NCBI GenBank assembly: GCA_018433765.1
Contig: JAHDQO010000001.1
Coordinates: 434,001-498,000 of the forward strand
Direction: 5' to 3'
From: Tissierellales bacterium
GTDB lineage: Bacteria; Bacillota; Clostridia; Tissierellales; Sedimentibacteraceae
Length of the DNA: 64,000 nt
Position numbers and translations under genes: made by a program. The notes under the pieces were generated by a model. That model was given only the letters and a program-made list of their open reading frames with translations. It ran no database searches and was not told the DNA's origin. Below are positions 1-64,000 of the stretch, one piece after another. Positions within the stretch are counted from its first letter, which is position 1; the number at the start of each line of letters is the position of its first letter.

Positions 1-248
1 TAGAAGATAATACAAGACATATTATGGAGATTACAGAATGCCTAATAAAAGAAGGAGGAAACAGAGAGATACGTACATTATACAAATATAATGTAACAGA
101 CAATATTGAAGCGGATGGAAAGATAAAGATTATAGGATACTACGAAAAAGTTAATGATATTTCTAAAACAATGCAAAGAAGATTGCTTGAAAATGGAATG
201 TCAAAAGCTGAATTAAGTAAGTTTATTGGAGGTGATTGCACTGAATAG
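1..248 (+). CDS. CpaF/TadA-type secretion ATPase, C-terminal end (partial)
   Basis: Only the last ~82 codons are present; the frame is open to the window's left edge. The peptide begins EDNTRHIMEITEC and continues with LYKYNV and a C-terminal NGMSKAELSKFIGG. This matches the C-terminus of CpaF/TadA hexameric ATPases (GspE superfamily), which drive Tad pilus or type II-like assembly at the inner face of the membrane. The Walker motifs would lie upstream, outside the window. The stop overlaps the ribosome-binding region of the following TadB-like gene, so the two are translationally linked. Confidence 0.75.
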   Translation, partial: EDNTRHIMEITECLIKEGGNREIRTLYKYNVTDNIEADGKIKIIGYYEKVNDISKTMQRRLLENGMSKAELSKFIGGDCTE

Positions 249-249
249 T

Positions 250-1173
250 ATGATTGTAATAGCATTTATATTAATGCTTGCAGGATTATTTATACTACTC
301 AAAATATCACCTATTGAAATGTTTGAGAAGCTAAAATCTCTTAGACCTAAAAAGAAAAAAGAAAGTATCAGACAAAAGGTGTTGGCAGTAACAAATAAAA
401 AAAAGGCTAAAGGCATTAAATTAATATTATCTGATGCAAAAGATATTTTGAAAATGACTGGTCGTGAAGGTAAATTCCATTTAATAATAATAGTATCACT
501 TTCATTATCAGTTGGTGGCATGTTTCTAGCAACAATAATTAATAATATGCTTTTGATACCAGTTTTAGGAGCAGGATTTGCACTCGCTCCATTTTGGTAT
601 ATAAAACTAGTAGCTACTAAGTGGAAAAACGAACTTAATGCAGAACTTGAGACAGCATTATCAGTTATAACAACTTCATATATGAGAAGTAATAGTATCA
701 TTACAGCTATAGAAGAAAATATAGAGTATATTAATCCTCCAGTATATGATGTTTTTAAAGCTTTCTTAGCTGATACTATGCTGATTAATTCTAATATTAA
801 AATGGCACTTGAAAAACTGCGAAGAAAAATAGATAGTGATGTATTTAGGCAGTGGGTAGATGCGGTTATAGACTGTCAAGAAGATAAGAATTTAAAATCA
901 ACATTAACACCAATAGTAACAAAACTATCTGATATGAGAATAGTATCAGCTGAACTTGATAATATGCTTTATGAACCATTAAAAGAGTTCATAGTAATGG
1001 CAGCACTACTTATTGGAAACATACCACTTATATATTTTTTGAATTGTGATTGGTATAATACACTTATGTTTACACCAGTTGGTAAAATTACACTTGCTAT
1101 ATGTTCAGTAGTATTATTTATAGCTATATCAGGAGTTGTGAAACATAGTAAGCCTGTTGAGTATAAACGATAA
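250..1173 (+). CDS. TadB-like type II secretion F-domain membrane protein
   Basis: An inner-membrane platform protein for Tad/type II-like pilus assembly. It has an N-terminal membrane segment, a basic lysine-rich stretch near residues 30-60, a central helix pair near 80-120 and a C-terminal membrane region. This layout is typical of TadB, with a T2SSF-like domain after the second segment. The start is uncertain: GGAGGTGAT lies at 228-236, and both ATG 250 and an in-frame CTG 241 are possible. It sits between the CpaF end and a lipoprotein gene, with a TadC-like gene further on. The role is inferred from layout and neighbours. Confidence 0.7.
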   Translation: MIVIAFILMLAGLFILLKISPIEMFEKLKSLRPKKKKESIRQKVLAVTNKKKAKGIKLILSDAKDILKMTGREGKFHLIIIVSLSLSVGGMFLATIINNMLLIPVLGAGFALAPFWYIKLVATKWKNELNAELETALSVITTSYMRSNSIITAIEENIEYINPPVYDVFKAFLADTMLINSNIKMALEKLRRKIDSDVFRQWVDAVIDCQEDKNLKSTLTPIVTKLSDMRIVSAELDNMLYEPLKEFIVMAALLIGNIPLIYFLNCDWYNTLMFTPVGKITLAICSVVLFIAISGVVKHSKPVEYKR

Positions 1174-1205
1174 TATGATATAATAAAAGTAAGATGGAGG
1201 GAGTT

Positions 1206-2030
1206 ATGATGAAAAAAATAATAGTATTATTCTTTTGTATTCTAATGTTAGTAGCATGTACATCACAACAAAATGAAAATGAAAAAGCCTTTATAAACAA
1301 TGTAAAAGCATTAAAAAATGAAACAGAGGTTACTTTAAACGATATTACACCATTTGAATGGGACACAGTATATTCATTTGGTCCATATACATCTAAAGAA
1401 GAGGTGCAAGAAACCATTGGTTTTAAAGCCAATGTAGGTGAAACAGTTAGTGAAGGTATGCCGCATTTAGTATTTGTAAAAGACAAGGAAGTTGTTTGTG
1501 AGATAATAGGATATCCTAGTAATTTAGGTATTGATATTAAATCCTTTAGTAGTAGTATAAATGCAAAGGATAATATTGTTTTCAAAGTGAAGAATTCAAG
1601 TGATATTATATGCTTATCAGAAAAAATTACTGACTTAACAGAAGAAGAAATATGGAGCACTATAGAAAATAAAGAGTGGAGTACATACGAATGTGGTTTT
1701 GTTGGATGTGGAATATATTTTTATACTGAGAATGATACAAAATATGCTCTTAGCATGGGTTATGGTAGTGGCGTGGCTGTTGTTGGTACATATAAATCAG
1801 AAGTTAAGCTAGAAGATAATATGGTATATCTTGATTTCCCAGCATATTTAACAGGAGGGCAGGGTATTTCAGATGAAGTCATTGAAATTGTACTTGTATA
1901 TAAGGATAATATTTTGTATTTTGGAGATATAAAATTTGAATTTGACCCTGAGAATCCTACTTCTTCTTATGATAAATGGATGGAAATGAAGGAAAAATGT
2001 TTGAAAATGAAGGAGGAGGAAAAAAATTGA
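1206..2030 (+). CDS. Secreted lipoprotein of the Tad-like operon
   Basis: It begins MKKIIVLFFCILMLVACTSQ, a short signal peptide with a lipobox (LVAC), so it should be lipid-anchored outside the cell. GGAGGGAG lies just upstream of two tandem ATGs; either may start it. The mature part of about 255 residues is acidic and I do not recognise a domain. A segment near the middle (YALSMGYGSGVAVVGTYK) looks beta-rich. It lies between tadB-like and tadC-like genes, and its end overlaps the start of the TadC-like frame, so it was probably made with the secretion apparatus. Confidence 0.65.
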   Translation: MMKKIIVLFFCILMLVACTSQQNENEKAFINNVKALKNETEVTLNDITPFEWDTVYSFGPYTSKEEVQETIGFKANVGETVSEGMPHLVFVKDKEVVCEIIGYPSNLGIDIKSFSSSINAKDNIVFKVKNSSDIICLSEKITDLTEEEIWSTIENKEWSTYECGFVGCGIYFYTENDTKYALSMGYGSGVAVVGTYKSEVKLEDNMVYLDFPAYLTGGQGISDEVIEIVLVYKDNILYFGDIKFEFDPENPTSSYDKWMEMKEKCLKMKEEEKN

Positions 2031-2889
2031 TAAAGATATTAACATTATTTGCACTATGCTTTAGTATGGGGCTTTTTTTTATTCTTTTAGATATACTTAA
2101 ACTACCAACTAAAAGGGCTAGTAAAACATTTTTAGCAGTTAGTAAAAAGGGGATTAAAAAGCCCAAATTACTAGAAGTGCTAGTTCTAGAATTATCAGAG
2201 AAATTAGGGCGATTTATTAAATTAGGTGACTATAAAAAACGAAAGTTAATGATGACATTAAGATAAATAAAACACCTGAAACATTTATAGCAACAGCATA
2301 TGTAAAAGCAGGAATGACATTATTAAGTGTTATTCCTGCTCTTTTAATAATTCCGTTATTAGCACCAGTGATTATAATAATTGCTATACTTATTTATTTC
2401 AAAGAAATAAAAAGTGCAGATGAGATATTAAAGAAAAGTAGAAGTGCTATTGAATATGAGTTACCACGTTTTGTCAACACCTTAGCTCAAGAACTCTATG
2501 GAAGTCGAGATGTGCTATCCATACTGGAAACCTATAAGAAGAATACAACTGGTGTATTTAAAAGAGAGTTAGAAATAACTACAGCTGATATGAAGTCTGG
2601 CAATCTTGAGAGTGCTTTGACTAGATTTGAAACAAGAATAGGCAGTAGTATGTTATCAGATGTGGTAAGAGGGCTTGTAGGAACGATACGAGGAGATAAC
2701 AATATCGTATATTTCCAAATGTTATCACATGATTTTAAGCAGATAGAATTACAAAGATTAAAAGCAGAAGTTATGAAAAGACCAGCCAAGATAAGAAGGT
2801 ATTCTATGATGATGCTAGGTTGTTTTGTGATGACGTATTTAGTGGTGATGGTGTTGCAGATTGTTGAGAATATGGATGGATTATTTTAA
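2027..2889 (+). pseudogene. TadC-like membrane protein, broken by a frameshift
   Basis: Two adjacent frames together make one TadC-like protein. The first starts at TTG 2027 behind GGAGGAGG and gives MIKILTLFALCFSMGLFF through KRKLMMTLR, then stops at 2266. The second continues one base back with KINKTPETFIATAYVKAG and runs through AILIYFKEIKSADEILKK to a C-terminal membrane helix. Intact TadC proteins run straight through this region. I see no canonical -1 slippery heptamer, so a small deletion or an assembly error is likely. An internal ATG at 2314 could yield a truncated second part of 191 residues. Confidence 0.65.
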
Positions 2890-3194
2890 CTTATAAGGTA
2901 GACATGTATATTTTGGTAGGTGTATAATATGAGATATATTGAGTTAAAAGTACTCAAATATATGTTTAGGAACTTATTTGTAGTTCAAATATTTTTTATA
3001 TCTAGGTGGACATAGAAATGTATACCAAATAATTTGGTGTAATAATAAATTAGATATTTGATTAAGTGTTATAGGCGAATAAAAGAGCTTATATACAGAT
3101 TTCAAATGAGGTATATATTTATTAATTTTAATGTTAAAATAAGTTTTTTTATATACTATTTTAAATACTTTAAATATTAGTGAGGTTGGAGAAA
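2890..3194 (+). promoter_or_regulatory. Upstream region of the Hsp90-like/TIR cassette with palindrome
   Basis: This gap separates the TadC-like remnant from the inserted defence-type cassette. It holds a perfect inverted repeat, ACCAAAT-A-ATTTGGT (3024-3038), the only strong symmetric site here and a candidate operator. I see no clear RNA gene or small ORF. Confidence 0.3.
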
Positions 3195-5627
3195 ATGTTT
3201 GAGGTTGATAATAGAAATAACCATATTCTACTTGAAAAAGTATTTGATGCAGGTGCGAATACAATATGGGCTGAAATGAAGAAGCTTAGGGGGAAACCAC
3301 CAGAACAAAAAGATTGTATGAGAAAAAGATGGGTATGGGAATTAATTCAGAATGCAGTTGATTGTACTCCTACTGGTGGTAAAGTTAATATTAATATTTC
3401 AATAGATACAGATAATCATCTTAAGTTTTCACATGATGGATTACCTTTTACATATGAAAATATAATTGATCTAATAACACAGATATCTTCAAAACAAAGT
3501 GAAGAAGATGTTAAAACAGGTAAATTTGGTACTGGTTTCATATCGACGCATTTATTATCAGAAAAAGTTGAAGTTAATGGGATTTTAAAACAAGACGATA
3601 AAATATTTAAACCACTAAACTTTTGTATTGATAGAAGTGGGACTTCATATCAAGAAGTAAGGGATGAAATCAAAAATACTCTTAGTTTTATAGAGAATAT
3701 AAAAGAAAATAAGAATATTCAGATACAGCAACCATTAAAATTTAATACATCATTCTTATATAATGCAAATGACTCAGAAGAGACAATGGATGCTATTAAG
3801 ATTGGCTTAAATAATTTAGATAGCACAATACCATTTGTTTTAGCTTTAAACCCTTCTATGGAATCAATTACATGTAATGGTATAAGGTATCACGTGCAAA
3901 GTAGATATACCGTTGATTTTGACAAATTTGATATTGTAGTAATTAGTAATTCAACAAATAATCCAATAACAATTCTTGTTAACCAAGAGGGAAAAGTAAA
4001 TATTTCCCTCTTGGTTGAGCACAAGTCGGAAAAGGTTTTTAGAGTTTTGAGTCTTAATAAGAATATTCCTAAATTATTCTGCAATTTTCCACTAATAGGT
4101 ACTGAGCTGTTTAGTTTCCCTGTGGTTTTAAATAGTTCAATGTTTGAAGTGGAAAAAGACAGAAATGCGATTCACGAAGGTAACAAAGAAAATATTAATA
4201 TTATCAATATGGGAATTAAATTGTATAGTGAACTTATAGATTTTGCATGTCAAAATCAATGGGAAGATTTATTCAATTTATGCTTTATTACAAAAAACAC
4301 TGATTCCAAACTACAGATGAAACTATACAATGTTATTGAAAAAAGGTTTGAATTATTACCTATAGTTGAAACAAATAAAGATGAACAATATTATGGCAGA
4401 ATGCCTATAAAATTAAAGAATAGTGATGAAAAGCAAATTTTAGTTCCTTACTGTGACAAAAAAGATTTATCAGATGATCTTTGGGATTTAGTAAATGAGG
4501 GTATTAGAGTTACTATACCAATAAAGAAATCTTACCAATACTGGGATAAGATCATTAACAATAAAATATTGATTGGTGATATAAATAAGATGTTGGAAGG
4601 AAGAAGTTTATCTGATTTACAAGCTTATTGTGGGAAGTCAGAACAAGATATATGGATGTGGTTAAATAAGTATTATGATTTTTGGATTAGATACAAGAGT
4701 ATTGAGGAATTCATAGATGAAGTATATGTAATAAATCAGAGTAATAAATTTGTAAAAAATACTCAATTGTATATAGATTCAAATATTGATAATGCATTGA
4801 AGAATATACTTGTTGATTTAGATTCGAATATTAAAGACAGCTTATTAAGTAGAGAAATTAACTTGAGGGAAGGAATTATTGAAAAAAGTAGAGACAATGA
4901 ATTTGTGTCTAAGAGAATTCAAGAAAAAGTTAATGCAATATTATCTGATGAAACAATTAATAATACAAAAAGGACTTACGAAACTCAAAATTTATTTAGT
5001 AGATTGACTGATTGGTTCTTTACTAATCCAGAATTAAGTGAAAAATTATTTGATACATTGTATGAGAAAAAAAGCTTATTGTCTCCACCAGAAGTTAATA
5101 TTAGAAGACTTAAAATAGCTGAAAAGATAGAAAGTCATAATATTAAGTATGAGCAACTTGATGATATTATTAATAATCATACAAAAATTGGGCAACTTAT
5201 TGAAAATTTAGATGATCTTTCACCTCAAGAAATTAAGGAACAGTTAAAGCATATTACTAATCATTCAGTATATGCAAAAGAATATTTAAATAAAATTATG
5301 GAAAGAACAATTGAATCAGTCTATAATTATCTTTATGAAACAGACAAGTATACATTACCTGATTCAATAGAAGAATGGAAAGAACAAAGTTATTCTGATA
5401 CTGTATTTGCCACTGTAAAAGATGGGCGGGCTATCAGAATTGTAGTTAGACCAAGTGATTATAATAAAATCATATTTTTTAATGAAGAGGAATATGAAGC
5501 TTTAGATGATGTAGATTACGAATTATGGACGAATAATGGACAAAATACAAAAATGGTAACGTTAGGGGATATTATCAAAACAACTGGAATAACTGTCATA
5601 CCATTAAGGGATTTATTTAATAACTAA
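3195..5627 (+). CDS. GHKL/Hsp90-like (sacsin-type) ATPase, candidate defence protein
   Basis: An 810-residue protein with an N-terminal GHKL ATPase domain. The N-box ELIQNAVD lies near residues 49-56, the HDGLPF nucleotide-binding loop near 80-85, and GKFGTGF near 109-115. This matches sacsin/Hsp90-type ATPases. The remaining ~650 residues are helix-rich, lack recognisable catalytic motifs, and may be a sensor or scaffold. ATG 3195 follows GGTTGGAG; an upstream GTG at 3180 is less likely. It is followed 29 bp later by an AlbA_2-TIR protein, so the two probably form one operon. Hsp90-like ATPases recur in predicted bacterial defence loci; the antiphage role here is inference. Confidence 0.7.
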   Translation: MFEVDNRNNHILLEKVFDAGANTIWAEMKKLRGKPPEQKDCMRKRWVWELIQNAVDCTPTGGKVNINISIDTDNHLKFSHDGLPFTYENIIDLITQISSKQSEEDVKTGKFGTGFISTHLLSEKVEVNGILKQDDKIFKPLNFCIDRSGTSYQEVRDEIKNTLSFIENIKENKNIQIQQPLKFNTSFLYNANDSEETMDAIKIGLNNLDSTIPFVLALNPSMESITCNGIRYHVQSRYTVDFDKFDIVVISNSTNNPITILVNQEGKVNISLLVEHKSEKVFRVLSLNKNIPKLFCNFPLIGTELFSFPVVLNSSMFEVEKDRNAIHEGNKENINIINMGIKLYSELIDFACQNQWEDLFNLCFITKNTDSKLQMKLYNVIEKRFELLPIVETNKDEQYYGRMPIKLKNSDEKQILVPYCDKKDLSDDLWDLVNEGIRVTIPIKKSYQYWDKIINNKILIGDINKMLEGRSLSDLQAYCGKSEQDIWMWLNKYYDFWIRYKSIEEFIDEVYVINQSNKFVKNTQLYIDSNIDNALKNILVDLDSNIKDSLLSREINLREGIIEKSRDNEFVSKRIQEKVNAILSDETINNTKRTYETQNLFSRLTDWFFTNPELSEKLFDTLYEKKSLLSPPEVNIRRLKIAEKIESHNIKYEQLDDIINNHTKIGQLIENLDDLSPQEIKEQLKHITNHSVYAKEYLNKIMERTIESVYNYLYETDKYTLPDSIEEWKEQSYSDTVFATVKDGRAIRIVVRPSDYNKIIFFNEEEYEALDDVDYELWTNNGQNTKMVTLGDIIKTTGITVIPLRDLFNN

Positions 5628-5656
5628 ATCTAATAGATATAAAAATGGAGGTTTTT

Positions 5657-6619
5657 ATGATTGATTCAATTATAAAAAAAATTGAAATTGAGGATAGAAA
5701 ATTCACCACATACATACATCCAATAGAGACAAATGAGAAAATTGCTGAATGGATTTCAGCGTATTCAAATACACAAGGTGGAATAATTATTTTTGGGATA
5801 AATGACGATGGGAAAAATTTACATATAAAGAATTTTCCATTTGATATTGATGAAAATAAGATTAGAAAGTTGTTAGATAATCATGTTGTGTTTTATATTG
5901 AGAAATTTAATTATATGAATAGAAAATTAGCATATATTAAAGTTGAAAAGAATGATGTTGTGGTTAAAGCTCAAGGTGTGGCTTATATAATAACTAATAA
6001 TCAAGACATATCTAAAGTTATATCTAAAAAGGTATTTATATCATATAATCACAATGAAACAGATATTGTAAATATTATAGAAAAAATTCTTATTAAGAAA
6101 GGTAATAATAAAATTGAAATATCTAGAGATATTAACGAGTTAAGATATAAAGATAGTTTAGATAAATTTATGAAAAGCATTAAGGAACATGATTACATAA
6201 TATCAATTATATCTAATGCATACTTGAGATCAATTCCGTGTATGTATGAAATTTCCGAACTAATGAGGGACAGAGATTACTATAAGAAGTTGTTGTTTAT
6301 TATAATTACTGAGGATGATAAAAAATACTACAAAAAAGATGTAAAAAATATTGAAGCAGATATTTATTCGTTAAATAGATTTGATTATATAACTTACTGG
6401 GAGAATGAAAAAGCAAAAATTGATAGTAAGTTATTAGAAATAAAAAATCCAGCCTTAACTTCTGATATTGCAAGGTTATCAAAAAAAATAGAAATTATAA
6501 CGTTAAATATTGGAGACTTTATATCAAAACTTAATGATGGGCTAGGTGTTAATTTTGAGAAAATGCTCAAATCGGATTTTCAAGATTTTATTACAATAAT
6601 TCTGGGTCAAGAAAAATAA
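5657..6619 (+). CDS. AlbA_2 (Schlafen-type) plus TIR domain protein
   Basis: A 320-residue protein with two domains. The N-terminus (residues ~25-110) carries YSNTQGGIIIFGI, the hallmark of AlbA_2/Schlafen-type nucleic-acid-associated domains. From ~126 a TIR domain starts with KVFISYNHNETD, continues with ISRDINELRY and HDYIISIIS, and includes PCMYEISEL, whose Glu (~198) is the expected NADase catalytic residue. TIR domains in bacterial immunity degrade or process NAD+ after infection is sensed. ATG 5657 follows GGAGG. The partner is the Hsp90-like ATPase just upstream, which could act as sensor with this protein as effector (inference). Confidence 0.7.
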   Translation: MIDSIIKKIEIEDRKFTTYIHPIETNEKIAEWISAYSNTQGGIIIFGINDDGKNLHIKNFPFDIDENKIRKLLDNHVVFYIEKFNYMNRKLAYIKVEKNDVVVKAQGVAYIITNNQDISKVISKKVFISYNHNETDIVNIIEKILIKKGNNKIEISRDINELRYKDSLDKFMKSIKEHDYIISIISNAYLRSIPCMYEISELMRDRDYYKKLLFIIITEDDKKYYKKDVKNIEADIYSLNRFDYITYWENEKAKIDSKLLEIKNPALTSDIARLSKKIEIITLNIGDFISKLNDGLGVNFEKMLKSDFQDFITIILGQEK

Positions 6620-6630
6620 TAATATTTATT

Positions 6631-6683
6631 AACTCTTTTCAATGTGTACAGTTTTAACTACTCATATTGGGAAGAGTTTTTGT
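6631..6683 (+). terminator. Terminator closing the Hsp90-like/TIR cassette
   Basis: AACTCTT (6631-6637) pairs with AAGAGTT (6672-6678), with an additional inner CAAT/ATTG pairing, followed by a T-run. It ends the inserted cassette before the Tad genes resume. Confidence 0.6.
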
Positions 6684-6702
6684 TATAAAGGAGGACAATT
6701 AA

Positions 6703-7095
6703 TTGAACATACTAGAAAATAAAAAAGGAGAAGGTTACATAGACTCAGTAATTGTAGTCTTTGTAGTTATACTCATTGTTACACTAGCTACAAGCGTATT
6801 ACCGATCTTTATTAAAAAAACAAAACTAGACACCTTTGCAGACAAAGTAGTAAGATATGCAGAGATAGAAGGTAGAATCGGAGCAAAAACAAGAAATAAA
6901 ATAAATGAAATGATAGAGGAAACAGGACTTGATCCTAATGTTAAATGGTCAACAACTGGGAAAATACAGCTTAATAATGAATTTAATTTAGTACTTACAT
7001 TAGAAACCGATATAGGTTTCTTTTCTTTTGGCTCTTTTCCTATTACATTAACATCTAAAGCCACGGGAAGGAGTGAAATTTATTGGAAGAATTGA
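6703..7095 (+). CDS. Pseudopilin-like membrane protein (DUF4320-like)
   Basis: A 130-residue protein with a short basic leader (NILENKKGEGYIDS), one N-terminal hydrophobic helix (VIVVFVVILIVTLATSVLPIF) and a small periplasmic-type domain. Residues after the helix (DKVVRYAEIEGRIG) resemble the DUF4320 family found in Clostridia beside TadE-like genes. It probably acts as a minor pilin or assembly factor. The TTG start at 6703 follows GGAGG. It overlaps the next pseudopilin-like gene by 13 bp. It resumes the Tad operon interrupted by the Hsp90-like/TIR cassette. Confidence 0.65.
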   Translation: MNILENKKGEGYIDSVIVVFVVILIVTLATSVLPIFIKKTKLDTFADKVVRYAEIEGRIGAKTRNKINEMIEETGLDPNVKWSTTGKIQLNNEFNLVLTLETDIGFFSFGSFPITLTSKATGRSEIYWKN

Positions 7096-7610
7096 TAAAA
7101 AATAAAGAAGGAAATGCAGTCATATTAGCTTGTACTGCTGTTCTAATAATGATGTTGCTATTTACAGTCATTGCAGAGTACATAAGACTTCAAACTATAG
7201 CAAAAGGGGTGCGTGATAGCGTGCAATCATCAGTTATATCAGTTATAACAAACAATTGGGATAACAACTATAACGGTCTAAGACAAGGATATGCAGGGGG
7301 ATATACTCTTAATGGTAACGATTGGGAAACGGACATTGACGAAGGGGCAGTTTATTATGATTTATCAAGTACTTTAGGATTGCAAAGAAGCGGTAGTAAA
7401 TATATAAAGTATTCAGGACAAGAGGTTGAATACTCGGTATATAATCTTAATGTTAATGTAACCAATACACCAATTAGAGGAAATGAAAATGATGATTTTA
7501 GTGCAGATGTATATATTACCCTTAAAGTGCCGCTTGGATTTGGATGGGGACATTTGCCAGATATGACCATTCATTTAAAAGTAAAAGCTAAATTTATTCC
7601 AAAATTCTAA
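7083..7610 (+). CDS. TadE/pseudopilin-like membrane protein
   Basis: A 175-residue protein with a short cytoplasmic segment ending NKEGNA, one hydrophobic helix (VILACTAVLIMMLLFTVIAE) and a mainly beta extracellular domain. This matches TadE/TadF-like minor pilins. The TTG start at 7083 has AAGGAG upstream and overlaps the preceding gene, indicating coupled translation. A role in the pilus or mating channel is inferred from layout and neighbours. Confidence 0.6.
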   Translation: MEELIKNKEGNAVILACTAVLIMMLLFTVIAEYIRLQTIAKGVRDSVQSSVISVITNNWDNNYNGLRQGYAGGYTLNGNDWETDIDEGAVYYDLSSTLGLQRSGSKYIKYSGQEVEYSVYNLNVNVTNTPIRGNENDDFSADVYITLKVPLGFGWGHLPDMTIHLKVKAKFIPKF

Positions 7611-7614
7611 TTCC

Positions 7615-7676
7615 TTGACAGAAAACTATTGTAGTGATAATATAATTATAACAACTATAGTTATAATAACTATAGT
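7615..7676 (+). promoter_or_regulatory. Promoter and repeated PadR-type operator
   Basis: TTGACA (7615-7620) is followed after 17 bp by TAATAT. Two identical self-complementary octamers ACTATAGT (7654-7661, 7669-7676) lie just downstream, with an imperfect third, ACTATTGTAGT, at 7625-7635. They directly precede a PadR-like gene, so autoregulation is likely. Confidence 0.55.
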
Positions 7677-7692
7677 GATGAGGAGTGATTTC

Positions 7693-8019
7693 ATGTCAAA
7701 GAGGAATACTGACTTAACTATATATATATTATTAGCATTACTAGAAAAGCCACTAAAGGGTTATGACATATCAAAAGAGGTTATGAGAATATCAGAAGGA
7801 GAAGTAAAAGTTTTAAATGCGTCTCCATATGCAAAACTTAAGAAAATGCTAGAACTTGGACTTATTAAGATTACAGACGAATTAAATGAAAACCGAAGAG
7901 TAGTATTTTATGGAATTACAGACAAAGGAAGAGATACTATCAACAATGAACTTAAAAAACTTGAGATACTAACATCTCGAATAAAGAAGACATTGGAGGT
8001 AAATGATTATGAAGAATAA
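7693..8019 (+). CDS. PadR-family transcriptional regulator
   Basis: A 108-residue winged-helix protein with the PadR pattern: LTIYILLALLEKPLKGYDIS, then SPYAKLKKMLELGLIKI and YGITDKGRDTINNEL with a C-terminal helix. PadR proteins bind as dimers to short palindromes and usually repress. ATG 7693 follows GAGGAG. The repeated ACTATAGT palindromes upstream are the likely target. Its end overlaps the next gene, so it probably controls the downstream part of the secretion element. The ligand is unknown. Confidence 0.75.
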   Translation: MSKRNTDLTIYILLALLEKPLKGYDISKEVMRISEGEVKVLNASPYAKLKKMLELGLIKITDELNENRRVVFYGITDKGRDTINNELKKLEILTSRIKKTLEVNDYEE

Positions 8020-8673
8020 CAGAATAAAGCAAATCACTATTATAAGTGTACTTTTAGTAATAGCAATAGCACTTGTGTATGGAATATATCAAAAATCACA
8101 ACCTATTATACAACCAGATGTAGGTGTAAATAATGAAGAATCAAAAAAAGTAAAAGTTGAGGATATTGAAGAAAAATCAACAATTAAAGTACCAGATATA
8201 AAAGTTATTGAACAGAATAATGATAATGAGATGGAAGAAGAAAAAGAAACGGACGAAGTAGACAATATTAAAGACAAGGATATAGAAGAAGTTACAGTAG
8301 AAGTGGATAAACCGGTTGTTCCACCGAAGCCTGAACTACCTAAAGAAGAACCTGTTGATGAACTACTAAATCAGAGACTAAACCTATACCTAGTGATGAA
8401 GATGCAGTTAAAAATGGTGATGAGGAAGAAAATATTAACCCACCAACATATGATGAATTACCAACAATAGAAGAAAAACCTATAGAAAATCCAGTTATTG
8501 TCACACCTGATGTACCTAAAGATACATCAGAAGATAAAAGTGAAAATCTAGTACCAGATAGTGAAAAACCATTTTTAAAACCACCATCAAGTGTACCGTC
8601 AAATGGAGACAGAGGTGAACGTGATAGTTCCAATTATGGTGACGGTGAGTGGGGATCAGGAGACAAATTTTAG
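8009..8673 (+). pseudogene. Acidic/proline-rich single-pass membrane protein with frameshift
   Basis: The first ~120 codons give an N-terminal membrane anchor (ITIISVLLVIAIALVYGIY) and a Glu/Lys-rich tail ending PPKPELPKEEPVDELL. The frame then runs into out-of-character sequence, while the frame one base back continues the same composition (SETKPIPSDEDAVKNGDEEE through GEWGSGDKF) to 8673. One missing A near 8367 in CTACTAAATC explains it. It was probably a spacer or wall-spanning component of the apparatus. An assembly error is an alternative to decay. Confidence 0.55.
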
Positions 8674-8698
8674 GAACATAAAAGTTATATATTATTGC

Positions 8699-8730
8699 TA
8701 AGTCAATTCTTTAATGGATTGGCTTTTTTA
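8699..8730 (+). terminator. Intrinsic terminator
   Basis: AAGTCAAT pairs with ATTGGCTT (one G-U pair), followed by a T-run, immediately upstream of the large secreted protein gene. Confidence 0.6.
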
Positions 8731-8747
8731 TGTTAGGAGATGATAAT

Positions 8748-10754
8748 TTGAAAAAGATAATAATACTTATATTAATAATATGTATGGTATTTTCTACAGT
8801 AAATATATTTGCCAAAGATAATGCTGATAGTGGAAATGGTGACATAAATAATGCTCTAAAAGGCAAAGGGTTTTATAGAGTTTCAGAATATATGTATAAA
8901 GTATCTATATATGTAGGGTTAAGTGATGATACAGATATGAATGATAGTATAAATAGCTTTAAAAGGATAGGAAATCAATCAACATATGTTAAACCTAGTA
9001 CTTTTACGCTTCCTGAAAATACTTTTGGAACACCAAATAATAAGATTGACTATATTAAAGGTGCAAATTTGTCACCTATTACAATTAATGAAGTGATAAC
9101 AGGTAATGTTCCACCAATACCAATTACTAATGGGGGGAATATTAACTCCGTAAAATCTTATTTTGGAGATACTAGAACACTGATTGGAATTATTGATGAT
9201 ATAGCTGAGAAACAAGGAACAACTAGAGAAGGTCTATTACGAAATATTCTATTTACCATTAATGGTAAGAAAGGTTTTTATCCTCCTGAAGAAATACTAC
9301 CAATAAAGTCAAATGGACAATACCAAAACAAAGTAGCATGGCTTATAATCTACGAGCCAGTTATAATAACATATACAAAACCTAATAGTAATGGATATAG
9401 GAAGCCTATTGCATTTACTGCAACAGAATATGCACTTTCTCAAAAACTTGGATACTTTAATTGGTTTTGGGGAGATACTGGTCAATATGTAGCTTGTATG
9501 ACACATAGTGATTTGCCTAATTCCGTTGTTCTTGAAGAAAGCTGGGTTGGAATACCAGTGACAAAACCTCTTCTAGACGGTATTTATTGGAGTGATGATA
9601 GGATTATTAAAGGTGGTGGGATTGGTATGAGAATGCTAGAACCAAGTGGTAGTGATGTTAAAGAAAATGATACAACATATGATTACACTTATAGAGTTGA
9701 TACAGATGTCATTACCTCTGTGATAGTAAAAGCTACCAATGGAGATATTACACCTGATAAACGGCATAAAGAGAAAGATACTAGAAAAAGTGCATATACA
9801 AATCCCTCTGATGGTAAAGCATATGTTACCTTAACAGCAAATGGACAATCTACAACTATGCCCGTAGTTATACCTGATGGAGATAGTCAATATGCTTGGA
9901 TAAAATGGAGAACACCTTCTAAGCCATGTGAAGTAACAGTAAATGTAAGTATATCTGGTAATTCATCTGCCAAACTCAAAGATGGAGGGAGAAGTAAGAG
10001 CTTTAAAGTTAAAATAGAAAATCTATCAGATAATGTACCACCTGATCCACGACCAACAGATACTATGCCCAACTTTCAAATACCAGATATACCTAATAAA
10101 GCTAATAAGATTACAGCAGAATGGGGAATATATAGTGCAGTTTGGGATGCAGATTATAAATGGCATGAAAATTGGAAAAAGTATCATAGAGGATATTATA
10201 CAAGAACTAATAAAGATGGCAGTACTACACGAGTTCCCAGATACAAATGGGTAGACAAAGGATGGTGGGAAGATTATGGAGAATGGGTATATACTTATAC
10301 GCAGTATACAGGGAGTATAAACGCTAGTATGGACTTAATCCCTGATAAACACAATCCAACTGTAAAGAAGAAGTATGGAGAATATACTATTGCTAGTGGA
10401 TATGGTATTGATACAAAAGTAAGTACAGGTATAACAACTAATGCACCTTCTAGCCACTATACAACAGCACAAAATGTTATAACTTACTTCCCTGAATTTA
10501 ACTACGATATATACTGGCGATTACTCGAAAAGACATGTAAGACAACATTTGAGTTTAAAGAAAATATCTACTCAACATTTAATAGTAGAACCCACTTCAC
10601 ACCGTTACCATATCCTGATGGTAATTATGAAGTGTATGCAAAGGTAATAGATTGTTGGACACCAGATGGGATGTTAAGGGTTAATTTAAGTGATAAAGTG
10701 ACTATAGAAGGTAATGTTTATGAAAATTGGCATATTGCTCCTAGTTCTAATTAA
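8748..10754 (+). CDS. Large secreted protein of the secretion element (DUF5704-like)
   Basis: A 668-residue exported protein starting MKKIIILILIICMVFSTVNI and followed by a typical signal cleavage region (FAKD). TTG 8748 follows AGGAGATGA; ATG 8730 is an alternative that lies too far upstream of that site. The mature part is beta-rich and aromatic-rich, with several Trp/Tyr-rich strands (YKWHENWKKYHRGYYTRTNK) and Gly/Asp turns. Large proteins like this accompany Tad/VirB4 genes in clostridial mobile elements, where they may act as surface adhesins or pilus tips. That role is inference and the family assignment is tentative. Confidence 0.55.
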   Translation: MKKIIILILIICMVFSTVNIFAKDNADSGNGDINNALKGKGFYRVSEYMYKVSIYVGLSDDTDMNDSINSFKRIGNQSTYVKPSTFTLPENTFGTPNNKIDYIKGANLSPITINEVITGNVPPIPITNGGNINSVKSYFGDTRTLIGIIDDIAEKQGTTREGLLRNILFTINGKKGFYPPEEILPIKSNGQYQNKVAWLIIYEPVIITYTKPNSNGYRKPIAFTATEYALSQKLGYFNWFWGDTGQYVACMTHSDLPNSVVLEESWVGIPVTKPLLDGIYWSDDRIIKGGGIGMRMLEPSGSDVKENDTTYDYTYRVDTDVITSVIVKATNGDITPDKRHKEKDTRKSAYTNPSDGKAYVTLTANGQSTTMPVVIPDGDSQYAWIKWRTPSKPCEVTVNVSISGNSSAKLKDGGRSKSFKVKIENLSDNVPPDPRPTDTMPNFQIPDIPNKANKITAEWGIYSAVWDADYKWHENWKKYHRGYYTRTNKDGSTTRVPRYKWVDKGWWEDYGEWVYTYTQYTGSINASMDLIPDKHNPTVKKKYGEYTIASGYGIDTKVSTGITTNAPSSHYTTAQNVITYFPEFNYDIYWRLLEKTCKTTFEFKENIYSTFNSRTHFTPLPYPDGNYEVYAKVIDCWTPDGMLRVNLSDKVTIEGNVYENWHIAPSSN

Positions 10755-10816
10755 TAAACCATAATATTAACTAATATATGTAAAGAGATTGTAACATTTA
10801 TAATAGTATTTTATGG

Positions 10817-11095
10817 TATAATTTAACTGTAAATAAGTTTGCCAGAGGCGTAGGTTCGAATCCTACACTCCCTACCTATTCAAAATACTTATTATATGCT
10901 TTAGAGTTAATATCATTAACAACAATTAGATGTACTATATCAGATTTATTAACTCTATTAAAAGAATATAAAACAGTAAAAAGGATGTGGTATAGTATAA
11001 AAAGTATATTAACAGTTTTAGCCCTATGTGTGGCATGTGGGGAGTTAGCTTAAGGGTAGAGCGTTTGAATAAGCTGTTCAACACATAGGGTTTAC
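10817..11095 (+). ncRNA. Candidate circularly permuted tRNA-like RNA
   Basis: A TATAAT (10817-10822) precedes a tRNA 3' half: T-stem GTAGG/CCTAC around loop TTCGAAT (10850-10866), acceptor strand ACTCCCT (10867-10873), then A and CC. About 165 bases further on lies a tRNA 5' half: GGGGAGT (11039-11045), complementary to that acceptor strand with one G-U pair, then TA, a D-arm with GCTT/GAGC and a GG-containing loop, then TTGAA-TAAGCTG-TTCAA resembling an anticodon arm. The order is 3' half then 5' half. A 10-bp stem CCCTATGTGT/ACACATAGGG (11022-11031 with 11081-11090) encloses the 5' half. The anticodon is unclear because loop position 33 is not T. Confidence 0.5.
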
Positions 11096-11202
11096 CATTT
11101 AATACTTATATATGCAATATAAGAGGATGCAAAATGATAGTGAAATAAATAAGAGGTGGAATCTATGTTTAAATCCCTTTTTACTAATGGGAGGTGATAT
11201 AG
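10867..11202 (+). other. Gene-free stretch around the tRNA-like halves
   Basis: Apart from the tRNA-like halves and their 10-bp enclosing stem, I see no ORF with a good start. A strong GGGAGGTGAT at 11189-11198 belongs to the small protein gene that follows. Confidence 0.4.
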
Positions 11203-11388
11203 ATGAACAAATCTTACAAAAGAACGCCTATACTTGAAGATACTTATGGAAGTAAAACTAAAAAGTGGTCTAAAAGACAGGCAGCAAAAGTACACATAAA
11301 TAATATGGCAAAAGGCTCAGTATTTAAGAAGTTATATTGCTCATGTGATATAATAAAATACGTATACAAAAAAGTATTACAAATCTAA
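11203..11388 (+). CDS. Small basic protein of unknown function
   Basis: A 61-residue protein with an excellent Shine-Dalgarno (GGGAGGTGAT, 5 bp spacing). It is strongly basic, with LEDTYGSKTKKWSKRQAAK in the N-terminal half and a hydrophobic/basic tail. I do not recognise the family. It lies between the tRNA-like RNA and the type IV secretion genes, and could bind nucleic acid (composition only). Confidence 0.45.
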   Translation: MNKSYKRTPILEDTYGSKTKKWSKRQAAKVHINNMAKGSVFKKLYCSCDIIKYVYKKVLQI

Positions 11389-11576
11389 AAAAGATTGGGC
11401 TAAATATTGCTATTGTAATAATTATATACATAATACCTGTTTGTTAATATAGATTAGGTACTATGATTTTTGTTTTATTCTATTTATAAGTTATAGATAG
11501 TATAAATCATATTACGATATTAAGTAATTTAAGATGTGAAATTTTAAAACATTAATTTAGTATGAAAGGAAATTAA

Positions 11577-12305
11577 ATGGCAGTAGACCCAGCTACAATA
11601 GCAAAAGTAGCAACGACAATAGGAAAACTTGGAACAGATGAAAATGGGCGGTGGATAATACTTACAGCAGTATTAACACCGCTTATTTTAATACTATTAA
11701 TACTATCATCGCCATTTGCTATATTCTTTAGCCTATTCAGTGATGGCAGTAATAACGATAATGTATCTGTTCAATCTATTATGTTAGAGCTTCAAAATGA
11801 TTTCAGACAGAAAATAGAAGAACAGCAGAGTGACGATAAAATGGATTACATAACAACCATAATAGTAGGCAGTGAAGATAATATATTGATTGATAATTCA
11901 GTTGACGTGTTATCTTTTTTTAGTGTTATGAATATTACGAAAGATGGTGAGCAGGTAGTTTATCTTGATGATAAAGGTAAGCAAAAGCTAGAAGAAATCT
12001 TTTGGGAAATGAATATAATACAGGTGGATATTGATAAAAAAACACATATTGAAACAACCACGGATAATAAAGGTACTCAATCTATAAAGACTATAACCAC
12101 ATACAATAAGATCATTACCATTAAAAGTCTTACAACTGATGAAATGGCTGTTAAGTATGGATTTTCAAATGAACAAAAGGAAATTCTAAAAGAGGTTATG
12201 CTAAATAGTGATTTAATAATGCCAGCAGAGGCAATACAGGAGCAATCATGTAGGTATAATTGTGGAATTAGCAATCTTAGTAGAGTAGGAGATGATAATA
12301 AATGA
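11577..12305 (+). CDS. Membrane protein of conjugative elements, CD1108-like N-terminal part
   Basis: A 242-residue protein starting MAVDPATIAKVATTIGKL, with a hydrophobic helix (ILTAVLTPLILILLILSSPF) and a helical extracellular region. Similar N-termini occur in larger clostridial conjugation proteins that end in a lysozyme- or NlpC-type wall-cutting domain. That enzymatic part is missing, and the protein stops shortly after residue 230. It may be a natural truncation or a decayed hydrolase. The next small ORF overlaps its stop (ATGA). Confidence 0.55.
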   Translation: MAVDPATIAKVATTIGKLGTDENGRWIILTAVLTPLILILLILSSPFAIFFSLFSDGSNNDNVSVQSIMLELQNDFRQKIEEQQSDDKMDYITTIIVGSEDNILIDNSVDVLSFFSVMNITKDGEQVVYLDDKGKQKLEEIFWEMNIIQVDIDKKTHIETTTDNKGTQSIKTITTYNKIITIKSLTTDEMAVKYGFSNEQKEILKEVMLNSDLIMPAEAIQEQSCRYNCGISNLSRVGDDNK

Positions 12306-12412
12306 AAAAGATGAAAGGAAAAAAACCAGATGTAATTGAGTTTGATAATAAATTGGTCTTCAAGAAAACAGAAGACTTGATAACGGTGACATTATTGCAG
12401 GCTACTTTTTAG
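12302..12412 (+). CDS. Very small ORF in the conjugation region
   Basis: Starts with an ATGA overlap of the preceding gene and encodes 36 residues (MKKMKGKKPDVIEFDNKL through TVTLLQATF). The abrupt stop after a hydrophobic start (LLQATF, then two TAG codons in a row) suggests the N-terminal remnant of a larger protein. No family recognised. Confidence 0.35.
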   Translation: MKKMKGKKPDVIEFDNKLVFKKTEDLITVTLLQATF

Positions 12413-12458
12413 TAGCTAATTAAGACCTTGAAACTGTAGAAGCGATGGAGGAATGCTT

Positions 12459-13085
12459 ATGATAATGCCCATAATTATGATTGCCCTATGCTTGTTAGGA
12501 AGTATAGGGTATTTTATATTAACTAAACATAAAAGTGTAACAAAGCAATATGAAAGTACTGCACAGGATTTTATAAATATTGCGGATATTAAAGACATTT
12601 TTCTCTATACAAGAGATAGTTATATAATGAGCTATTTTAGAATTCAACCTATATCTATAGAGTTATTATCAGAAATGGAAAAAGAAAGTCTATGTAATAT
12701 ACTAACCGCTGAGCTATCAAGTATAAATGAACCTTTTAAATTTCTGGCAATATCCCGACCAGTAGACATATCAGGATTACTTGAAGAATATACAGAAATA
12801 TTACACAACACCAAAGACCAAATGCAAAAATCACTGCTGCGTAAAGAAATTTACGAAATGAATGATTATGCTTTATCAGGAGAAGTAGTAGAACGCCAAT
12901 TCTATATTGTATTATGGCAAAAACATCATGAAAATGCTGAAAGTGACTTGTTAAAAAGAACTAAGGAGTTTATGAAATGCTTTGATAATTGTGGTGTTAA
13001 GTGTACATTACTTGGAGAAGGCGAGGTTTTGGGTTTATGTAATTTGGTTAATAACTCTATATATGAAAGTAATGGGGAGGAATAA
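12459..13085 (+). CDS. VirB4-partner membrane protein (PrgI/TrsE N-terminal type)
   Basis: A 208-residue protein with one N-terminal membrane helix (IMIALCLLGSIGYFIL) followed by a soluble alpha/beta domain. The segment starting DIKDIFLYTRDSYIMSYFRI matches the N-terminal domain of VirB4/TrsE-type conjugation proteins. In this element that part is a separate gene ending 2 bp before the VirB4 ATPase. ATG 12459 has GGAGG at proper spacing; ATG 12453 is too close. Probably part of the mating-pore assembly at the membrane. Confidence 0.6.
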   Translation: MIMPIIMIALCLLGSIGYFILTKHKSVTKQYESTAQDFINIADIKDIFLYTRDSYIMSYFRIQPISIELLSEMEKESLCNILTAELSSINEPFKFLAISRPVDISGLLEEYTEILHNTKDQMQKSLLRKEIYEMNDYALSGEVVERQFYIVLWQKHHENAESDLLKRTKEFMKCFDNCGVKCTLLGEGEVLGLCNLVNNSIYESNGEE

Positions 13086-13087
13086 GA

Positions 13088-14869
13088 TTGAAAAAACAAG
13101 AAGGACAAAATGTAAATAAAACTCTATTAAGTATACTAACACCATTAGGTTTAGAAATAAAAAGAAATAGCCTTATAATAGGTGAGAATCTAGCAAGGTT
13201 ATACGGGATAGTAAAATACCCTCAAAAGGTTGACTATGGTTGGCTATCCAAAATAACAAACATAACAGGAACGATAGCAAGCATTACTTTTAATCCAGTA
13301 GACAGTAGTGATTTTATAGATAGTGTATCAAGCAGCATTATTCGTAATCGAAGTGATGCTGTATATAATAAAGACCCGCTTCTTCAAAGAAGAGCAGAAA
13401 GAGCAGCGGTTGACGGAGATAAGATGATAGAAAGTATAGATGGCGATAACCAATCAGTCGGTGCAATGAGTCTTAGTATAATGCCAATATCAAAAGATGA
13501 CAAGGATTTTGAAAAAGTGTGTAGGAAAACTCAAAGCCGCATAGCTTCATCTAAATGCAAAAGTAGAGTTTTAGCCAATATGCAAGAGCAAGCATTTAAG
13601 AATCTATCACCTTACTACAGCATAAATAAAAGCATAAATGAAGTATTACAAAGGGTAATGCCAATGAGTACATTTGTTGGCGGCTACCCTTTTTCTACAA
13701 GTGGATATAGCGACGGTAAGGGTTACTATTTTGCAAAAGACTCAAGTGGAGGTCTAGTTGTACTTGATACATGGAAACGTGGTGGAGATAGGACAAACAG
13801 TAACTTCACCATACTTGGAGTAGCAGGAGTTGGAAAATCTACAGTAGTCAAACATCTTGCTATATCAGAGTACATGAAAGGGACAAGGATATTATTTATA
13901 GATCCAGAAAGTGAATATCGAGACCTTTGTTTAGCATTAGATGGAGACTTAATAAATGCAGGCGGTGGAAGCAATGGAAGGATTAATCCACTACAAATAA
14001 GGGATATACCTGCAATTGATGAACAAGATGAAACAGAAGGACTTGGAGCAATGGCACTACATCTAAAAAATATTGACGTGTTTTTTAATTTATATATGAA
14101 TCTTACAGAAATACAGAAAGCCTTGTTAAAATCATCTTTAATAGAACTATATAATCAGTTTAAAATCTATTGGGATACCGATGTAAAACCATTAAAGAAT
14201 GAAGATTTTCCTATAATGAAAGACTTATATCAGTTAATCTTAGAAAAATCTAAGAAAGAATTAGAGTATAAAGAACTAGCGACACTATTAAAAGATATAG
14301 CAGTAGGTGGAGACTCTTTTTTATTTGGAGAACATAGTAGTATAAATGCACAGTCAAGATGCGTTTGTCTTGATACCTTTTCTCTTCAAAATGCAAGTGA
14401 TAACATCAAGAAAACACAGTATTTCAACCTACTAACATGGTGTTGGAACGAGATGAGCAAGGACAGAACAGAACCAGTATTATTGATAGCAGATGAAGCC
14501 TACCTGATGATTGACCCAAGAGTACCACAGTCGTTGGTATTCCTAAGAGATGTAGCAAAACGAGCTAGAAAATATGAAGCAGGGCTTGCTATAGTATCCC
14601 ATTCGGTAGTTGATTTCTTAGCACCACCCATCAAGATGTATGGACAAGCACTTCTTGATATTCCATGCTTTAAAGTGCTGCTTGGAACAGACGGAAAGAA
14701 CTTAACAGAGCTAAAAGAACTGTACAATTTAACAGATGCAGAAGAAGCATTACTAGCTCAGAAAAAGAGGGGAGATGGACTTTTAATGGTTGGTTCTAAA
14801 AGGTTACATGTTGATTTTGAAATCCCATCATATAAGTTTGAATACATGGGAAATAAAGGTGGTAGATAA
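13088..14869 (+). CDS. virB4: VirB4-like conjugation ATPase
   Basis: A 593-residue ATPase that powers type IV secretion/mating-channel assembly. Walker A GVAGVGKST lies near residue 243, followed by IDPESEYRDL. Walker B LLIADEAYLMID is near 466. Downstream the VirB4/TraE pattern AKRARKYEAGLAIVSHS is clear. A TTG start at 13088 follows GGGGAGG, 2 bp after the preceding gene. It is the best evidence that the Tad-like genes here belong to a conjugative or conjugation-derived element. No relaxase or coupling protein is visible in the window. Confidence 0.85.
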   Translation: MKKQEGQNVNKTLLSILTPLGLEIKRNSLIIGENLARLYGIVKYPQKVDYGWLSKITNITGTIASITFNPVDSSDFIDSVSSSIIRNRSDAVYNKDPLLQRRAERAAVDGDKMIESIDGDNQSVGAMSLSIMPISKDDKDFEKVCRKTQSRIASSKCKSRVLANMQEQAFKNLSPYYSINKSINEVLQRVMPMSTFVGGYPFSTSGYSDGKGYYFAKDSSGGLVVLDTWKRGGDRTNSNFTILGVAGVGKSTVVKHLAISEYMKGTRILFIDPESEYRDLCLALDGDLINAGGGSNGRINPLQIRDIPAIDEQDETEGLGAMALHLKNIDVFFNLYMNLTEIQKALLKSSLIELYNQFKIYWDTDVKPLKNEDFPIMKDLYQLILEKSKKELEYKELATLLKDIAVGGDSFLFGEHSSINAQSRCVCLDTFSLQNASDNIKKTQYFNLLTWCWNEMSKDRTEPVLLIADEAYLMIDPRVPQSLVFLRDVAKRARKYEAGLAIVSHSVVDFLAPPIKMYGQALLDIPCFKVLLGTDGKNLTELKELYNLTDAEEALLAQKKRGDGLLMVGSKRLHVDFEIPSYKFEYMGNKGGR

Positions 14870-14894
14870 GAATGAACAAAGGAGAAGAAAACTC

Positions 14895-15023
14895 ATGAAA
14901 AAATCAAATATGATAGAAATAATGATATACATAGTGCTTATCGTCTTTGGGGTGATAGCACTTTTCTTCTCTCAACCAAAAGAAATAAAATTTGAAATAC
15001 CAAAGCAGTTTGAAATAAATTAG
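14895..15023 (+). CDS. Small single-pass membrane protein
   Basis: A 42-residue protein with AAGGAG upstream of ATG 14895. It is one hydrophobic helix (IEIMIYIVLIVFGVIALFF) with a charged tail (SQPKEIKFEIPKQFEIN). It lies between virB4 and the CpaE-like gene. No known family; possibly an accessory membrane subunit. Confidence 0.5.
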   Translation: MKKSNMIEIMIYIVLIVFGVIALFFSQPKEIKFEIPKQFEIN

Positions 15024-15042
15024 CAAGATGGAGGGATAATAG

Positions 15043-16014
15043 GTGATACTTTACTTAACCAGTAAAAGGTATATGAATATACTGGATTTCTTACAAGATA
15101 CAGAAGAACTGCTTATAAAAAAGTATGTAGGTAAGTTTAATTTAAAGGAGTTTCTAGGAAAGTCTATCCAGCGATTAGGTCATGTAGAAACAATAGTAAT
15201 TGATAGGACATGTCTAACAGATACTAGTGAGGAGATAATTGATATAGTTAAAGCCTTTAAGTCATATAGTAGAATTAAGATAGTATTTTATATGGCAGAG
15301 CAAGACGAAAGCCTAGTCCATAAATTAATTGGACTAGGTGTTTTTAATATTATTACTGAATTAAAAGTTGAAGATTTAAAGAAAGAAATTAAGATTTGTT
15401 TATTTGAGGGTATGTCAGAAGGTTATATAAAAAGAAAAATAGGCTTGATATGTGATGAATTTAAAGAAGTGCCCTTTGACTTTAAGAGAAAGCAGATAAC
15501 GATAGGCGTAGTTGGTACTCAACATAGAGTAGGAACGACTACTATTGCTATGCAATTTGCTAGTTATTTGAAATCAATAGGAGCTATTGTTAGTTATATT
15601 GAAGCTAATAATAGTGGATATCTAAAGTTGATAGCTGATTATTATAAAATGAAGCAGAATGGAGATGGCTATTTTTATAACGGTATTTCTTATGAGAATA
15701 TAAATTTAATAAATAAAACAGTTTTTGACTTTATGATATATGATTTAGGGATACTGGATAGTAGAACAGTAAAAGGGTTTATAAACTGCAATATGAGAAT
15801 TGTTTGTGGAGGAAAGAAACCACATGAATTGCCATATTTTGAAAAAGGATTGATGATGATAAGAGGAATTGAGCATAGTATCATAATTAATGAATTTCAT
15901 CATTGTACTGAAGATAACGTATATGTGGCAATACCTTACGATAATATGCTGAATGAAAAATGTAACCAAGAGATATTTAGAGATATAACAGAAAACTATT
16001 TTGAAAGGATTTAA
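15043..16014 (+). CDS. CpaE/TadZ-like ParA-superfamily ATPase
   Basis: A 323-residue protein with an N-terminal receiver-like/atypical domain (~1-120) and a C-terminal P-loop ATPase of the MinD/ParA group. A divergent Walker A, GTQHRVGTTT, lies near residue 157, followed by IAMQFASYLKSIGAIVSYIE. CpaE/TadZ proteins position the Tad secretion machine. The conserved lysine is replaced, as often in TadZ-type proteins. The start is GTG 15043 behind GGAGG. Its presence ties the T4SS genes to the Tad genes at the left end. Confidence 0.7.
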   Translation: MILYLTSKRYMNILDFLQDTEELLIKKYVGKFNLKEFLGKSIQRLGHVETIVIDRTCLTDTSEEIIDIVKAFKSYSRIKIVFYMAEQDESLVHKLIGLGVFNIITELKVEDLKKEIKICLFEGMSEGYIKRKIGLICDEFKEVPFDFKRKQITIGVVGTQHRVGTTTIAMQFASYLKSIGAIVSYIEANNSGYLKLIADYYKMKQNGDGYFYNGISYENINLINKTVFDFMIYDLGILDSRTVKGFINCNMRIVCGGKKPHELPYFEKGLMMIRGIEHSIIINEFHHCTEDNVYVAIPYDNMLNEKCNQEIFRDITENYFERI

Positions 16015-16017
16015 AAG

Positions 16018-16419
16018 ATGAATAAAGGTGAAATAATTAATCTAGTATACAAATCAGATTTGAGCAAAAGAGCAATGCTTGTTATTCTATATTTAGTTAA
16101 TAGAGCTGATTCCAATATGACTTGTTTCCCAAGTGTGACACGAATAGCACAGGATTGTAGTATCAGTACAAGAACAGTTCAAAGAGCAATAAATGATCTG
16201 ATAGATGCAGGCTTTCTTAAACGAGAAAGTCGTTTTCATAAAAAAGGTGGCCAACGGTCTAGTTATTTTACAATTTTGAAAGGTGAAGTAAAAATTAGAG
16301 AAGTGAATTTGTTTGAGGAAGAGATTAGTGAGAAAGAGATGGAATATAATAGGAATCAATTTCCTAAAACATCAGTGTTCCAAAGATTAAAACAATCTCT
16401 CAGTGTCATTTTGTCATAG
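16018..16419 (+). CDS. HTH_36-type winged-helix protein
   Basis: A 133-residue protein with a helix-turn-helix typical of replication-initiator-like and mobile-element regulators: SKRAMLVILYLVNRAD, SVTRIAQDCSISTRTVQRAI, then a wing with GGQRSSYF. It begins 3 bp after the CpaE-like gene and is the last gene of the secretion element. It could control replication or transcription of the element. The C-terminal ~40 residues are charged and not recognised. Confidence 0.65.
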   Translation: MNKGEIINLVYKSDLSKRAMLVILYLVNRADSNMTCFPSVTRIAQDCSISTRTVQRAINDLIDAGFLKRESRFHKKGGQRSSYFTILKGEVKIREVNLFEEEISEKEMEYNRNQFPKTSVFQRLKQSLSVILS

Positions 16420-17010
16420 GGGCTGTGTAATGTTGACGTACCTTGAATTATACATCTCTATTGGTAGGGGATATTGAAAAAGAAATATAATTAGAGTGAA
16501 GTTATTAGTTATGTACTAACTAAAAATAGTAAGGTTATGTATTCTCATAATAACCTTTCTTATACATACATAGAAGATACAGCAGTTGTCAGAACTTTGA
16601 CAATAGTGGCAAATATTGAAATTTAAGTGTAAAATATTGGGGAAATATGTTATAATATGAAAGTAAAAAGAGTAATATTATGTCTAAAATAGGAAGTTAA
16701 AAAATACATAGCTTACGATTTTCAATAATATCACAGTTGAGACATTAATAAATAGTAAATTCAGCATTATTAGGAAGGAATACTTAAAAGAAATCATTTT
16801 ACTTGAGACTGGTTATTTGTAATTATAGGAACAAAATTAGTTGAAAGTAACATTACAAAAGATCTGCATAGTTGCCATTGATTAAAACTTTTGATTTTGA
16901 TTTATATAATATAGAAATCTTTATCTTAAGGATAATCAATATTACAGTTGTCTACTGTATTGGTGTGAATTAGTTCAAGAATGAATATATAGTCTGATAA
17001 TTTAAATATA
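16420..17010 (+). other. Long non-coding gap before the defence island
   Basis: No credible ORF. One hairpin (AAGGTTAT/ATAACCTT around 16530-16555) followed by a weak T-rich stretch could end the secretion-element transcript. A TATAAT-like hexamer occurs near 16650. The remainder is AT-rich with stops in all frames. Confidence 0.4.
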
Positions 17011-17065
17011 AACTTCTCATTATCCATATTTAGTACAAGTTTTTAATATCTATAATGGGAGTTGG
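17011..17065 (+). repeat. Covarying hairpin repeat, copy A
   Basis: The arms AACTTCTCATTAT and ATAATGGGAGTT are nearly complementary. They flank a conserved interior: CCATATT, then 20 bp later TCTATAATG. Two further copies (21276-21329, 29114-29167) are in the same orientation with the same spacing to within one base. Stem bases differ but mostly keep pairing. This copy lies 28 bp upstream of the OLD nuclease start. It has no T-run and so is not a terminator. Confidence 0.7.
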
Positions 17066-17092
17066 AATTTCATACAAGAAGAGGATAAAATT

Positions 17093-19168
17093 ATGTATTT
17101 AAAAAGTGTATTACTTGAAAATTTTAGGAAGTTTGGCGATAAGAATAATATTATAGAATTTGTTAGTGCAGAAGATTACAAGAAGGATTCTAATATTAAT
17201 ATAGCGCCTAAAACAACATTAATCATTGGAAAAAATAATAGTGGAAAAACAACAGTAATAGATGCTTTGTATAAGTTAATAAAGAATATCTCATTTAAAG
17301 CTATAGATTTTAACTTTGATTATCTTAAAAAATTACTGAATTTATACATCAGTGAAAATTTGGATAGTGAAAAATTAGAATTACCTACTTTGAAGTTTGT
17401 TGTTACAATTGGAATTGATAATGGTAAGGAAGACATATTAACTAATATTATTCCTTTTATGTCTCTTGAAGACACAGAAAAGTCAAAGATAGATATTATT
17501 GTTGAGTGGGCAGTAAGAGATCGTGAATTGTTTATAAAAGCTGTAAAAGAGTTTATTTCAAAAGATTTTAAAACCCAAAAATTTGATAGATTTTTAGAGT
17601 TGATTGATAAAACTGATTTTGAAATTTCATACTATAATTCAAATAGGGACAAAAAGAAAAATTTTTCTTTAAAAAAATTGATTGAAATAACACCAATTAG
17701 AGCAAATAATGTTAATAGTGAAAACTGTTTATCAGATGCATTTTCTAAGATAGTAGACTATAGATATTCTAACGTTTTAGACCCGCAAATCGCTAGCGAA
17801 TTAGATAGTCAAATTATTGATATTAATGATAGATTGACAAGAGATATAAGTATGCAACATACTAATAATATTAACTTATCTTTAAGCAAAATGATATTAG
17901 GCGAAAAATGTCAAGTGTTATTAAAATCTAATTTAAATTTTCAAAAATTGATTAAAAATGTACTTAAATATGAATATGTAGAAGGAAAAAATAATATACC
18001 AGAACAACAATTTGGATTAGGATATACTAATTTAATGATGATTATAGCTGAAATCATTACATATATGGAAAAATACCCAGAAACTTCATTTAACAGTCAA
18101 ATAAATTTGATTTCTATAGAAGAACCAGAAACCTTTATGCATCCTCAAATGCAAGAACAGTTTATAAAAAATATAAATGAGATGATTGCTTCTTTATTGG
18201 AAAATAATAAGAAACATGTAAATAGTCAGATTATTATAACAACACATTCATCACATATACTTAATAGTAAGATACATGAAGGTAATACTTTTAACAATAT
18301 TAACTATATTACTTGTAGTAATAATTATGCTAATTCAATATGTTTAAATGATGACATAATGATTGACTTTCCTAAAAATAATAAAAATAAAGATTGTTGG
18401 AAGCGAGAACAAAAACTTAAGTTTTTAAAAAAACACATTAAATATAAAATCTCAGAACTTTTTTTTGCTGACGCGGTTATATTTGTTGAAGGAATAACAG
18501 AGTATACATTGCTTCAACACTATTTAGATATAGATCCTCGTTTGAATAAATATTATATTTCAGTTATTTTAGTAAATGGAGCTCATGCGAGAGTTTATGA
18601 AAATCTCATTTATGCTTTAAGTATGCCTACTTTAATTATTACAGATATTGACATCAAAAGAGAAAAAATAGAAAAAGGTGAAAAAGATAAAAAGTGTCCT
18701 GGACAAGAACCGTTTTATATGCAAATGTGTTCAGATAAATTAAGAGGAAGAAAAACAACTAATAGTACATTATCATATTTTTATAAGAACGAATATGTTG
18801 AGAATATAATTAAGGGTGATTATAAGAAGCTAAATAACTTAATGATAATTTGTCAGAAAGATCCTATTGAAAATTATTATTCAACAAGTTTTGAAGAAGC
18901 TTTTATATTAACAAATTTTAAAAATGATATAGTTAGAAATGTACTAGAAAAAGTTAAGCCATATATATATATAGAGATTATTAGTAATGGGGGGGTTAGA
19001 CATAATTCATATAAGCTACAAAAAAAGTTGTCAAATTTGAAAAGTAATTTTGCAAATGAATTATTATATGAAATTTTGATATGTGATGATAAAAGCTTAA
19101 TTCCTCAATTACCTAAATACATTAAAGATGGATTACAATTTTTACAAGATAGATTAGGAGGTAATTAA
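17093..19168 (+). CDS. OLD-family ATPase-TOPRIM endonuclease (GajA-like)
   Basis: A 691-residue protein beginning LKSVLLENFRKFGD, as in ABC/SMC-type OLD proteins. Walker A GKNNSGKT is at 46-53. A signature-like segment GLGYTNLMMIIAEI precedes Walker B SIEEPETFMHPQ near 342. The C-terminal TOPRIM domain has IFVEGITE (~463) and TDIDI (~517), the acidic metal-binding residues. It is followed 1 bp later by a UvrD-type helicase, the pairing of class 2 OLD and Gabija systems. GajA proteins are usually shorter (~580 residues), so this is Gabija-like rather than certainly Gabija. Role in defence is inferred from the pairing. Confidence 0.8.
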   Translation: MYLKSVLLENFRKFGDKNNIIEFVSAEDYKKDSNINIAPKTTLIIGKNNSGKTTVIDALYKLIKNISFKAIDFNFDYLKKLLNLYISENLDSEKLELPTLKFVVTIGIDNGKEDILTNIIPFMSLEDTEKSKIDIIVEWAVRDRELFIKAVKEFISKDFKTQKFDRFLELIDKTDFEISYYNSNRDKKKNFSLKKLIEITPIRANNVNSENCLSDAFSKIVDYRYSNVLDPQIASELDSQIIDINDRLTRDISMQHTNNINLSLSKMILGEKCQVLLKSNLNFQKLIKNVLKYEYVEGKNNIPEQQFGLGYTNLMMIIAEIITYMEKYPETSFNSQINLISIEEPETFMHPQMQEQFIKNINEMIASLLENNKKHVNSQIIITTHSSHILNSKIHEGNTFNNINYITCSNNYANSICLNDDIMIDFPKNNKNKDCWKREQKLKFLKKHIKYKISELFFADAVIFVEGITEYTLLQHYLDIDPRLNKYYISVILVNGAHARVYENLIYALSMPTLIITDIDIKREKIEKGEKDKKCPGQEPFYMQMCSDKLRGRKTTNSTLSYFYKNEYVENIIKGDYKKLNNLMIICQKDPIENYYSTSFEEAFILTNFKNDIVRNVLEKVKPYIYIEIISNGGVRHNSYKLQKKLSNLKSNFANELLYEILICDDKSLIPQLPKYIKDGLQFLQDRLGGN

Positions 19169-19169
19169 A

Positions 19170-21239
19170 ATGGATACTAAAAATTTATCTATTTCCTCTG
19201 AAAATAAAATTAAAGAAAAACAAGTTTTTGAAAGGATTTCGCGATGTATTGATGCGAAAAAAAGCATGGTTTTTGATGCTGGAGCAGGTTCAGGAAAAAC
19301 TTATTCATTAGTACAATCGTTAAAATACATTATAAATCATTACGGTAAAATTCTGAAAAAACATAATCAAAAAATCTTATGTATCACATATACCAACGTT
19401 GCAGTTTTTGAGATTAAAGATAGATTGGGAAATACTGGTTTAATAGAAGTATCTACTATACATGATTGTGTATGGGGTATCATAGAACCGTATCAAAAGC
19501 AGCTTGTAGAAATTCATTGTGATAAGTTACAACATGAGATTGATACAATAGAAGAAGCACTAGAAAGTGAAAAGTGGGCAGAAAAATACAGATATTTATC
19601 GGAAGATGAAAAGAATGCTTTTTTGACAATAATGAACAAAAAAAAAGAAGATTACTTTAAGCATAAAAATGATAAATCAGCCCCATTCAAGGCTTCGTTA
19701 CCTGAAATTTTAAATACCTACCCTAAACTTATGAGTAATGTTGGTAATTTTAAAAAAACAGTGGATAGTCTATTTAAAATTATAAAATATAAAAAAGTCA
19801 TTAAAAAAATAGAAGGTAAGGAAAGTAAATTTAATAAAGTAAAATATGATGCTCGATTCAACAATGATAAGCTTGAGTCAATGAGAATTAGTCATGATAC
19901 TTTATTAGAATATACAGAAAAGCTTGTTGAGCAAAGTGACCTACTAAAACAAATTATTTGTGATAGATATCCATTTGTTTTAGTAGATGAATATCAAGAT
20001 ACAGATTCCAAAGTGATCAACACATTAAGTGTTATAGATGAATTTTCTAAAATGATTCAACATGATTTTTTTGTGGGGTATTATGGGGATGTAAAGCAAA
20101 ATATTTATGATACCGGTGTTGGAAGTGATTTTTACAATATTCATAAAGGATTAGAGAGAATAATAAAAACATTCAATAGACGATCAGCAAAAGAAGTAAT
20201 TTTTATTGCTAATAAAATTAGAAATGATGATGTAAAACAAAAATCGATATATGAGAATTTTCCAAAAGGTAGTGTTTCTTTTTATAATATGAATATAGAA
20301 CGACAAGAATTTATTAAGGCTCACATAAAAAAGTGGAACATCACAAAAAAAAATAAGTTACATTGTTTTGAGTTAACAAATGAGCTTGTCGCTCAACAAA
20401 GTGGCTTTACAACCATTTATAATTTTTTTAAAAATTCAAGATGGTATAAGCTAGGAAGAAATTTTGAATTTTTACGTGAACATGTATTGAGTTTAGATGT
20501 TAAGAAATTAGGAATTGTACAGAAGTTACTCTTTAGAATTTTAAATTTTAAATTCAAAATAAACCAAAATGAAACAATGGTTTCAGATGTTGTTGTTGAA
20601 AAAGCTACAAAAGATATAAACATTTTAAAGTTAAGAGAACTTGTAGAAAAATTCAGAAAAATTAAAGGAGAGACACTCAAAGATTATATTGAGAATCTTT
20701 TTTCGAAGTATCACAATGAAGATGAGAAGTATGATAAATGTTTGGAATATATAATAGGTGAAGAAATTAAATCATACTCGGATGTTGAAGATTTCATCTT
20801 AAATCAATTGTATTTTTTTAATGAACAAGAAGAACATTCTGATGAGTATATTCAAGAAAGCAAGAATGCCGTAACTAGCTTTCTTGAAACCAATATGAAT
20901 GAATTTAATTTGTGGCATGATTTTATCATAGACAGGAGTGAAAGTGACACTATTTATCATACCTATCATGGAACAAAAGGTCGAGAGTTTGATAATGTGA
21001 TTATTTTTATGACTTCCAAATTTGGTAGAGATAATAAATATTTTAGTAGATTACTTAAAGTGTTGGCAGTGAAAGATGAGGTGGCAGAAAGAAATACTAA
21101 GACAGAAGAAGCGAGAAACTTGCTTTATGTTGCGGTGACAAGAAGTATAATAAATTTAAGCATACTTTATCTAGATGATATAGATGATGCTAAAGCACAA
21201 GTTGAACATGTATTTGGTGAAATAAAATATGATATATAA
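19170..21239 (+). CDS. UvrD/Rep-type helicase partner (GajB-like)
   Basis: A 689-residue SF1 helicase. Motif I DAGAGSGKT is near residue 37, Ia ITYTNVAVFEI near 70, motif II LVDEYQDTD near 271, III YGDVKQNIYDTG near 309, V HGTKGREFDNVI near 601, VI NLLYVAVTR near 651. The stop of the OLD gene and this ATG are adjacent, so the two are coupled. GajB proteins are about 500 residues; this one has extra helical insertions between motifs Ia and II and between III and V. With the OLD nuclease it should form a DNA-sensing/cleaving complex (family knowledge). Confidence 0.8.
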   Translation: MDTKNLSISSENKIKEKQVFERISRCIDAKKSMVFDAGAGSGKTYSLVQSLKYIINHYGKILKKHNQKILCITYTNVAVFEIKDRLGNTGLIEVSTIHDCVWGIIEPYQKQLVEIHCDKLQHEIDTIEEALESEKWAEKYRYLSEDEKNAFLTIMNKKKEDYFKHKNDKSAPFKASLPEILNTYPKLMSNVGNFKKTVDSLFKIIKYKKVIKKIEGKESKFNKVKYDARFNNDKLESMRISHDTLLEYTEKLVEQSDLLKQIICDRYPFVLVDEYQDTDSKVINTLSVIDEFSKMIQHDFFVGYYGDVKQNIYDTGVGSDFYNIHKGLERIIKTFNRRSAKEVIFIANKIRNDDVKQKSIYENFPKGSVSFYNMNIERQEFIKAHIKKWNITKKNKLHCFELTNELVAQQSGFTTIYNFFKNSRWYKLGRNFEFLREHVLSLDVKKLGIVQKLLFRILNFKFKINQNETMVSDVVVEKATKDINILKLRELVEKFRKIKGETLKDYIENLFSKYHNEDEKYDKCLEYIIGEEIKSYSDVEDFILNQLYFFNEQEEHSDEYIQESKNAVTSFLETNMNEFNLWHDFIIDRSESDTIYHTYHGTKGREFDNVIIFMTSKFGRDNKYFSRLLKVLAVKDEVAERNTKTEEARNLLYVAVTRSIINLSILYLDDIDDAKAQVEHVFGEIKYDI

Positions 21240-21583
21240 AAGATTGCATTGAATGAGTTTTTATACTGTAGAGTAATCTTCACATTATCCATATTAGAGA
21301 AAGAACCTAACGTCTATAATGTGTAGTTGATAATATAAGAATAGCTAGTTTAAATTTATCTATTATTAATAATTTTTAGTTATATACCTTAAAAAATGAA
21401 GAAGTTCCATCAGTTCATCTTCAAAATTTAGAATACCATATGGTGATTTTAATAAATTATGCATTTGAATACAAAAATTCAAGTACTGTAAAATTAATTC
21501 AACTAGTCAAGAGCATATTGATTGGTATTAAATTAAAAATATTCAACAATAAGGGAAAAATAACAATGAAAGGAAGTATAAAT
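21240..21583 (+). other. Inter-module gap containing hairpin copy B
   Basis: Between the Gabija-like pair and the metallophosphoesterase-Hsp90 gene. The main feature is hairpin copy B. The remaining ~250 bp upstream of ATG 21584 is AT-rich. An in-frame ATG at 21440 would add 48 residues but lacks a good ribosome-binding site. Confidence 0.4.
21276..21329 (+). repeat. Covarying hairpin repeat, copy B
   Basis: The arms CTTCACATTAT and ATAATGTGTAG pair; the CACATTAT/ATAATGTG part is perfect. The interior CCATATTAG and GTCTATAATG match copies A and C, with the same distance between them. It lies 37 bp after the helicase stop and separates the two defence modules. Confidence 0.7.
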
Positions 21584-24500
21584 ATGTCATTCTTTAGAAT
21601 TCTTCATTTATCAGATATACATATTGGGAAAACTTATAAGTCATCTGAAGATATTGCTTATAAAGTAATTTCAGATATTGATCAAAATGGATTGTGTTCA
21701 TTAAGAAGTGTTGTTGTTACTGGAGATATTTTTGATGGTCAAGTAAAAGACAGTGACAGACTAATAAATGAAGCTATTACTTTTTTTGAGATTTTGTTAG
21801 AGGAAATAAACCTTAATCAAGCCAATAGTAAAATATCTAAGGAAGATTTTATATTTGTTCCGGGGAACCATGATTTAATAAGGGTAGATAACGAAGAAGA
21901 AAAATGGGCTAAATATAAAAAGTTTTTATCAAAATTCTATGGCACTATTCCTAAATATTATAACGTAAAAAATTATTCAGTATTTAGACCTTATGATAAA
22001 GAGAAAATAGTTTTTCTTGGTTTTAATTCTTGTCAAATTGAAAAGAAAAAAATTTTCAATAAAAAATATTTAAGTATATTAGAAGAAAATATCAGTGATA
22101 ATAAATTGCTAGCTAATGGAATTATTAAAAAAGATTTGTTAAAAATATTAGAAAAAGAAGAAGCAGATGAATATAAAGATTTTGGTAATATATCGTTGAG
22201 TCAAATTGCGGATATGAGAAGAAAAGTGAAAGGTTTAGATGAATATAATGTAGTAGCATTATTTCATCATCATTTTTATCTTTTTCCTGAAGTGGCACGA
22301 GAGTTTGGTGATTCTAGCTTAGTTAGAAATTATACAGATTTAGTTCGTTTTTTAAAATATATGAATGTTAAAACTGTGCTGCATGGTCACAAACATTTTG
22401 ATCTAGAGCGCCCTTTTATTACAGATGATTATTACAATACAACAGAAAGTATAATTGATGTTTTTGCTGGTGGCTCAGTTGGTACTAATAGAAAAGATAG
22501 ACATACATTTAGTGTGATTGATTTTTATGAAAAAAAAGATGATATTAAATTACTACAAAACAAATTTATTTATAATGAGGAAGAACTAGAACCAATTGCT
22601 AGAAAACAAATACCACCACAAAATCTAGCAAATAGAATTGTTAAATTATTAGAAATGTTAAAAACAATAAATCCACAAGCATATATAGATTATACTAAAT
22701 CGATTGATAAAATATTTAAGATATATAATACATGTAATGAAATTACCAATTGGGTAAGTGAAGCTATTACTGGATTTAATGAAGTTTATAAATATCTAGA
22801 CGATGATTTCAGAAATATTTTATTTCTTTTGTATGCAATAAATTATAGAACGTTATCCTATAAAGCAATTGTAGGAAAAGAAAATTCATACTTCGAATCA
22901 TCTTCTGTTATATTAAAAAAGCTATTTATCGATCAATTGAAAACAAACATTTTTTGTCTGTCAGTAGATGATTATCATTCATTGTTTGGTATAAAAAAAC
23001 TAAATGATTTAGCAAATAAGTGTGACAAATTATTAAATAAGTGTACCAACAAAACAACTCAATTATATCTTGCATTTAGCATGGTAGGTGTATTTTTTGC
23101 TGACTTATATTTGGTGCTAACAGAGTATGCTGATGATTTTAAAGAAAGTATTAAATATAAAATCAATATAAAAATAGAAGAAAATAAATTTCATGAAAAT
23201 GTTCCAGCACCGAGAATAGTACTCCAATCTGATGCTGATAGAAGAAGTGCTTATGTGCAACTTTTATGTAATGAGGCAACTGCACATAAAATGGCTGTTT
23301 TGTTTATTAAAGAATTTGATCTAATGATTAATAAATTTGAAGATTATTTTAAACTGATAGGTTTAAAATTATATTATCTAATTCCTAAAATAGATAAAGA
23401 TAACATGAAAAATACGTTGGATAATTATAATTTTGAAGCATATATACCTACTTTGCTTCCATTACTAACAGGAGATAATATTTATAAGTGTAAAGTTGTT
23501 TTTTCAAGAGAATTAATACAGAATTCTATTGATGCAATAGCTGTAAGAGAAGAAAAGGGAAAATGTGATTTTCCGAAGAAGATTTTTATAGAAATTGGTA
23601 AAGATAAAAACAAGAAACGTTATTTTAAAATTAAAGATAATGGTACAGGCATGGATAGATATAAAATTGAAAGATATTTTACTAGTATAGGAAGAAGTTT
23701 TTATTCTGGAGATGAATATGAAGATTTAAATATTAGTTACAGACCTATAAGTAATTTTGGTATAGGTTTTTTGTCGTCTTTTATGGTATGTCAAGAAATA
23801 GGTGTCAGAACAAAATATTATTTAGAGAATAGTGAAGGCTTGAAACTTCACATTCCTAATTATGACGGTTGCTTTTTTATTGAACGTGATGAAAATACTG
23901 AAGTTGGTACAGAGTTAAAATTATATTTAAATAATAGTATAAGTTCAGATGAAATTGTTGATTATATTAAAAAAGTAATGCTAGATATAAAATATAGTAT
24001 TAATATTAAAATTATAAATGAAAAGGAAGAAAAAGAGATTAATATTCACGCACATCAAATAAGGAAAAATAATACAGAATCAAAATTAAGATTTTTTATT
24101 CCATTTAATGAAAAAGGTGAAGTGCTCAATATTGAGTATGAAAAAGAAGTGATTAATGGTAATTTTATTGATAAATATGAATATGGATTATTGATACAAT
24201 CAATTAAGCAAAAACAAAATTATAGTAATCAAAAAATACTTAATGCTGGTATTTTAGTAGAGCAAACAAATTTGAGCTATTTATTTGGAAAAGAGTTTGA
24301 TAAAATTTATAATCGTTTCAATGAATATTTTTATAATGATATAATCATAAATTTTCCTGCAAATTGGGTACAGATAGATGTTTCAAGAGAAAAAATTACA
24401 GGATTTACTCAGTTGATTAAAAAATCTAACAGCAAAAACTCTAAAAATCTTATTGGGGAAAAAATTGCGGAATGCTTATATAATCAAATACTATGTTTTT

Positions 24501-25159
24501 TGGAATATAGCAAGAAAACAGATATTAGGTTACCAATAATATATTTACAAAAAGTTATACAATATGCAATTAGTTTTTGTGGACAAAATAGGGTGGATAT
24601 TCGTAAAAAAATAGACAAATTGAAATATATATTAAATATTAAATTTACTGATAAAAGTGTAATTTATGAAATAAAACATAGAGAAAACATTAAACAAAGA
24701 AAAGTTATTTCTTATGAAAATGATGAAGCTAAGTTAATTTGTAATAAATTGAAAAATAATTTAAAAATTAATTTTAATCCTCGAAATAAACATATTCAAG
24801 ATAATAAAAGAAACAAGCAAGAAGATTTAAGATATTTATATAGACTATTTGAATCAACTATTATTGAAGAAAATTTTATATATACAGAAAAGAAAATATA
24901 TAAATTATTGAATGAAATAGGTTTGAAATTAAGGGTTAAAAGTAGTAATATTAATTATTTATTCACACTTTTACTTTTAATGATATCAGATGATGATTTT
25001 ATAAAAAAAGAAACCGCATCAATTATATCATTTATTGAGATTTTTATTATGCAAACTTTAAATATTAGCAATGTTGAGAAAGGTATAAATAGTATATCTG
25101 TGAACTATGATGATTTAGTTATGTTTTTCAACAATAAACTTAATAATGATAAAAAATAA
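21584..25159 (+). CDS. Metallophosphoesterase-Hsp90-like ATPase fusion
   Basis: A 1191-residue protein. Residues 1-300 form a calcineurin-like phosphoesterase with all metal motifs: DIHIG (~11), GDIFDG (~47), GNHD (~94), HHH (~227), GHKH (~268). A helical region follows. A GHKL ATPase comes next, with N-box RELIQNSIDAI (~641), DNGTGMD (~686) and NFGIGFLSSFM (~725), then an Hsp90-like middle region. The C-terminal ~250 residues are AT-rich helical sequence of unknown role. ATG 21584 follows AAGGAAG. The combination resembles no well-characterised system I know. Its neighbours are a Gabija-like pair and a nuclease-STAND gene, so a defence role is likely (inference). Confidence 0.75.
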   Translation: MSFFRILHLSDIHIGKTYKSSEDIAYKVISDIDQNGLCSLRSVVVTGDIFDGQVKDSDRLINEAITFFEILLEEINLNQANSKISKEDFIFVPGNHDLIRVDNEEEKWAKYKKFLSKFYGTIPKYYNVKNYSVFRPYDKEKIVFLGFNSCQIEKKKIFNKKYLSILEENISDNKLLANGIIKKDLLKILEKEEADEYKDFGNISLSQIADMRRKVKGLDEYNVVALFHHHFYLFPEVAREFGDSSLVRNYTDLVRFLKYMNVKTVLHGHKHFDLERPFITDDYYNTTESIIDVFAGGSVGTNRKDRHTFSVIDFYEKKDDIKLLQNKFIYNEEELEPIARKQIPPQNLANRIVKLLEMLKTINPQAYIDYTKSIDKIFKIYNTCNEITNWVSEAITGFNEVYKYLDDDFRNILFLLYAINYRTLSYKAIVGKENSYFESSSVILKKLFIDQLKTNIFCLSVDDYHSLFGIKKLNDLANKCDKLLNKCTNKTTQLYLAFSMVGVFFADLYLVLTEYADDFKESIKYKINIKIEENKFHENVPAPRIVLQSDADRRSAYVQLLCNEATAHKMAVLFIKEFDLMINKFEDYFKLIGLKLYYLIPKIDKDNMKNTLDNYNFEAYIPTLLPLLTGDNIYKCKVVFSRELIQNSIDAIAVREEKGKCDFPKKIFIEIGKDKNKKRYFKIKDNGTGMDRYKIERYFTSIGRSFYSGDEYEDLNISYRPISNFGIGFLSSFMVCQEIGVRTKYYLENSEGLKLHIPNYDGCFFIERDENTEVGTELKLYLNNSISSDEIVDYIKKVMLDIKYSINIKIINEKEEKEINIHAHQIRKNNTESKLRFFIPFNEKGEVLNIEYEKEVINGNFIDKYEYGLLIQSIKQKQNYSNQKILNAGILVEQTNLSYLFGKEFDKIYNRFNEYFYNDIIINFPANWVQIDVSREKITGFTQLIKKSNSKNSKNLIGEKIAECLYNQILCFLEYSKKTDIRLPIIYLQKVIQYAISFCGQNRVDIRKKIDKLKYILNIKFTDKSVIYEIKHRENIKQRKVISYENDEAKLICNKLKNNLKINFNPRNKHIQDNKRNKQEDLRYLYRLFESTIIEENFIYTEKKIYKLLNEIGLKLRVKSSNINYLFTLLLLMISDDDFIKKETASIISFIEIFIMQTLNISNVEKGINSISVNYDDLVMFFNNKLNNDKK

Positions 25160-25294
25160 AATGATATAGTTTAGTTCGTATCAAACCTATTTCTTAATAA
25201 GTAAATAGTATTGTTATTTTTACAATCTTTATTAAACAAAGATATAAATGAGATATAGATTTATAAAATTTACATATGTAAAAGAGGAGAAATT

Positions 25295-28200
25295 ATGAGT
25301 AATATTTATGAAGTAACTAATGAGCATATAGAAAAATTAAACGATTTACAACTTACAAAGATATTATCTAAACTTATGTACTTAGAAGCGAATAAATACA
25401 ATATAGATAAGTCTAAAGTTAATTGTTCTTTAAAAATAACAGTATCAGATGGAGGAGAAGATGCTTCAATAAAATGGAATAACGGTCCACAGAGTACAGA
25501 TTGGTTTAAGTGTAGATATAATTTATTTCAATGTAAATCAACTCGAATGGGACCTGCAAAGTGTAAGGAAGAACTATTACAGAAGAAAAAAAGTGGTGAA
25601 GTTGTCAGAAAACTAAAGCCAAGGGTAGAGAAAGTTTTTGGAGAGAAAGGTAGTTACATATTATTTTATTATAAATCATTGAATATGGAAGGAGTAAAAG
25701 AGAGAATAGCAAAGTTTAGAGAAGCATTAAAAGAAGCTAAAAAAGACTATTATAAAACAGCTTCTATTCATATTTATGATGCAAATAAAATTGCTGCATG
25801 GGTAAATAATTATTTAGCTGCTATAATTGAAGTATTAAGATATAATGGAGTATATTTACCAGCAAATTTGTTAACATGGGATGAATGGAGTAAATACAAA
25901 GAACATAGTAAATATAAATTTGAAACAGATGAAAAAATAGAATCACATATAAAACAATTAAGAAAACACTTTAAAGATGGAGAGAATAAGATTGCAAGAA
26001 TCGTAGGATTATCAGGATTAGGTAAGACTAGAATAGCACTGGAGACTTTTAGAAATAATGATACATTACAAAATAATTTTATAAATAAGAAAGTTGTTTA
26101 TATTGATGCTATTTACTGCGAAAATGAAATAGTACCATTAGTAGTTGAGTTTAGAAGAAATGAAATTAGTGGAATACTAGTAGTTGATAATTGTAGTATA
26201 GAATTGCATAAAAGACTAGTTAATGAAATAAAGCATAAATCATCTAAACTAAATATATTAACATTAGATTATAATTTAGAAACAATATCATGTGATTATC
26301 CTATAATTGAAATAAAACAAGTATCAACAGATGTTGTAAAAAAAATTATAAAGCAGTCATATAATAATATACCTGATGATGATATAAATAGAATTGCTGA
26401 ATTTGCACAAGGGTTTCCTCAGATGGCTGTATTAATATCTGAGGCAAGACTAAATGGCGAAGATACTTTAGGAATATTAAATGATACTGAAATAGCTAAT
26501 AAGTTACTTTGGGGGAGAGATAATCCAGATGATCTTAAACTTGAAGTGATAAAGGCATGTTCAATATTTGAAAATTTTGGTTTTTTTGAAGATAAGGTTG
26601 AAGAAAGAGATTATATAGCAGAAATAATTTGCGATGATAGAATAAACAAAGATAATTTTTATAGGTATACTAAATATTTTATTAAAAAAGGTATTTTGGA
26701 TAAAAGAGGAAGATATTTAGCAGTAACACCATTACCATTAGCAATTAGATTAGCAGCACAATGGTGGAAAGAATGTAGTCCTGAAAAAGGTAAAAAGATA
26801 ATATTATCGGATATGCCTAATAATATGGTTGATTTTTTATGTAATCAAATAAGTAAATTACATTTTGTTGAAGAAACAAGAGAATTAACAGGAGATTTAT
26901 GTAGTAAAACAAGCCCTTTTGGCCAAGCGGAAGTATTGACTACTAACAGAGGTGGACGTATCTTCCGCGCATTATCAAAAGTTAATCCTCAATCAGCATC
27001 AATAGCAATATATAATGCATTCAAAAAATATTCGGTAGAAGAGCTTAAAAAGATTACTATTGAAAGAAGGGAACTAGTATGGGCTTTAGAAAATTTATGT
27101 TTCTGGAAAAAAACATTTGATAATTCAGCTAGAACTTTATTAATGTTAGCAGCTGCTGAGAATGAAAGTTGGGCTAATAATGCTACAGGAATTTTGACTC
27201 AGCTATTTCATATTTTTCTTTCTGGTACACAAGCAGAACCTAAACAAAGGTTAAATATTGTAAAAGAAGCGTTAGTTAAAAATGAAGAAGAATATAAAAT
27301 TTTAGCAATAAAAATATTAGGAAGTGCAATCGTAACTGAAGGTTTTGCAAAAATGTCAGGTCCAGAAAAACAAGGAAGTAGACCAACTAGTGAAGAGTGG
27401 AAACCTGCACTATGGAAAGAAGTTTTTGATTATTGGGAAGAGGCACTTATGTTGTTAACTAATATAGCAATACAAAAAAATAAATTAGGAGTAATGGCAA
27501 GAAAGGAGATAACTGGTGGTTTTAGAGGATTAGTTCAATATGGACGTATAAATGCTTTAGATAGTTCTCTAAATGTAATAGGAAAAGAATTTAATTATAA
27601 TTGGTTTGAATTAATTGATTCAATTAAGAATACAATAAAATTTGAATCTTCAAATATGCCAAGAGAGGGAATCTATAAATTAAATGAATGGTTAAATTTA
27701 TTCATGCCTAATCTATTAAAAGATAAATTAAAATTAATTGTAAGTTTACCAAATTGGGAATATGAAGAAAATGAAAAAGGACATTATATAAATGTTGCGG
27801 AGATAAGATGCAAAGAATTTGCAAAAGAGTGTATAGAAAATATTGAGGAATTATATGAAAATTTATTTGTTATATATTGTGGTGAACAAAGACAAGGATA
27901 TAATTTTGGTAAAGAATTAGGATTACTTTGTAATAAACCGCAAGTTTTTATTAACAAAAGCATTGAATGTTTAGTTGATAATGAAGACCCTAATTTAGTA
28001 GTTCTAGGAGGTTTTTTAAATTCATTAAAAATAAAAGATAATAAGATTGTAGAAAATACTTTGGATTATATAGTTAGCAATAAAAAATTAAAAAAACATT
28101 TAGTTTATTTAACTAGTATGATTAATCCTGTTGATAATGATATAGATAGAATTCAAATGCTATTTAATGATAAAGAAAATATTATATCAAGTTTTAGATA

Positions 28201-29086
28201 TTTATCTTTTGGAAAGTGTATTGATAACGTTAGTGTAGAATGTATAAGAAATTTATGTATTTCGTTAGTAAAATATAGTATAGAAGGTAAATTAATAGTG
28301 CTGGATATAATTAATAGTTGTGATAACAAGAGAGATAGATTAAAAGATATATTAATTAGTATAATTTTTGATATAGATATAATCAATAATTTAAATAAAT
28401 TTTCTCAAATGGATAAACATCACTGGGAAAAGAATTTAAAACTATTGTTAAAAGAAGATGATGGAAAAAAACATGCTATTAAGTTATATAAGATAATTAT
28501 ATATAGTTTGTTTACCTATAAAAATGATTTAGATAAAGATAAACAATATGAAATAGTTTTAAAAATATTATTAGAAAATTATCCTAAAGAAATATGGAAA
28601 TTACTAGTTGGCGATTTGGTAAAGACTAGTAAAGAAGAAACATGGAAACTTAAGGAATTATTACGTGCTCGTTGGCTGTATATAAATGATGATAGTACTC
28701 TTATAGAATTAATTAATCAAAAAGATGTAATAAATGACATTAATAGGAATGGTATAAAATTAGCTTTAATAATATCTAAAATAATAAGGAAATATGATTA
28801 TAGTAGTGATAGTCCTAGATTTAATTTGATAATTAGATATATTATAGAAAATTATGGTGAAAATAACAAACACATATTAGATAATATATCTTTTAATATG
28901 GGACATAAATGTTGGGTTGGGTCTAGAATTCCTTTGTATGAAGAAAAAATAAAAGTATTAAGTGAGTATGTTGATTATAATAAAATTAACATACAGAATT
29001 GGGCCAGAGAGAGTATAGATAAAATAAATAAAGCTATAGATATAGAAAAAATAAGAGAAGAAGAAAGGGACAAGGGTATACTTTAA
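25295..29086 (+). CDS. Nuclease-STAND NTPase (Avs-like)
   Basis: A 1263-residue protein. The N-terminal ~190 residues contain GGEDASIKW (~53) and FQCKST (~79), the spaced acidic-QxK pattern of Mrr-like PD-(D/E)xK nucleases. A P-loop GLSGLGKTR lies near 238 and Walker B VVDNC near 296, followed by a winged-helix-like region. The C-terminal ~700 residues are helical repeats, expected to be the ligand sensor. This nuclease-STAND-repeat layout is that of Avs-type antiphage NTPases, which recognise phage proteins and then cut DNA. It lies 135 bp after the MPE-Hsp90 gene, in the same hairpin-bounded block. Confidence 0.7.
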   Translation: MSNIYEVTNEHIEKLNDLQLTKILSKLMYLEANKYNIDKSKVNCSLKITVSDGGEDASIKWNNGPQSTDWFKCRYNLFQCKSTRMGPAKCKEELLQKKKSGEVVRKLKPRVEKVFGEKGSYILFYYKSLNMEGVKERIAKFREALKEAKKDYYKTASIHIYDANKIAAWVNNYLAAIIEVLRYNGVYLPANLLTWDEWSKYKEHSKYKFETDEKIESHIKQLRKHFKDGENKIARIVGLSGLGKTRIALETFRNNDTLQNNFINKKVVYIDAIYCENEIVPLVVEFRRNEISGILVVDNCSIELHKRLVNEIKHKSSKLNILTLDYNLETISCDYPIIEIKQVSTDVVKKIIKQSYNNIPDDDINRIAEFAQGFPQMAVLISEARLNGEDTLGILNDTEIANKLLWGRDNPDDLKLEVIKACSIFENFGFFEDKVEERDYIAEIICDDRINKDNFYRYTKYFIKKGILDKRGRYLAVTPLPLAIRLAAQWWKECSPEKGKKIILSDMPNNMVDFLCNQISKLHFVEETRELTGDLCSKTSPFGQAEVLTTNRGGRIFRALSKVNPQSASIAIYNAFKKYSVEELKKITIERRELVWALENLCFWKKTFDNSARTLLMLAAAENESWANNATGILTQLFHIFLSGTQAEPKQRLNIVKEALVKNEEEYKILAIKILGSAIVTEGFAKMSGPEKQGSRPTSEEWKPALWKEVFDYWEEALMLLTNIAIQKNKLGVMARKEITGGFRGLVQYGRINALDSSLNVIGKEFNYNWFELIDSIKNTIKFESSNMPREGIYKLNEWLNLFMPNLLKDKLKLIVSLPNWEYEENEKGHYINVAEIRCKEFAKECIENIEELYENLFVIYCGEQRQGYNFGKELGLLCNKPQVFINKSIECLVDNEDPNLVVLGGFLNSLKIKDNKIVENTLDYIVSNKKLKKHLVYLTSMINPVDNDIDRIQMLFNDKENIISSFRYLSFGKCIDNVSVECIRNLCISLVKYSIEGKLIVLDIINSCDNKRDRLKDILISIIFDIDIINNLNKFSQMDKHHWEKNLKLLLKEDDGKKHAIKLYKIIIYSLFTYKNDLDKDKQYEIVLKILLENYPKEIWKLLVGDLVKTSKEETWKLKELLRARWLYINDDSTLIELINQKDVINDINRNGIKLALIISKIIRKYDYSSDSPRFNLIIRYIIENYGENNKHILDNISFNMGHKCWVGSRIPLYEEKIKVLSEYVDYNKINIQNWARESIDKINKAIDIEKIREEERDKGIL

Positions 29087-29113
29087 TAATTTTATAAAAA
29101 ATAATAAAATTAC

Positions 29114-29167
29114 AACTTTCCATTATCCATATTAGTATAAGTAAATAATGTCTATAATGAGAAGTAA
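29114..29167 (+). repeat. Covarying hairpin repeat, copy C
   Basis: The arms AACTTTCCATTAT and ATAATGAGAAGT pair with two mismatches. The interior CCATATTAGTATAAGT and GTCTATAATG match copies A and B. It lies 27 bp after the STAND gene and closes the second module. No T-run follows. Confidence 0.7.
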
Positions 29168-29274
29168 AATTAGGAATTAGTTAATTGTGAGTAGAGCTAT
29201 TTGAACTTTGGATGCAGTACGGTAAACTGCTATAAGTATAGTTATTTATATAATATACAAGGGGTAATAATATA

Positions 29275-29491
29275 TGATTATTGAAAACAAACAATATAGA
29301 AGGTAAAAAACTAAAATGGATACTTCGTTGTCCAACAAAAGATGATGCATTTGAATTATCTAAATTAAAAGTTAAAATTGATGGAGAAACAGAAAATCTT
29401 AATAGGAACTGGTGAAGCTCTATTAACACTAGAAGACTTTGAAAAAATTATTTATGAAGTTTTAACGATAGAAAAAACATACTCTATATAA
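29275..29491 (+). pseudogene. Frameshifted GNAT acetyltransferase N-terminal fragment
   Basis: Across three frames the sequence reads MIIEN, then KTNNIEGKKLKWILRCPTKD, DAFELSKLKVKIDGETENLN, then GEALLTLEDFEKIIYE before a stop. The RCPTKDDAFELSKLKVKIDGE segment is typical of the start of GNAT acetyltransferases. The acetyl-CoA-binding part is absent. Clearly a decayed fragment. Confidence 0.6.
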
Positions 29492-29639
29492 ATCATATAG
29501 TATACATATAATCTTTTGGGAAAGTAAAAGTGATTACTGGTCATATGGGATATACAAGAAAAAAAGACACAAAACCTGTGGTTTAAAGAAAAGTATTATT
29601 GATATCTGTTGAAGATTAGAAACAGATCAGATTGAAATA

Positions 29640-30156
29640 AGTTATAAAATACATAGAATATCATGATATAAATAATATTGAAGAAGGACGAGTTATTTTT
29701 GTATTTGATTTACTATATAAAGAGTATTCAAGTAAATTGTTAGAAAGAAAGGAAGCAATGAAGCATGTGAAAAAGAATATAAAATTTGATAATGTGAAGA
29801 TTGTTTATTCAATTCTATCAGAATTACTTAAGAAAGAGATTTTTAGTTACTATTCATTTGCACATGAAGTAAGGCTTTCCATTATCTTTTTAAATCAAGA
29901 TAAATGTAAGGAAATTGAGAAGATATTTATAAAACAACCAAGAAGTAGTGTAGGTTTTACAATATTTAATAAATTTAATCATAATCCAGTTCTTGCTATT
30001 GAAGTAGATGGTACGGAGTTTCATTTAAATAATCCAGCTCAGTTAGTAAAAGACAAAAAGAAGGATGGTATATTTGAAAAATATGGTATACCAATATTAC
30101 GACTAGCAACCAATCAAGCTAGTACCATAGTAGTAGTAAAATATTATAAGCATTAG
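29640..30156 (+). pseudogene. C-terminal DUF2726-type nuclease domain, remnant of a large helicase
   Basis: The open frame includes VIFVFDLLYKEYSSKLLERK and later VLAIEVDGTEFHLNNPAQLV, then DKKKDGIFEKYGIPILRL. This is the DUF2726/DUF559-like nuclease-fold tail found after SF1 helicase domains in large proteins. The helicase part is missing, with stops just upstream. An in-frame ATG at 29758 could give a 132-residue product, but a remnant is more likely. It is a second sign that this side of the defence island has been eroded. Confidence 0.55.
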
Positions 30157-30208
30157 CTAGTTAAAAGCCAATAATATGTAATTTGCTTTAATTAGTACAA
30201 AAATAATA

Positions 30209-30709
30209 CTATTTCAAGAAATCTCCCTTATATTCAACAGGAATATTAACCTTATATCCCCTGTTATTCATCCCATGTAGCTTGATGGATAACAGGTTTC
30301 TATCTACATACAGTATTTTTGCACATGTAAAAAAATCATAACCAGATTTTAGAATTTGAATAACCTTATTATCCTCTATAAGAATTTCAGCAGTAAACAA
30401 ATTAGCTTCATACTCAGCTATATTAGTCATGTTATATATATCACTCTTTGTAAAAAACTGAGTCATATTTCTATGTAATTGATCATGACCAAGTTCATGA
30501 CAAGCTACGATTTTAGCCATGGTTTCATCAAGCCCATTATCAATACATATAAATCTATTTCTCTGGCTAACAGTATAGAAGCCCTTCAAATCTTCTAAAT
30601 ATTTAAATTTAACATATATATTAAGTTTTTCAGCTAATACAAACGGATTACTTGTTTTGTATTTTTTCTTTAATGAGCAAGCTAGCTCGTGTATATAATC
30701 TGTTCTCAT
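30209..30709 (-). CDS. ImmA/IrrE-type metallopeptidase
   Basis: A 166-residue protein with the zinc-protease motif HELGHDQLH at about residues 91-99 and a downstream glutamate (EYEANLFTAE). This family (COG2856) cleaves a partner XRE repressor to induce mobile elements, as ImmA does to ImmR in ICEBs1. The putative repressor lies directly upstream on the same strand. The pairing points to control of a mobile element, though no integrase is in view. Confidence 0.8.
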   Translation of the reverse strand: MRTDYIHELACSLKKKYKTSNPFVLAEKLNIYVKFKYLEDLKGFYTVSQRNRFICIDNGLDETMAKIVACHELGHDQLHRNMTQFFTKSDIYNMTNIAEYEANLFTAEILIEDNKVIQILKSGYDFFTCAKILYVDRNLLSIKLHGMNNRGYKVNIPVEYKGDFLK

Positions 30710-30736
30710 AGTGTTGTCCCTACCCCTGTAAATGTA

Positions 30737-31153
30737 TTATTCCATGCCTTTATCTTTAAGATATTTTTTTGGAGTATATTTTTTATTTATTATCTTACTT
30801 TCCCAATAGATTTCTTGCATAGCTTGAAATACAGCATCCTTACTTTCTTGACTTAGTTCTCCGCCTGCAAATAAAGCTCTAGTTTCATTAACAATCTCTT
30901 CAGCTCTTTTTTTACCCTTTGAACCTCCTTTGTCAGATGCTTCTAAAATAAATATTTCTTCTTCAGATAATAAAAAGCTCATGGTTGTATCTAATGCTTT
31001 GACCAGTTTAGCAAGGTTTTTTTTACTAGGCATATTTACTCCAGACTCATAATATTGTATCTGTCTCAACGAAACACCAATAGATTTTGCTAGTTCTTTT
31101 TGGGTTAAATTTTTTGCCTCTCTTGTTTTTGCTAGTTTTTCGGGAAATTTCAC
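30737..31153 (-). CDS. XRE-family repressor (ImmR-like)
   Basis: The N-terminal helix-turn-helix is clear: LTQKELAKSIGVSLRQIQYY near residues 17-36, then YESGVNMPSKKNLAKLVKAL. A C-terminal region with AEEIVNETRALFAGGELS may be the site of ImmA action. GTG 31153 has GAGGTG at 7-bp spacing; an upstream ATG (31171) lacks one. The gene is transcribed away from a sigma-A-type promoter and a perfect palindrome that it probably binds. Confidence 0.75.
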   Translation of the reverse strand: MKFPEKLAKTREAKNLTQKELAKSIGVSLRQIQYYESGVNMPSKKNLAKLVKALDTTMSFLLSEEEIFILEASDKGGSKGKKRAEEIVNETRALFAGGELSQESKDAVFQAMQEIYWESKIINKKYTPKKYLKDKGME

Positions 31154-31184
31154 AATTGTACACCTCTTCAAAAATTTATTTATG

Positions 31185-31270
31185 TTGACACAGAACTTTT
31201 GTTCGTATATAATGCTTCATATAACGAAGTAAAACTTCATATAAATTATATAATACAAACATATGTTTGT
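31185..31270 (+). promoter_or_regulatory. Consensus promoter with repeats and palindromic operator
   Basis: TTGACA (31185-31190), 17 bp, TATAAT (31208-31213). Downstream lie two direct repeats CTTCATATAA (31215 and 31234) and a perfect 16-bp palindrome ACAAACATATGTTTGT (31255-31270). It fires to the right, toward the 73-residue ORF, and lies between it and the divergent repressor: the standard switch region of an ImmR-type element. Confidence 0.65.
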
Positions 31271-31304
31271 CAAATGAAAAACTCAAGGAAGGGGCAAGAA
31301 AAAT

Positions 31305-31526
31305 ATGGTAAATAAGAACATACTAATGAGTTTAGTAAATCGACATAAAAATATTGACCCTAAAATATATCATAATGCACTACAACTTTTGAAAATATAC
31401 TCAGATGTTGTTTGGATTAATGTTGAAGAATATAGTGATGTAGTATGTGAGTGTAGTGAAATATCATTTATTTGGTGTATCATTATGGGGATTCATTATA
31501 CCAAAGATACTGAAAACATTACATAA
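31305..31526 (+). CDS. Small protein downstream of the element switch
   Basis: A 73-residue protein with AGGAAGGGG upstream. The N-terminal half (MVNKNILMSLVNRHKNIDPK) and DVVWINVEEYSDVVCECSEI are soluble-looking. I do not recognise it. It is the first gene under the promoter controlled by the XRE/ImmA pair, so it may be an early element gene such as an excisionase-like or regulatory protein (position only). The following 360 bp has no further intact gene of this operon. Confidence 0.45.
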   Translation: MVNKNILMSLVNRHKNIDPKIYHNALQLLKIYSDVVWINVEEYSDVVCECSEISFIWCIIMGIHYTKDTENIT

Positions 31527-31683
31527 AACTGAAAAAAATGAGATTGAAATGGCATTAAATTGAGATGTGAATGAGACAAAAATAAGATAAAAAAGGAACA
31601 GTTTTGACACTGACATAATATACAAATACTGCTAAAATGATAGTATGGCATAAAATACCACTAAAAATTGCATATTGAGATAT

Positions 31684-31725
31684 AAAGGCTCTATGACCTT
31701 AACGGGTTATAGAGCCTTTTTTTAT
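31684..31725 (+). terminator. Strong intrinsic terminator
   Basis: AAAGGCTCTAT pairs with ATAGAGCCTTT, followed by seven T. It ends the transcript from the element switch. Confidence 0.8.
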
Positions 31726-31741
31726 ACCTATTTTTAAGAAA

Positions 31742-31767
31742 GCCACGGTTATCGTGGTTTTTTTGCG
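31742..31767 (+). terminator. Second short terminator
   Basis: CCACG-gttat-CGTGG followed by a T-run, directly downstream of the previous terminator. Confidence 0.6.
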
Positions 31768-31900
31768 TTTATAAAAGGTTCTTTCTCCTTATGCATTTGT
31801 ATGAAAAGGAGGAAGTCAAATGGTAAGCAATATACGAATACCTTGTACCTCCATATAACTTTGGACATTTAAAAATTCAAGAAATATGGAGGATGAGAAG

Positions 31901-32380
31901 ATGAATAAAACTATTTTATGTAATAAGTGTAAGGACGTTAAGAATGAAAATGAGTTATGTAGTAAATGTGCCTTTTATATTAAGCACTATTGTAGCAACT
32001 GCTATGAGAAGTCAGAAGAAACATGCAATATATGCAGAGAAGCTAGGGCATTTTTAGATAGTGATGATAAAAGACAAGCTTCAAAAGAACGAACAAATAG
32101 AAACCATATTATTCACATTAGCTTAGAGTATGCAGAAAGTAAAAAAATGATTGCTAGTTCTACTAAAAATATTTTAGACAGTGTGATTGGTAATGATAAA
32201 AACCAAAGGATATTAAAAGCTTTTAATTGCTTAACTAAAACCCAAAAAAGAAGGTTTATTGCATATCACATAGATGGATTAACTCTTGATGAAATTGCTC
32301 GTAAAGAAGGGATTAGCATAAAGAATATACATAAATCAATTAAGCAATCAGAGAAAAAATTAAAAAACTTTTTAAAATAG
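31901..32380 (+). CDS. Sigma-70 region 4-like protein with zinc-ribbon N-terminus
   Basis: A 159-residue protein. The N-terminus has CNKC, CSKC, CSNC and CNIC pairs (residues ~6-45), which should bind zinc. The C-terminus, LTKTQKRRFIAYHIDGLTLD followed by EIARKEGISIKNIHKSIKQS, is the sigma region 4 helix-turn-helix that recognises -35 elements. Similar sigma-like proteins regulate clostridial conjugative transposons. ATG 31901 has GGAGG at proper spacing. It is followed directly by a long structured non-coding region. Confidence 0.65.
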   Translation: MNKTILCNKCKDVKNENELCSKCAFYIKHYCSNCYEKSEETCNICREARAFLDSDDKRQASKERTNRNHIIHISLEYAESKKMIASSTKNILDSVIGNDKNQRILKAFNCLTKTQKRRFIAYHIDGLTLDEIARKEGISIKNIHKSIKQSEKKLKNFLK

Positions 32381-32411
32381 GGGTAAAAAATCGCCGTTTG
32401 TTTTCCTAGTT

Positions 32412-32870
32412 TATGAAGGGACTTTTTCCTTCATGAACTTTGACAAATAATGAGGTACTAGATGATGTAGATATATCATCTAGTATTCCTCATTAACATT
32501 TAATTTCTAAGGTACGTTACCTTGTAGCCGAAAGGAAAGCAACATTAATGACTCCGCCAAGACCATATTATATGAGAGCGATAAGGGTTGATAAAAATAG
32601 TTTCGTGGTTATGAAACTAATTGCATTGACCTACAAGGGAAAAGTTTAGATGATACTTCTGTATAGTCCTAGTGTTAAACATGGAGTGCAGTCACTGGAG
32701 ATCCCAGTGATGAAAATAGTGCAGTTTGCAAGCAGAAAGCTGCATTAGGTTCAATGAGAATAGCCACCACTATTCGCCTTAGGAATATAATTATTAATTC
32801 TATAACTGCTTAACGCTATTCTTATGGAGCATGATCTAGGTGCTGTATAAGAATGGTGTTAAAGAAAACA
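32412..32870 (+). ncRNA. Candidate large structured non-coding RNA
   Basis: The region is rich in strong pairings and has no ORF. In order: ATGAAGG/CCTTCAT; a ~19-bp stem at 32449-32495 (AATGAGG...TACTAGATGAT with its complement); an 8-bp long-range stem CCTTGTAG/CTACAAGG (32520-32527 with 32631-32638) enclosing AGTTTC/GAAACT; CACTGG/CCAGTG; TGCAG/CTGCA; GAATAG/CTATTC; and a 16-bp stem at 32810-32825 with 32847-32862 containing two G-U pairs. I see no group II domain V or group I core. It follows the sigma-like gene and precedes a broken helicase gene, so it may belong to a conjugative transposon remnant. Confidence 0.45.
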
Positions 32871-32916
32871 AGTAAAAAAATGGAGGATATAAAATGTGCA
32901 AAATCAATTGAAATAC

Positions 32917-33396
32917 AAGCTATGCCAAGAATAAACTACAAGAAAAAGTAAAGCTAGAAAAGAATGAAACAGGTATTTTTATATCAAGAGACTGTATCGT
33001 AACGGAAACATATACAGGAAAATCTTATAAGTACAGAGCTTACAATTATATTACTGGTGAAACTAAGTACATGGGATATAAGAAAAAGCTATTAAAGAAG
33101 CTGTATACAAAGAACTATTATCAAAGGTAGCTGATCTTTCTTTTTACAATATTAGTTACCCAGAAGATGGGGAACAACTTATAGAATATATATTTACTAC
33201 AGTATTCAAAAGTTTTGGATTCAATAAAAGAGAAGAGCAAATAGAACTTTCCAAACATATGTATAAAGTAATGATGGAACAATCTATATCATTAAGTGAT
33301 ATAGCAGTAGGTCTTGGTAAAACCCATGCTTATCTTGTTGCATCCATTGTGTACCATGTGGAGACAGTAGTATTGATGTCAAGGGTTGAGAAATAA
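32917..33396 (+). pseudogene. Truncated DinG/Rad3-like helicase of a mobile element
   Basis: Joined frames read KVKLEKNETGIFISRDCIVT, then KEAVYKELLSKVADLSFYNI, then NKREEQIELSKHMYKVMMEQ followed by LSDIAVGLGKTHAYLVASIV. The last part is a Q-motif and Walker A-like region of DinG/Rad3-family helicases, with the usual GTGKT changed to GLGKT. The frame ends at 33396 and the rest of the helicase is missing. At least one frameshift lies near 33090. Confidence 0.5.
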
Positions 33397-33672
33397 GAGC
33401 TATTCAAAATACTGATAAATAAAGTGTTTCTAGACATTGAGTATTTATCTAGGAAATTTTACTATAGATACTAATGTAGGAAACCCTTATTTTTATTGTT
33501 TAAGGAAACATATCAACTACCCTAAAAGTGATGAGGTTGAGTTGACAGATTAAATAAATTAGTGGGGTTGTGGAGATAGGATAGATATGATAAAGTGTAT
33601 AAATAGCTAACCATCATATTGTATTATTTACAATGTTAAATAGGCTTTAAGCTTATAAAGGAGAACAAATAG
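33397..33672 (+). other. Gap after the helicase remnant
   Basis: No convincing ORF or RNA feature; short broken frames only. AAAGGAG at 33657-33663 serves the next gene. Confidence 0.35.
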
Positions 33673-34323
33673 ATGATTAATATTATTAAAGTAAAAGGCA
33701 TTTCAAATAGTTATCCAGAAGAAATTGAAGGGACAAATGAATGGTATTGTTTTATAGAAGGAGCAAGTGAAGCATATGATTTATATGAAGCGGAGGAAAT
33801 ATTTAATATGGCTGGATGTTTTAAAGGAACCGTTCATCATTTAATTCATTATCCTGATGCTGAAGTTCATTCGCCGTTTCAAATTCAAGAGAATGTATAT
33901 GTTGGAAAACCTATATGGAATAATGGGGAATTGAATTTTTTGGTTGTTAATTTTCATAAAAAGTTAATTAGAATTACAAGATACATTCCAGAAAAGAAAA
34001 AGATAGAAATTATTACAGAATTGTCTTTATTAGAAGTTGAGAATTGCTATAATTTAATGCTTGAAATAATGCCACTTACCCTTGGAAGAAGCGGAAATGA
34101 CGGCTTCTATGAAATTATTTGGCCAGAAAAAAAGAAGATTGCAATTGGAAAAACAGAGACGGTATTATTTCGTGATGAAGATAAATTATATCTATCTGAA
34201 TGGTATGAGGATCCAGAATATCATGAAAATATAATAGTTAGAGATATTCAGACAGGAGAAATAATAGAAAAAAGTGAAGGATATTTACGTAGATTACCTA
34301 ATAACGTGTATTGGAAAATTTAA
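33673..34323 (+). CDS. Conserved-looking protein of unknown function
   Basis: A 216-residue soluble protein with AAGGAG upstream. It is acidic and rich in aromatic residues, with segments EWYCFIEGASEAYDLYEAEE and HLIHYPDAEVHSPFQIQENV and predicted beta strands such as IGKTETVLFRDEDKLYLSEW. I do not recognise a family; an all-beta WD/propeller-like fragment is possible but not supported by clear repeats. It stands alone between the helicase remnant and a repeat. Confidence 0.5.
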   Translation: MINIIKVKGISNSYPEEIEGTNEWYCFIEGASEAYDLYEAEEIFNMAGCFKGTVHHLIHYPDAEVHSPFQIQENVYVGKPIWNNGELNFLVVNFHKKLIRITRYIPEKKKIEIITELSLLEVENCYNLMLEIMPLTLGRSGNDGFYEIIWPEKKKIAIGKTETVLFRDEDKLYLSEWYEDPEYHENIIVRDIQTGEIIEKSEGYLRRLPNNVYWKI

Positions 34324-34351
34324 ATATAAATTAAATATCATTTACTCATAG

Positions 34352-34457
34352 CTAATAAAAACAGCGAAAATCACGTCCAAAAAGACCTAAAAAGGAGTAT
34401 TGAAATAAGATTTGCTATATGACCTCGTATGTGTAAACACGTTAGTGAATAGTTGAT
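34352..34457 (+). repeat. Direct repeat R2, copy 1
   Basis: About 105 bp, roughly 80-85% identical by eye to 36094-36200. In one frame both copies read as the same peptide (NKNSENHV-KDLKRSIEI, ending AI and stop) with mostly third-position differences, so it may be a duplicated 3' end of a lost gene. Confidence 0.55.
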
Positions 34458-34486
34458 TTTACGTACTAAAATAGAAAATAGGTTGT

Positions 34487-34528
34487 AAAAAAATCCTTAA
34501 TTTGAATTAGTGAATTCAGGATTTTTTA
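34487..34528 (+). terminator. Intrinsic terminator
   Basis: AAATCCT pairs with AGGATTT, followed by T6. Confidence 0.6.
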
Positions 34529-34604
34529 GTGTAAGTAAATGTATAAATTAAGTTTAAATGAAAATAAAATAAACTTTAAAGAATTAGGTAAAAGGATTTA
34601 AGAA

Positions 34605-34631
34605 AACAGCTGAAAATCAGCTGTTTTTTGT
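34605..34631. terminator. Bidirectional terminator
   Basis: AACAGCTG-aaaat-CAGCTGTT with T-runs on both strands. It can end the leftward acetyltransferase gene. Confidence 0.6.
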
Positions 34632-34666
34632 TCTGAAGATAGAAGACAAGCAATAGATTAGCTTGA

Positions 34667-35224
34667 TTATTGATTTCTCATAGTTCTGTACTCATCAGCT
34701 AGAATACCCATTATATATGCATCATGATAAGCATTATTAAAGTATAAACATTGACGTCTTATACCTTCTTCCTTGAATCCTAATGTAGTATAAACATGTA
34801 TTCCTCGTGTATTGAAGTTATACACTTCTAACTCAATACGATTAAGATTAAGCATACCAAAGCCATAGTCCAGTAATAATCTCATAGCCTCTGTACCGTA
34901 GCCATGATTAAAATCTTTGTCTTCAAACAGACTAATACGTATATTCCCTACTTTATTAACGAAGTCAATATCATTAAGTACAATCTCACCTATGATTTCA
35001 TCTGTTTCGTTCTGGACAATGAATAAATCTAATCGTTCAGAATCATTTTCAATGTTATTAACATAGGATGAGATAGATTTTTTTGTAATAATATTCTTAC
35101 TTCCTGTATATAGACAACTATCATAGCTAGCTGACTGTAGTTTATTGGTATATTCATCAATATACTCTGATTCTATAGGAATGAGATATACTTTCTTACC
35201 TATAAAAAAAGGATTTTTATTCAT
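34667..35224 (-). CDS. RimJ/RimL-type GNAT acetyltransferase
   Basis: A 185-residue GNAT enzyme that would transfer an acetyl group from acetyl-CoA to an amine. The N-terminal KKVYLIPIESEYIDEYTNKL and mid-part ETDEIIGEIVLNDIDFVNKV lead to the acetyl-CoA loop near NHGYGTEAMRLLLDYGFGML, then NLNRIELEVYNFNTRGIHVY and GFKEEGIRR. This is the classic RimJ/L (ribosomal-protein N-acetyltransferase) pattern; the real substrate could be a drug or peptide. GGAGGTT lies upstream of the start. Confidence 0.75.
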   Translation of the reverse strand: MNKNPFFIGKKVYLIPIESEYIDEYTNKLQSASYDSCLYTGSKNIITKKSISSYVNNIENDSERLDLFIVQNETDEIIGEIVLNDIDFVNKVGNIRISLFEDKDFNHGYGTEAMRLLLDYGFGMLNLNRIELEVYNFNTRGIHVYTTLGFKEEGIRRQCLYFNNAYHDAYIMGILADEYRTMRNQ

Positions 35225-35671
35225 TTGTAAACCTCCGTTTAGTCATTTATTATACTCAGTGCGTATATCTTTTATGTACTAATTTATGCAATATGGTATC
35301 ACTGTGTATATCTCATAAGATTCAGGACCTTATTAGATAACATTTTACCATATTATAATTATGAAAACCACTATAATAACATCAGTTATTGCTTTCATTA
35401 GATTAATCAATCAACATTATATTCTATGAGCATTTTTATTGCCAAGTCTTTATCAAATCCAGAAGAAATAATAAATTCAACCTTATTTTTATTGTCAGGA
35501 CATTGAAATAAGGATATACTTCTTATTTAACTCACGGACAATACAATTTCTTTCACTTTGTCTAAACTCTTTAATTCTCTTTATCCTAAGCTTTCTTAGC
35601 TGTTGACAGTAAGAGTACATTGTGTTATCATAATTTAAGAGTACATATTGTAATCAAAGGAGAATGTAACC
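35225..35671 (+). promoter_or_regulatory. Divergent region with BlaI-type promoter/operator
   Basis: Toward the right: TTGACA (35603-35608), 17 bp, TATCAT. Two direct repeats AAGAGTACAT (35611-35620, 35637-35646) overlap it; the second is part of TACATATTGTA, a near-palindrome like TACA/TGTA Bla operators. They should bind the BlaI-like protein encoded next. The left ~370 bp holds no gene I can support. Confidence 0.5.
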
Positions 35672-36052
35672 ATGCAACAAATATCGGATTATGAGTTAGA
35701 ACTTATGAAAATTATTTGGGCAAACAATGATAAAGCTTTATATGCTGAAATTGTCAAGGGCTTAGAGGATAAAGGAACTCCGTGGACAAAAAACACTATT
35801 ATTACGCTAGCATCTAGACTAATTGAGAAAGGCTTTCTGAAAACAAAAAAGATTGGTCGCAAAAATGAATACAAGGCAATTGTTTCATGTGAGGAGTATC
35901 AAGCAGTACAAGCTAAATCGTTTGTCAAAAAAATTTATGATGGAAATGTAAAGGGACTTGTGGCAATGTTAATTGAAAAAGATTTATTTTCGTCAGAGGA
36001 TTATGAGCAACTAAAATCTTATTGGAACGGTGGTGAAGAATCTCATGAATGA
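35672..36052 (+). CDS. BlaI/MecI/CopY-family repressor
   Basis: A 126-residue repressor with the winged helix typical of BlaI (ISDYELELMKIIWANNDKAL, then TIITLASRLIEKGFLKTKKI) and a C-terminal dimerisation region (EEYQAVQAKSFVKKIYDGNV). Such proteins repress beta-lactamase or similar genes until a BlaR1-type sensor cleaves them. Only 17 codons of blaR1 remain after it, so induction by that route is lost. The direct repeats in its promoter indicate autoregulation. Confidence 0.8.
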   Translation: MQQISDYELELMKIIWANNDKALYAEIVKGLEDKGTPWTKNTIITLASRLIEKGFLKTKKIGRKNEYKAIVSCEEYQAVQAKSFVKKIYDGNVKGLVAMLIEKDLFSSEDYEQLKSYWNGGEESHE

Positions 36053-36098
36053 ACTTTTAAAAATGGTTCTTTACCTTTCTATTTTTGACTATAAATAA
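36045..36098 (+). pseudogene. Truncated blaR1 N-terminus
   Basis: Begins inside the BlaI stop (ATGA overlap) with MNELLKMVLYLSIF, the usual start of BlaR1/MecR1 membrane sensors. It is cut off by a stop after 17 residues where the R2 repeat begins. The sensor-peptidase is gone. Confidence 0.6.
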
Positions 36099-36200
36099 TA
36101 AAAATAGCGAAAATCATGTTGAAAAAGACCTAAAAAGAAGTATAGAAATAATAATTGCTATATGATATGGTATGAGGAAATACGTTAGAAATAATAGTTA
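36094..36200 (+). repeat. Direct repeat R2, copy 2
   Basis: Second copy of the ~105-bp repeat at 34352-34457, in the same orientation, sitting exactly where blaR1 is interrupted. The two copies bracket the acetyltransferase and blaI genes. Confidence 0.55.
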
Positions 36201-36411
36201 TCTCAACATCAATCCTTATTCAGTTACTTTTATTTTTAAAATAAGTTTACAATTAGAGGAGAACTGTACTGTAAAAAAGCTTAATGGAATACAAGGTATT
36301 AAAGATGATATTTCTAAAGCACTAGATGTATAAAAGATTAAGTAATAAGAGAGATGAATATATTAGACTTTTATTATTAAACAGTTTGTGAAAATTTAGA
36401 AAGGAGCAACT
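36099..36411 (+). other. Gap with gene fragments
   Basis: Besides repeat R2, a short fragment KKLNGIQGIKDDISKALDV ending at a TAA near 36332 resembles the tail of a heavy-metal-associated (CopZ-like) domain. No intact gene. Confidence 0.35.
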
Positions 36412-37323
36412 TTGAAAATTTATAGATTATTATCAATTATAACAACACTGCTTAATAAAGATCTTGTATCAGCAAAAGATTTAGCAGAGAAAAATGAAGT
36501 TTCAGTTAAAACTATTCAAAGAGATATAGAAACGTTAAATATGGCTGGAATCCCGGTCTTTTCAGAGAAAGGAATGAAGGGTGGATATGGAATATTAGAC
36601 TCATATAAATTAGATACTAAACTATTATCAAATTTTGAAGTAGGTATTTTGAATTCGATGTTAGATGGGCTAAGGGCGATTTACGATAATAAGCAATTAG
36701 AAAATTTATGGGAGAAATTTGAGTATGCATTAGATTCAAGTCCTGATAATGAACAAATTCAAATGAAGGTTGATCTTTCTCCATGGAATCATGATGAAAC
36801 AGTATCAAAGAAAGTAAATATTCTTTCGGACGCAATTAAGGATAAATCAATTGTGAAAATTGAGTATTATAACTTAGAAGGGATATCATCTATTAGAAAT
36901 ATAGAACCTTATGAGATGAAAATGAAGAATGGTAGATGGTATGTTAACGCCTATTGCTTGAGTAAAAATGATTTTAGGAATTTTAAAGTTAATAGGATAA
37001 AGGAAATCAAGAAAACAGTCAAACATTTCGTTAAGAGAGACTATAGTACTGTTGATGATGAAGAGACAAGAAATCAAAATAGTGTGAAAAAAGTATTACG
37101 TTTTAATAAGAAAACTTATTCGAGAGTAGTAGACATATTTAATGTTGATGAGATAAGTGAAATGAATGAGGAGTATATTATTGTGACGACATATCTCAGA
37201 TGTGATTCGTGGTTATTATCAATGATTCTTTCTTTCGGAAATCAAGTAGAAGTCTTAGAACCTTCATCACTAATAAGTAAAGTAAGAGAAAATATAAAAA
37301 AAATGAATGAATTATATAAATAG
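36412..37323 (+). CDS. YafY-type HTH-WYL transcriptional regulator
   Basis: A 303-residue protein. The N-terminal HTH_11 winged helix (KDLVSAKDLAEKNEVSVKTI, then QRDIETLNMAGIPVFSEKG) is followed by a WYL domain from ~150 (IVKIEYYNLEGISSIRNIEP and MKNGRWYVNAYCLSKNDFRN, ending FKVNRI). WYL domains bind nucleic acid or small ligands and control defence and stress genes. The TTG start follows AAGGAGCAAC. It precedes an alpha/beta hydrolase, from which a terminator separates it. Confidence 0.75.
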   Translation: MKIYRLLSIITTLLNKDLVSAKDLAEKNEVSVKTIQRDIETLNMAGIPVFSEKGMKGGYGILDSYKLDTKLLSNFEVGILNSMLDGLRAIYDNKQLENLWEKFEYALDSSPDNEQIQMKVDLSPWNHDETVSKKVNILSDAIKDKSIVKIEYYNLEGISSIRNIEPYEMKMKNGRWYVNAYCLSKNDFRNFKVNRIKEIKKTVKHFVKRDYSTVDDEETRNQNSVKKVLRFNKKTYSRVVDIFNVDEISEMNEEYIIVTTYLRCDSWLLSMILSFGNQVEVLEPSSLISKVRENIKKMNELYK

Positions 37324-37349
37324 GACATACTAGATGTCCTTTTTTTTAT
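37322..37349 (+). terminator. Intrinsic terminator
   Basis: AGGACAT-actag-ATGTCCT followed by T9, overlapping the stop codon of the WYL regulator. Confidence 0.75.
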
Positions 37350-37403
37350 TTTAAAATAAGTAGAATGCGAGTTAATGTAAATTTATTAAGGAGAAGATAT
37401 AAG

Positions 37404-38201
37404 ATGAAAAACGACAAAACTTTTTTGGAAAAGAATGGACTAAAACTACACTATAAGATTAATGGAGAGGGGAAACCTATTATTCTATTGAATTCAGCGT
37501 TTGCAGACTTGAGAATTTGGAGTAAGGTGGAAGCAAGTTTATCACAGAAATATAAAGTTATTCAGCTTGACTTTAGATATTCAGGTGAAACAGAGCAAGA
37601 TGATTCAGAATATAGTTTATTCGAAGATTTAGATTGCTTGATTAACGAGCTTGAATTGAGCAAGGTGAATCTAATTGGGCTTTCAGCTGGAGGGCACACA
37701 GCATTAGAATATGCTATTAAATATCCTTCAAAAGTTGATAAAATTTTTATAATTTCAACAGGATTGTTTGGTGTAGATGAAGATCAGAAAAAAGTAGAAC
37801 GAATGAAAAGTTTTCAGTCTGCGTTGTATTCAGGTGACGTAGAAGAAGCTTCAAGAATATGGACTAAAATGTGGTTATTGGGTGAAAATAGAGAAGAGAA
37901 TAGTTTTTCTTCGGACAAAGTTGTGTTGTTCAAAGAAATAACTAAACATAATCTTCTCAAAGGAGTAAATTATAAAATGCCAAAGTTTTTGGACCCTTCT
38001 ATTAATGTATCTCTTGGAGAGCTTGAAAAAGAAGTTTTTCATATGATAGGATCGCTTGATTATAATGATGTGTTTAACTCAAGTGAAATTTTTAGAGAGA
38101 ATATAAAAAATTATCAAGAATTGAAAGTTAATTCTGCTCATATTATACCTTTTGATTTACCAGAATTATTAGTCGAAAGAGTAATAAATTTCATTAAATA
38201 G
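37404..38201 (+). CDS. Alpha/beta hydrolase
   Basis: A 265-residue cytoplasmic hydrolase. GEGKPIILLNSAFADLRIWS is the first strand/oxyanion region, NLIGLSAGGHTALEYA holds the nucleophile Ser in G-x-S-x-G, and NSAHIIPFDLPELL near the C-terminus carries the catalytic His. The usual HG motif before the oxyanion loop is NS here. The substrate cannot be told. ATG 37404 follows AAGGAG; an upstream ATG at 37365 has no such site. Confidence 0.75.
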   Translation: MKNDKTFLEKNGLKLHYKINGEGKPIILLNSAFADLRIWSKVEASLSQKYKVIQLDFRYSGETEQDDSEYSLFEDLDCLINELELSKVNLIGLSAGGHTALEYAIKYPSKVDKIFIISTGLFGVDEDQKKVERMKSFQSALYSGDVEEASRIWTKMWLLGENREENSFSSDKVVLFKEITKHNLLKGVNYKMPKFLDPSINVSLGELEKEVFHMIGSLDYNDVFNSSEIFRENIKNYQELKVNSAHIIPFDLPELLVERVINFIK

Positions 38202-38696
38202 AATTATAAACATTATGCGATGCATTAAAAGAGATTATACTACAACGGTGAATAATAAATTATCCCATTATAATTGTATGAATGTAAGAACTGATTTCAA
38301 ATTATGAGATCAGTTTTTTTAAAATTTCACATCCTATTGTTGATAAATAAACATATTTATGCTATGAGTGGTTTTCCACAATAAAATAAAATTACTTAAA
38401 GATATGCTTTATCTAAATTAATTAATGTATATGAAGAAGTGCAATAAGAGATGGACAAGATATATATTTATACATTCCATCTCATAGAAGTGTACTTTAT
38501 TAATTGATTGGATTAATAATTTTTATAAATATATAGGGAGTTATTTTAATTTTACAGTTTGAATGATACTTCAAATTTTTATTTAAAATATCATCAAATA
38601 TTGCACTATCTTGAATATGTAATTCTCAATAAAAATGATCTACCTTAGTACAAATCATGATAATCCTGTTATTTGCTCAAGAAATTACGAGACCAT
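38202..38696 (+). other. Gap between hydrolase and acetyltransferase
   Basis: Contains a terminator (38289-38321) for the hydrolase gene. The rest is AT-rich with no supportable gene. Confidence 0.4.
38289..38321 (+). terminator. Intrinsic terminator
   Basis: AACTGAT pairs with ATCAGTT across a 13-base loop, followed by T7. Confidence 0.7.
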
Positions 38697-39161
38697 TTAG
38701 TTTGTCCCTTTCTTTAATTCCATTACTGTAAATTCATAACTGCCACCATTTGTATTTACCATAATTTTCTTTGTTTTAGTAAAACCAGCTCGCTCATATA
38801 CCTTAATTGCACGTTTGTTAAAGCTTACAACATCTAAAATGATAGTTTCATATCTATATTTTGATGAAACAAATTTCAAAATATTATTTACAAATGTAAC
38901 CCCATTTCCCTTTCCTGTATATTGGGGTTTCATTCCTAATCCTATCTCAATATTATCTTCTTCTTGCTCAACGCAGAAAAATCCGTATAATTCGTCGTTA
39001 TTTAAAACTGAAAAATAGCGATCTCCTCTTTGTTCTTCAGATATTATTTCTTCATAATCTTCAATATCTTCAGTCATATCATAGAAGGAATAAACACCTT
39101 CATATTTCCAATTATTTGCAATAATTTCTGCTTCTGATTGCTTCATTGTTTTAATAATCAT
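38697..39161 (-). CDS. GNAT-family acetyltransferase
   Basis: A 154-residue GNAT enzyme. The core strand FFCVEQEEDNIEIGLGMKPQ leads into YTGKGNGVTFVNNILKFVSS, the acetyl-CoA pyrophosphate loop. NKRAIKVYERAGFTKTKKI is the usual final motif. The substrate is unknown. Reads leftward and is not obviously in an operon. Confidence 0.75.
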   Translation of the reverse strand: MIIKTMKQSEAEIIANNWKYEGVYSFYDMTEDIEDYEEIISEEQRGDRYFSVLNNDELYGFFCVEQEEDNIEIGLGMKPQYTGKGNGVTFVNNILKFVSSKYRYETIILDVVSFNKRAIKVYERAGFTKTKKIMVNTNGGSYEFTVMELKKGTN

Positions 39162-39198
39162 TTTTTCTCCTTTTTTTGATTATAGTAAAAATATAAAA

Positions 39199-39339
39199 TT
39201 ATTCATAAAGCCAAGTGACACTAAAACTATGCTTAAAAAATCCAAAATATAATACCATAATCCCAGTCAATAAAGACCCAATTGTCATTCCACCTAAAAG
39301 TATGTCATCTAAATATGCTATGTGTTGACCCTCCTGCAT
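39199..39339 (-). CDS. Possible small membrane protein
   Basis: A 46-residue ORF upstream of the acetyltransferase, with TATAAT in front of it. It has one hydrophobic segment (MTIGSLLTGIMVLYFGFF) and a short charged tail. The start is unclear because GGAGGG falls just after the ATG. Could be a small membrane peptide or chance. Confidence 0.25.
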   Translation of the reverse strand: MQEGQHIAYLDDILLGGMTIGSLLTGIMVLYFGFFKHSFSVTWLYE

Positions 39340-39736
39340 TAAATACATATTATACACTAAACACAGTATTTTGCGAGTTTAAGTTGTCCTACTTTTATTT
39401 TACCATCAGGAATGTTAAATACAAAGCATAAATAACTTAATATTTAAAAGATGTTTGTAAAGTAAATAATACATAACAGTGTTGATAAATATTTAATATG
39501 TTTTAAAAAAATAATAACAATGTTATATATAGTTATTATTTTCTTGATGTTATAATATGCAAAAGTTTATGAGTTCTCAATTAAATATGTTTTAAACTTA
39601 TAAAAGAATATTAGATTTGTTATGTAAATAAAATTACTACAATAAAATTGTTTGAAAAGTAGAAAAAATTTAAATTTATGGATGTGATGATAAGTTGAAA
39701 ATAAATAATTTTATATAAAAATTGGGGAGAGATATT
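39340..39736 (+). other. AT-rich gap
   Basis: One hairpin AATAAC/GTTATT near 39505-39540 followed by a T-rich stretch, perhaps a weak terminator. No gene. Confidence 0.35.
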
Positions 39737-39859
39737 ATGGGATATTCTGAAAAAGTTCAGGATGAACTGGCAAGTGCACAAGAAACTGCTATAGCAAATA
39801 AAATAATTGATATGCTACAACAACGGTTTATTGATATATTTTTTATTTTTCAAAAATAG
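39737..39859 (+). CDS. Small ORF of unknown function
   Basis: A 40-residue ORF with GGGGAGAGA upstream (MGYSEKVQDELASAQETAIA continuing NKIIDMLQQRF). It has a helix-like N-terminal half and an abrupt hydrophobic end, so it may be a truncated gene. Confidence 0.3.
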   Translation: MGYSEKVQDELASAQETAIANKIIDMLQQRFIDIFFIFQK

Positions 39860-40010
39860 TTGAAAGGTAATCTTTACTGGCATTGTGAAGTTTGCTTCCT
39901 ATTGTCAAAAAGATTTTTTATAGGTTTGTTATTTATAAAGTAAAACACATATTGACTTTTTAGGTTACATATTATAAGATTATTTTGGGCTACAAAAAGG
40001 AGGTGGATAA

Positions 40011-40187
40011 GTGCCTAAAAAGCTAGGAAGACCAACTGACAATCCCAAAGGCAAACCTATTCATGTAAGGCTAGATAAAAAGAGTGATGATATATTAAAT
40101 AAATATTGTGATGAATATAAAGTTAGCAGAGCCGAAGGTATAAGAAGAGGGATATGTAAGTTGGAAAACGACTTAGGAAACAAATAG
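40011..40187 (+). CDS. Ribbon-helix-helix (CopG-like) DNA-binding protein
   Basis: A 58-residue protein with GTG start behind AAAGGAGGTG. The basic lead PKKLGRPTDNPKGK is followed by PIHVRLDKKSDDILNKYCDE, the RHH strand and first helix, then YKVSRAEGIRRGICKLEND, the second helix. Such proteins are common in clostridial mobile elements and act as dimeric repressors or as antitoxin-like regulators. Confidence 0.65.
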   Translation: MPKKLGRPTDNPKGKPIHVRLDKKSDDILNKYCDEYKVSRAEGIRRGICKLENDLGNK

Positions 40188-40307
40188 AAAGAAGCGGTGA
40201 ACGCCCAACAAGCAATTCCACCACTTCCATAACCACTATCAAAGACAGCAGTAAATTTATTATACCCTGTTTGAGATAGTAATTCAAGAATTGGAGGTAT
40301 AATATTA

Positions 40308-40595
40308 ATGAGAAATTTTGAATATTATTTTGATAACTTCACATTTGAAATGCATAACATGGCATATAATAATTTTATAAAGACTAATAGAGAATATATT
40401 GATGTAGATAACAGTCTAAATAGACTTGAAGAAAAGTTCAACAAATTATTGGGTAAACTTAATGAGGAAGATAAAAAATTTTTAATTGACTACATAGATA
40501 AATATGGATATAAAGTAGCATGTAGTGGATATGAAATGTATGTAACAGGATATAAAGATTGTGTTAAGTTGTTAAAAAAAATTGGAGCAATATAA
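40308..40595 (+). CDS. Small helical protein (DUF6809-like)
   Basis: A 95-residue protein with GGAGG upstream. It is all helical: SLNRLEEKFNKLLGKLNEED, then KKFLIDYIDKYGYKVACSGY and MYVTGYKDCVKLLKKIGAI. The C-terminal pattern of a helix pair ending in a G-x-K-D segment resembles a family common in clostridial mobile elements. Function unknown. Confidence 0.5.
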   Translation: MRNFEYYFDNFTFEMHNMAYNNFIKTNREYIDVDNSLNRLEEKFNKLLGKLNEEDKKFLIDYIDKYGYKVACSGYEMYVTGYKDCVKLLKKIGAI

Positions 40596-40664
40596 TATAT
40601 TTATGATAAATATAAGAATCATCTTTTCAAGTTTTAAAATCACCTTAATTGTAGTATAATATTT

Positions 40665-40880
40665 ATGGCTGAAACCTATGAGCCGATAAATTTATCGGAT
40701 ACGGAGCAAACAATAATGAATGCAATAATAAGAAATGCAAGGATAAGTAAGCCTAAAATAAATAAAGAATACAATATTTCAAAAGCAACAGTAAAAAGAA
40801 CTATTGATGCTTTAAAGAAAAGAGGGCTTATAGAACGAGTTGGTTCTAATAAAGGTGGATATTGGAAGATAACAAAATAA
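40665..40880 (+). CDS. Winged-helix fragment of an AlbA_2/RecG-like protein
   Basis: A 71-residue winged-helix protein (LSDTEQTIMNAIIRNARISK through TVKRTIDALKKRGLIERVGS and GGYWKITK). This is the usual C-terminal tail of AlbA_2-type, RecG-related ATP-binding proteins; the YEPINLSDTEQ linker is typical of them. The AlbA_2 part is absent. TAGTATAAT lies just before ATG, so it may be expressed as a small regulator, but a remnant is equally likely. Confidence 0.45.
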   Translation: MAETYEPINLSDTEQTIMNAIIRNARISKPKINKEYNISKATVKRTIDALKKRGLIERVGSNKGGYWKITK

Positions 40881-40958
40881 ATAATAGGGGATAAATTCAA
40901 TTTTTAAATATAATAGCAAATTAGAAAAAGCAAAGAAAATTTAGGAGGAATATTTATA

Positions 40959-41579
40959 ATGAAATCTGGTCTTAAAAAGTACATTGTATTAACTATGATG
41001 ATAGTAATAACTATGATTACTGCTGCTTGTAGTAATGGAAAAACAAATGATAACACTGATGTTGGTAATAATACAAATCACCAAACAGTAGAAATAGAAA
41101 TGCAAGATGGAAACAAAATGGTGTTTGAGCTATATCCAGAGTTTGCTCCTAGCACGGTAGAAAATTTTATTAATTTAGCTAAGTCTGGATTTTATGATGG
41201 ATTAAAATTCCATAGAATTATTAAAGGCTTTATGGTACAAGGTGGTGATCCTACTGGAGATGGTAAAGGAGGTTCTGAAAACACGATTGAAGGGGAATTT
41301 GCTGAAAATGGATTTTCTAAAAACACTCTTAAGCATACTAAAGGAGTAATTTCAATGGCTCGTTCAGGTAATCCAAACTCTGCTAGCAGTCAGTTTTTTA
41401 TAATGGACGGAGAAAATAATTATTTAGACGGTAAGTATGCAGCATTTGGTAAGTTAATAGAAGGAGAAACAACTCTAGATAAAATAGCAAATACACCTGT
41501 AGAAAAAGATCCTAATACAGGAGAGCTGTCTGTTCCTAAGGTAGATGTTATAATAAAAAAAGTAACAGTTATACAATAA
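40959..41579 (+). CDS. Lipoprotein peptidyl-prolyl isomerase (cyclophilin)
   Basis: A 206-residue surface chaperone. A signal peptide with lipobox ITAAC anchors it outside the membrane. The cyclophilin domain follows: APSTVENFINLAKSGFYDGL, FHRIIKGFMVQGGDPTGDGK, GVISMARSGNPNSASSQFFI and GKYAAFGKLIEGETTLDKIA. It catalyses cis-trans isomerisation of proline bonds in exported proteins. AGGAGGAA precedes the start. Confidence 0.85.
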   Translation: MKSGLKKYIVLTMMIVITMITAACSNGKTNDNTDVGNNTNHQTVEIEMQDGNKMVFELYPEFAPSTVENFINLAKSGFYDGLKFHRIIKGFMVQGGDPTGDGKGGSENTIEGEFAENGFSKNTLKHTKGVISMARSGNPNSASSQFFIMDGENNYLDGKYAAFGKLIEGETTLDKIANTPVEKDPNTGELSVPKVDVIIKKVTVIQ

Positions 41580-41686
41580 CATTAAAAAACTATATATCAA
41601 AAACTAGAAACAAATTTAATTAGTTAACTTGTCAAGCCTGATCCTGAAAAATATAAAGTGTTTTTGAATAGTATGAGGTGAAGTAC

Positions 41687-42991
41687 GTGAAAGAGACATA
41701 TTTGCAAAATTATTTTGTTGAAAACTATATACTTATTGCAATGGTAGTAGGTATATATTTTGTTGTTTCCATGAAATCGGCAGTAGATATATTTATAAAA
41801 AAACGAATGGTTATAAATATGACACTGCTTTTGATTCTGTCTATAGCAGAGTTCTATATTAATTATCTTAAGGAGCAAGCTATGGTGGGATTGCCACTCA
41901 TCATAACAGGTATAACCTATTACTCTCTAAAACCTTTGGTTATGGCTACAGTCATAAATATGTTGGAACCAAAAAATAAATTAATCTATGTTCCCGCCAT
42001 AGTGAACTTTCTTTTTTACTGTGGTGCATTTTTTAAAAATAATGTATTTTATTTTGGGCCCGATGGAAGCCTTGAACTTGAACTTGTGGGATATACCTTT
42101 ATTGTTACGGACTGGGTATATTGGGGTATATTGCTTCTTATATTGAATATGAAATTTTACAGAAAAGTAGATGTAAATCCTCTTGGAGTCTTCTTCTGTA
42201 TAGCTTGGCTGATGACTGCAAATATTATGGAATCAATGGGGATACGAACAGGAATATTGAACGAGACTTATGCTGTAGCATTTTTGTTTTATTACCTTGT
42301 AATATATGTACATATATCACAACAGGTAAATGAGGAAAAGGAAATAAAGCTGAGGGAGCAAAGAGTATCATTGATGCTTTCACAGATACAGCCTCACTTC
42401 TTATACAATACATTAAATACTATCACTGCACTTTGCCGAGCAAATCCGAAGCTTGCAGAGGAAACGACTATAAAATTTTCCAGATATCTTAGGGAAAATA
42501 TGTATAGTATGGGTGAAAATGATATACATCCTTTTTCTGATGAGTTACAGCATACAAATATTTATCTTGATATAGAAAAACTGAGATTTGGGGACAGGGT
42601 AAAGGTAGAATATGATATAAAAGCAGATGATTTTAATATGCCAATCTTGACTTTGCAGCCAATTGTAGAAAATGCAGTCAAGCATGGAATCTGCAAAAAG
42701 CTTGAGGGAGGAACAATAAAGATTTCTACAGAGAAAAAGGGAAGGGATCACATCATAACAATTGCAGATAATGGAATAGGTTTTGAACTGGATAAGGTAT
42801 TAAATGATGGAAAACCTCATGTTGGCATACAGAATGTAAATGAACGACTAAAAAGTACGGTTAAGACAGAAATGAAAATTACAAGTCTCGTAGGAATTGG
42901 AACAACTGTAAAAATTATTATTCCAGGGAAAAGAAAAAAGGTAAGACTGGAGAGTGGTGAACGACGTGAAATACTTAGTATTGGACGATGA
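41687..42991 (+). CDS. LytS/YesM-type membrane sensor histidine kinase
   Basis: A 434-residue kinase. Five to seven hydrophobic segments fill residues 1-210, then a coiled linker (VNEEKEIKLREQRVSLML) leads to the phosphoacceptor SQIQPHFLYNTLNTITALCR near ~235. The ATPase domain has LQPIVENAVKHGICKK and ITIADNGIGFELDKV. GTG 41687 has AGGTGA; an upstream GTG at 41678 is possible. The regulator gene overlaps its end, and an NhaC antiporter follows, so it may sense membrane or sodium/proton stress (inference). Confidence 0.8.
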   Translation: MKETYLQNYFVENYILIAMVVGIYFVVSMKSAVDIFIKKRMVINMTLLLILSIAEFYINYLKEQAMVGLPLIITGITYYSLKPLVMATVINMLEPKNKLIYVPAIVNFLFYCGAFFKNNVFYFGPDGSLELELVGYTFIVTDWVYWGILLLILNMKFYRKVDVNPLGVFFCIAWLMTANIMESMGIRTGILNETYAVAFLFYYLVIYVHISQQVNEEKEIKLREQRVSLMLSQIQPHFLYNTLNTITALCRANPKLAEETTIKFSRYLRENMYSMGENDIHPFSDELQHTNIYLDIEKLRFGDRVKVEYDIKADDFNMPILTLQPIVENAVKHGICKKLEGGTIKISTEKKGRDHIITIADNGIGFELDKVLNDGKPHVGIQNVNERLKSTVKTEMKITSLVGIGTTVKIIIPGKRKKVRLESGERREILSIGR

Positions 42992-43769
42992 GATAATTGC
43001 GGCAGAGTATCTTGCAGCATTAATATATGAAGTTGATGAAAAAGCAGAAGTTATAACGGCAAATAATCCTGTTCAGTCACTGAAGATTGCCAGGCAGCAG
43101 CAGTTTCATGTGTGCTTTATTGATATACAAATGCCGGGATTAAATGGCATAGAGTTTGCCAATAAGCTTAAGAAATTGTATCTTAAGACCAACTTTATAT
43201 TTGTGACTGGTTATTCGGATTACATGGGGGAGGCATTCAGACTGGATGCTAGTGACTATATCATGAAACCTGCAAATGTGAAAGAGATACGTCATGCACT
43301 CGAAAATCTTAGATATTCATCTCAGGATAATCTAGTAGGGAAAGAGGAACAGAGAATACAAATAATTTGCTTTGGAAATTTTGAGATACTTATAGATGGA
43401 AAACCTGTAAAATTTAAATTTGATAAAACAAAGGAACTTCTGGCATATCTTGTTCATAGAAAGGGCACAAGATGTACTTCAAAGGAAGTAATTGCAACTC
43501 TATGGGAGGAAGATGGTCATGACTCGTACTACAGGATGTTGAAAAAAGACTTGCAGGATGTGTTAAACCAGCTTGGATGTGGAGAAATAATATATAGTGA
43601 AAGAGGCCAGATTGGACTGTCCTGCTTAGAATGCATCCAGTGCGACTACTTTAAATGGGTAGAAAACAGCGTAGAGGGTAGAAAGCTTTATCTTGGTGAG
43701 TATATGGCTCAGTATTCTTGGGCTGAAGAGGTTAATGCTCTCATTGAAATGGAGAAATATCTAAAATAA
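42957..43769 (+). CDS. Response regulator with REC and SARP-like winged-helix domain
   Basis: A ~270-residue regulator. The receiver domain has DDE near the start, phospho-acceptor FIDIQMPGLNGIEF (Asp ~57), and KPANVKEI. From ~135 a winged-helix domain (IICFGNFEILIDGKPVKFKF, then KELLAYLVHRKGTRCTSKEV, IATLWEEDG) resembles SARP/OmpR-type regulators, with a short C-terminal helical part. LytTR domains would be expected with a LytS-type kinase, so this pairing is unusual. GTG start; 42954, 42957 and 42966 are all possible. Confidence 0.75.
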   Translation: MNDVKYLVLDDEIIAAEYLAALIYEVDEKAEVITANNPVQSLKIARQQQFHVCFIDIQMPGLNGIEFANKLKKLYLKTNFIFVTGYSDYMGEAFRLDASDYIMKPANVKEIRHALENLRYSSQDNLVGKEEQRIQIICFGNFEILIDGKPVKFKFDKTKELLAYLVHRKGTRCTSKEVIATLWEEDGHDSYYRMLKKDLQDVLNQLGCGEIIYSERGQIGLSCLECIQCDYFKWVENSVEGRKLYLGEYMAQYSWAEEVNALIEMEKYLK

Positions 43770-43800
43770 ATATAAAAAAATTGTCTAATATTCATATTTA

Positions 43801-43830
43801 TTGACACTTCCTTGACGGAGAGAATATTAT
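43801..43830 (+). promoter_or_regulatory. Promoter for nhaC
   Basis: TTGACA (43801-43806), 18 bp, TATTAT (43825-43830), about 50 bp upstream of the antiporter gene. Confidence 0.5.
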
Positions 43831-43877
43831 GATGCAATTGTAATTTTATAAATCGTAATATTTTCGGAGGTGTTCTT

Positions 43878-45410
43878 ATGAATGAAAAAAACAAAAAAGT
43901 TAGATTGCCTAACAAAGTGGAAGCTCTTATTCCAATTGTTTTTCTTTTGGCAATAATGATTACAAACTATACACTTGGATGGGGTCAGGATCCTCATATT
44001 CCTGTAACTCTTGCATGTGCAGTTGCCATGATTATTGGAAAACTGTGCGGCTACAAGTACAAGGAAATGCTTGCTGCAGGTCTTGAAGCGGTTAATCAGT
44101 CTCTTGAAGCAATCGTTATCATTCTTCTTGTGGGATGTCTGATTGGTTCGTTTACTGCATGCGGAACTATTCCAGCGGTAGTCTATTATGGATTGAAGCT
44201 ATTTACACCAGCTATATTTCTTCCATTTGTAGTAATTCTTTGTGCAATTGTAGGTGTAGCACTTGGATCAGCATGGACAGTAACAGCAACTCTTGGTATT
44301 GCATTTATGGCTATAGGTACAACAATGGGACTAAATCCAGCACTTATTGCAGGTGCTATTATTTCAGGTGCATGTTGCGGCGATAAATTCTCACCGCTTT
44401 CAGACTCAACAAATCTGGCTGCCGGTTCTGCACAGACTGGACTTTTTGATCATGTAGGAGCTATGGTAACTACAACTTTCCCAAGTTTAGTTATTGCAAC
44501 ATGTATATATGCATTTTTCTCATTTTCAGAGGTTCAGAGCTATGACGCTACTTTTGCAAATGAGTTATCAGCTGCAATCGTTGACCACTATACATATATG
44601 AGTCCAATTCTTCTTATTCCTATTTTACTGATTATAGTAGTAGCAGTATTAAAGATGTCAGCTATTCCTTCAGTTGTACTTCTTTCCTTGTTTGGATGTG
44701 TATTTGCTTTAATTTTCCAGGACGCCGGAATTTCTGACTGCATCACAATGTTACACTATGGATATGCAGCTGAATCAGAAAACTTATTGTTTACAAAGCT
44801 TGTAAACAGAGGTGGTATGGATAGTATGCTCTGGACTAACAATCTTGTAATAGTTGCGGTTGCTTTTGGTGGTATACTTCAGAAGATTGGTTCAGTAGAA
44901 TCACTTCTTGGCGGACTTATCAAGAAGGTTAAGACTCCATTCCAGTTAATTGTTGTTACCATTCTGACTTCAATGTTCTGTATCACAACTATGTGCGACC
45001 AGTACTTAGGATTAATCATTCCTTCATCAATGTATAAGAAAAACTTTGACGAAATGGGTCTTGGTAGGAACATGCTGTCAAGATCACTTGAAGACGGTGG
45101 TACCTTATGGTCGCCACTTATCCCTTGGTCATCTTGCGGTGCATACCACTCAGCAGTACTTGGAGTTCCAACACTGTCATACTTGCCATTTTGCTTCATG
45201 AATATCATTAACCCTTTTTGTGCTATTGTTACTGCAAGCTGGGGTGGAAATATTTTATATGCTGATGGATCAAGAACAAATCTGTTTGGTAAGCTAAAAA
45301 AGGGTCATGTACCTGCTGCTGCACCTGAAGAAGCACATGAAAAGGCTATGAAGGCTCTTGCAGAAAGAAGAACTGCTGGAATATATAAGAGCCTAGAGAA
45401 ACAATTCTAG
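43878..45410 (+). CDS. nhaC: NhaC-family Na+/H+ antiporter
   Basis: A 510-residue membrane antiporter of about 12 helices. Signature parts: LVGCLIGSFTACGTIPAVVY, VGVALGSAWTVTATLGIAFM, SGACCGDKFSPLSDSTNLAA and TMCDQYLGLIIPSSMYKKNF. It would exchange Na+ or an organic anion for protons; malate/lactate exchange also occurs in this family. It follows the kinase-regulator pair, and a small membrane protein gene comes next. Codon use here is less AT-rich than in the defence genes, fitting core DNA. Confidence 0.85.
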   Translation: MNEKNKKVRLPNKVEALIPIVFLLAIMITNYTLGWGQDPHIPVTLACAVAMIIGKLCGYKYKEMLAAGLEAVNQSLEAIVIILLVGCLIGSFTACGTIPAVVYYGLKLFTPAIFLPFVVILCAIVGVALGSAWTVTATLGIAFMAIGTTMGLNPALIAGAIISGACCGDKFSPLSDSTNLAAGSAQTGLFDHVGAMVTTTFPSLVIATCIYAFFSFSEVQSYDATFANELSAAIVDHYTYMSPILLIPILLIIVVAVLKMSAIPSVVLLSLFGCVFALIFQDAGISDCITMLHYGYAAESENLLFTKLVNRGGMDSMLWTNNLVIVAVAFGGILQKIGSVESLLGGLIKKVKTPFQLIVVTILTSMFCITTMCDQYLGLIIPSSMYKKNFDEMGLGRNMLSRSLEDGGTLWSPLIPWSSCGAYHSAVLGVPTLSYLPFCFMNIINPFCAIVTASWGGNILYADGSRTNLFGKLKKGHVPAAAPEEAHEKAMKALAERRTAGIYKSLEKQF

Positions 45411-45432
45411 CTAATATAAGAGAGGAGATACT

Positions 45433-45846
45433 ATGGAATATTACGGAATCATGCCAGAACGAAAACTGTGGGTAAAGGTGGCAGTTATCATCTTTGGAGC
45501 TTATATTGTTTATAATGCAGCTGTAAATCATAACTGGTTTTACCTGCCATTTGGAATTATCATGATTTTTACTACTTTCTCTGACAGAAAACATGTGATT
45601 TCACAAGAAGGAGTGGATATTCTGTACACTGTCTGTGGAGTCCAGTTTCATAATATGTGGGACTGGACCGAAATAAACACAATTCATACAGATTCAATAA
45701 AATCCAGACCAAATGTGGGACTGCATATTGGTAAGGATGTGGTATCTAGAAGGTTTATTTTATCAGTGGATGATGCCGGCGAAGCAATAGATATTGCAGG
45801 CAGAATGAATTCAAAGATTTATATCGCAGAAGTAAATCACAAATAG
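45433..45846 (+). CDS. Small two-helix membrane protein
   Basis: A 137-residue protein. Two close hydrophobic helices (WVKVAVIIFGAYIVYNAAV, then WFYLPFGIIMIFTTF) are followed by a PH-like beta domain (ISQEGVDILYTVCGVQFHNM, WDWTEINTIHTD). It has GAGAGGAG upstream and starts 22 bp after nhaC, with a terminator after it. Probably an accessory protein of the antiporter operon; the role is inferred from position. Confidence 0.5.
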   Translation: MEYYGIMPERKLWVKVAVIIFGAYIVYNAAVNHNWFYLPFGIIMIFTTFSDRKHVISQEGVDILYTVCGVQFHNMWDWTEINTIHTDSIKSRPNVGLHIGKDVVSRRFILSVDDAGEAIDIAGRMNSKIYIAEVNHK

Positions 45847-45870
45847 TAAATAATTAAATTCTATAATTTT

Positions 45871-45906
45871 AAAAGTGCCTGGAGCTTTGGACATCAGGCA
45901 CTTTTG
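45871..45906 (+). terminator. Intrinsic terminator of the nhaC operon
   Basis: AAAAGTGCCTG pairs with CAGGCACTTTT, ending in a T-run. Confidence 0.8.
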
Positions 45907-46126
45907 ATTGTTGCTTTAGCCAGAGGTTCCGAATGACGGAATGAGATAGGAACAATAAACCACCTGCTATGTAAAGTTGTCAATTTAAGGTAGACAGTTT
46001 TGAAAACAACTTAGTGGAGCTGTCAATAAAAAGTAGATACAAAGTTACACTGATTTTATGAATTTAATTGTAAATGTCAAAGAAACAATAAGTCCAGTGG
46101 ATCTTCTATGCTGTATCTGTAGTTTT

Positions 46127-46357
46127 TTAAATTATCTTTGGTTTTGGATAAGGTTTTTTTTCATCTGTTCTGTTAAGTAAATAATCAACACTAGTTTTAT
46201 AAAAGTCAGCAAGTATTGATATTTGCTCTACAGATATATTAACCGTATCATTTTCATAGTGTGAATATGTTCTCTGAGCAACACCTAATATCTCAGCAAC
46301 TTGAGTTTGTGTTAAATCATTATCTTCTCTTAAATCCCTAATTCGTCTGTACTTCAA
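46127..46357 (-). CDS. Small XRE-family regulator
   Basis: A 76-residue repressor-like protein. LREDNDLTQTQVAEILGVAQ followed by RTYSHYENDTVNISVEQISI is the HTH; a short C-terminal tail DYLLNRTDEKKPYP follows. TTG 46357 has GAGGTG at proper spacing; an upstream ATG would add a leader peptide-like stretch and is less likely. It faces a promoter with a TTAGCC/GGCTAA palindrome. Confidence 0.75.
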   Translation of the reverse strand: MKYRRIRDLREDNDLTQTQVAEILGVAQRTYSHYENDTVNISVEQISILADFYKTSVDYLLNRTDEKKPYPKPKII

Positions 46358-46383
46358 TAAAAACACCTCATAAAAATTATATA

Positions 46384-46430
46384 TTAGCCATATAGTGACT
46401 ATTGACATTTAGCCTAAATACGGCTAATAT
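46384..46430. promoter_or_regulatory. Operator-promoter between XRE gene and coiled-coil gene
   Basis: TTGACA (46402-46407), 17 bp, TAATAT fires to the right. An inverted repeat TTAGCC-7-GGCTAA (46409-46427) fills the spacer, and another TTAGCC lies at 46384-46389. A repressor bound here would block both directions. Confidence 0.55.
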
Positions 46431-46473
46431 TATTTACAAGTATTATTATTTTTATACAAAGAGGTGTTTATTA

Positions 46474-46975
46474 ATGGAAGAACTTAGAAAAGTTTTTAAA
46501 TTCATATCAAAGCGAAGAACTAACAAAGACATTAAATGAAATAAAACAAAATAATGAAAATCTAAAAGTACTTGAAAAAAAGATTGTATCAGCAGCGGAA
46601 AAAACAGAAAATATACTAAAAGAATTATCAGTCGAAAAGCAAAAAATCATTGAAGAATATAAAAGCTTAAGCAATCAAATGCATTCTGAAGAAATTGATT
46701 TTGCATTTTTATATGGTATTAAATTTGCAGATAGTTTAAAAAGAATGTTAATAGATTATACAGCATTATCAGAAGATAAATTAAATACTTATAGGGAAGA
46801 GATTATTTGTAGATATTTAGAGTGCAGACAATTAAAGAAGAAGTTTTATAATATTATAACTGAATTAAAGAAATCAGATAAAATAACAAATTCTCAATAT
46901 TACATATTAGAGGACTATGTAAATATTAGTTCAAGTACAAATTTAATGATGATAAACATAATAGATAGATATTAA
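46474..46975 (+). CDS. Coiled-coil protein requiring a +1 frameshift
   Basis: The ATG with GAGGTG opens MEEL, then the frame closes within 22 codons. One base further on, the frame is open to 46975: LEKFLNSYQSEELTKTLNEI through KKIVSAAEKTENILKELSVE (coiled coil) and EEIDFAFLYGIKFADSLKRM. Shifting +1 at CTT-AGA (46483-46488) joins them into a ~166-residue protein. CUU followed by a rare Arg codon is the layout of a known +1 slip. A simple insertion is the alternative. Without the shift, ATG 46679 would give 98 residues. Confidence 0.5.
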
Positions 46976-47288
46976 TAAAAGCAATAAAACTTAAGCCCTA
47001 GCGCTTATTTCTTTAAAAATTGGAGGTGTTCAGTTGGAATTCGTGAAATAATATATAACTTATAAAATGATGATATACAGATAATGAAATTTACATAAAT
47101 TTGACATTTATACAAATATGAATTAACATAGTAAATAATATATACTAATGAAAATTAGATGACAATAAAAGAATGTTAAATATAATTGGTCGACAAATAC
47201 AAGATATATACATTGGGAGAAAATGATAAATGAGATTGGTAGCGTAACTAAAATGAAAATGAACTAAGATATTTCAGGTGGAAAAAAC
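46976..47288 (+). other. Gap without a supported gene
   Basis: A good GGAGGTG precedes a 5-codon ORF (TTG GAA TTC GTG AAA TAA), perhaps the stump of a deleted gene. Otherwise AT-rich. Confidence 0.35.
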
Positions 47289-47690
47289 ATGTATAAAAAG
47301 AGATATATTATATCTATTACAATTCTATTATTGATTGTTATTAGTGTTTATATATTGACATTATTTGATTCAAGATTTAGGCATGAATTTGATGTTAATT
47401 TTAACACTGAGAAGGAGCATAAATCTTTTCCAATTGGAGCTGGTGAGGAAGTTAAAGTATTACCACTGCCTCCATCAACAACATTTTCTTACAAACATTC
47501 TGACTCAGGTGTAGTATATTATTCAAAACTATCCTATGATGATTTCTTGGATTATTATGTTAGTAATGGTTATGAAGTTCAAGGAAATGTAGTGACTTAC
47601 AATGGAACTAAATTTAAAATATCAGATTTGACCTTTGAAGAGGACTTTAAGTATTTTTTTATTGATATTGATTTAAAGAGAAGCGAATAG
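47289..47690 (+). CDS. Small membrane-anchored extracellular protein
   Basis: A 133-residue protein with an N-terminal helix (IISITILLLIVISVYILTLF) and a soluble domain of ~105 residues (FPIGAGEEVKVLPLPPSTTF, YYSKLSYDDFLDYYVSNGYE). No recognisable catalytic motif. It stands alone, followed by a terminator. Its family is not known to me. Confidence 0.5.
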   Translation: MYKKRYIISITILLLIVISVYILTLFDSRFRHEFDVNFNTEKEHKSFPIGAGEEVKVLPLPPSTTFSYKHSDSGVVYYSKLSYDDFLDYYVSNGYEVQGNVVTYNGTKFKISDLTFEEDFKYFFIDIDLKRSE

Positions 47691-47698
47691 TTTATAAT

Positions 47699-47725
47699 AG
47701 ACCCGGGTTTTCTGGGCCTTTTTTG
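47699..47725 (+). terminator. Intrinsic terminator
   Basis: CCCGG-gtttt-CTGGG (one G-U) followed by a T-run, directly after the small membrane protein gene. Confidence 0.6.
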
Positions 47726-48087
47726 TATTAATCATTTTAATATAATTATATAGTTATTAACTAAATTATTTTTGAGAAAAGTAACTTAACTGGTGTTTTT
47801 ATTGCTGTCAAGTTATCTAAGATATTTATAGATTTTAAAGGAGCTATAAGAAGTAAACTTACAAAGTAATGGGGTTTTTTTATTTTTTATTAAGTATTGT
47901 GTTATAATGTAAATAACTTTATTTTAAATATTCGTAGGTGTGCTGTGTATGGTTATAAGCTGTAATAAACTGTTGAAGCTTATACAAAATATGAAATACC
48001 TCCAATGTAATATTGGTGATATCGTGAAATTGAAAATCAATTGACAGATATCATTATGTTTAGATTTATTGGAAGGGACTGATAACT
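47726..48087 (+). other. Gap before the HsdS remnant
   Basis: AT-rich; one inverted repeat GATATC...GATATC near 48020-48055. No gene. Confidence 0.35.
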
Positions 48088-48386
48088 TGCTAAATGCGTA
48101 CTTATTACTTTTATTGGTACAGGAATAGGAGAGGTTTCAGTATTTGAAAATACTAGAAGAAACCATCTGGCAATTTAGCTAAGGTTGTTACTCATATAGA
48201 CATTAATGATTATCTGTTATTTTATTTAATGTCATATAGTGGGCAAAGAGAAATATTTAAGTTCGTGAAAAGGACTGCACAGCCCAGTTTGTCAATGGAG
48301 ACTATAAGAAAAGTAATGGTTCCACTTCCTCCTATTAAAAATCAAAAACGTATTGTAAATAAAATCCAGGAACTATTTCCTTATTA
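48088..48386 (+). pseudogene. HsdS (type I restriction specificity) C-terminal remnant
   Basis: In two frames: ITFIGTGIGEVSVFENTRRN, then NLAKVVTHIDINDYLLFYLM and AQPSLSMETIRKVMVPLPPI with KNQKRIVNKIQELFP at the end. This is the end of an HsdS target-recognition domain plus its conserved coiled-coil start. At least one frameshift lies near 48175. No hsdM or hsdR is present. It is another fragment of lost defence genes. Confidence 0.6.
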
Positions 48387-48468
48387 AACATATTCTTTAC
48401 ATTTGAATACACCAATTGCAAAGAATCTCTTAAAATTTTTTGCTATAATTCTAACAGGAGGTGAGGTT

Positions 48469-49653
48469 ATGGATTGTCAGAATGGTATGAATCAAGCTAT
48501 GGAATATATTGAAAACAATCTTTCTAACAAGATCAATTATTACTTAGCAGCGCAATATATGAACTGCTCTGAATGGGAGTTTCGTCGGATTTTTTCATTT
48601 CTTACTAAAATCCCATTATCTGAATATATTCGCCGAAGGCGATTAACTGTGGCAGCGAGAGATATACAAAATGGAGATAAGATAATTGACATTGCACTAC
48701 GTTATGGATATAATTCTCCAGCAGCATTTTCTAGAGCATTCAGCCATATGCATGGAATAGCGCCATCCTTTGCTCGAGACAAGGGAATAACGCTTAATTC
48801 CTTTCCACGCCTAAACTTCAAATTAGTCTTAATGGAGGGAATTACTGTGGAGAAAGATTCTAATCAAAGGACAAATATTATTGGTGGTCGTGAGGTTGGC
48901 TACGCTGTTTCGGTTGATATGGATAAAACTAATGTTCATAAAATAAACGAACTTTTTTGGAGTATAAAGGGTAATGACGTAATAGGGACAACTGCACTTC
49001 CACTTTATGGCGCATTTGTTTCAGAAGAAAAGTGCCAACTCTTTGGCGATGTAAAAGGAAAAAAGGTACTAGAGATAGGCTGTGGAACTGGTCATTCCTT
49101 GCAGTATATAGCAGAACGTGAAGCATCTGAATTATGGGGTATAGATATATCAATAGAACAGATTGAAAAAGCAAAGCATCATTTGGCAGCACTCGATATC
49201 CAAGCAAAATTGATTTGTTCCCCTATGGAAGAGGAATGTGAAATACCAGAGGATTATTTTGACTTTATTTATTCGGTATATGGAATAGGATGGACAACCG
49301 ATCTTGAAAGTACTTTTTGCAAGATTGCCTCTTACCTTAAAAAAGATGGTGTGTTTATCTTTAGTTGGTCTCATCCAATACACAAATGTGTTACACCTGA
49401 AAATGATATGCTTGTATTCAAGAAAAATTATTTTGATGAATCTTGGTATTCAGTAACTATTGATGGAGGAGTACTATCATTATCAGATCGCAAACTATCA
49501 ACTTATGTTAATGCTCTAGCTAGAGCAGGATTTGTTATCGAGCAAATGATTGAACAATCTGATGATGATATTCTTAAATCGAGTGACAGCAATTTTGCCA
49601 AAAAAGCAAAAATGATGCCTGTAACTTTTGTTATCAAGGCTAGAAAAATGTAA
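48469..49653 (+). CDS. AraC-type regulator fused to a SAM methyltransferase
   Basis: A 394-residue protein. Residues 1-110 form an AraC/XylS double HTH (MNCSEWEFRRIFSFLTKIPL, then RYGYNSPAAFSRAFSHMHG). From ~145 a class I methyltransferase domain follows, with VLEIGCGTGHSLQYIAE near 200 (SAM-binding loop) and LWGIDISIEQIEKAK. Such fusions are known in Clostridia; the methyl acceptor is unknown. ATG 48469 has GGAGGTGAG. It stands upstream of the attenuated ABC-F gene but is a separate unit. Confidence 0.7.
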   Translation: MDCQNGMNQAMEYIENNLSNKINYYLAAQYMNCSEWEFRRIFSFLTKIPLSEYIRRRRLTVAARDIQNGDKIIDIALRYGYNSPAAFSRAFSHMHGIAPSFARDKGITLNSFPRLNFKLVLMEGITVEKDSNQRTNIIGGREVGYAVSVDMDKTNVHKINELFWSIKGNDVIGTTALPLYGAFVSEEKCQLFGDVKGKKVLEIGCGTGHSLQYIAEREASELWGIDISIEQIEKAKHHLAALDIQAKLICSPMEEECEIPEDYFDFIYSVYGIGWTTDLESTFCKIASYLKKDGVFIFSWSHPIHKCVTPENDMLVFKKNYFDESWYSVTIDGGVLSLSDRKLSTYVNALARAGFVIEQMIEQSDDDILKSSDSNFAKKAKMMPVTFVIKARKM

Positions 49654-49757
49654 AAACAACTTCAACAATCCTAACTTTCAACTATATAAAAATAAATTTT
49701 TCTTTATTGACTTAAATATTTTCTTATAATATAATCCTTTATAAGGATGTGTTTAAT

Positions 49758-49793
49758 ATGACAGCATTGGAATTAAAAATAACTAATAAATAA
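49758..49793 (+). CDS. Leader peptide of the ABC-F attenuator
   Basis: An 11-residue ORF (MTALELKITNK) preceded by AAGGATG. Its stop codon touches the first arm of the following 12-bp hairpin. The position is that expected of a leader whose translation by drug-stalled ribosomes decides downstream termination. Confidence 0.5.
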   Translation: MTALELKITNK

Positions 49794-49985
49794 GGCTCTG
49801 AATACTTAATAAAGTAGAATATACCTATTATTCAGAGCCTAAATCTAGGAATTAATAATTTTTTGAATGATAGTATGGAAACCCATGCTAATTTTTCGTA
49901 TAAATTTTTAATACAAATAGATAAAGGCTCAAAGGAGCCTTTTTTTTATTGCAATTTTTGAGAGGCTGAGGCCTCTTTTTTTTAT
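49792..49985 (+). promoter_or_regulatory. Transcription attenuator with two terminators
   Basis: Three hairpins: H1 AGGCTCTGAATA/TATTCAGAGCCT (49793-49804 with 49829-49840); T1 AAAGGCTC/GAGCCTTT plus T8 (49923-49950); T2 AGAGGC/GCCTCT plus T8 (49961-49985). The right arm of H1 (GAGCCT) can instead pair with the left arm of T1 (AGGCTC). Stalling at the leader would free that arm and prevent T1. Confidence 0.6.
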
Positions 49986-50001
49986 TTTAAGGAGTGATTT
50001 T

Positions 50002-51519
50002 ATGAGTTTATTAGAAGTAAAAGATATATCTATGTCTTTTGGAGAAAAGATATTATTTAAAGATGGAAGTTTTAAATTATACAAAGGTGAACATATGGGA
50101 CTTGTAGGAGATAATGGGGCAGGTAAATCTACCTTATTAGAAATACTATTGGACAAAGAACTACCTGATGATGGAAGTATTTTATGGCAGAAGAATACTA
50201 AGATAGGATATATTGATCAATATTTGAAATCAGAAGGTAATATTACTGTTTATGAATATTTAAAAACATCCTTTAAAGAAGAATTTAAATTAGAAGAAAA
50301 GTTAAATAATTTATACGAAGATGTTTCAAAAAATTATAGTGAAAGTTTAATGAAGAAAATAGGAGATATTCAAGAAGAACTAGAATATAGAGACTTTTAT
50401 TCTATTGAAAGTAAAATCGATAGAATAGTTTTAGGACTCGGAATTAATTCATTTGGAGTTGATACAAAACTTGAAAATTTAAGTGGAGGTCAGCAGACTA
50501 AAGTTATTCTAGCTAGACTATTATTAGAAGACTTTAATGTATTATTATTAGACGAACCTACTAATTTTTTAGATTATGAACATGTCCTTTGGTTAAGTGA
50601 GTATTTAAGAGAATTTAAGGGAGCATTTATAGTTATTTCGCATGATTTAGAATTTTTAAATCAAATAACTAATTGTATTTTAGATATAGAATTTTTCAAA
50701 ATAAATAAATACTATGGTAATTATGAAAAGTTTCTAAAACTTAAGGAAGAATATAGAAATAATTATATTAGAAGTTATAATTCTCAACAGGAATATATTA
50801 GGAAAACTGAAAGTTATATTAGAAAAAACAAAGCAGGGGTTAACTCTAAAATGGCAAGAGGTAGACAAAAACAACTAGATAGAGTAGAAAGACTATCTAA
50901 ACCAGATAGTAAGAAAAAACCAGTGATTACATTTAGGGAAGATTTGTCTTTTAAGAAAATTGAACTTTTAGATCTTGAGGTTGGATATGATTATTCTCTA
51001 CTACCTAAACTAAATCTAAATATAAATAGTGGAGATAAAATTGCAATTACTGGATTTAATGGAATAGGAAAGTCAACTCTTTTAAAAACGATTGTAGGAA
51101 TATTAAGTCCGATTTCAGGAGATATTGTGTTTTCAAAAGATACTAAAGTTTCCTACTACGAACAAGATCTTAATTGGGAAAATCAAAATCTAAATGCTTT
51201 AGAAATAGTAAGTTCAAATTATCCAAATATGAAAATAGAAAATATAAGAAAAGAATTGAGTAAATATGGTATAGCAGCGGAAGATTTAGAACAGCCTATT
51301 AAAACTTTAAGTGGAGGAGAACAGTCTAAAGTTAAACTTTGTATTATGGCTTTGAGAAAAGCAAATATTTTAATTCTAGATGAACCTACTAACCATTTAG
51401 ATAAAGATACTAAAATTAGTTTAAAAGAGGCTCTATTAAACTTTAATGGAGCAGTTTTACTAGTTTCTCATGAAATATCTTTCTATGAAGATTTAGTAGA
51501 TAAGGTATATGCTATATAA
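50002..51519 (+). CDS. ABC-F ribosomal protection-type ATPase
   Basis: A 505-residue soluble protein with two ABC cassettes: GLVGDNGAGKST (~35) and LSGGQQTKVILAR, and in the second half TGFNGIGKSTLLK (~350) and LSGGEQSKVKLC. No membrane segments. The interdomain linker is rich in K/R (YIRKTESYIRKNKAGVNSKM, then ARGRQKQLDRVERL). ABC-F proteins of this kind dislodge lincosamide, pleuromutilin or streptogramin drugs from the ribosome. The layout is close to clostridial CplR-like proteins, but I cannot assign the drug. The attenuator upstream supports a resistance role. Confidence 0.8.
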   Translation: MSLLEVKDISMSFGEKILFKDGSFKLYKGEHMGLVGDNGAGKSTLLEILLDKELPDDGSILWQKNTKIGYIDQYLKSEGNITVYEYLKTSFKEEFKLEEKLNNLYEDVSKNYSESLMKKIGDIQEELEYRDFYSIESKIDRIVLGLGINSFGVDTKLENLSGGQQTKVILARLLLEDFNVLLLDEPTNFLDYEHVLWLSEYLREFKGAFIVISHDLEFLNQITNCILDIEFFKINKYYGNYEKFLKLKEEYRNNYIRSYNSQQEYIRKTESYIRKNKAGVNSKMARGRQKQLDRVERLSKPDSKKKPVITFREDLSFKKIELLDLEVGYDYSLLPKLNLNINSGDKIAITGFNGIGKSTLLKTIVGILSPISGDIVFSKDTKVSYYEQDLNWENQNLNALEIVSSNYPNMKIENIRKELSKYGIAAEDLEQPIKTLSGGEQSKVKLCIMALRKANILILDEPTNHLDKDTKISLKEALLNFNGAVLLVSHEISFYEDLVDKVYAI

Positions 51520-51636
51520 TTTACTAAAAGAATATTGTTGGAATATGTTATCAATAATGCTATAATTTATAAATGATAATATATAATTTTCCAAATTAGT
51601 CGATTGTAAATGAAAGAGTAAAATGACTCTCTATCA

Positions 51637-51674
51637 GTCATTGTGAGTGAAGCAGAGCGGAATCGAAGAATCTT
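51637..51674 (+). repeat. Dispersed GTCATTG...GTGAAG-type repeat
   Basis: GTCATTGTGAGTGAAG followed by CGGAATCGAAGAATCTT resembles a short dispersed motif common across bacteria (GTCATTGCGAGCGAAG). It is a single copy here. Confidence 0.3.
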
Positions 51675-51763
51675 GTATATAGTAGCAAAAGTACATTTTA
51701 ATAAATAACTGGAGTAAGAGAATTTAATATATAAAATGAACACAAGTAAGGAGAGAGAATATA

Positions 51764-52864
51764 TTGAAAAGATTAATATCAGTTATATTAGTATTATTTT
51801 TCTTATGTAGCTGTAATAAAGATAGTAGAAGTAAGTTAACAATATCTGAAGATATCTCATATGAAATAAAGTTAGACAATATAGCCAGCACAGAGCTAAA
51901 TGCAATATTGTATTATCAAATAGGTGTTGGAAAGTCTTCAGTAGAGGAAAACTTCTATTGGAAGGATAAGGTTGTATATGATCAAAGCCCTGCTGTTGGA
52001 GGGTTTGGAAGATTAACTTATCCTGAGGATTCCTACAAAAAGCTTGTTAAACTCGGTAAAAAGCAAGGAATTTTTAATGAGCTACATCCTAAGGAGCTTG
52101 ATGAATACTACAGCAATGAGCGTTATGAAGTTTTTGTAAGTAAGAATGGTGAAGTCAAAGATTTATATTTTCTTATTGATGATAAGCTAAAGCTTCTTTC
52201 TGTTGTGTTAGATATTCATGAAGAAGACTTATACATACTAGATGCTACTGATAGTAACTTAATATGTGGTGATAAGATTATATACAATATTGATATTGAA
52301 TCTATGACGTATAAGACAATTGAATTACCTTTTATGTCACCTGATTTAATTGATAATAATATGGTTTACGGAGCCTATATAAAGGATAATATAATGTATT
52401 TAAATCAATACAATATAAATACTGATGATTCAAAGTTATTATCAATATCTGTAGATAATATTATTAAGATAGAGAAGTTGGCTAAGTTAGGTGATACAAT
52501 TATAGCACTTTGTACTGAGGGGGAGTCTTATCAGCCTATTCTTTTGTATTTTGATGCAGATTTTAATATTAAAGACAGAAAGAAGATTTCGGTAAGTTCT
52601 GAATATGATTTTGTTTCATCTTATTGTGAAGGTAGAATGATTAAACAATATGAAGATAAACTTTATGGAGTTTTTGGAGTTAACGGAAAACGAATCAATG
52701 AATTGGTTATAATTGATATATCAACTGGTAAGCTTCTTTTTCAAGCTGAGATATATCATAAAAAGAAAAATGGAAGATATCTTGAGAATATTACCTTTAT
52801 AAAAGAAACAAATAACAAACTAATAACTATACCACAGTATGATATAAGTGGTGAAAGCATTTAG
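51764..52864 (+). CDS. Lipoprotein with propeller-like domain
   Basis: A 366-residue secreted protein. MKRLISVILVLFFLCSCNKD is a lipoprotein signal with LCSC lipobox; TTG start behind GGAGAGAG. The mature part has repeated beta units, for instance DNNMVYGAYIKDNIMYLNQY, LAKLGDTIIALCTEGESYQP and QYEDKLYGVFGVNGKRINEL, suggesting a beta-propeller-like fold. It stops just before an MFS remnant. Function unknown. Confidence 0.5.
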   Translation: MKRLISVILVLFFLCSCNKDSRSKLTISEDISYEIKLDNIASTELNAILYYQIGVGKSSVEENFYWKDKVVYDQSPAVGGFGRLTYPEDSYKKLVKLGKKQGIFNELHPKELDEYYSNERYEVFVSKNGEVKDLYFLIDDKLKLLSVVLDIHEEDLYILDATDSNLICGDKIIYNIDIESMTYKTIELPFMSPDLIDNNMVYGAYIKDNIMYLNQYNINTDDSKLLSISVDNIIKIEKLAKLGDTIIALCTEGESYQPILLYFDADFNIKDRKKISVSSEYDFVSSYCEGRMIKQYEDKLYGVFGVNGKRINELVIIDISTGKLLFQAEIYHKKKNGRYLENITFIKETNNKLITIPQYDISGESI

Positions 52865-52865
52865 A

Positions 52866-53155
52866 AAATTATGATAGGAATGGCAATTGGAAGGTTGCAA
52901 ACTTTACAACATCTCTTCCTGCTGCAGTGTTTGGAAGATATGGATTTGAAAAAGCAAATAGCGTTATTTTTCCGATTCCAAGGATTAATTACATCTATGA
53001 ATTTCCTACTAAGTGGAATTTCACTCAAGCTTACAGGAAGTTTGAGAGGAGTATATATGGTTTTTATAGCTACCCTTATAATAAATATTTTTCTTATAAA
53101 GATTATTAGTGAGCACAATTTCAACAAAGACTTTCAAGTGGATGAAAGAGGTTAA
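52866..53155 (+). pseudogene. C-terminal remnant of an MFS transporter
   Basis: Joined frames read NWKVANFTTSLPAAVFGRYG, FEKANSVIFPI, then QGLITSMNFLLSGISLKLTG and VYMVFIATLIINIFLIKII. This is the last two helices of a major facilitator transporter, broken by a frameshift near 52980. The upstream part of the transporter is absent. Confidence 0.5.
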
Positions 53156-53190
53156 TATTCAATCATTGACAATAAATATGTAAATATCAA

Positions 53191-53230
53191 TAATAAGACC
53201 ATATTCGAATAGTCGGTATATGGTCTTATT
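53191..53230. terminator. Bidirectional hairpin terminator
   Basis: AATAAGACCATAT pairs with ATATGGTCTTATT in a perfect stem, between convergent genes. Confidence 0.65.
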
Positions 53231-53400
53231 AATATAGAGTAATTAGTTGTTATCATTGACTTTACAACAACTGCTTTTTTATTAAGGTTACAATTTCATA
53301 ATTCATAAATACCATCTCTTATTTCAATACTTTATTTTTTGTATTTAAATTTTAAAAGAATGATATTTAAATTATTAATAATATTCTTTATGCCATCACA

Positions 53401-54108
53401 TTACATAACATCATTTTTCTCTATATTGAATACAGATAGGAATGCACAGAAAAGCGATACAACCGTTAACACAATAGGAAGTATAGCATTATCAGCCAGT
53501 GTAAAATCTCCGACCGTACCATTCATCAAGAAAAACAACAAGAATGAGGCAACGATCGTTGCTTTAGACGATTTGAAAACTCTTCCGACAAACAGTGCAA
53601 TAAAACCAATTGTTACAGTTACAGCAGATTTTAAAATAATTTGAATATAAAATCCAAAGTCTGCCATGTTGTAATCAATAGGAAAATCTGAAGTCATAAA
53701 TTTTGAAGTATAAAAGAGTATTCCATAAATCAATAATTTTGCTACCGTTAATGCAGTAAAGTTAAAAATCCATACAGCCAGCATTTTAGATATTATTATT
53801 TTTTGTCTTTTGATTGGATAAGAGAACATTAAATGCATAGTCTTATTTTTATAAGCACTAATGATAAAAGAAGCCAGCATAACGCAGGTAAACACTAAGA
53901 ATGAAAGATTAGTCAAAAGTTCTACCTGTGAAGAAATATTGAAAGTTCCAGGAACAGCATCAGGTATTCCTGTATCTGGATCATTTGCAATGCCAAGATA
54001 ACATTGTGCAAATAAAAAAGCATTCAAAAGAACTATTAAAATTACCGCATTGCGTATGTACTTTTCAATATTATTCTTTTTCCATTCCAATTTAATTAAC
54101 TTCAACAT
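53401..54108 (-). CDS. ABC-2-type permease (bacitracin/lantibiotic type)
   Basis: A 235-residue permease with six hydrophobic segments, including NAVILIVLLNAFLFAQCYLG, LSFLVFTCVMLASFIISAY and AILPIVLTVVSLFCAFLSVF. It carries the MLKLIKLEWKK start common to ABC-2 permeases of antimicrobial-peptide exporters. It ends one base before the ATPase gene begins and together they should form a membrane transporter that protects against cell-wall-active peptides. The two-component genes upstream read the same way. Confidence 0.75.
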   Translation of the reverse strand: MLKLIKLEWKKNNIEKYIRNAVILIVLLNAFLFAQCYLGIANDPDTGIPDAVPGTFNISSQVELLTNLSFLVFTCVMLASFIISAYKNKTMHLMFSYPIKRQKIIISKMLAVWIFNFTALTVAKLLIYGILFYTSKFMTSDFPIDYNMADFGFYIQIILKSAVTVTIGFIALFVGRVFKSSKATIVASFLLFFLMNGTVGDFTLADNAILPIVLTVVSLFCAFLSVFNIEKNDVM

Positions 54109-55023
54109 CTATTTTTCCCCCTCTGTTATCTTTAAAAAATAATCCTCAAGAGATTCCGATTGCTTACGGAGAGAATCAATCGCCACATCATTTCTTACCA
54201 ATATTTTAGAAAGTTGCTGTGATGAAACCCGATTATCATAAATACGAATGATGTTATCCTCTAAAATCTTAATATTATGAATATTCAATTTTTCAGTCAA
54301 TATATAAGAAGCACGTTTTATATTCGGAGATATTAACTCCACATAAGCAAGATTCATTTCTGTAATTTCTTTCATGGATATTTCTTTTATTAATTTACCT
54401 TGGTTAATGACTCCTATGGTAGTAGCTAAACTTTGAATCTCATCTAAAAGATGACTGGAAATCATAATTGTAATACCGTATTCATTACAAAGCATTTTTA
54501 ACAAATCACGAGTCTTCTTTAATCCGGCAGGGTCTAGACCATTGGTAGGCTCATCTAAAACCAAAAATTCGGGCTTTGTTAAAATAGCTCTGGCAATTCC
54601 AAGACGTTGTTTCATGCCGAGTGAATAGCTTTGCACTGGCTTATCTCTAGTACCACTTAGCTCCACAAGCTCTAGTGCATTCGAAACACTTCCTTTGCTA
54701 TAATACCCCATGTATTCACAATGTAACTCTAAATTTTGTTTACCTGACAACCTATCATAAAATACAGGAAATTCAATAATACTTCCTATTCGTTTCAAAA
54801 CCTCATAAGAAGTGGGAGTAAGTCTTTCTCCAAATAACCTAATTACGCCAGAAGTAGATTTCCACAAGTTGGTAATCATTTTCATCACGGTAGTTTTGCC
54901 TGCTCCATTTGGACCTAGCAATCCATAAATATCACCTTTTTTTACATGGATATCTAAATTAGCAACAATTTCTTTACCACTAATCACTTTTGTAAGCTTG
55001 TGTGTCTGTAATATGTTCTGCAT
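54109..55023 (-). CDS. BcrA-like ABC transporter ATPase
   Basis: A 304-residue ATPase with Walker A GLLGPNGAGKTT, signature YSLGMKQRLGIARAILTKPE, Walker B FLVLDEPTNGLD and H-loop ISSHLLDEIQ. The C-terminal ~80-residue extension is typical of BcrA/CcmA-type lantibiotic and bacitracin exporters. ATG 55023 has AAGGAG at 9 bp; an upstream in-frame TTG is too close to it. Confidence 0.8.
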   Translation of the reverse strand: MQNILQTHKLTKVISGKEIVANLDIHVKKGDIYGLLGPNGAGKTTVMKMITNLWKSTSGVIRLFGERLTPTSYEVLKRIGSIIEFPVFYDRLSGKQNLELHCEYMGYYSKGSVSNALELVELSGTRDKPVQSYSLGMKQRLGIARAILTKPEFLVLDEPTNGLDPAGLKKTRDLLKMLCNEYGITIMISSHLLDEIQSLATTIGVINQGKLIKEISMKEITEMNLAYVELISPNIKRASYILTEKLNIHNIKILEDNIIRIYDNRVSSQQLSKILVRNDVAIDSLRKQSESLEDYFLKITEGEK

Positions 55024-55140
55024 TGTTTTCAACTCCTTTCTTTTAAGTCTATTCTATCGAATATTTTTTTCAAAACTCTTGAATAAATCTTACGAATTTC
55101 TTTCGTATTGAAAAAATCATTGAGTTATGCTACACTTTTT

Positions 55141-56082
55141 CTAATATTTCATTCTACGAAGTTTTATAGTAAAAACTGTTTTTACATGAGGAATACTTTC
55201 CAATAAAATATCTCCACCGAGTTTATTAGCTAAACTTTTCGCTATAGCAAGTCCAAGACCATTGCCACCGAGCTGACGATTTCTTGAATCCTCTAATGTA
55301 TATAAGCGGTCAAAAACATTACAAGCCAAAGATTTCTCAATGCCTTTGCCTTGGTCAATAACATCAATAAATGCGAAAGACTCATCTATACGGAGTGTAA
55401 TACCAATATATTTACCATCTTGTCCATAACGAATTGCATTTGAAAGCAAATTAACAAAAATACGGTTTAGGACATCCACATTACCATAAACAAAGATTTT
55501 GTTTTCAGGAATAGACACATTTACCTGAAATTCTTTTTCTGTTAAGATTTCATAAAAGTCAACAATATTTTCTCTACAAAGTTCATTGATATTGATACTG
55601 GAAATCGTGAAATCAATATCACCTGCTTCTATTTTAGCTAAATTAAAAAATTTATTTATTAGTTTCATTACTTGTTTTGCTTTATTTTCAACCTTCTTCA
55701 GAATAAAGATATTGTTGCTGTCTGAATTTAATATCATAATTTCTAGATAACCCAGAATAACAGTCAAAGGTGTTTTAATATCATGTGATATGTTTGAAAG
55801 CATTCTTTTTGAAGCAAGCTCGCTTTTTCTATATTCTGCATTCATACGCTGCCTGTTATTTAGTAAATTGTTAACCTGAGTTATAAGTTCAATAAGGATT
55901 TTATTGTCTGTAAACATCAAAATTTTCTCATCAGTATTGTCTTCCAATATTTGTGATAATTTATTACAAATTTGCTTAATACTATGTAGAGTTCTTTTTT
56001 GTGAGACTACAAGATAAACAAGCAATGTCAGTAATAAAATAATGCAAACAAGTAGACTCAAAATTAATATACTATCATTCAT
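55141..56082 (-). CDS. Membrane histidine kinase
   Basis: A 313-residue kinase with one or two N-terminal membrane helices (ILILSLLVCIILLLTLLVYL), a HAMP-like linker, phospho-acceptor MLSNISHDIKTPLTVILGYL near ~95, N-box LLSNAIRYGQDGK and G-boxes VIDQGKGIEK and GGNGLGLAIAKSLANKL. The short extracellular loop suggests intramembrane sensing, as in bacitracin/lantibiotic-responsive kinases. It overlaps the regulator gene by 8 bp; the ABC genes follow. Confidence 0.8.
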   Translation of the reverse strand: MNDSILILSLLVCIILLLTLLVYLVVSQKRTLHSIKQICNKLSQILEDNTDEKILMFTDNKILIELITQVNNLLNNRQRMNAEYRKSELASKRMLSNISHDIKTPLTVILGYLEIMILNSDSNNIFILKKVENKAKQVMKLINKFFNLAKIEAGDIDFTISSININELCRENIVDFYEILTEKEFQVNVSIPENKIFVYGNVDVLNRIFVNLLSNAIRYGQDGKYIGITLRIDESFAFIDVIDQGKGIEKSLACNVFDRLYTLEDSRNRQLGGNGLGLAIAKSLANKLGGDILLESIPHVKTVFTIKLRRMKY

Positions 56083-56770
56083 GTTGATCTCCTAATTTGT
56101 ATCCGATTCCCCAAACCGTAATGATTATTTGAGGATTTTTGGGATCATCTTCAATCTTAGTTCTCAATCTGCTTATATGAACATTGACAGCATTTTCATC
56201 TCCCATATAAGCATCATTCCAAACCAAAGAGTAAATTTGTGCTTTAGTATAGACTTTTTTTGGATTTTGTAATAATAATTTTAAGATTTCAAATTCTTTT
56301 GCGGTTAATTCAATGGGTTGGCTATTTTTCGTTACAGAGAAAGTATCTAAATTCATTACTAGTCCTTTTATTTTTAGCTCGTTGGATTTCTTTGTAACAC
56401 TAGGAGTATAAATTGTTGTTCTCCTAATATTGGATTTAATTCTAGCAAGAACTTCTGTTACTGAAAATGGTTTTGTAATATAATCATCAGCACCTAAACC
56501 TAACCCTAATGTCTTGTCAGAATCTGTATCTTTAGCAGAAATAATAATAATTGGAACAACACTTATTGACCGTATACTTTTCATTACCTTCATTCCATTT
56601 ATTTTCGGAATCATTAAATCTAATAATACTAAATCAAAGCTATCCTGTTTAAATTTTAAGCAGGCTTCTTCTCCATCTAACGCAGTAACAACCTCATATG
56701 CTTCGCTTATTAAAAAGTTCTCTAACATTTCATTGATTTCCAAATCATCTTCAACAAGTAATAACTTCAT
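56075..56770 (-). CDS. OmpR-family response regulator
   Basis: A 231-residue regulator. The receiver has LLVEDDLEINEML, phospho-acceptor LVLLDLMIPKINGMKV (Asp ~52), and KPFSVTEVLARI. The winged helix has LTAKEFEILKLLLQNPKKVY and VNVHISRLRTKIEDDPKNPQ with the final IITVWGIGYKL. Partner of the kinase gene it overlaps. It probably activates the ABC genes in response to peptide antibiotics. Confidence 0.85.
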   Translation of the reverse strand: MKLLLVEDDLEINEMLENFLISEAYEVVTALDGEEACLKFKQDSFDLVLLDLMIPKINGMKVMKSIRSISVVPIIIISAKDTDSDKTLGLGLGADDYITKPFSVTEVLARIKSNIRRTTIYTPSVTKKSNELKIKGLVMNLDTFSVTKNSQPIELTAKEFEILKLLLQNPKKVYTKAQIYSLVWNDAYMGDENAVNVHISRLRTKIEDDPKNPQIIITVWGIGYKLGDQHE

Positions 56771-56940
56771 ATTTCCTTTTCTCCTATCTAAGTGTTTTTT
56801 AACTAGAATTTACCTAATTTTTTAGACAATCTATTACAAAACCTATATTATTATAGCACTTTATTTGATAAAAAAATTAACAATTATAATCAATAATCTA
56901 TAGTTATTTGAGCCTAAACCTTTTTTCTTTGTTTCTTCTA

Positions 56941-57000
56941 TTGACAAACTAAAATTAATTTTTTATAATATGTATGACTAAAAAAATAATTATAGTCATA
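56941..57000 (+). promoter_or_regulatory. Consensus promoter with TetR-type operator
   Basis: TTGACA (56941-56946), 17 bp, TATAAT (56964-56969), followed by an inverted repeat TATGACTA-12-TAGTCATA (56973-57000). A TetR protein binding here would block its own operon. Confidence 0.65.
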
Positions 57001-57016
57001 GCAGGAAGGTGATGTC

Positions 57017-57595
57017 ATGGCAAGAAGTTTTACTGAACAAGAGAAAAAAAACATACGAGTGAAGTTACTAGAAGAATGTGCCAAGGGGTGGTCAAAATAT
57101 GGATATAAAAAAACTAATATTGATGAATTGTGTGCTAGATCTGGAATTTCAAAAGGTGCATTTTACTTATTTTTTACTTCTAAAGAAGCACTCTTTTGTG
57201 AAACATTATGCTTAGTTCAAGATAATCTATATGCCCTCGCAAACGAGATTTTGGACAAGTCCCCTAATAAATATGGTTTTGCAGAGGTATTGAAGACAAT
57301 TTATCGTGAGTATTGCAAAAACAGCTTTATTTGCAATACAAAAAGTGTTGACTTCATAGCATTTACAAATAGATTATCAAAAGAGCAATTAACAGCAATA
57401 GCTGAATATAGTCAAAAATCCGGGCAAATTTTCTTTAATAAACCATATTTAAAATTTGCTATTAACAAAGATAAAGTTATTTCTGTAATTACAGCTTTAC
57501 TTTCTATGATTTCAGTAAAAGATTCTATGTGTTATAACCATTTTGAAGTCTTTGATTTTATGGTAGATAATTTAGTGGACAAAATTTTTGAGTAG
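57017..57595 (+). CDS. TetR-family transcriptional regulator
   Basis: A 192-residue repressor. The N-terminal HTH is WSKYGYKKTNIDELCARSGI followed by SKGAFYLFFTSKEALF. The C-terminal helical domain is the ligand pocket. GGAAGGTGATG precedes the start. Its stop lies 9 bp before an ABC ATPase gene; together they form a self-regulated export operon driven by the promoter just upstream. Confidence 0.85.
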   Translation: MARSFTEQEKKNIRVKLLEECAKGWSKYGYKKTNIDELCARSGISKGAFYLFFTSKEALFCETLCLVQDNLYALANEILDKSPNKYGFAEVLKTIYREYCKNSFICNTKSVDFIAFTNRLSKEQLTAIAEYSQKSGQIFFNKPYLKFAINKDKVISVITALLSMISVKDSMCYNHFEVFDFMVDNLVDKIFE

Positions 57596-57604
57596 GAGAG
57601 ATTT

Positions 57605-58321
57605 ATGAGTAATGTAATAGAAGTGAAAGGACTTAAAAAAAACTTTGGAAGCTTAAAAGTTATTAAAGGATGTAATTTGTCAGTAAAAAAAAATGAGATA
57701 TATGGATTCTTAGGTTCAAATGGAGCAGGAAAAACTACAGTATTTAAAATGATGACTGGTCTACTTCGAAAAGATGCAGGTACTATCCATATTTTAGGAT
57801 TGGATGTTAGCACACATCGTAACAAAATTTTAAAAAATGTTGGAATATTGATTGAAACTCCCATTTTCTATGAACATTTAAGTGCAGAAGAAAATTTAAA
57901 AATCCATCTTGCCTATATGGGTGCTCAAGCTGACTTAAAGAAGACTCTTGATATAGTTGGACTTGATAGTATTGATAAACGTCCTGTTTCGAAGTTTTCC
58001 ATAGGTATGAGAGCAAGATTAGCTATTGCAAGAGCTATTATACATAATCCGCAGATTTTAATTTTGGACGAACCTATAAATGGCCTTGACCCGCAAGGAA
58101 TTAGAGATATGAGAGTGTTGTTTAAAAATCTTTGTGAGGAACATGAAAAAACAATTCTTTTATCAAGCCATACCTTAAACGAGATAGAATACATTGCGGA
58201 TACCATTGGAGTTTTAGCAAATGGTATTGTGGAAAAACAAACAAATATAATTGATATTAAAAAGAAATATGCAGGTGGACTAGAAGATTATTATTTTGAT
58301 ATAACAGGAGGAGGGATATAA
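57605..58321 (+). CDS. ABC exporter ATPase
   Basis: A 238-residue ATPase: Walker A GFLGSNGAGKTT, signature FSIGMRARLAIARAIIHNPQ (with RARLAIAR in place of the usual QRLGIA), Walker B LILDEPINGLD, H-loop LLSSHTLNEIE. It lacks the long C-terminal extension of the BcrA-like ATPase in the neighbouring operon. It pairs with the permease gene 3 bp later. Probably exports a drug or peptide that is also the TetR inducer. Confidence 0.8.
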   Translation: MSNVIEVKGLKKNFGSLKVIKGCNLSVKKNEIYGFLGSNGAGKTTVFKMMTGLLRKDAGTIHILGLDVSTHRNKILKNVGILIETPIFYEHLSAEENLKIHLAYMGAQADLKKTLDIVGLDSIDKRPVSKFSIGMRARLAIARAIIHNPQILILDEPINGLDPQGIRDMRVLFKNLCEEHEKTILLSSHTLNEIEYIADTIGVLANGIVEKQTNIIDIKKKYAGGLEDYYFDITGGGI

Positions 58322-58324
58322 TCG

Positions 58325-59017
58325 ATGCACAATCTGATTAAATTAGAACTCAAACGCAACAAACTAACACCATATTATATTGCTTTAGCTATTATTACAA
58401 TTGTTATGACTGGTTTTATATACATGATTGCAACTATTGCAAAGGTTGAAAATGACCTTCAATTTCAGAATTATGAAAATCTTCTAAAAATACATACAGG
58501 AATTACTTTCATTATTTTTTCTGTGTTTTCTGTAGTATTATTTTCAAAATTTGTTATTGAAGACTATAGCCAACAAAGAGCATTGTTATTATTTTCATAT
58601 CCCGTATCAAGAACAAAAATATTTTTTGCTAAAATTCTTTTGATAGTTAATTTTATCACTGTAGGTTTTTTACTATCTACTTTAATTCCAAATAGCTTAT
58701 TCTTTTTAACTGAAAAGATAAAGCCAATATTAAATGGAAACATTACTACCCAGATAATAGAATTTCAAATCATAAGAATTATCTCCTATGTTTTAGCTAT
58801 AATTGCAATAGGATTTATATCTTTGAGGATTGGTTTTATAAATAAATCGGTTTCATCAACAATTGTTACAGCAATTATACTTTCTGTTATATTGGGCAAT
58901 GTACTAGTCGGACTTAGTCCAAATATATACACTTTTATTGGCGTTATAGTTTTGTTCAATATAGGCATTATGTTTATTATTTCTACAATTCATTTAATAA
59001 ATAAAATGGAGGTTTAA
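58325..59017 (+). CDS. ABC-2-type permease
   Basis: A 230-residue permease with six hydrophobic segments, e.g. YYIALAIITIVMTGFIYMIA, LLIVNFITVGFLLSTLIPNS and VIVLFNIGIMFIISTIHLI. It begins MHNLIKLELKRNKL as in related exporters. Partner of the preceding ATPase. Confidence 0.75.
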   Translation: MHNLIKLELKRNKLTPYYIALAIITIVMTGFIYMIATIAKVENDLQFQNYENLLKIHTGITFIIFSVFSVVLFSKFVIEDYSQQRALLLFSYPVSRTKIFFAKILLIVNFITVGFLLSTLIPNSLFFLTEKIKPILNGNITTQIIEFQIIRIISYVLAIIAIGFISLRIGFINKSVSSTIVTAIILSVILGNVLVGLSPNIYTFIGVIVLFNIGIMFIISTIHLINKMEV

Positions 59018-59018
59018 T

Positions 59019-59207
59019 ATGAAAATTGGCATTATTATAGGTTATATTCTTGCGATAATATTAATTATCGTTAGTCTAATTGGTTTACTAATTTCTAAAA
59101 AGCAAAATGAATCAAGTAAATGGACTTTATGGGTTATGCTTGCTGGTGTAATCGCTTTATTGACAGCAGGTGTTAATACTTTAAAAATGTTCTTTGGCAA
59201 TATTTGA
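59019..59207 (+). CDS. Small membrane protein of the TetR operon
   Basis: A 62-residue protein with two hydrophobic helices (IGYILAIILIIVSLIGLLIS and LWVMLAGVIALLTAGV). It starts 1 bp after the permease stop, with GGAGG. Probably an accessory subunit of the exporter or its immunity function. Confidence 0.5.
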   Translation: MKIGIIIGYILAIILIIVSLIGLLISKKQNESSKWTLWVMLAGVIALLTAGVNTLKMFFGNI

Positions 59208-59281
59208 TTTCTAATTTAGATTTTATGGAAATTAGAATTATATTTTTTACTAGACCTGTCGATGAAAATCTTTTAAATAAA

Positions 59282-59314
59282 ATAACTACTTGATATTATT
59301 TATCAAGTAGTTAT
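59282..59314 (+). terminator. Terminator of the TetR operon
   Basis: AACTACTTGAT pairs with ATCAAGTAGTT, followed by a weak T-rich tail. Confidence 0.6.
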
Positions 59315-59335
59315 CTTTGTATAACAGTATAATTA

Positions 59336-59510
59336 ATGTCAGAATGCGGCAATATGGTTTCAATGGAAGAAGCAACAGAATTATTGGTAATGATATGATC
59401 TTCATAAAGGGTCAATTGATGAAATAAAAATCACCTTTGCTATGCTACATTATGGCAGAGGTGATTTTTTTAAAAAAAAATTGAGTCAAAGTGTACGGTT
59501 GTTTACAACA
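59336..59510 (+). pseudogene. Collapsed earlier copy of the kinase-HTH-FG-GAP cluster
   Basis: A mosaic of short pieces from the three genes downstream, in order. 59339-59365 matches the kinase gene near 59795. The next part matches the end of the HTH gene near 62117-62180, in the same frame, giving SECGNMVSMEEATELLVMI and stop. Then come a degraded copy of the hairpin before the FG-GAP gene and a piece matching 62325-62350 of that gene. The simplest reading is internal deletion of a former tandem copy. Confidence 0.7.
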
Positions 59511-59568
59511 GTGATAATATAGATGGCAGGGTATGGCCTTATATTGTAATTAAAGGAGAGAAATAAAA

Positions 59569-61071
59569 ATGAAACTAGAGGAAAGATTAAGTAGCTATGA
59601 ACCATTGTGGGGACAGTGGATAATTGGTGAACGTATATATGCTACTTCCAATACTTGTGTATATACACTTTATAGGCAACGAAATAGTAGAGAACTTAAT
59701 ACTGTGGTAAAGCTGGTATTTGTGCCAGTAGCTGAAGATAATAAAAATAAATTGTCAGAAGCATTACGTGAAATAAATATTATGGAAAAGCTATCAGAAT
59801 GCAGCAATATGGTTTCAATAAAGGATGATATTACTTTTAAGGTATATGATGATAATGACAATATAGTAGGATACGATGTTTTGATACGTATGGATAAGCT
59901 TCAATGCCTACAGGACTTAATACGTGAGGAAATAGTATTTGATGAAGACGAAATTATAAAGATTGGCATAGATATTTGCAATGCATTATCCTATGCACAT
60001 AAATTAGGCTACCTTCACAGAGATGTAAAGCCGGGAAATATCTACAGAACAGCTTCAGGAGTCTATCAATTAGGAGATTTCGGAGTTACGCGTAAGTCAT
60101 CTTTATCAAATGAATTGATGACTATTGTAGGAACTACTGTATACATGGCTCCAGAGGTGGCATTGGGAAATGCATATGATGCCAGAGCAGATTTATATTC
60201 CCTTGGAATGGTTTTGTATCAGTTAATGAATGGAAATCATCTTCCTATGACAAGTGAGAAATCCAATTTTGAAGAAAGGCATAATGCGGTTATCAGAAGA
60301 ATAGAAGGAGTCCGTATACCTAAATTATCAAAAGGAAATAAAAAATTAATTAAGTGCATTTTAAAAGCTTGTCACCATAATCCAATTAAACGGTATCAAA
60401 GTGCTGATGAATTTTCAGCTTCAATATCAGATATATATATAAAAAAGAAACATAAAAGAAAAGCTTTCATATTTAGTGCTATACCTTTGATGATAGGTTT
60501 GTTACTGGGGAGCATTATATTTTTATTATTAGGTTTTAGCGATTATTTTAATTTATTTCAAAATCATGATAATGTTAAATTTAATTATAAATACTCTAAG
60601 TATGAGCTAATTAAATCAGATGTTTCATGGAGTGAGGCTCGTAAAGCATGTGAAGAAAGAGGAGGGCATCTTATAACGATTAACTCACTAGATGAGGAAG
60701 TAGAAATACATAGAATACTCATTGATAATCATATGGAAGCTGTATGGTTGGGAGCAACTAATTTATACACAGGTTATAGTTTTGAATGGATAACAAGAGA
60801 AAAATTTAATTTTTTAAGTAAATATGACGGAGATATACACTTAAACGGCGGCCTTTTCTTAATATTGTGTTATGATGACCAAGAGGGTTGGAAATGGACT
60901 TCTGTTAAAGATGAAAAACTTTCAGAAGCTTTATATTCTACAGGGTCTGGTGAATATATATATGATGACCAAGAGGGCTGGAAATGGACTTCTGTTAAAG
61001 ATAAAAAACTTTCAGAAAATTTATATTCTGTAAGGTCTTCAGGTTATATATGTGAGTGGGATGACAATTAA
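59569..61071 (+). CDS. Receptor-like Ser/Thr kinase with C-type lectin ectodomain
   Basis: A 500-residue protein. Residues ~15-280 form a Hanks-type kinase: LHRDVKPGNI (~150), GDFGVTRK (~170), GTTVYMAPEVALG, DARADLYSLGMVLYQLMNG. The usual glycine loop is weak. One membrane helix follows at ~300-322 (AIPLMIGLLLGSIIFLLLGF). The outside part (~340-500) is a C-type lectin-like domain: SDVSWSEARKACEERGGHLI, AVWLGATN, ending GYICEW. A 30-residue unit (YDDQEGWKWTSVKDEKLSEA) is duplicated in tandem. Eukaryotic-type lectin receptors joined to kinases are rare in bacteria. AAGGAGAG precedes the start. Confidence 0.75.
   Translation: MKLEERLSSYEPLWGQWIIGERIYATSNTCVYTLYRQRNSRELNTVVKLVFVPVAEDNKNKLSEALREINIMEKLSECSNMVSIKDDITFKVYDDNDNIVGYDVLIRMDKLQCLQDLIREEIVFDEDEIIKIGIDICNALSYAHKLGYLHRDVKPGNIYRTASGVYQLGDFGVTRKSSLSNELMTIVGTTVYMAPEVALGNAYDARADLYSLGMVLYQLMNGNHLPMTSEKSNFEERHNAVIRRIEGVRIPKLSKGNKKLIKCILKACHHNPIKRYQSADEFSASISDIYIKKKHKRKAFIFSAIPLMIGLLLGSIIFLLLGFSDYFNLFQNHDNVKFNYKYSKYELIKSDVSWSEARKACEERGGHLITINSLDEEVEIHRILIDNHMEAVWLGATNLYTGYSFEWITREKFNFLSKYDGDIHLNGGLFLILCYDDQEGWKWTSVKDEKLSEALYSTGSGEYIYDDQEGWKWTSVKDKKLSENLYSVRSSGYICEWDDN
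60871..61050 (+). repeat. 90-bp tandem duplication in the lectin domain
   Basis: 60871-60960 and 60961-61050 are nearly identical with an exact 90-bp (30-codon) period. The change keeps the frame and lies before the final cysteine strand. It could be recent, as few differences have built up. Confidence 0.8.
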
Positions 61072-61072
61072 A

Positions 61073-62143
61073 ATGAACAGTGAAATATCAACAGTTGTAA
61101 TTCATAAAAATGCAGAGCGTTGTGAAGATGAAAATGATATACAGAAACTACTCCATGATTATGATGAATATTATTTAAATTGGCAAAAATATATTAATTA
61201 TCAAATAGAACAAAATGGTATGTCATATTATAGTTTGGCACTTCAAAGTGGTATTAGCAAAAATACTATAAAAAAATGGTGTCGACAAGGAGGAGCACCC
61301 CGAAGTAGAAATACATATATAAAATTAGGATTTGGATTTGGTATGAACAGCAAAATGGTAAATTATATGCTCACTAGATATGGTGGATATCATAGGTTAC
61401 ATGTTAAGAATTTATTTGATGCTGTATGTGTCTGGTTGTTGGATAAAGGTGGATTTACATATAAAGATGCAGAATATCTTTACAATATTTATTGCGGCGA
61501 TAAATGGAGCATTAGATATGATAAGATAGAGACTCAAGTATTACATAATAAAATATCAGTAATTAATACAGAGCAGCTATTTTTAGAATTTGTTAAATCA
61601 AATTTAAAACTGTTTACACCTACATATTCCAAACTTAATGAATATTTACGAGGTTTTATAGTCGCTAATAAAAGCTATGAAGGTGCGGCAAGTGTTCATA
61701 GTATCTGTATTGAAAAAGGTATTCCAGCACGATTTGAAAAGGTTATCTCAGAAATAGGTTCAGGCAAGCCACCTCGTCGTGAAAAGCTAATTGCTTTAGG
61801 TCTTCATTTAGATATGATGACAGATGAAATAAATCTGTTGTTAGAACTTGCAGGCATGGAATCACTATGTGCACGTAACAGAATTGAATGTGTTCTTATT
61901 TATGCACTTCAAAAGGTTTCTTTACTTCATCCGGAAATTCCATTGTCTAATGCAATGCAATTACTCTCGGTATTGAAAGATGATAGTTTTATCATTGAGC
62001 ATTGTAAGCAAATTGTAGAAGAGTATATGTTGAATAATTATTCGTGTTCAGAAAATGAAATAGTAAGTATTCGTGATTATATTCGTAACATCTTGTTGGA
62101 ATTAGACTTAGAAGAAGCAGCGGAATTATTGGAAATGATATGA
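61073..62143 (+). CDS. XRE-like regulator of the kinase cluster
   Basis: A 356-residue protein. Residues ~40-75 hold an HTH (MSYYSLALQSGISKNTIKKW), followed by a second helical half (~210-300) that resembles a repeat of the first: PARFEKVISEIGSGKPPRRE, KLIALGLHLDMMTDEINLLL. ATG 61073 lies 1 bp after the kinase stop; an upstream GTG is unlikely. Probably the output or the substrate of the kinase (inference from the operon). Confidence 0.55.
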   Translation: MNSEISTVVIHKNAERCEDENDIQKLLHDYDEYYLNWQKYINYQIEQNGMSYYSLALQSGISKNTIKKWCRQGGAPRSRNTYIKLGFGFGMNSKMVNYMLTRYGGYHRLHVKNLFDAVCVWLLDKGGFTYKDAEYLYNIYCGDKWSIRYDKIETQVLHNKISVINTEQLFLEFVKSNLKLFTPTYSKLNEYLRGFIVANKSYEGAASVHSICIEKGIPARFEKVISEIGSGKPPRREKLIALGLHLDMMTDEINLLLELAGMESLCARNRIECVLIYALQKVSLLHPEIPLSNAMQLLSVLKDDSFIIEHCKQIVEEYMLNNYSCSENEIVSIRDYIRNILLELDLEEAAELLEMI

Positions 62144-62176
62144 CCTTCATAAAAGGTCAATTGATGAAATAAAAAA

Positions 62177-62217
62177 CACTTCTGCCATGCTACAGTATGG
62201 CAGAGGTGATTTTTTAA
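62177..62217 (+). promoter_or_regulatory. Hairpin hiding the ribosome-binding site
   Basis: CACTTCTGCCAT (62177-62188) pairs with ATGGCAGAGGTG (62197-62208) over 12 bp (one G-U), followed by T6. The right arm contains the AGAGGTG used by the ATG at 62218. It can act as a terminator and as a block to translation. Confidence 0.6.
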
Positions 62218-64000
62218 ATGATAAAAAAAGTAGTTTTGACAATTATGTTGCTTATGGCAGCTATTACAAGTTTAGTATTTGCAACAAAATATTTTAGTAA
62301 TACTGAAGAAGAAGGAATTGAGTTAAAAAGTGCGGTTGTTTACAACAGTGAATGTACTGATATTCCAGCGGCTTATTCTCATTTAGAACAATCTTTAGTA
62401 GTAAATTTAAAGGTAGAACTTATTGATGTGGCAGATTACAGAGGGTTTGACGAAAACGGAGAAAAGGATAAAAAGTTATATGAATATTTGAAGGAATTTG
62501 ATATTCTATACCCTGACTCAAGTATAATGAAATACGCTCAATCAAAAAAATTAGCACAGGATATTGAAGAATTTGTACGAAATGGCGGTAGTGTATTTCT
62601 ATCAAATGAATTCTGGAACTTTTTTAATACAGATTTTATAGGTGCAGGAGAATTTATAAAGCTAGAAGGTATTCAAGGAGAATTTAAGTTTCCGGAAGTT
62701 ACTGAAGATTTAAAGCCACTTCAGGAATTGGTGGAAGATTTTACATCTCTTTATAACAAGTATAAGGATAAAAAGGAGTTAGCGGCTAAAGATTATGGTT
62801 ATGGTATTAAAGGAGGAACAGCTAAACCTTTAGTAGTTTTAAATGAAACTGCACTTTATACCATAAATCAGGTAGGTGAAGGATATGTATATTTTACAAA
62901 TCCAGTTTTACCCAATGAATTTAATATTAACAGTTTAGATATGCAACCCAAAAAGGAAGGACAGAAGTATTTTTCAAACACTACAGCAGCTTGCAATCAA
63001 ATGATAAGAAGTGCATTTGCAGCTTTTATATCAAAGGACAAATATGGATTTTCTGTAGAAAGAACTTTTGGATGCTATGGGCGTCCTTCAATCATGTGGC
63101 AGTTGCATTATGAGGAACAGTCTGGTATACGGGAAAATTCAGCAGTGATTATGTCGGAACTTTGCAAAAAGTTTTTAGAAATTCCTTCTTTTTCAATAAT
63201 AAGGAACACTTATTATTGGTTTACTCGATATGAGACGGTAACTTATCTATTGGCAGACAATAGTGATGGAAACGATAAAAATTATACTTATGCTATGGAC
63301 GAACGTGAAAATGCTTATTCTTCAGGAATACATATAGCATCTGGAAATGAGTGGTTTCAATTAGGAAAGGTAGAAAATGCAGGAAGCTACTTTAAAGACA
63401 GACCCGAGTTTTGTAAAAGAGCATATCCGTGTGTATTTAAGAATCCAAATAGTGGATATGTAGATTTAATCTGTGGTGCTGATGATGGTTATTTTTACTA
63501 TTTTGCTGGGCTTGGTTTTGGAGAAAATTATGAGACAGAAAAAAAGGTAATACTTAAGAACAGAGATGGTAATAAACTTTCAGTAGGAGAAGGTTCAGCA
63601 CCTGTACTTTTGGATATAGACGGAGACAATATTGAAGATATTATTTCCGGTAGTGCAAGTGGCGAAGTTTATTGTTTTAGAGGACTTGGAAATTGGTGCT
63701 TTGATAATCCTGAGAAGATCTTGGACAAACCATTTGACGGACAATGTTTCCCTCAAATTGGGTATATAAATGAAGATGGTATACCTGATTTGGTAGTAGG
63801 AGGTAACAGCAGCAATGTAAAATTTTATTTCGGACAAAAAACAAATAAAACATTGACATTTGTACCAACTAAAAATCTTTATATTTCTGGAATGGATGAA
63901 ATAAAAGGTAGTTGGTGTGCTCCTGCTCTTGTTGATTTTAATAATGATAAAGAGATGGATTTGGTTATAGGTACAGTAGATGGATATATTGCACGTTTCC
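62218..64000 (+). CDS. Secreted FG-GAP/VCBS repeat protein (partial)
   Basis: The frame is open to the window end (594 codons). A signal peptide (MIKKVVLTIMLLMAAITSLV) is followed by a ~170-residue region with SGGSVFLSN-like motif (EFVRNGGSVFLSNEFWNFF), then from ~400 several FG-GAP blades: PCVFKNPNSGYVDLICGADD, APVLLDIDGDNIEDIISGSA and APALVDFNNDKEMDLVIGTV. These are calcium-binding integrin-like propeller repeats. Third gene of the kinase-HTH cluster; a partner or ligand of the lectin receptor is plausible. Confidence 0.7.
   Translation, partial: MIKKVVLTIMLLMAAITSLVFATKYFSNTEEEGIELKSAVVYNSECTDIPAAYSHLEQSLVVNLKVELIDVADYRGFDENGEKDKKLYEYLKEFDILYPDSSIMKYAQSKKLAQDIEEFVRNGGSVFLSNEFWNFFNTDFIGAGEFIKLEGIQGEFKFPEVTEDLKPLQELVEDFTSLYNKYKDKKELAAKDYGYGIKGGTAKPLVVLNETALYTINQVGEGYVYFTNPVLPNEFNINSLDMQPKKEGQKYFSNTTAACNQMIRSAFAAFISKDKYGFSVERTFGCYGRPSIMWQLHYEEQSGIRENSAVIMSELCKKFLEIPSFSIIRNTYYWFTRYETVTYLLADNSDGNDKNYTYAMDERENAYSSGIHIASGNEWFQLGKVENAGSYFKDRPEFCKRAYPCVFKNPNSGYVDLICGADDGYFYYFAGLGFGENYETEKKVILKNRDGNKLSVGEGSAPVLLDIDGDNIEDIISGSASGEVYCFRGLGNWCFDNPEKILDKPFDGQCFPQIGYINEDGIPDLVVGGNSSNVKFYFGQKTNKTLTFVPTKNLYISGMDEIKGSWCAPALVDFNNDKEMDLVIGTVDGYIARF

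Follow-up and report, generated by a model that had tools for sequence, protein, structure and literature searches.

The three short elements that bracket two defence modules in the window (the whole 64,000-nucleotide stretch of DNA that was analysed) very probably belong to a cassette system of Clostridia, in which they are the sites of site-specific recombination by an Xer-derived tyrosine recombinase. Sequence comparison revealed the sites, arrays of such sites in other genomes, the anatomy of the cassettes, homology that is bounded by sites, presence or absence of cassettes between relatives and a recombinase linked to the arrays. A cassette role of the sites is likely, and the original prediction that they may be boundaries of exchangeable defence cassettes was supported by their recurrence, by a clean absence between copies and by the linked recombinase clade.

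The site triplet and its surroundings in the window

As predicted, the window contains three same-strand copies of near-equal length (all +, 54 to 55 bp), and they bracket two defence modules, the Gabija operon followed by a PD-Lambda-4-type pair. The features are as follows.

16673..16698, + strand: possible decayed half-site (ATGTCTAAAATAGGAAGTTA); tentative, as chance gives half-sites of such quality
17011..17065, + strand: site e1, 55 bp; left boundary of the Gabija cassette; R'' AACTTCTCATTAT, R' ATAATGGGAGTT
17093..19168, + strand: GajA of Gabija (OLD-family, AAA + TOPRIM); PADLOC GajA E=2.9e-194; Pfam OLD-like_TOPRIM
19170..21239, + strand: GajB of Gabija (UvrD-like helicase); PADLOC GajB E=2.2e-226
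21276..21329, + strand: site e2, 54 bp; 3' site of the Gabija cassette, 36 bp past the gajB stop
21440..25159, + strand: metallophosphoesterase + HSP90-like ATPase protein, first gene of the second cassette; Pfam Metallophos, HATPase_c_3
25295..29086, + strand: PD-Lambda-4_A-like large protein; PADLOC E=2.2e-85
29114..29167, + strand: site e3, 54 bp; 3' site of the PD-Lambda-4 cassette, about 28 bp past the stop of the PD-Lambda-4_A-like gene

The gap between e1 and the start of gajA is 28 bp. The shared interior and its spacing of 26 to 27 bp both hold, with CATTATCCATATT and TCTATAATG invariant in e1, e2 and e3, and a 3' T-run is absent from all three copies, as had also been claimed. The pattern CATTATCCATATT-N16-20-TCTATAATG had three matches in the 4.19-Mb genome, all of them e1 to e3, compared with 0 for a reversed-pattern control, and a looser site pattern yielded one extra match genome-wide, inside an ordinary gene. 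The fusion protein at 21440-25159, the partner of the PD-Lambda-4_A-like protein, had no PADLOC match.

The stems had been described as covarying, and this part of the prediction failed: two-sided pair changes and the covariation score were at the level of column shuffles for both 6 and 19 sites. One stem position was unpaired in 12 of the 19 sites. The arms resemble each other because both retain a single sequence, AACTTCCCATTAT and its inverse ATAATGGGAAGTT, and two boxes bound by a protein would produce such symmetry. RNA folding of the + strand was modest (z values of -1.7, -0.8 and -3.0), predicted DNA folding was weak (-1.8 to -8.2 kcal/mol, and mostly not below that of shuffled sequences), and no Rfam match was found for the sites. 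With Rfam empty and covariation absent, we rejected an RNA-family reading, and the suggestion that the elements are RNA elements of the defence genes lost its support. A simple promoter reading was rejected because no consistent -35 box was found.

Elsewhere in the window, at 3180-6619, an AlbA/Schlafen + TIR protein is encoded after a Sacsin/HSP90-like ATPase gene, and the two are likely another defence pair, one that the sites do not bracket. Just before e1 (13088-16419), a TraG-like P-loop ATPase and a RepL/HTH_36-type protein suggest a decayed conjugative or plasmid-like element, and past e3 (29181-31171) lie a decayed coding sequence, a DUF2726 protein and then a minus-strand M78 peptidase/HTH pair.

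Site arrays, cassettes and their probable exchange in Clostridiaceae

When 84,980 species genomes were scanned with the site pattern, 51 loci matched, and model scores singled out one of these, in Clostridium brassicae; the other 50 were judged to be chance matches by model scores and, for the best two, also by gene context. All four model (R1) matches of the C. brassicae genome lie on one strand within 10 kb, among unrelated genes. Counting weaker forms, this genome has about ten sites over about 25 kb, but sites were detected by sequence models and weak ones near the threshold may be chance. When this region was compared by blastn with the window plus 20 kb upstream, only the sites matched. 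A model built from six sites and run on 207 Clostridiaceae genomes identified more genomes with sites, and their neighbourhoods contained arrays of several same-strand sites; copy number was a handful per genome, clustered in arrays. Pattern matches in viral contigs were rejected, as they had no model score and a stricter pattern matched none, and one site, queried by blastn against plasmids and phages, had matches at chance level only. The arrays of three genomes (L080 370-4027, L107 4969-8575 and L114) share a chromosomal locus beside a DnaB_2-type replication gene, which is a possible insertion hotspot.

The position of the sites relative to genes was uniform. Of 40 sites, drawn from the window and from 27 array loci, every one was intergenic, compared with 28% of random positions, and all 40 were on the strand of the preceding gene, compared with 48% of random positions, where sites of one array are not independent. 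Since each site lies 3' of its gene or operon in gene orientation, a cassette comprises the gene(s) and the 3' site. This head-to-tail arrangement of a gene plus a 3' palindromic site was seen in Clostridiaceae arrays, and in one of them (L110) every interval contains a single gene that is followed 3' by a site (at 2135, 2807, 4624, 5598, 8920, 10001 and 11280, some of them weak). The strong sites of an array share one strand rather than alternating. At one extreme of size, the sites are 30-bp palindromes whose two R boxes are 6 bp apart, as in a duplex Xer core; at the other are forms of 45 to 75 bp that consist of two half-cores, R''-L'' and L'-R', with an internal CC/CT mismatch. Among the array genes were matches to nSTAND3/SIR2-like proteins, DUF4365, a restriction helicase, a PD-T4-6-like kinase, HNH effectors, Abi_alpha, NACHT, AbiJ, FRG and AAA + DUF4435, while several had no match at all. 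Thus, recurrence beside unrelated defence genes, which had been put forward as a sign of cassette boundaries, was found in the Clostridiaceae arrays.

Two C. brassicae sites (L081 2009-2098 and 5548-5637) are followed by a near-identical leader of about 90 bp with a ribosome-binding site and a start codon; in the first of these leaders the reading frame ends immediately and a different gene comes next, which resembles a junction within the leader. A transposon encoding an IS91-like transposase and a different tyrosine recombinase was found inside sites of three arrays (L110 11290-13750, L161 5172-7632 and L148 from 16662); its ends resemble the site (TATTCTTATAAT), and it may target sites.

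Comparisons between genomes located the ends of homology at sites. C. brassicae (14420-18446) and G167 (L109 4781-757) have a 4-kb cassette in common with 77% identity, whose homology begins beside one site and stops at the next in both genomes, with unrelated flanks. The relatives G104 and G105 are 95 to 97% identical around one locus at which G105 carries a 19.2-kb array between two copies of the site region (AATGTCTATAATGGG) and G104 has a single copy. The clean absence of a module between copies, the other sign put forward, was therefore observed. In G101 the left flank is common with this locus and divergence begins at the site. A second G104 difference of about 13 kb also stops at ATGTCTATAAT; it includes an insertion sequence and is therefore weaker evidence. 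Overall, 8 of 26 homology-block ends were within 60 bp of a strict site, compared with 5% for random positions, and 4 of the 26 were near sites on both genomes, compared with 0.08%. Other indels, and many ends of blocks, lie away from sites, and block boundaries of this kind could also arise if the repeats recombined homologously. One homology links the arrays to the window itself: in G117 (Clostridiaceae), a homologue of the window gene at 25295-29086 starts 23 bp past a site (L168 1427-1468, E=1e-4), with 83% nucleotide identity over 1.5 kb up to the contig end. The gene before this site is unrelated and channel-like, and is not the metallophosphoesterase-HATPase gene of the window.

The linked recombinase and the proposed working of the sites

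The C. brassicae array contains a frameshifted tyrosine recombinase. The last 63 residues split the corresponding proteins of the 207 genomes into a host-type Xer, present in nearly all of the genomes, and an array class, present in about a dozen, whose members are mostly 90 to 100% identical over these C-terminal 63 amino acids and whose genes adjoin arrays. Many array recombinases are pseudogenes, and intact ones were found in G169, G104, G032 and G165. In a tree, the array recombinases formed one clade apart from host Xer (100/100), and the catalytic set of P0001 is complete (R162, K184, H253, R256, H280 and Y289). In most copies a ATAATGGGAAGTT-like half-site lies about 40 to 100 bp past the recombinase stop, on the 3' and not the 5' side. 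Thus, the earlier suggestion that the elements are sites of a recombinase now has a recombinase clade that is genetically linked to the arrays. Its members scored 204 to 213 bits with the XerC model and 80 to 87 bits with IntI (TIGR02249), below the cut-off of 265, and the nearest solved chains in the PDB were XerA, XerC-like and XerD. The catalytic R to HxxR distance is about 96 residues in XerD and about 131 in IntI1; in the array recombinase it is 91 residues, which is Xer-like, and the integron-specific insertion is absent. No array recombinase was found in viral contigs, and plasmids and phages had only relatives with less than 60% identity.

The genome of the window has five Phage_integrase matches. 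No array-clade recombinase was found among them, so the window array may be immobile. One intact protein, with 41 to 56% identity to the array recombinase, adjoins a LysM-like gene and is the probable host Xer. A tyrosine-recombinase remnant near a prepilin-peptidase-like gene upstream of the window, 26 kb before e1 (C13:425035; L083 11035-11139) was rejected as an array recombinase, with only 55% identity over 31 residues to the array clade. Because the window's genome was the only one with sites among 249 searched within its order (strict filters), the two window cassettes are probably an imported orphan array, and Clostridiaceae are the probable source.

We infer that the array recombinase acts at the sites and recombines them. 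Each site has two inverted 13-bp boxes for the putative recombinase (R'' AACTTCCCATTAT and R' ATAATGGGAAGTT), which enclose a short spacer and about 4 to 50 bp of variable inner sequence, and the shortest sites are 30-bp dif-like cores (12+6+12 bp). The recombinase would bind the R boxes, with strand exchange in the centre beside R' (ATGTCT|ATAAT), and single cassettes or blocks of several could thereby enter, leave or change places between sites. The cassettes, which mostly carry anti-phage defence genes, are joined head to tail, and the window array comprises two of them (Gabija with e2 and the PD-Lambda-4 pair with e3) behind e1.

The form in which the DNA would be recombined could be a folded strand or a duplex; these readings are rivals of each other and both are sub-cases of the cassette-site explanation. 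As in integrons, the recombinase might act on an attC-like single-strand hairpin with R''/R' and L''/L' paired and the central spacer unpaired, to which we assign somewhat less than an even chance. The composition of the long sites, two half-cores with the CC/CT mismatch, is consistent with this, as are the likeness of the 30-bp sites to simple cores and the single fixed orientation of sites relative to genes, whereas the weak predicted DNA folding, mostly at shuffle level, the absence of covariation and a recombinase lacking the IntI profile and insertion argue against it. Equally probable is a dif/Xer-type exchange in which dif-like cores are used double-stranded, as in dif modules, and perhaps by host Xer too. 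The Xer-like recombinase (XerC model, 213 bits; nearest solved chains XerA, XerC-like and XerD) and the minimal 30-bp palindromic sites point to this mechanism, and the R box may resemble the XerC arm of Firmicutes dif; sites of 45 to 75 bp with conserved interiors, however, are not needed for dif-type exchange. A search of eight genomes for the Firmicutes dif consensus had no match, and the host dif was not located.

Explanations outside site-specific recombination are far less probable. The sites are always 3' of a same-strand gene, TATAAT in R' resembles a -10 box and e1 is 28 bp before gajA, as might be seen if they were 3' RNA hairpins, terminators or promoters of the defence genes. We consider this very unlikely, since a T-run, an Rfam match, covariation and a -35 match are all absent and since it leaves both the homology ending at sites and the linked recombinase unexplained; a secondary promoter role of the sites is possible. 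Least probable is a MITE- or REP-like mobile repeat that landed by chance in defence islands, with exchange by ordinary homologous recombination, which would fit short imperfect palindromes in several copies and block exchange by homologous recombination but not the few copies per genome, their clustering in arrays, the fixed gene orientation and 0 of 40 sites inside genes.

Comparison with integrons and dif modules

For the cassette system as a whole, there is about an even chance that it is an independently evolved, integron-equivalent platform for defence cassettes, in which an Xer-derived recombinase captures and shuffles anti-phage genes at sites of its own, some simple (attI-like, 30 bp) and some doubled (attC-like, 45 to 75 bp). 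If so, integron-like gene capture would have a second, Xer-derived origin. In Firmicutes, integrons are reported to be nearly absent, and little is established about how defence islands come together. Cassettes delimited by sites would account for the exchange of whole defence modules, and the sites would allow cassette boundaries to be read directly and undescribed array genes to be nominated as defence systems. We found no account of such a system in Clostridia in a literature search that covered few subscription papers and no preprints. Mobile elements are already known to be linked with simple Xer-related recombinases (PMC8138268).

Complete integrons are reported to be extremely rare in Firmicutes, in which IntegronFinder identified a single complete one and a few CALIN (PMC9024848). 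The Clostridia arrays resemble integrons and CALIN in the head-to-tail arrangement of genes with 3' palindromic double sites, the dedicated tyrosine recombinase, the orphan arrays without an integrase, the defence cargo and the gain and loss at sites. In contrast to integrons, the recombinase scores as Xer-like (IntI 87 bits versus the 265-bit cut-off) and lacks the integron-specific insertion, both attC R boxes (RYYYAAC...GTTRRRY) were present in 0 of 40 sites, in most copies a half-site is 3' of the recombinase gene, and the cassettes are often large or multi-gene. The 30-bp and 45- to 75-bp sites parallel attI and attC, respectively, but they also fit a dif-like system. Because the IntI profile failed and the attC boxes were found in 0 of 40 sites, we describe the system as integron- or dif-module-like in its working rather than as a member of either group.

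Neighbouring pdif sites alternate in orientation. In dif modules, which involve pdif sites and XerC/XerD and occur on Acinetobacter plasmids, accessory modules bounded by Xer-type sites of about 28 bp are shuffled (PMC13141974, PMC6449649). The Clostridia cassettes are likewise delimited by sites, probably of Xer type; unlike those of dif modules, these are directly oriented 3' of genes, are mostly longer doubled palindromes and are linked to a recombinase clade apart from host Xer. Gabija and PD-Lambda-4, which are carried by the two window cassettes, are systems already known, and it is their bounding by sites that is the present finding.
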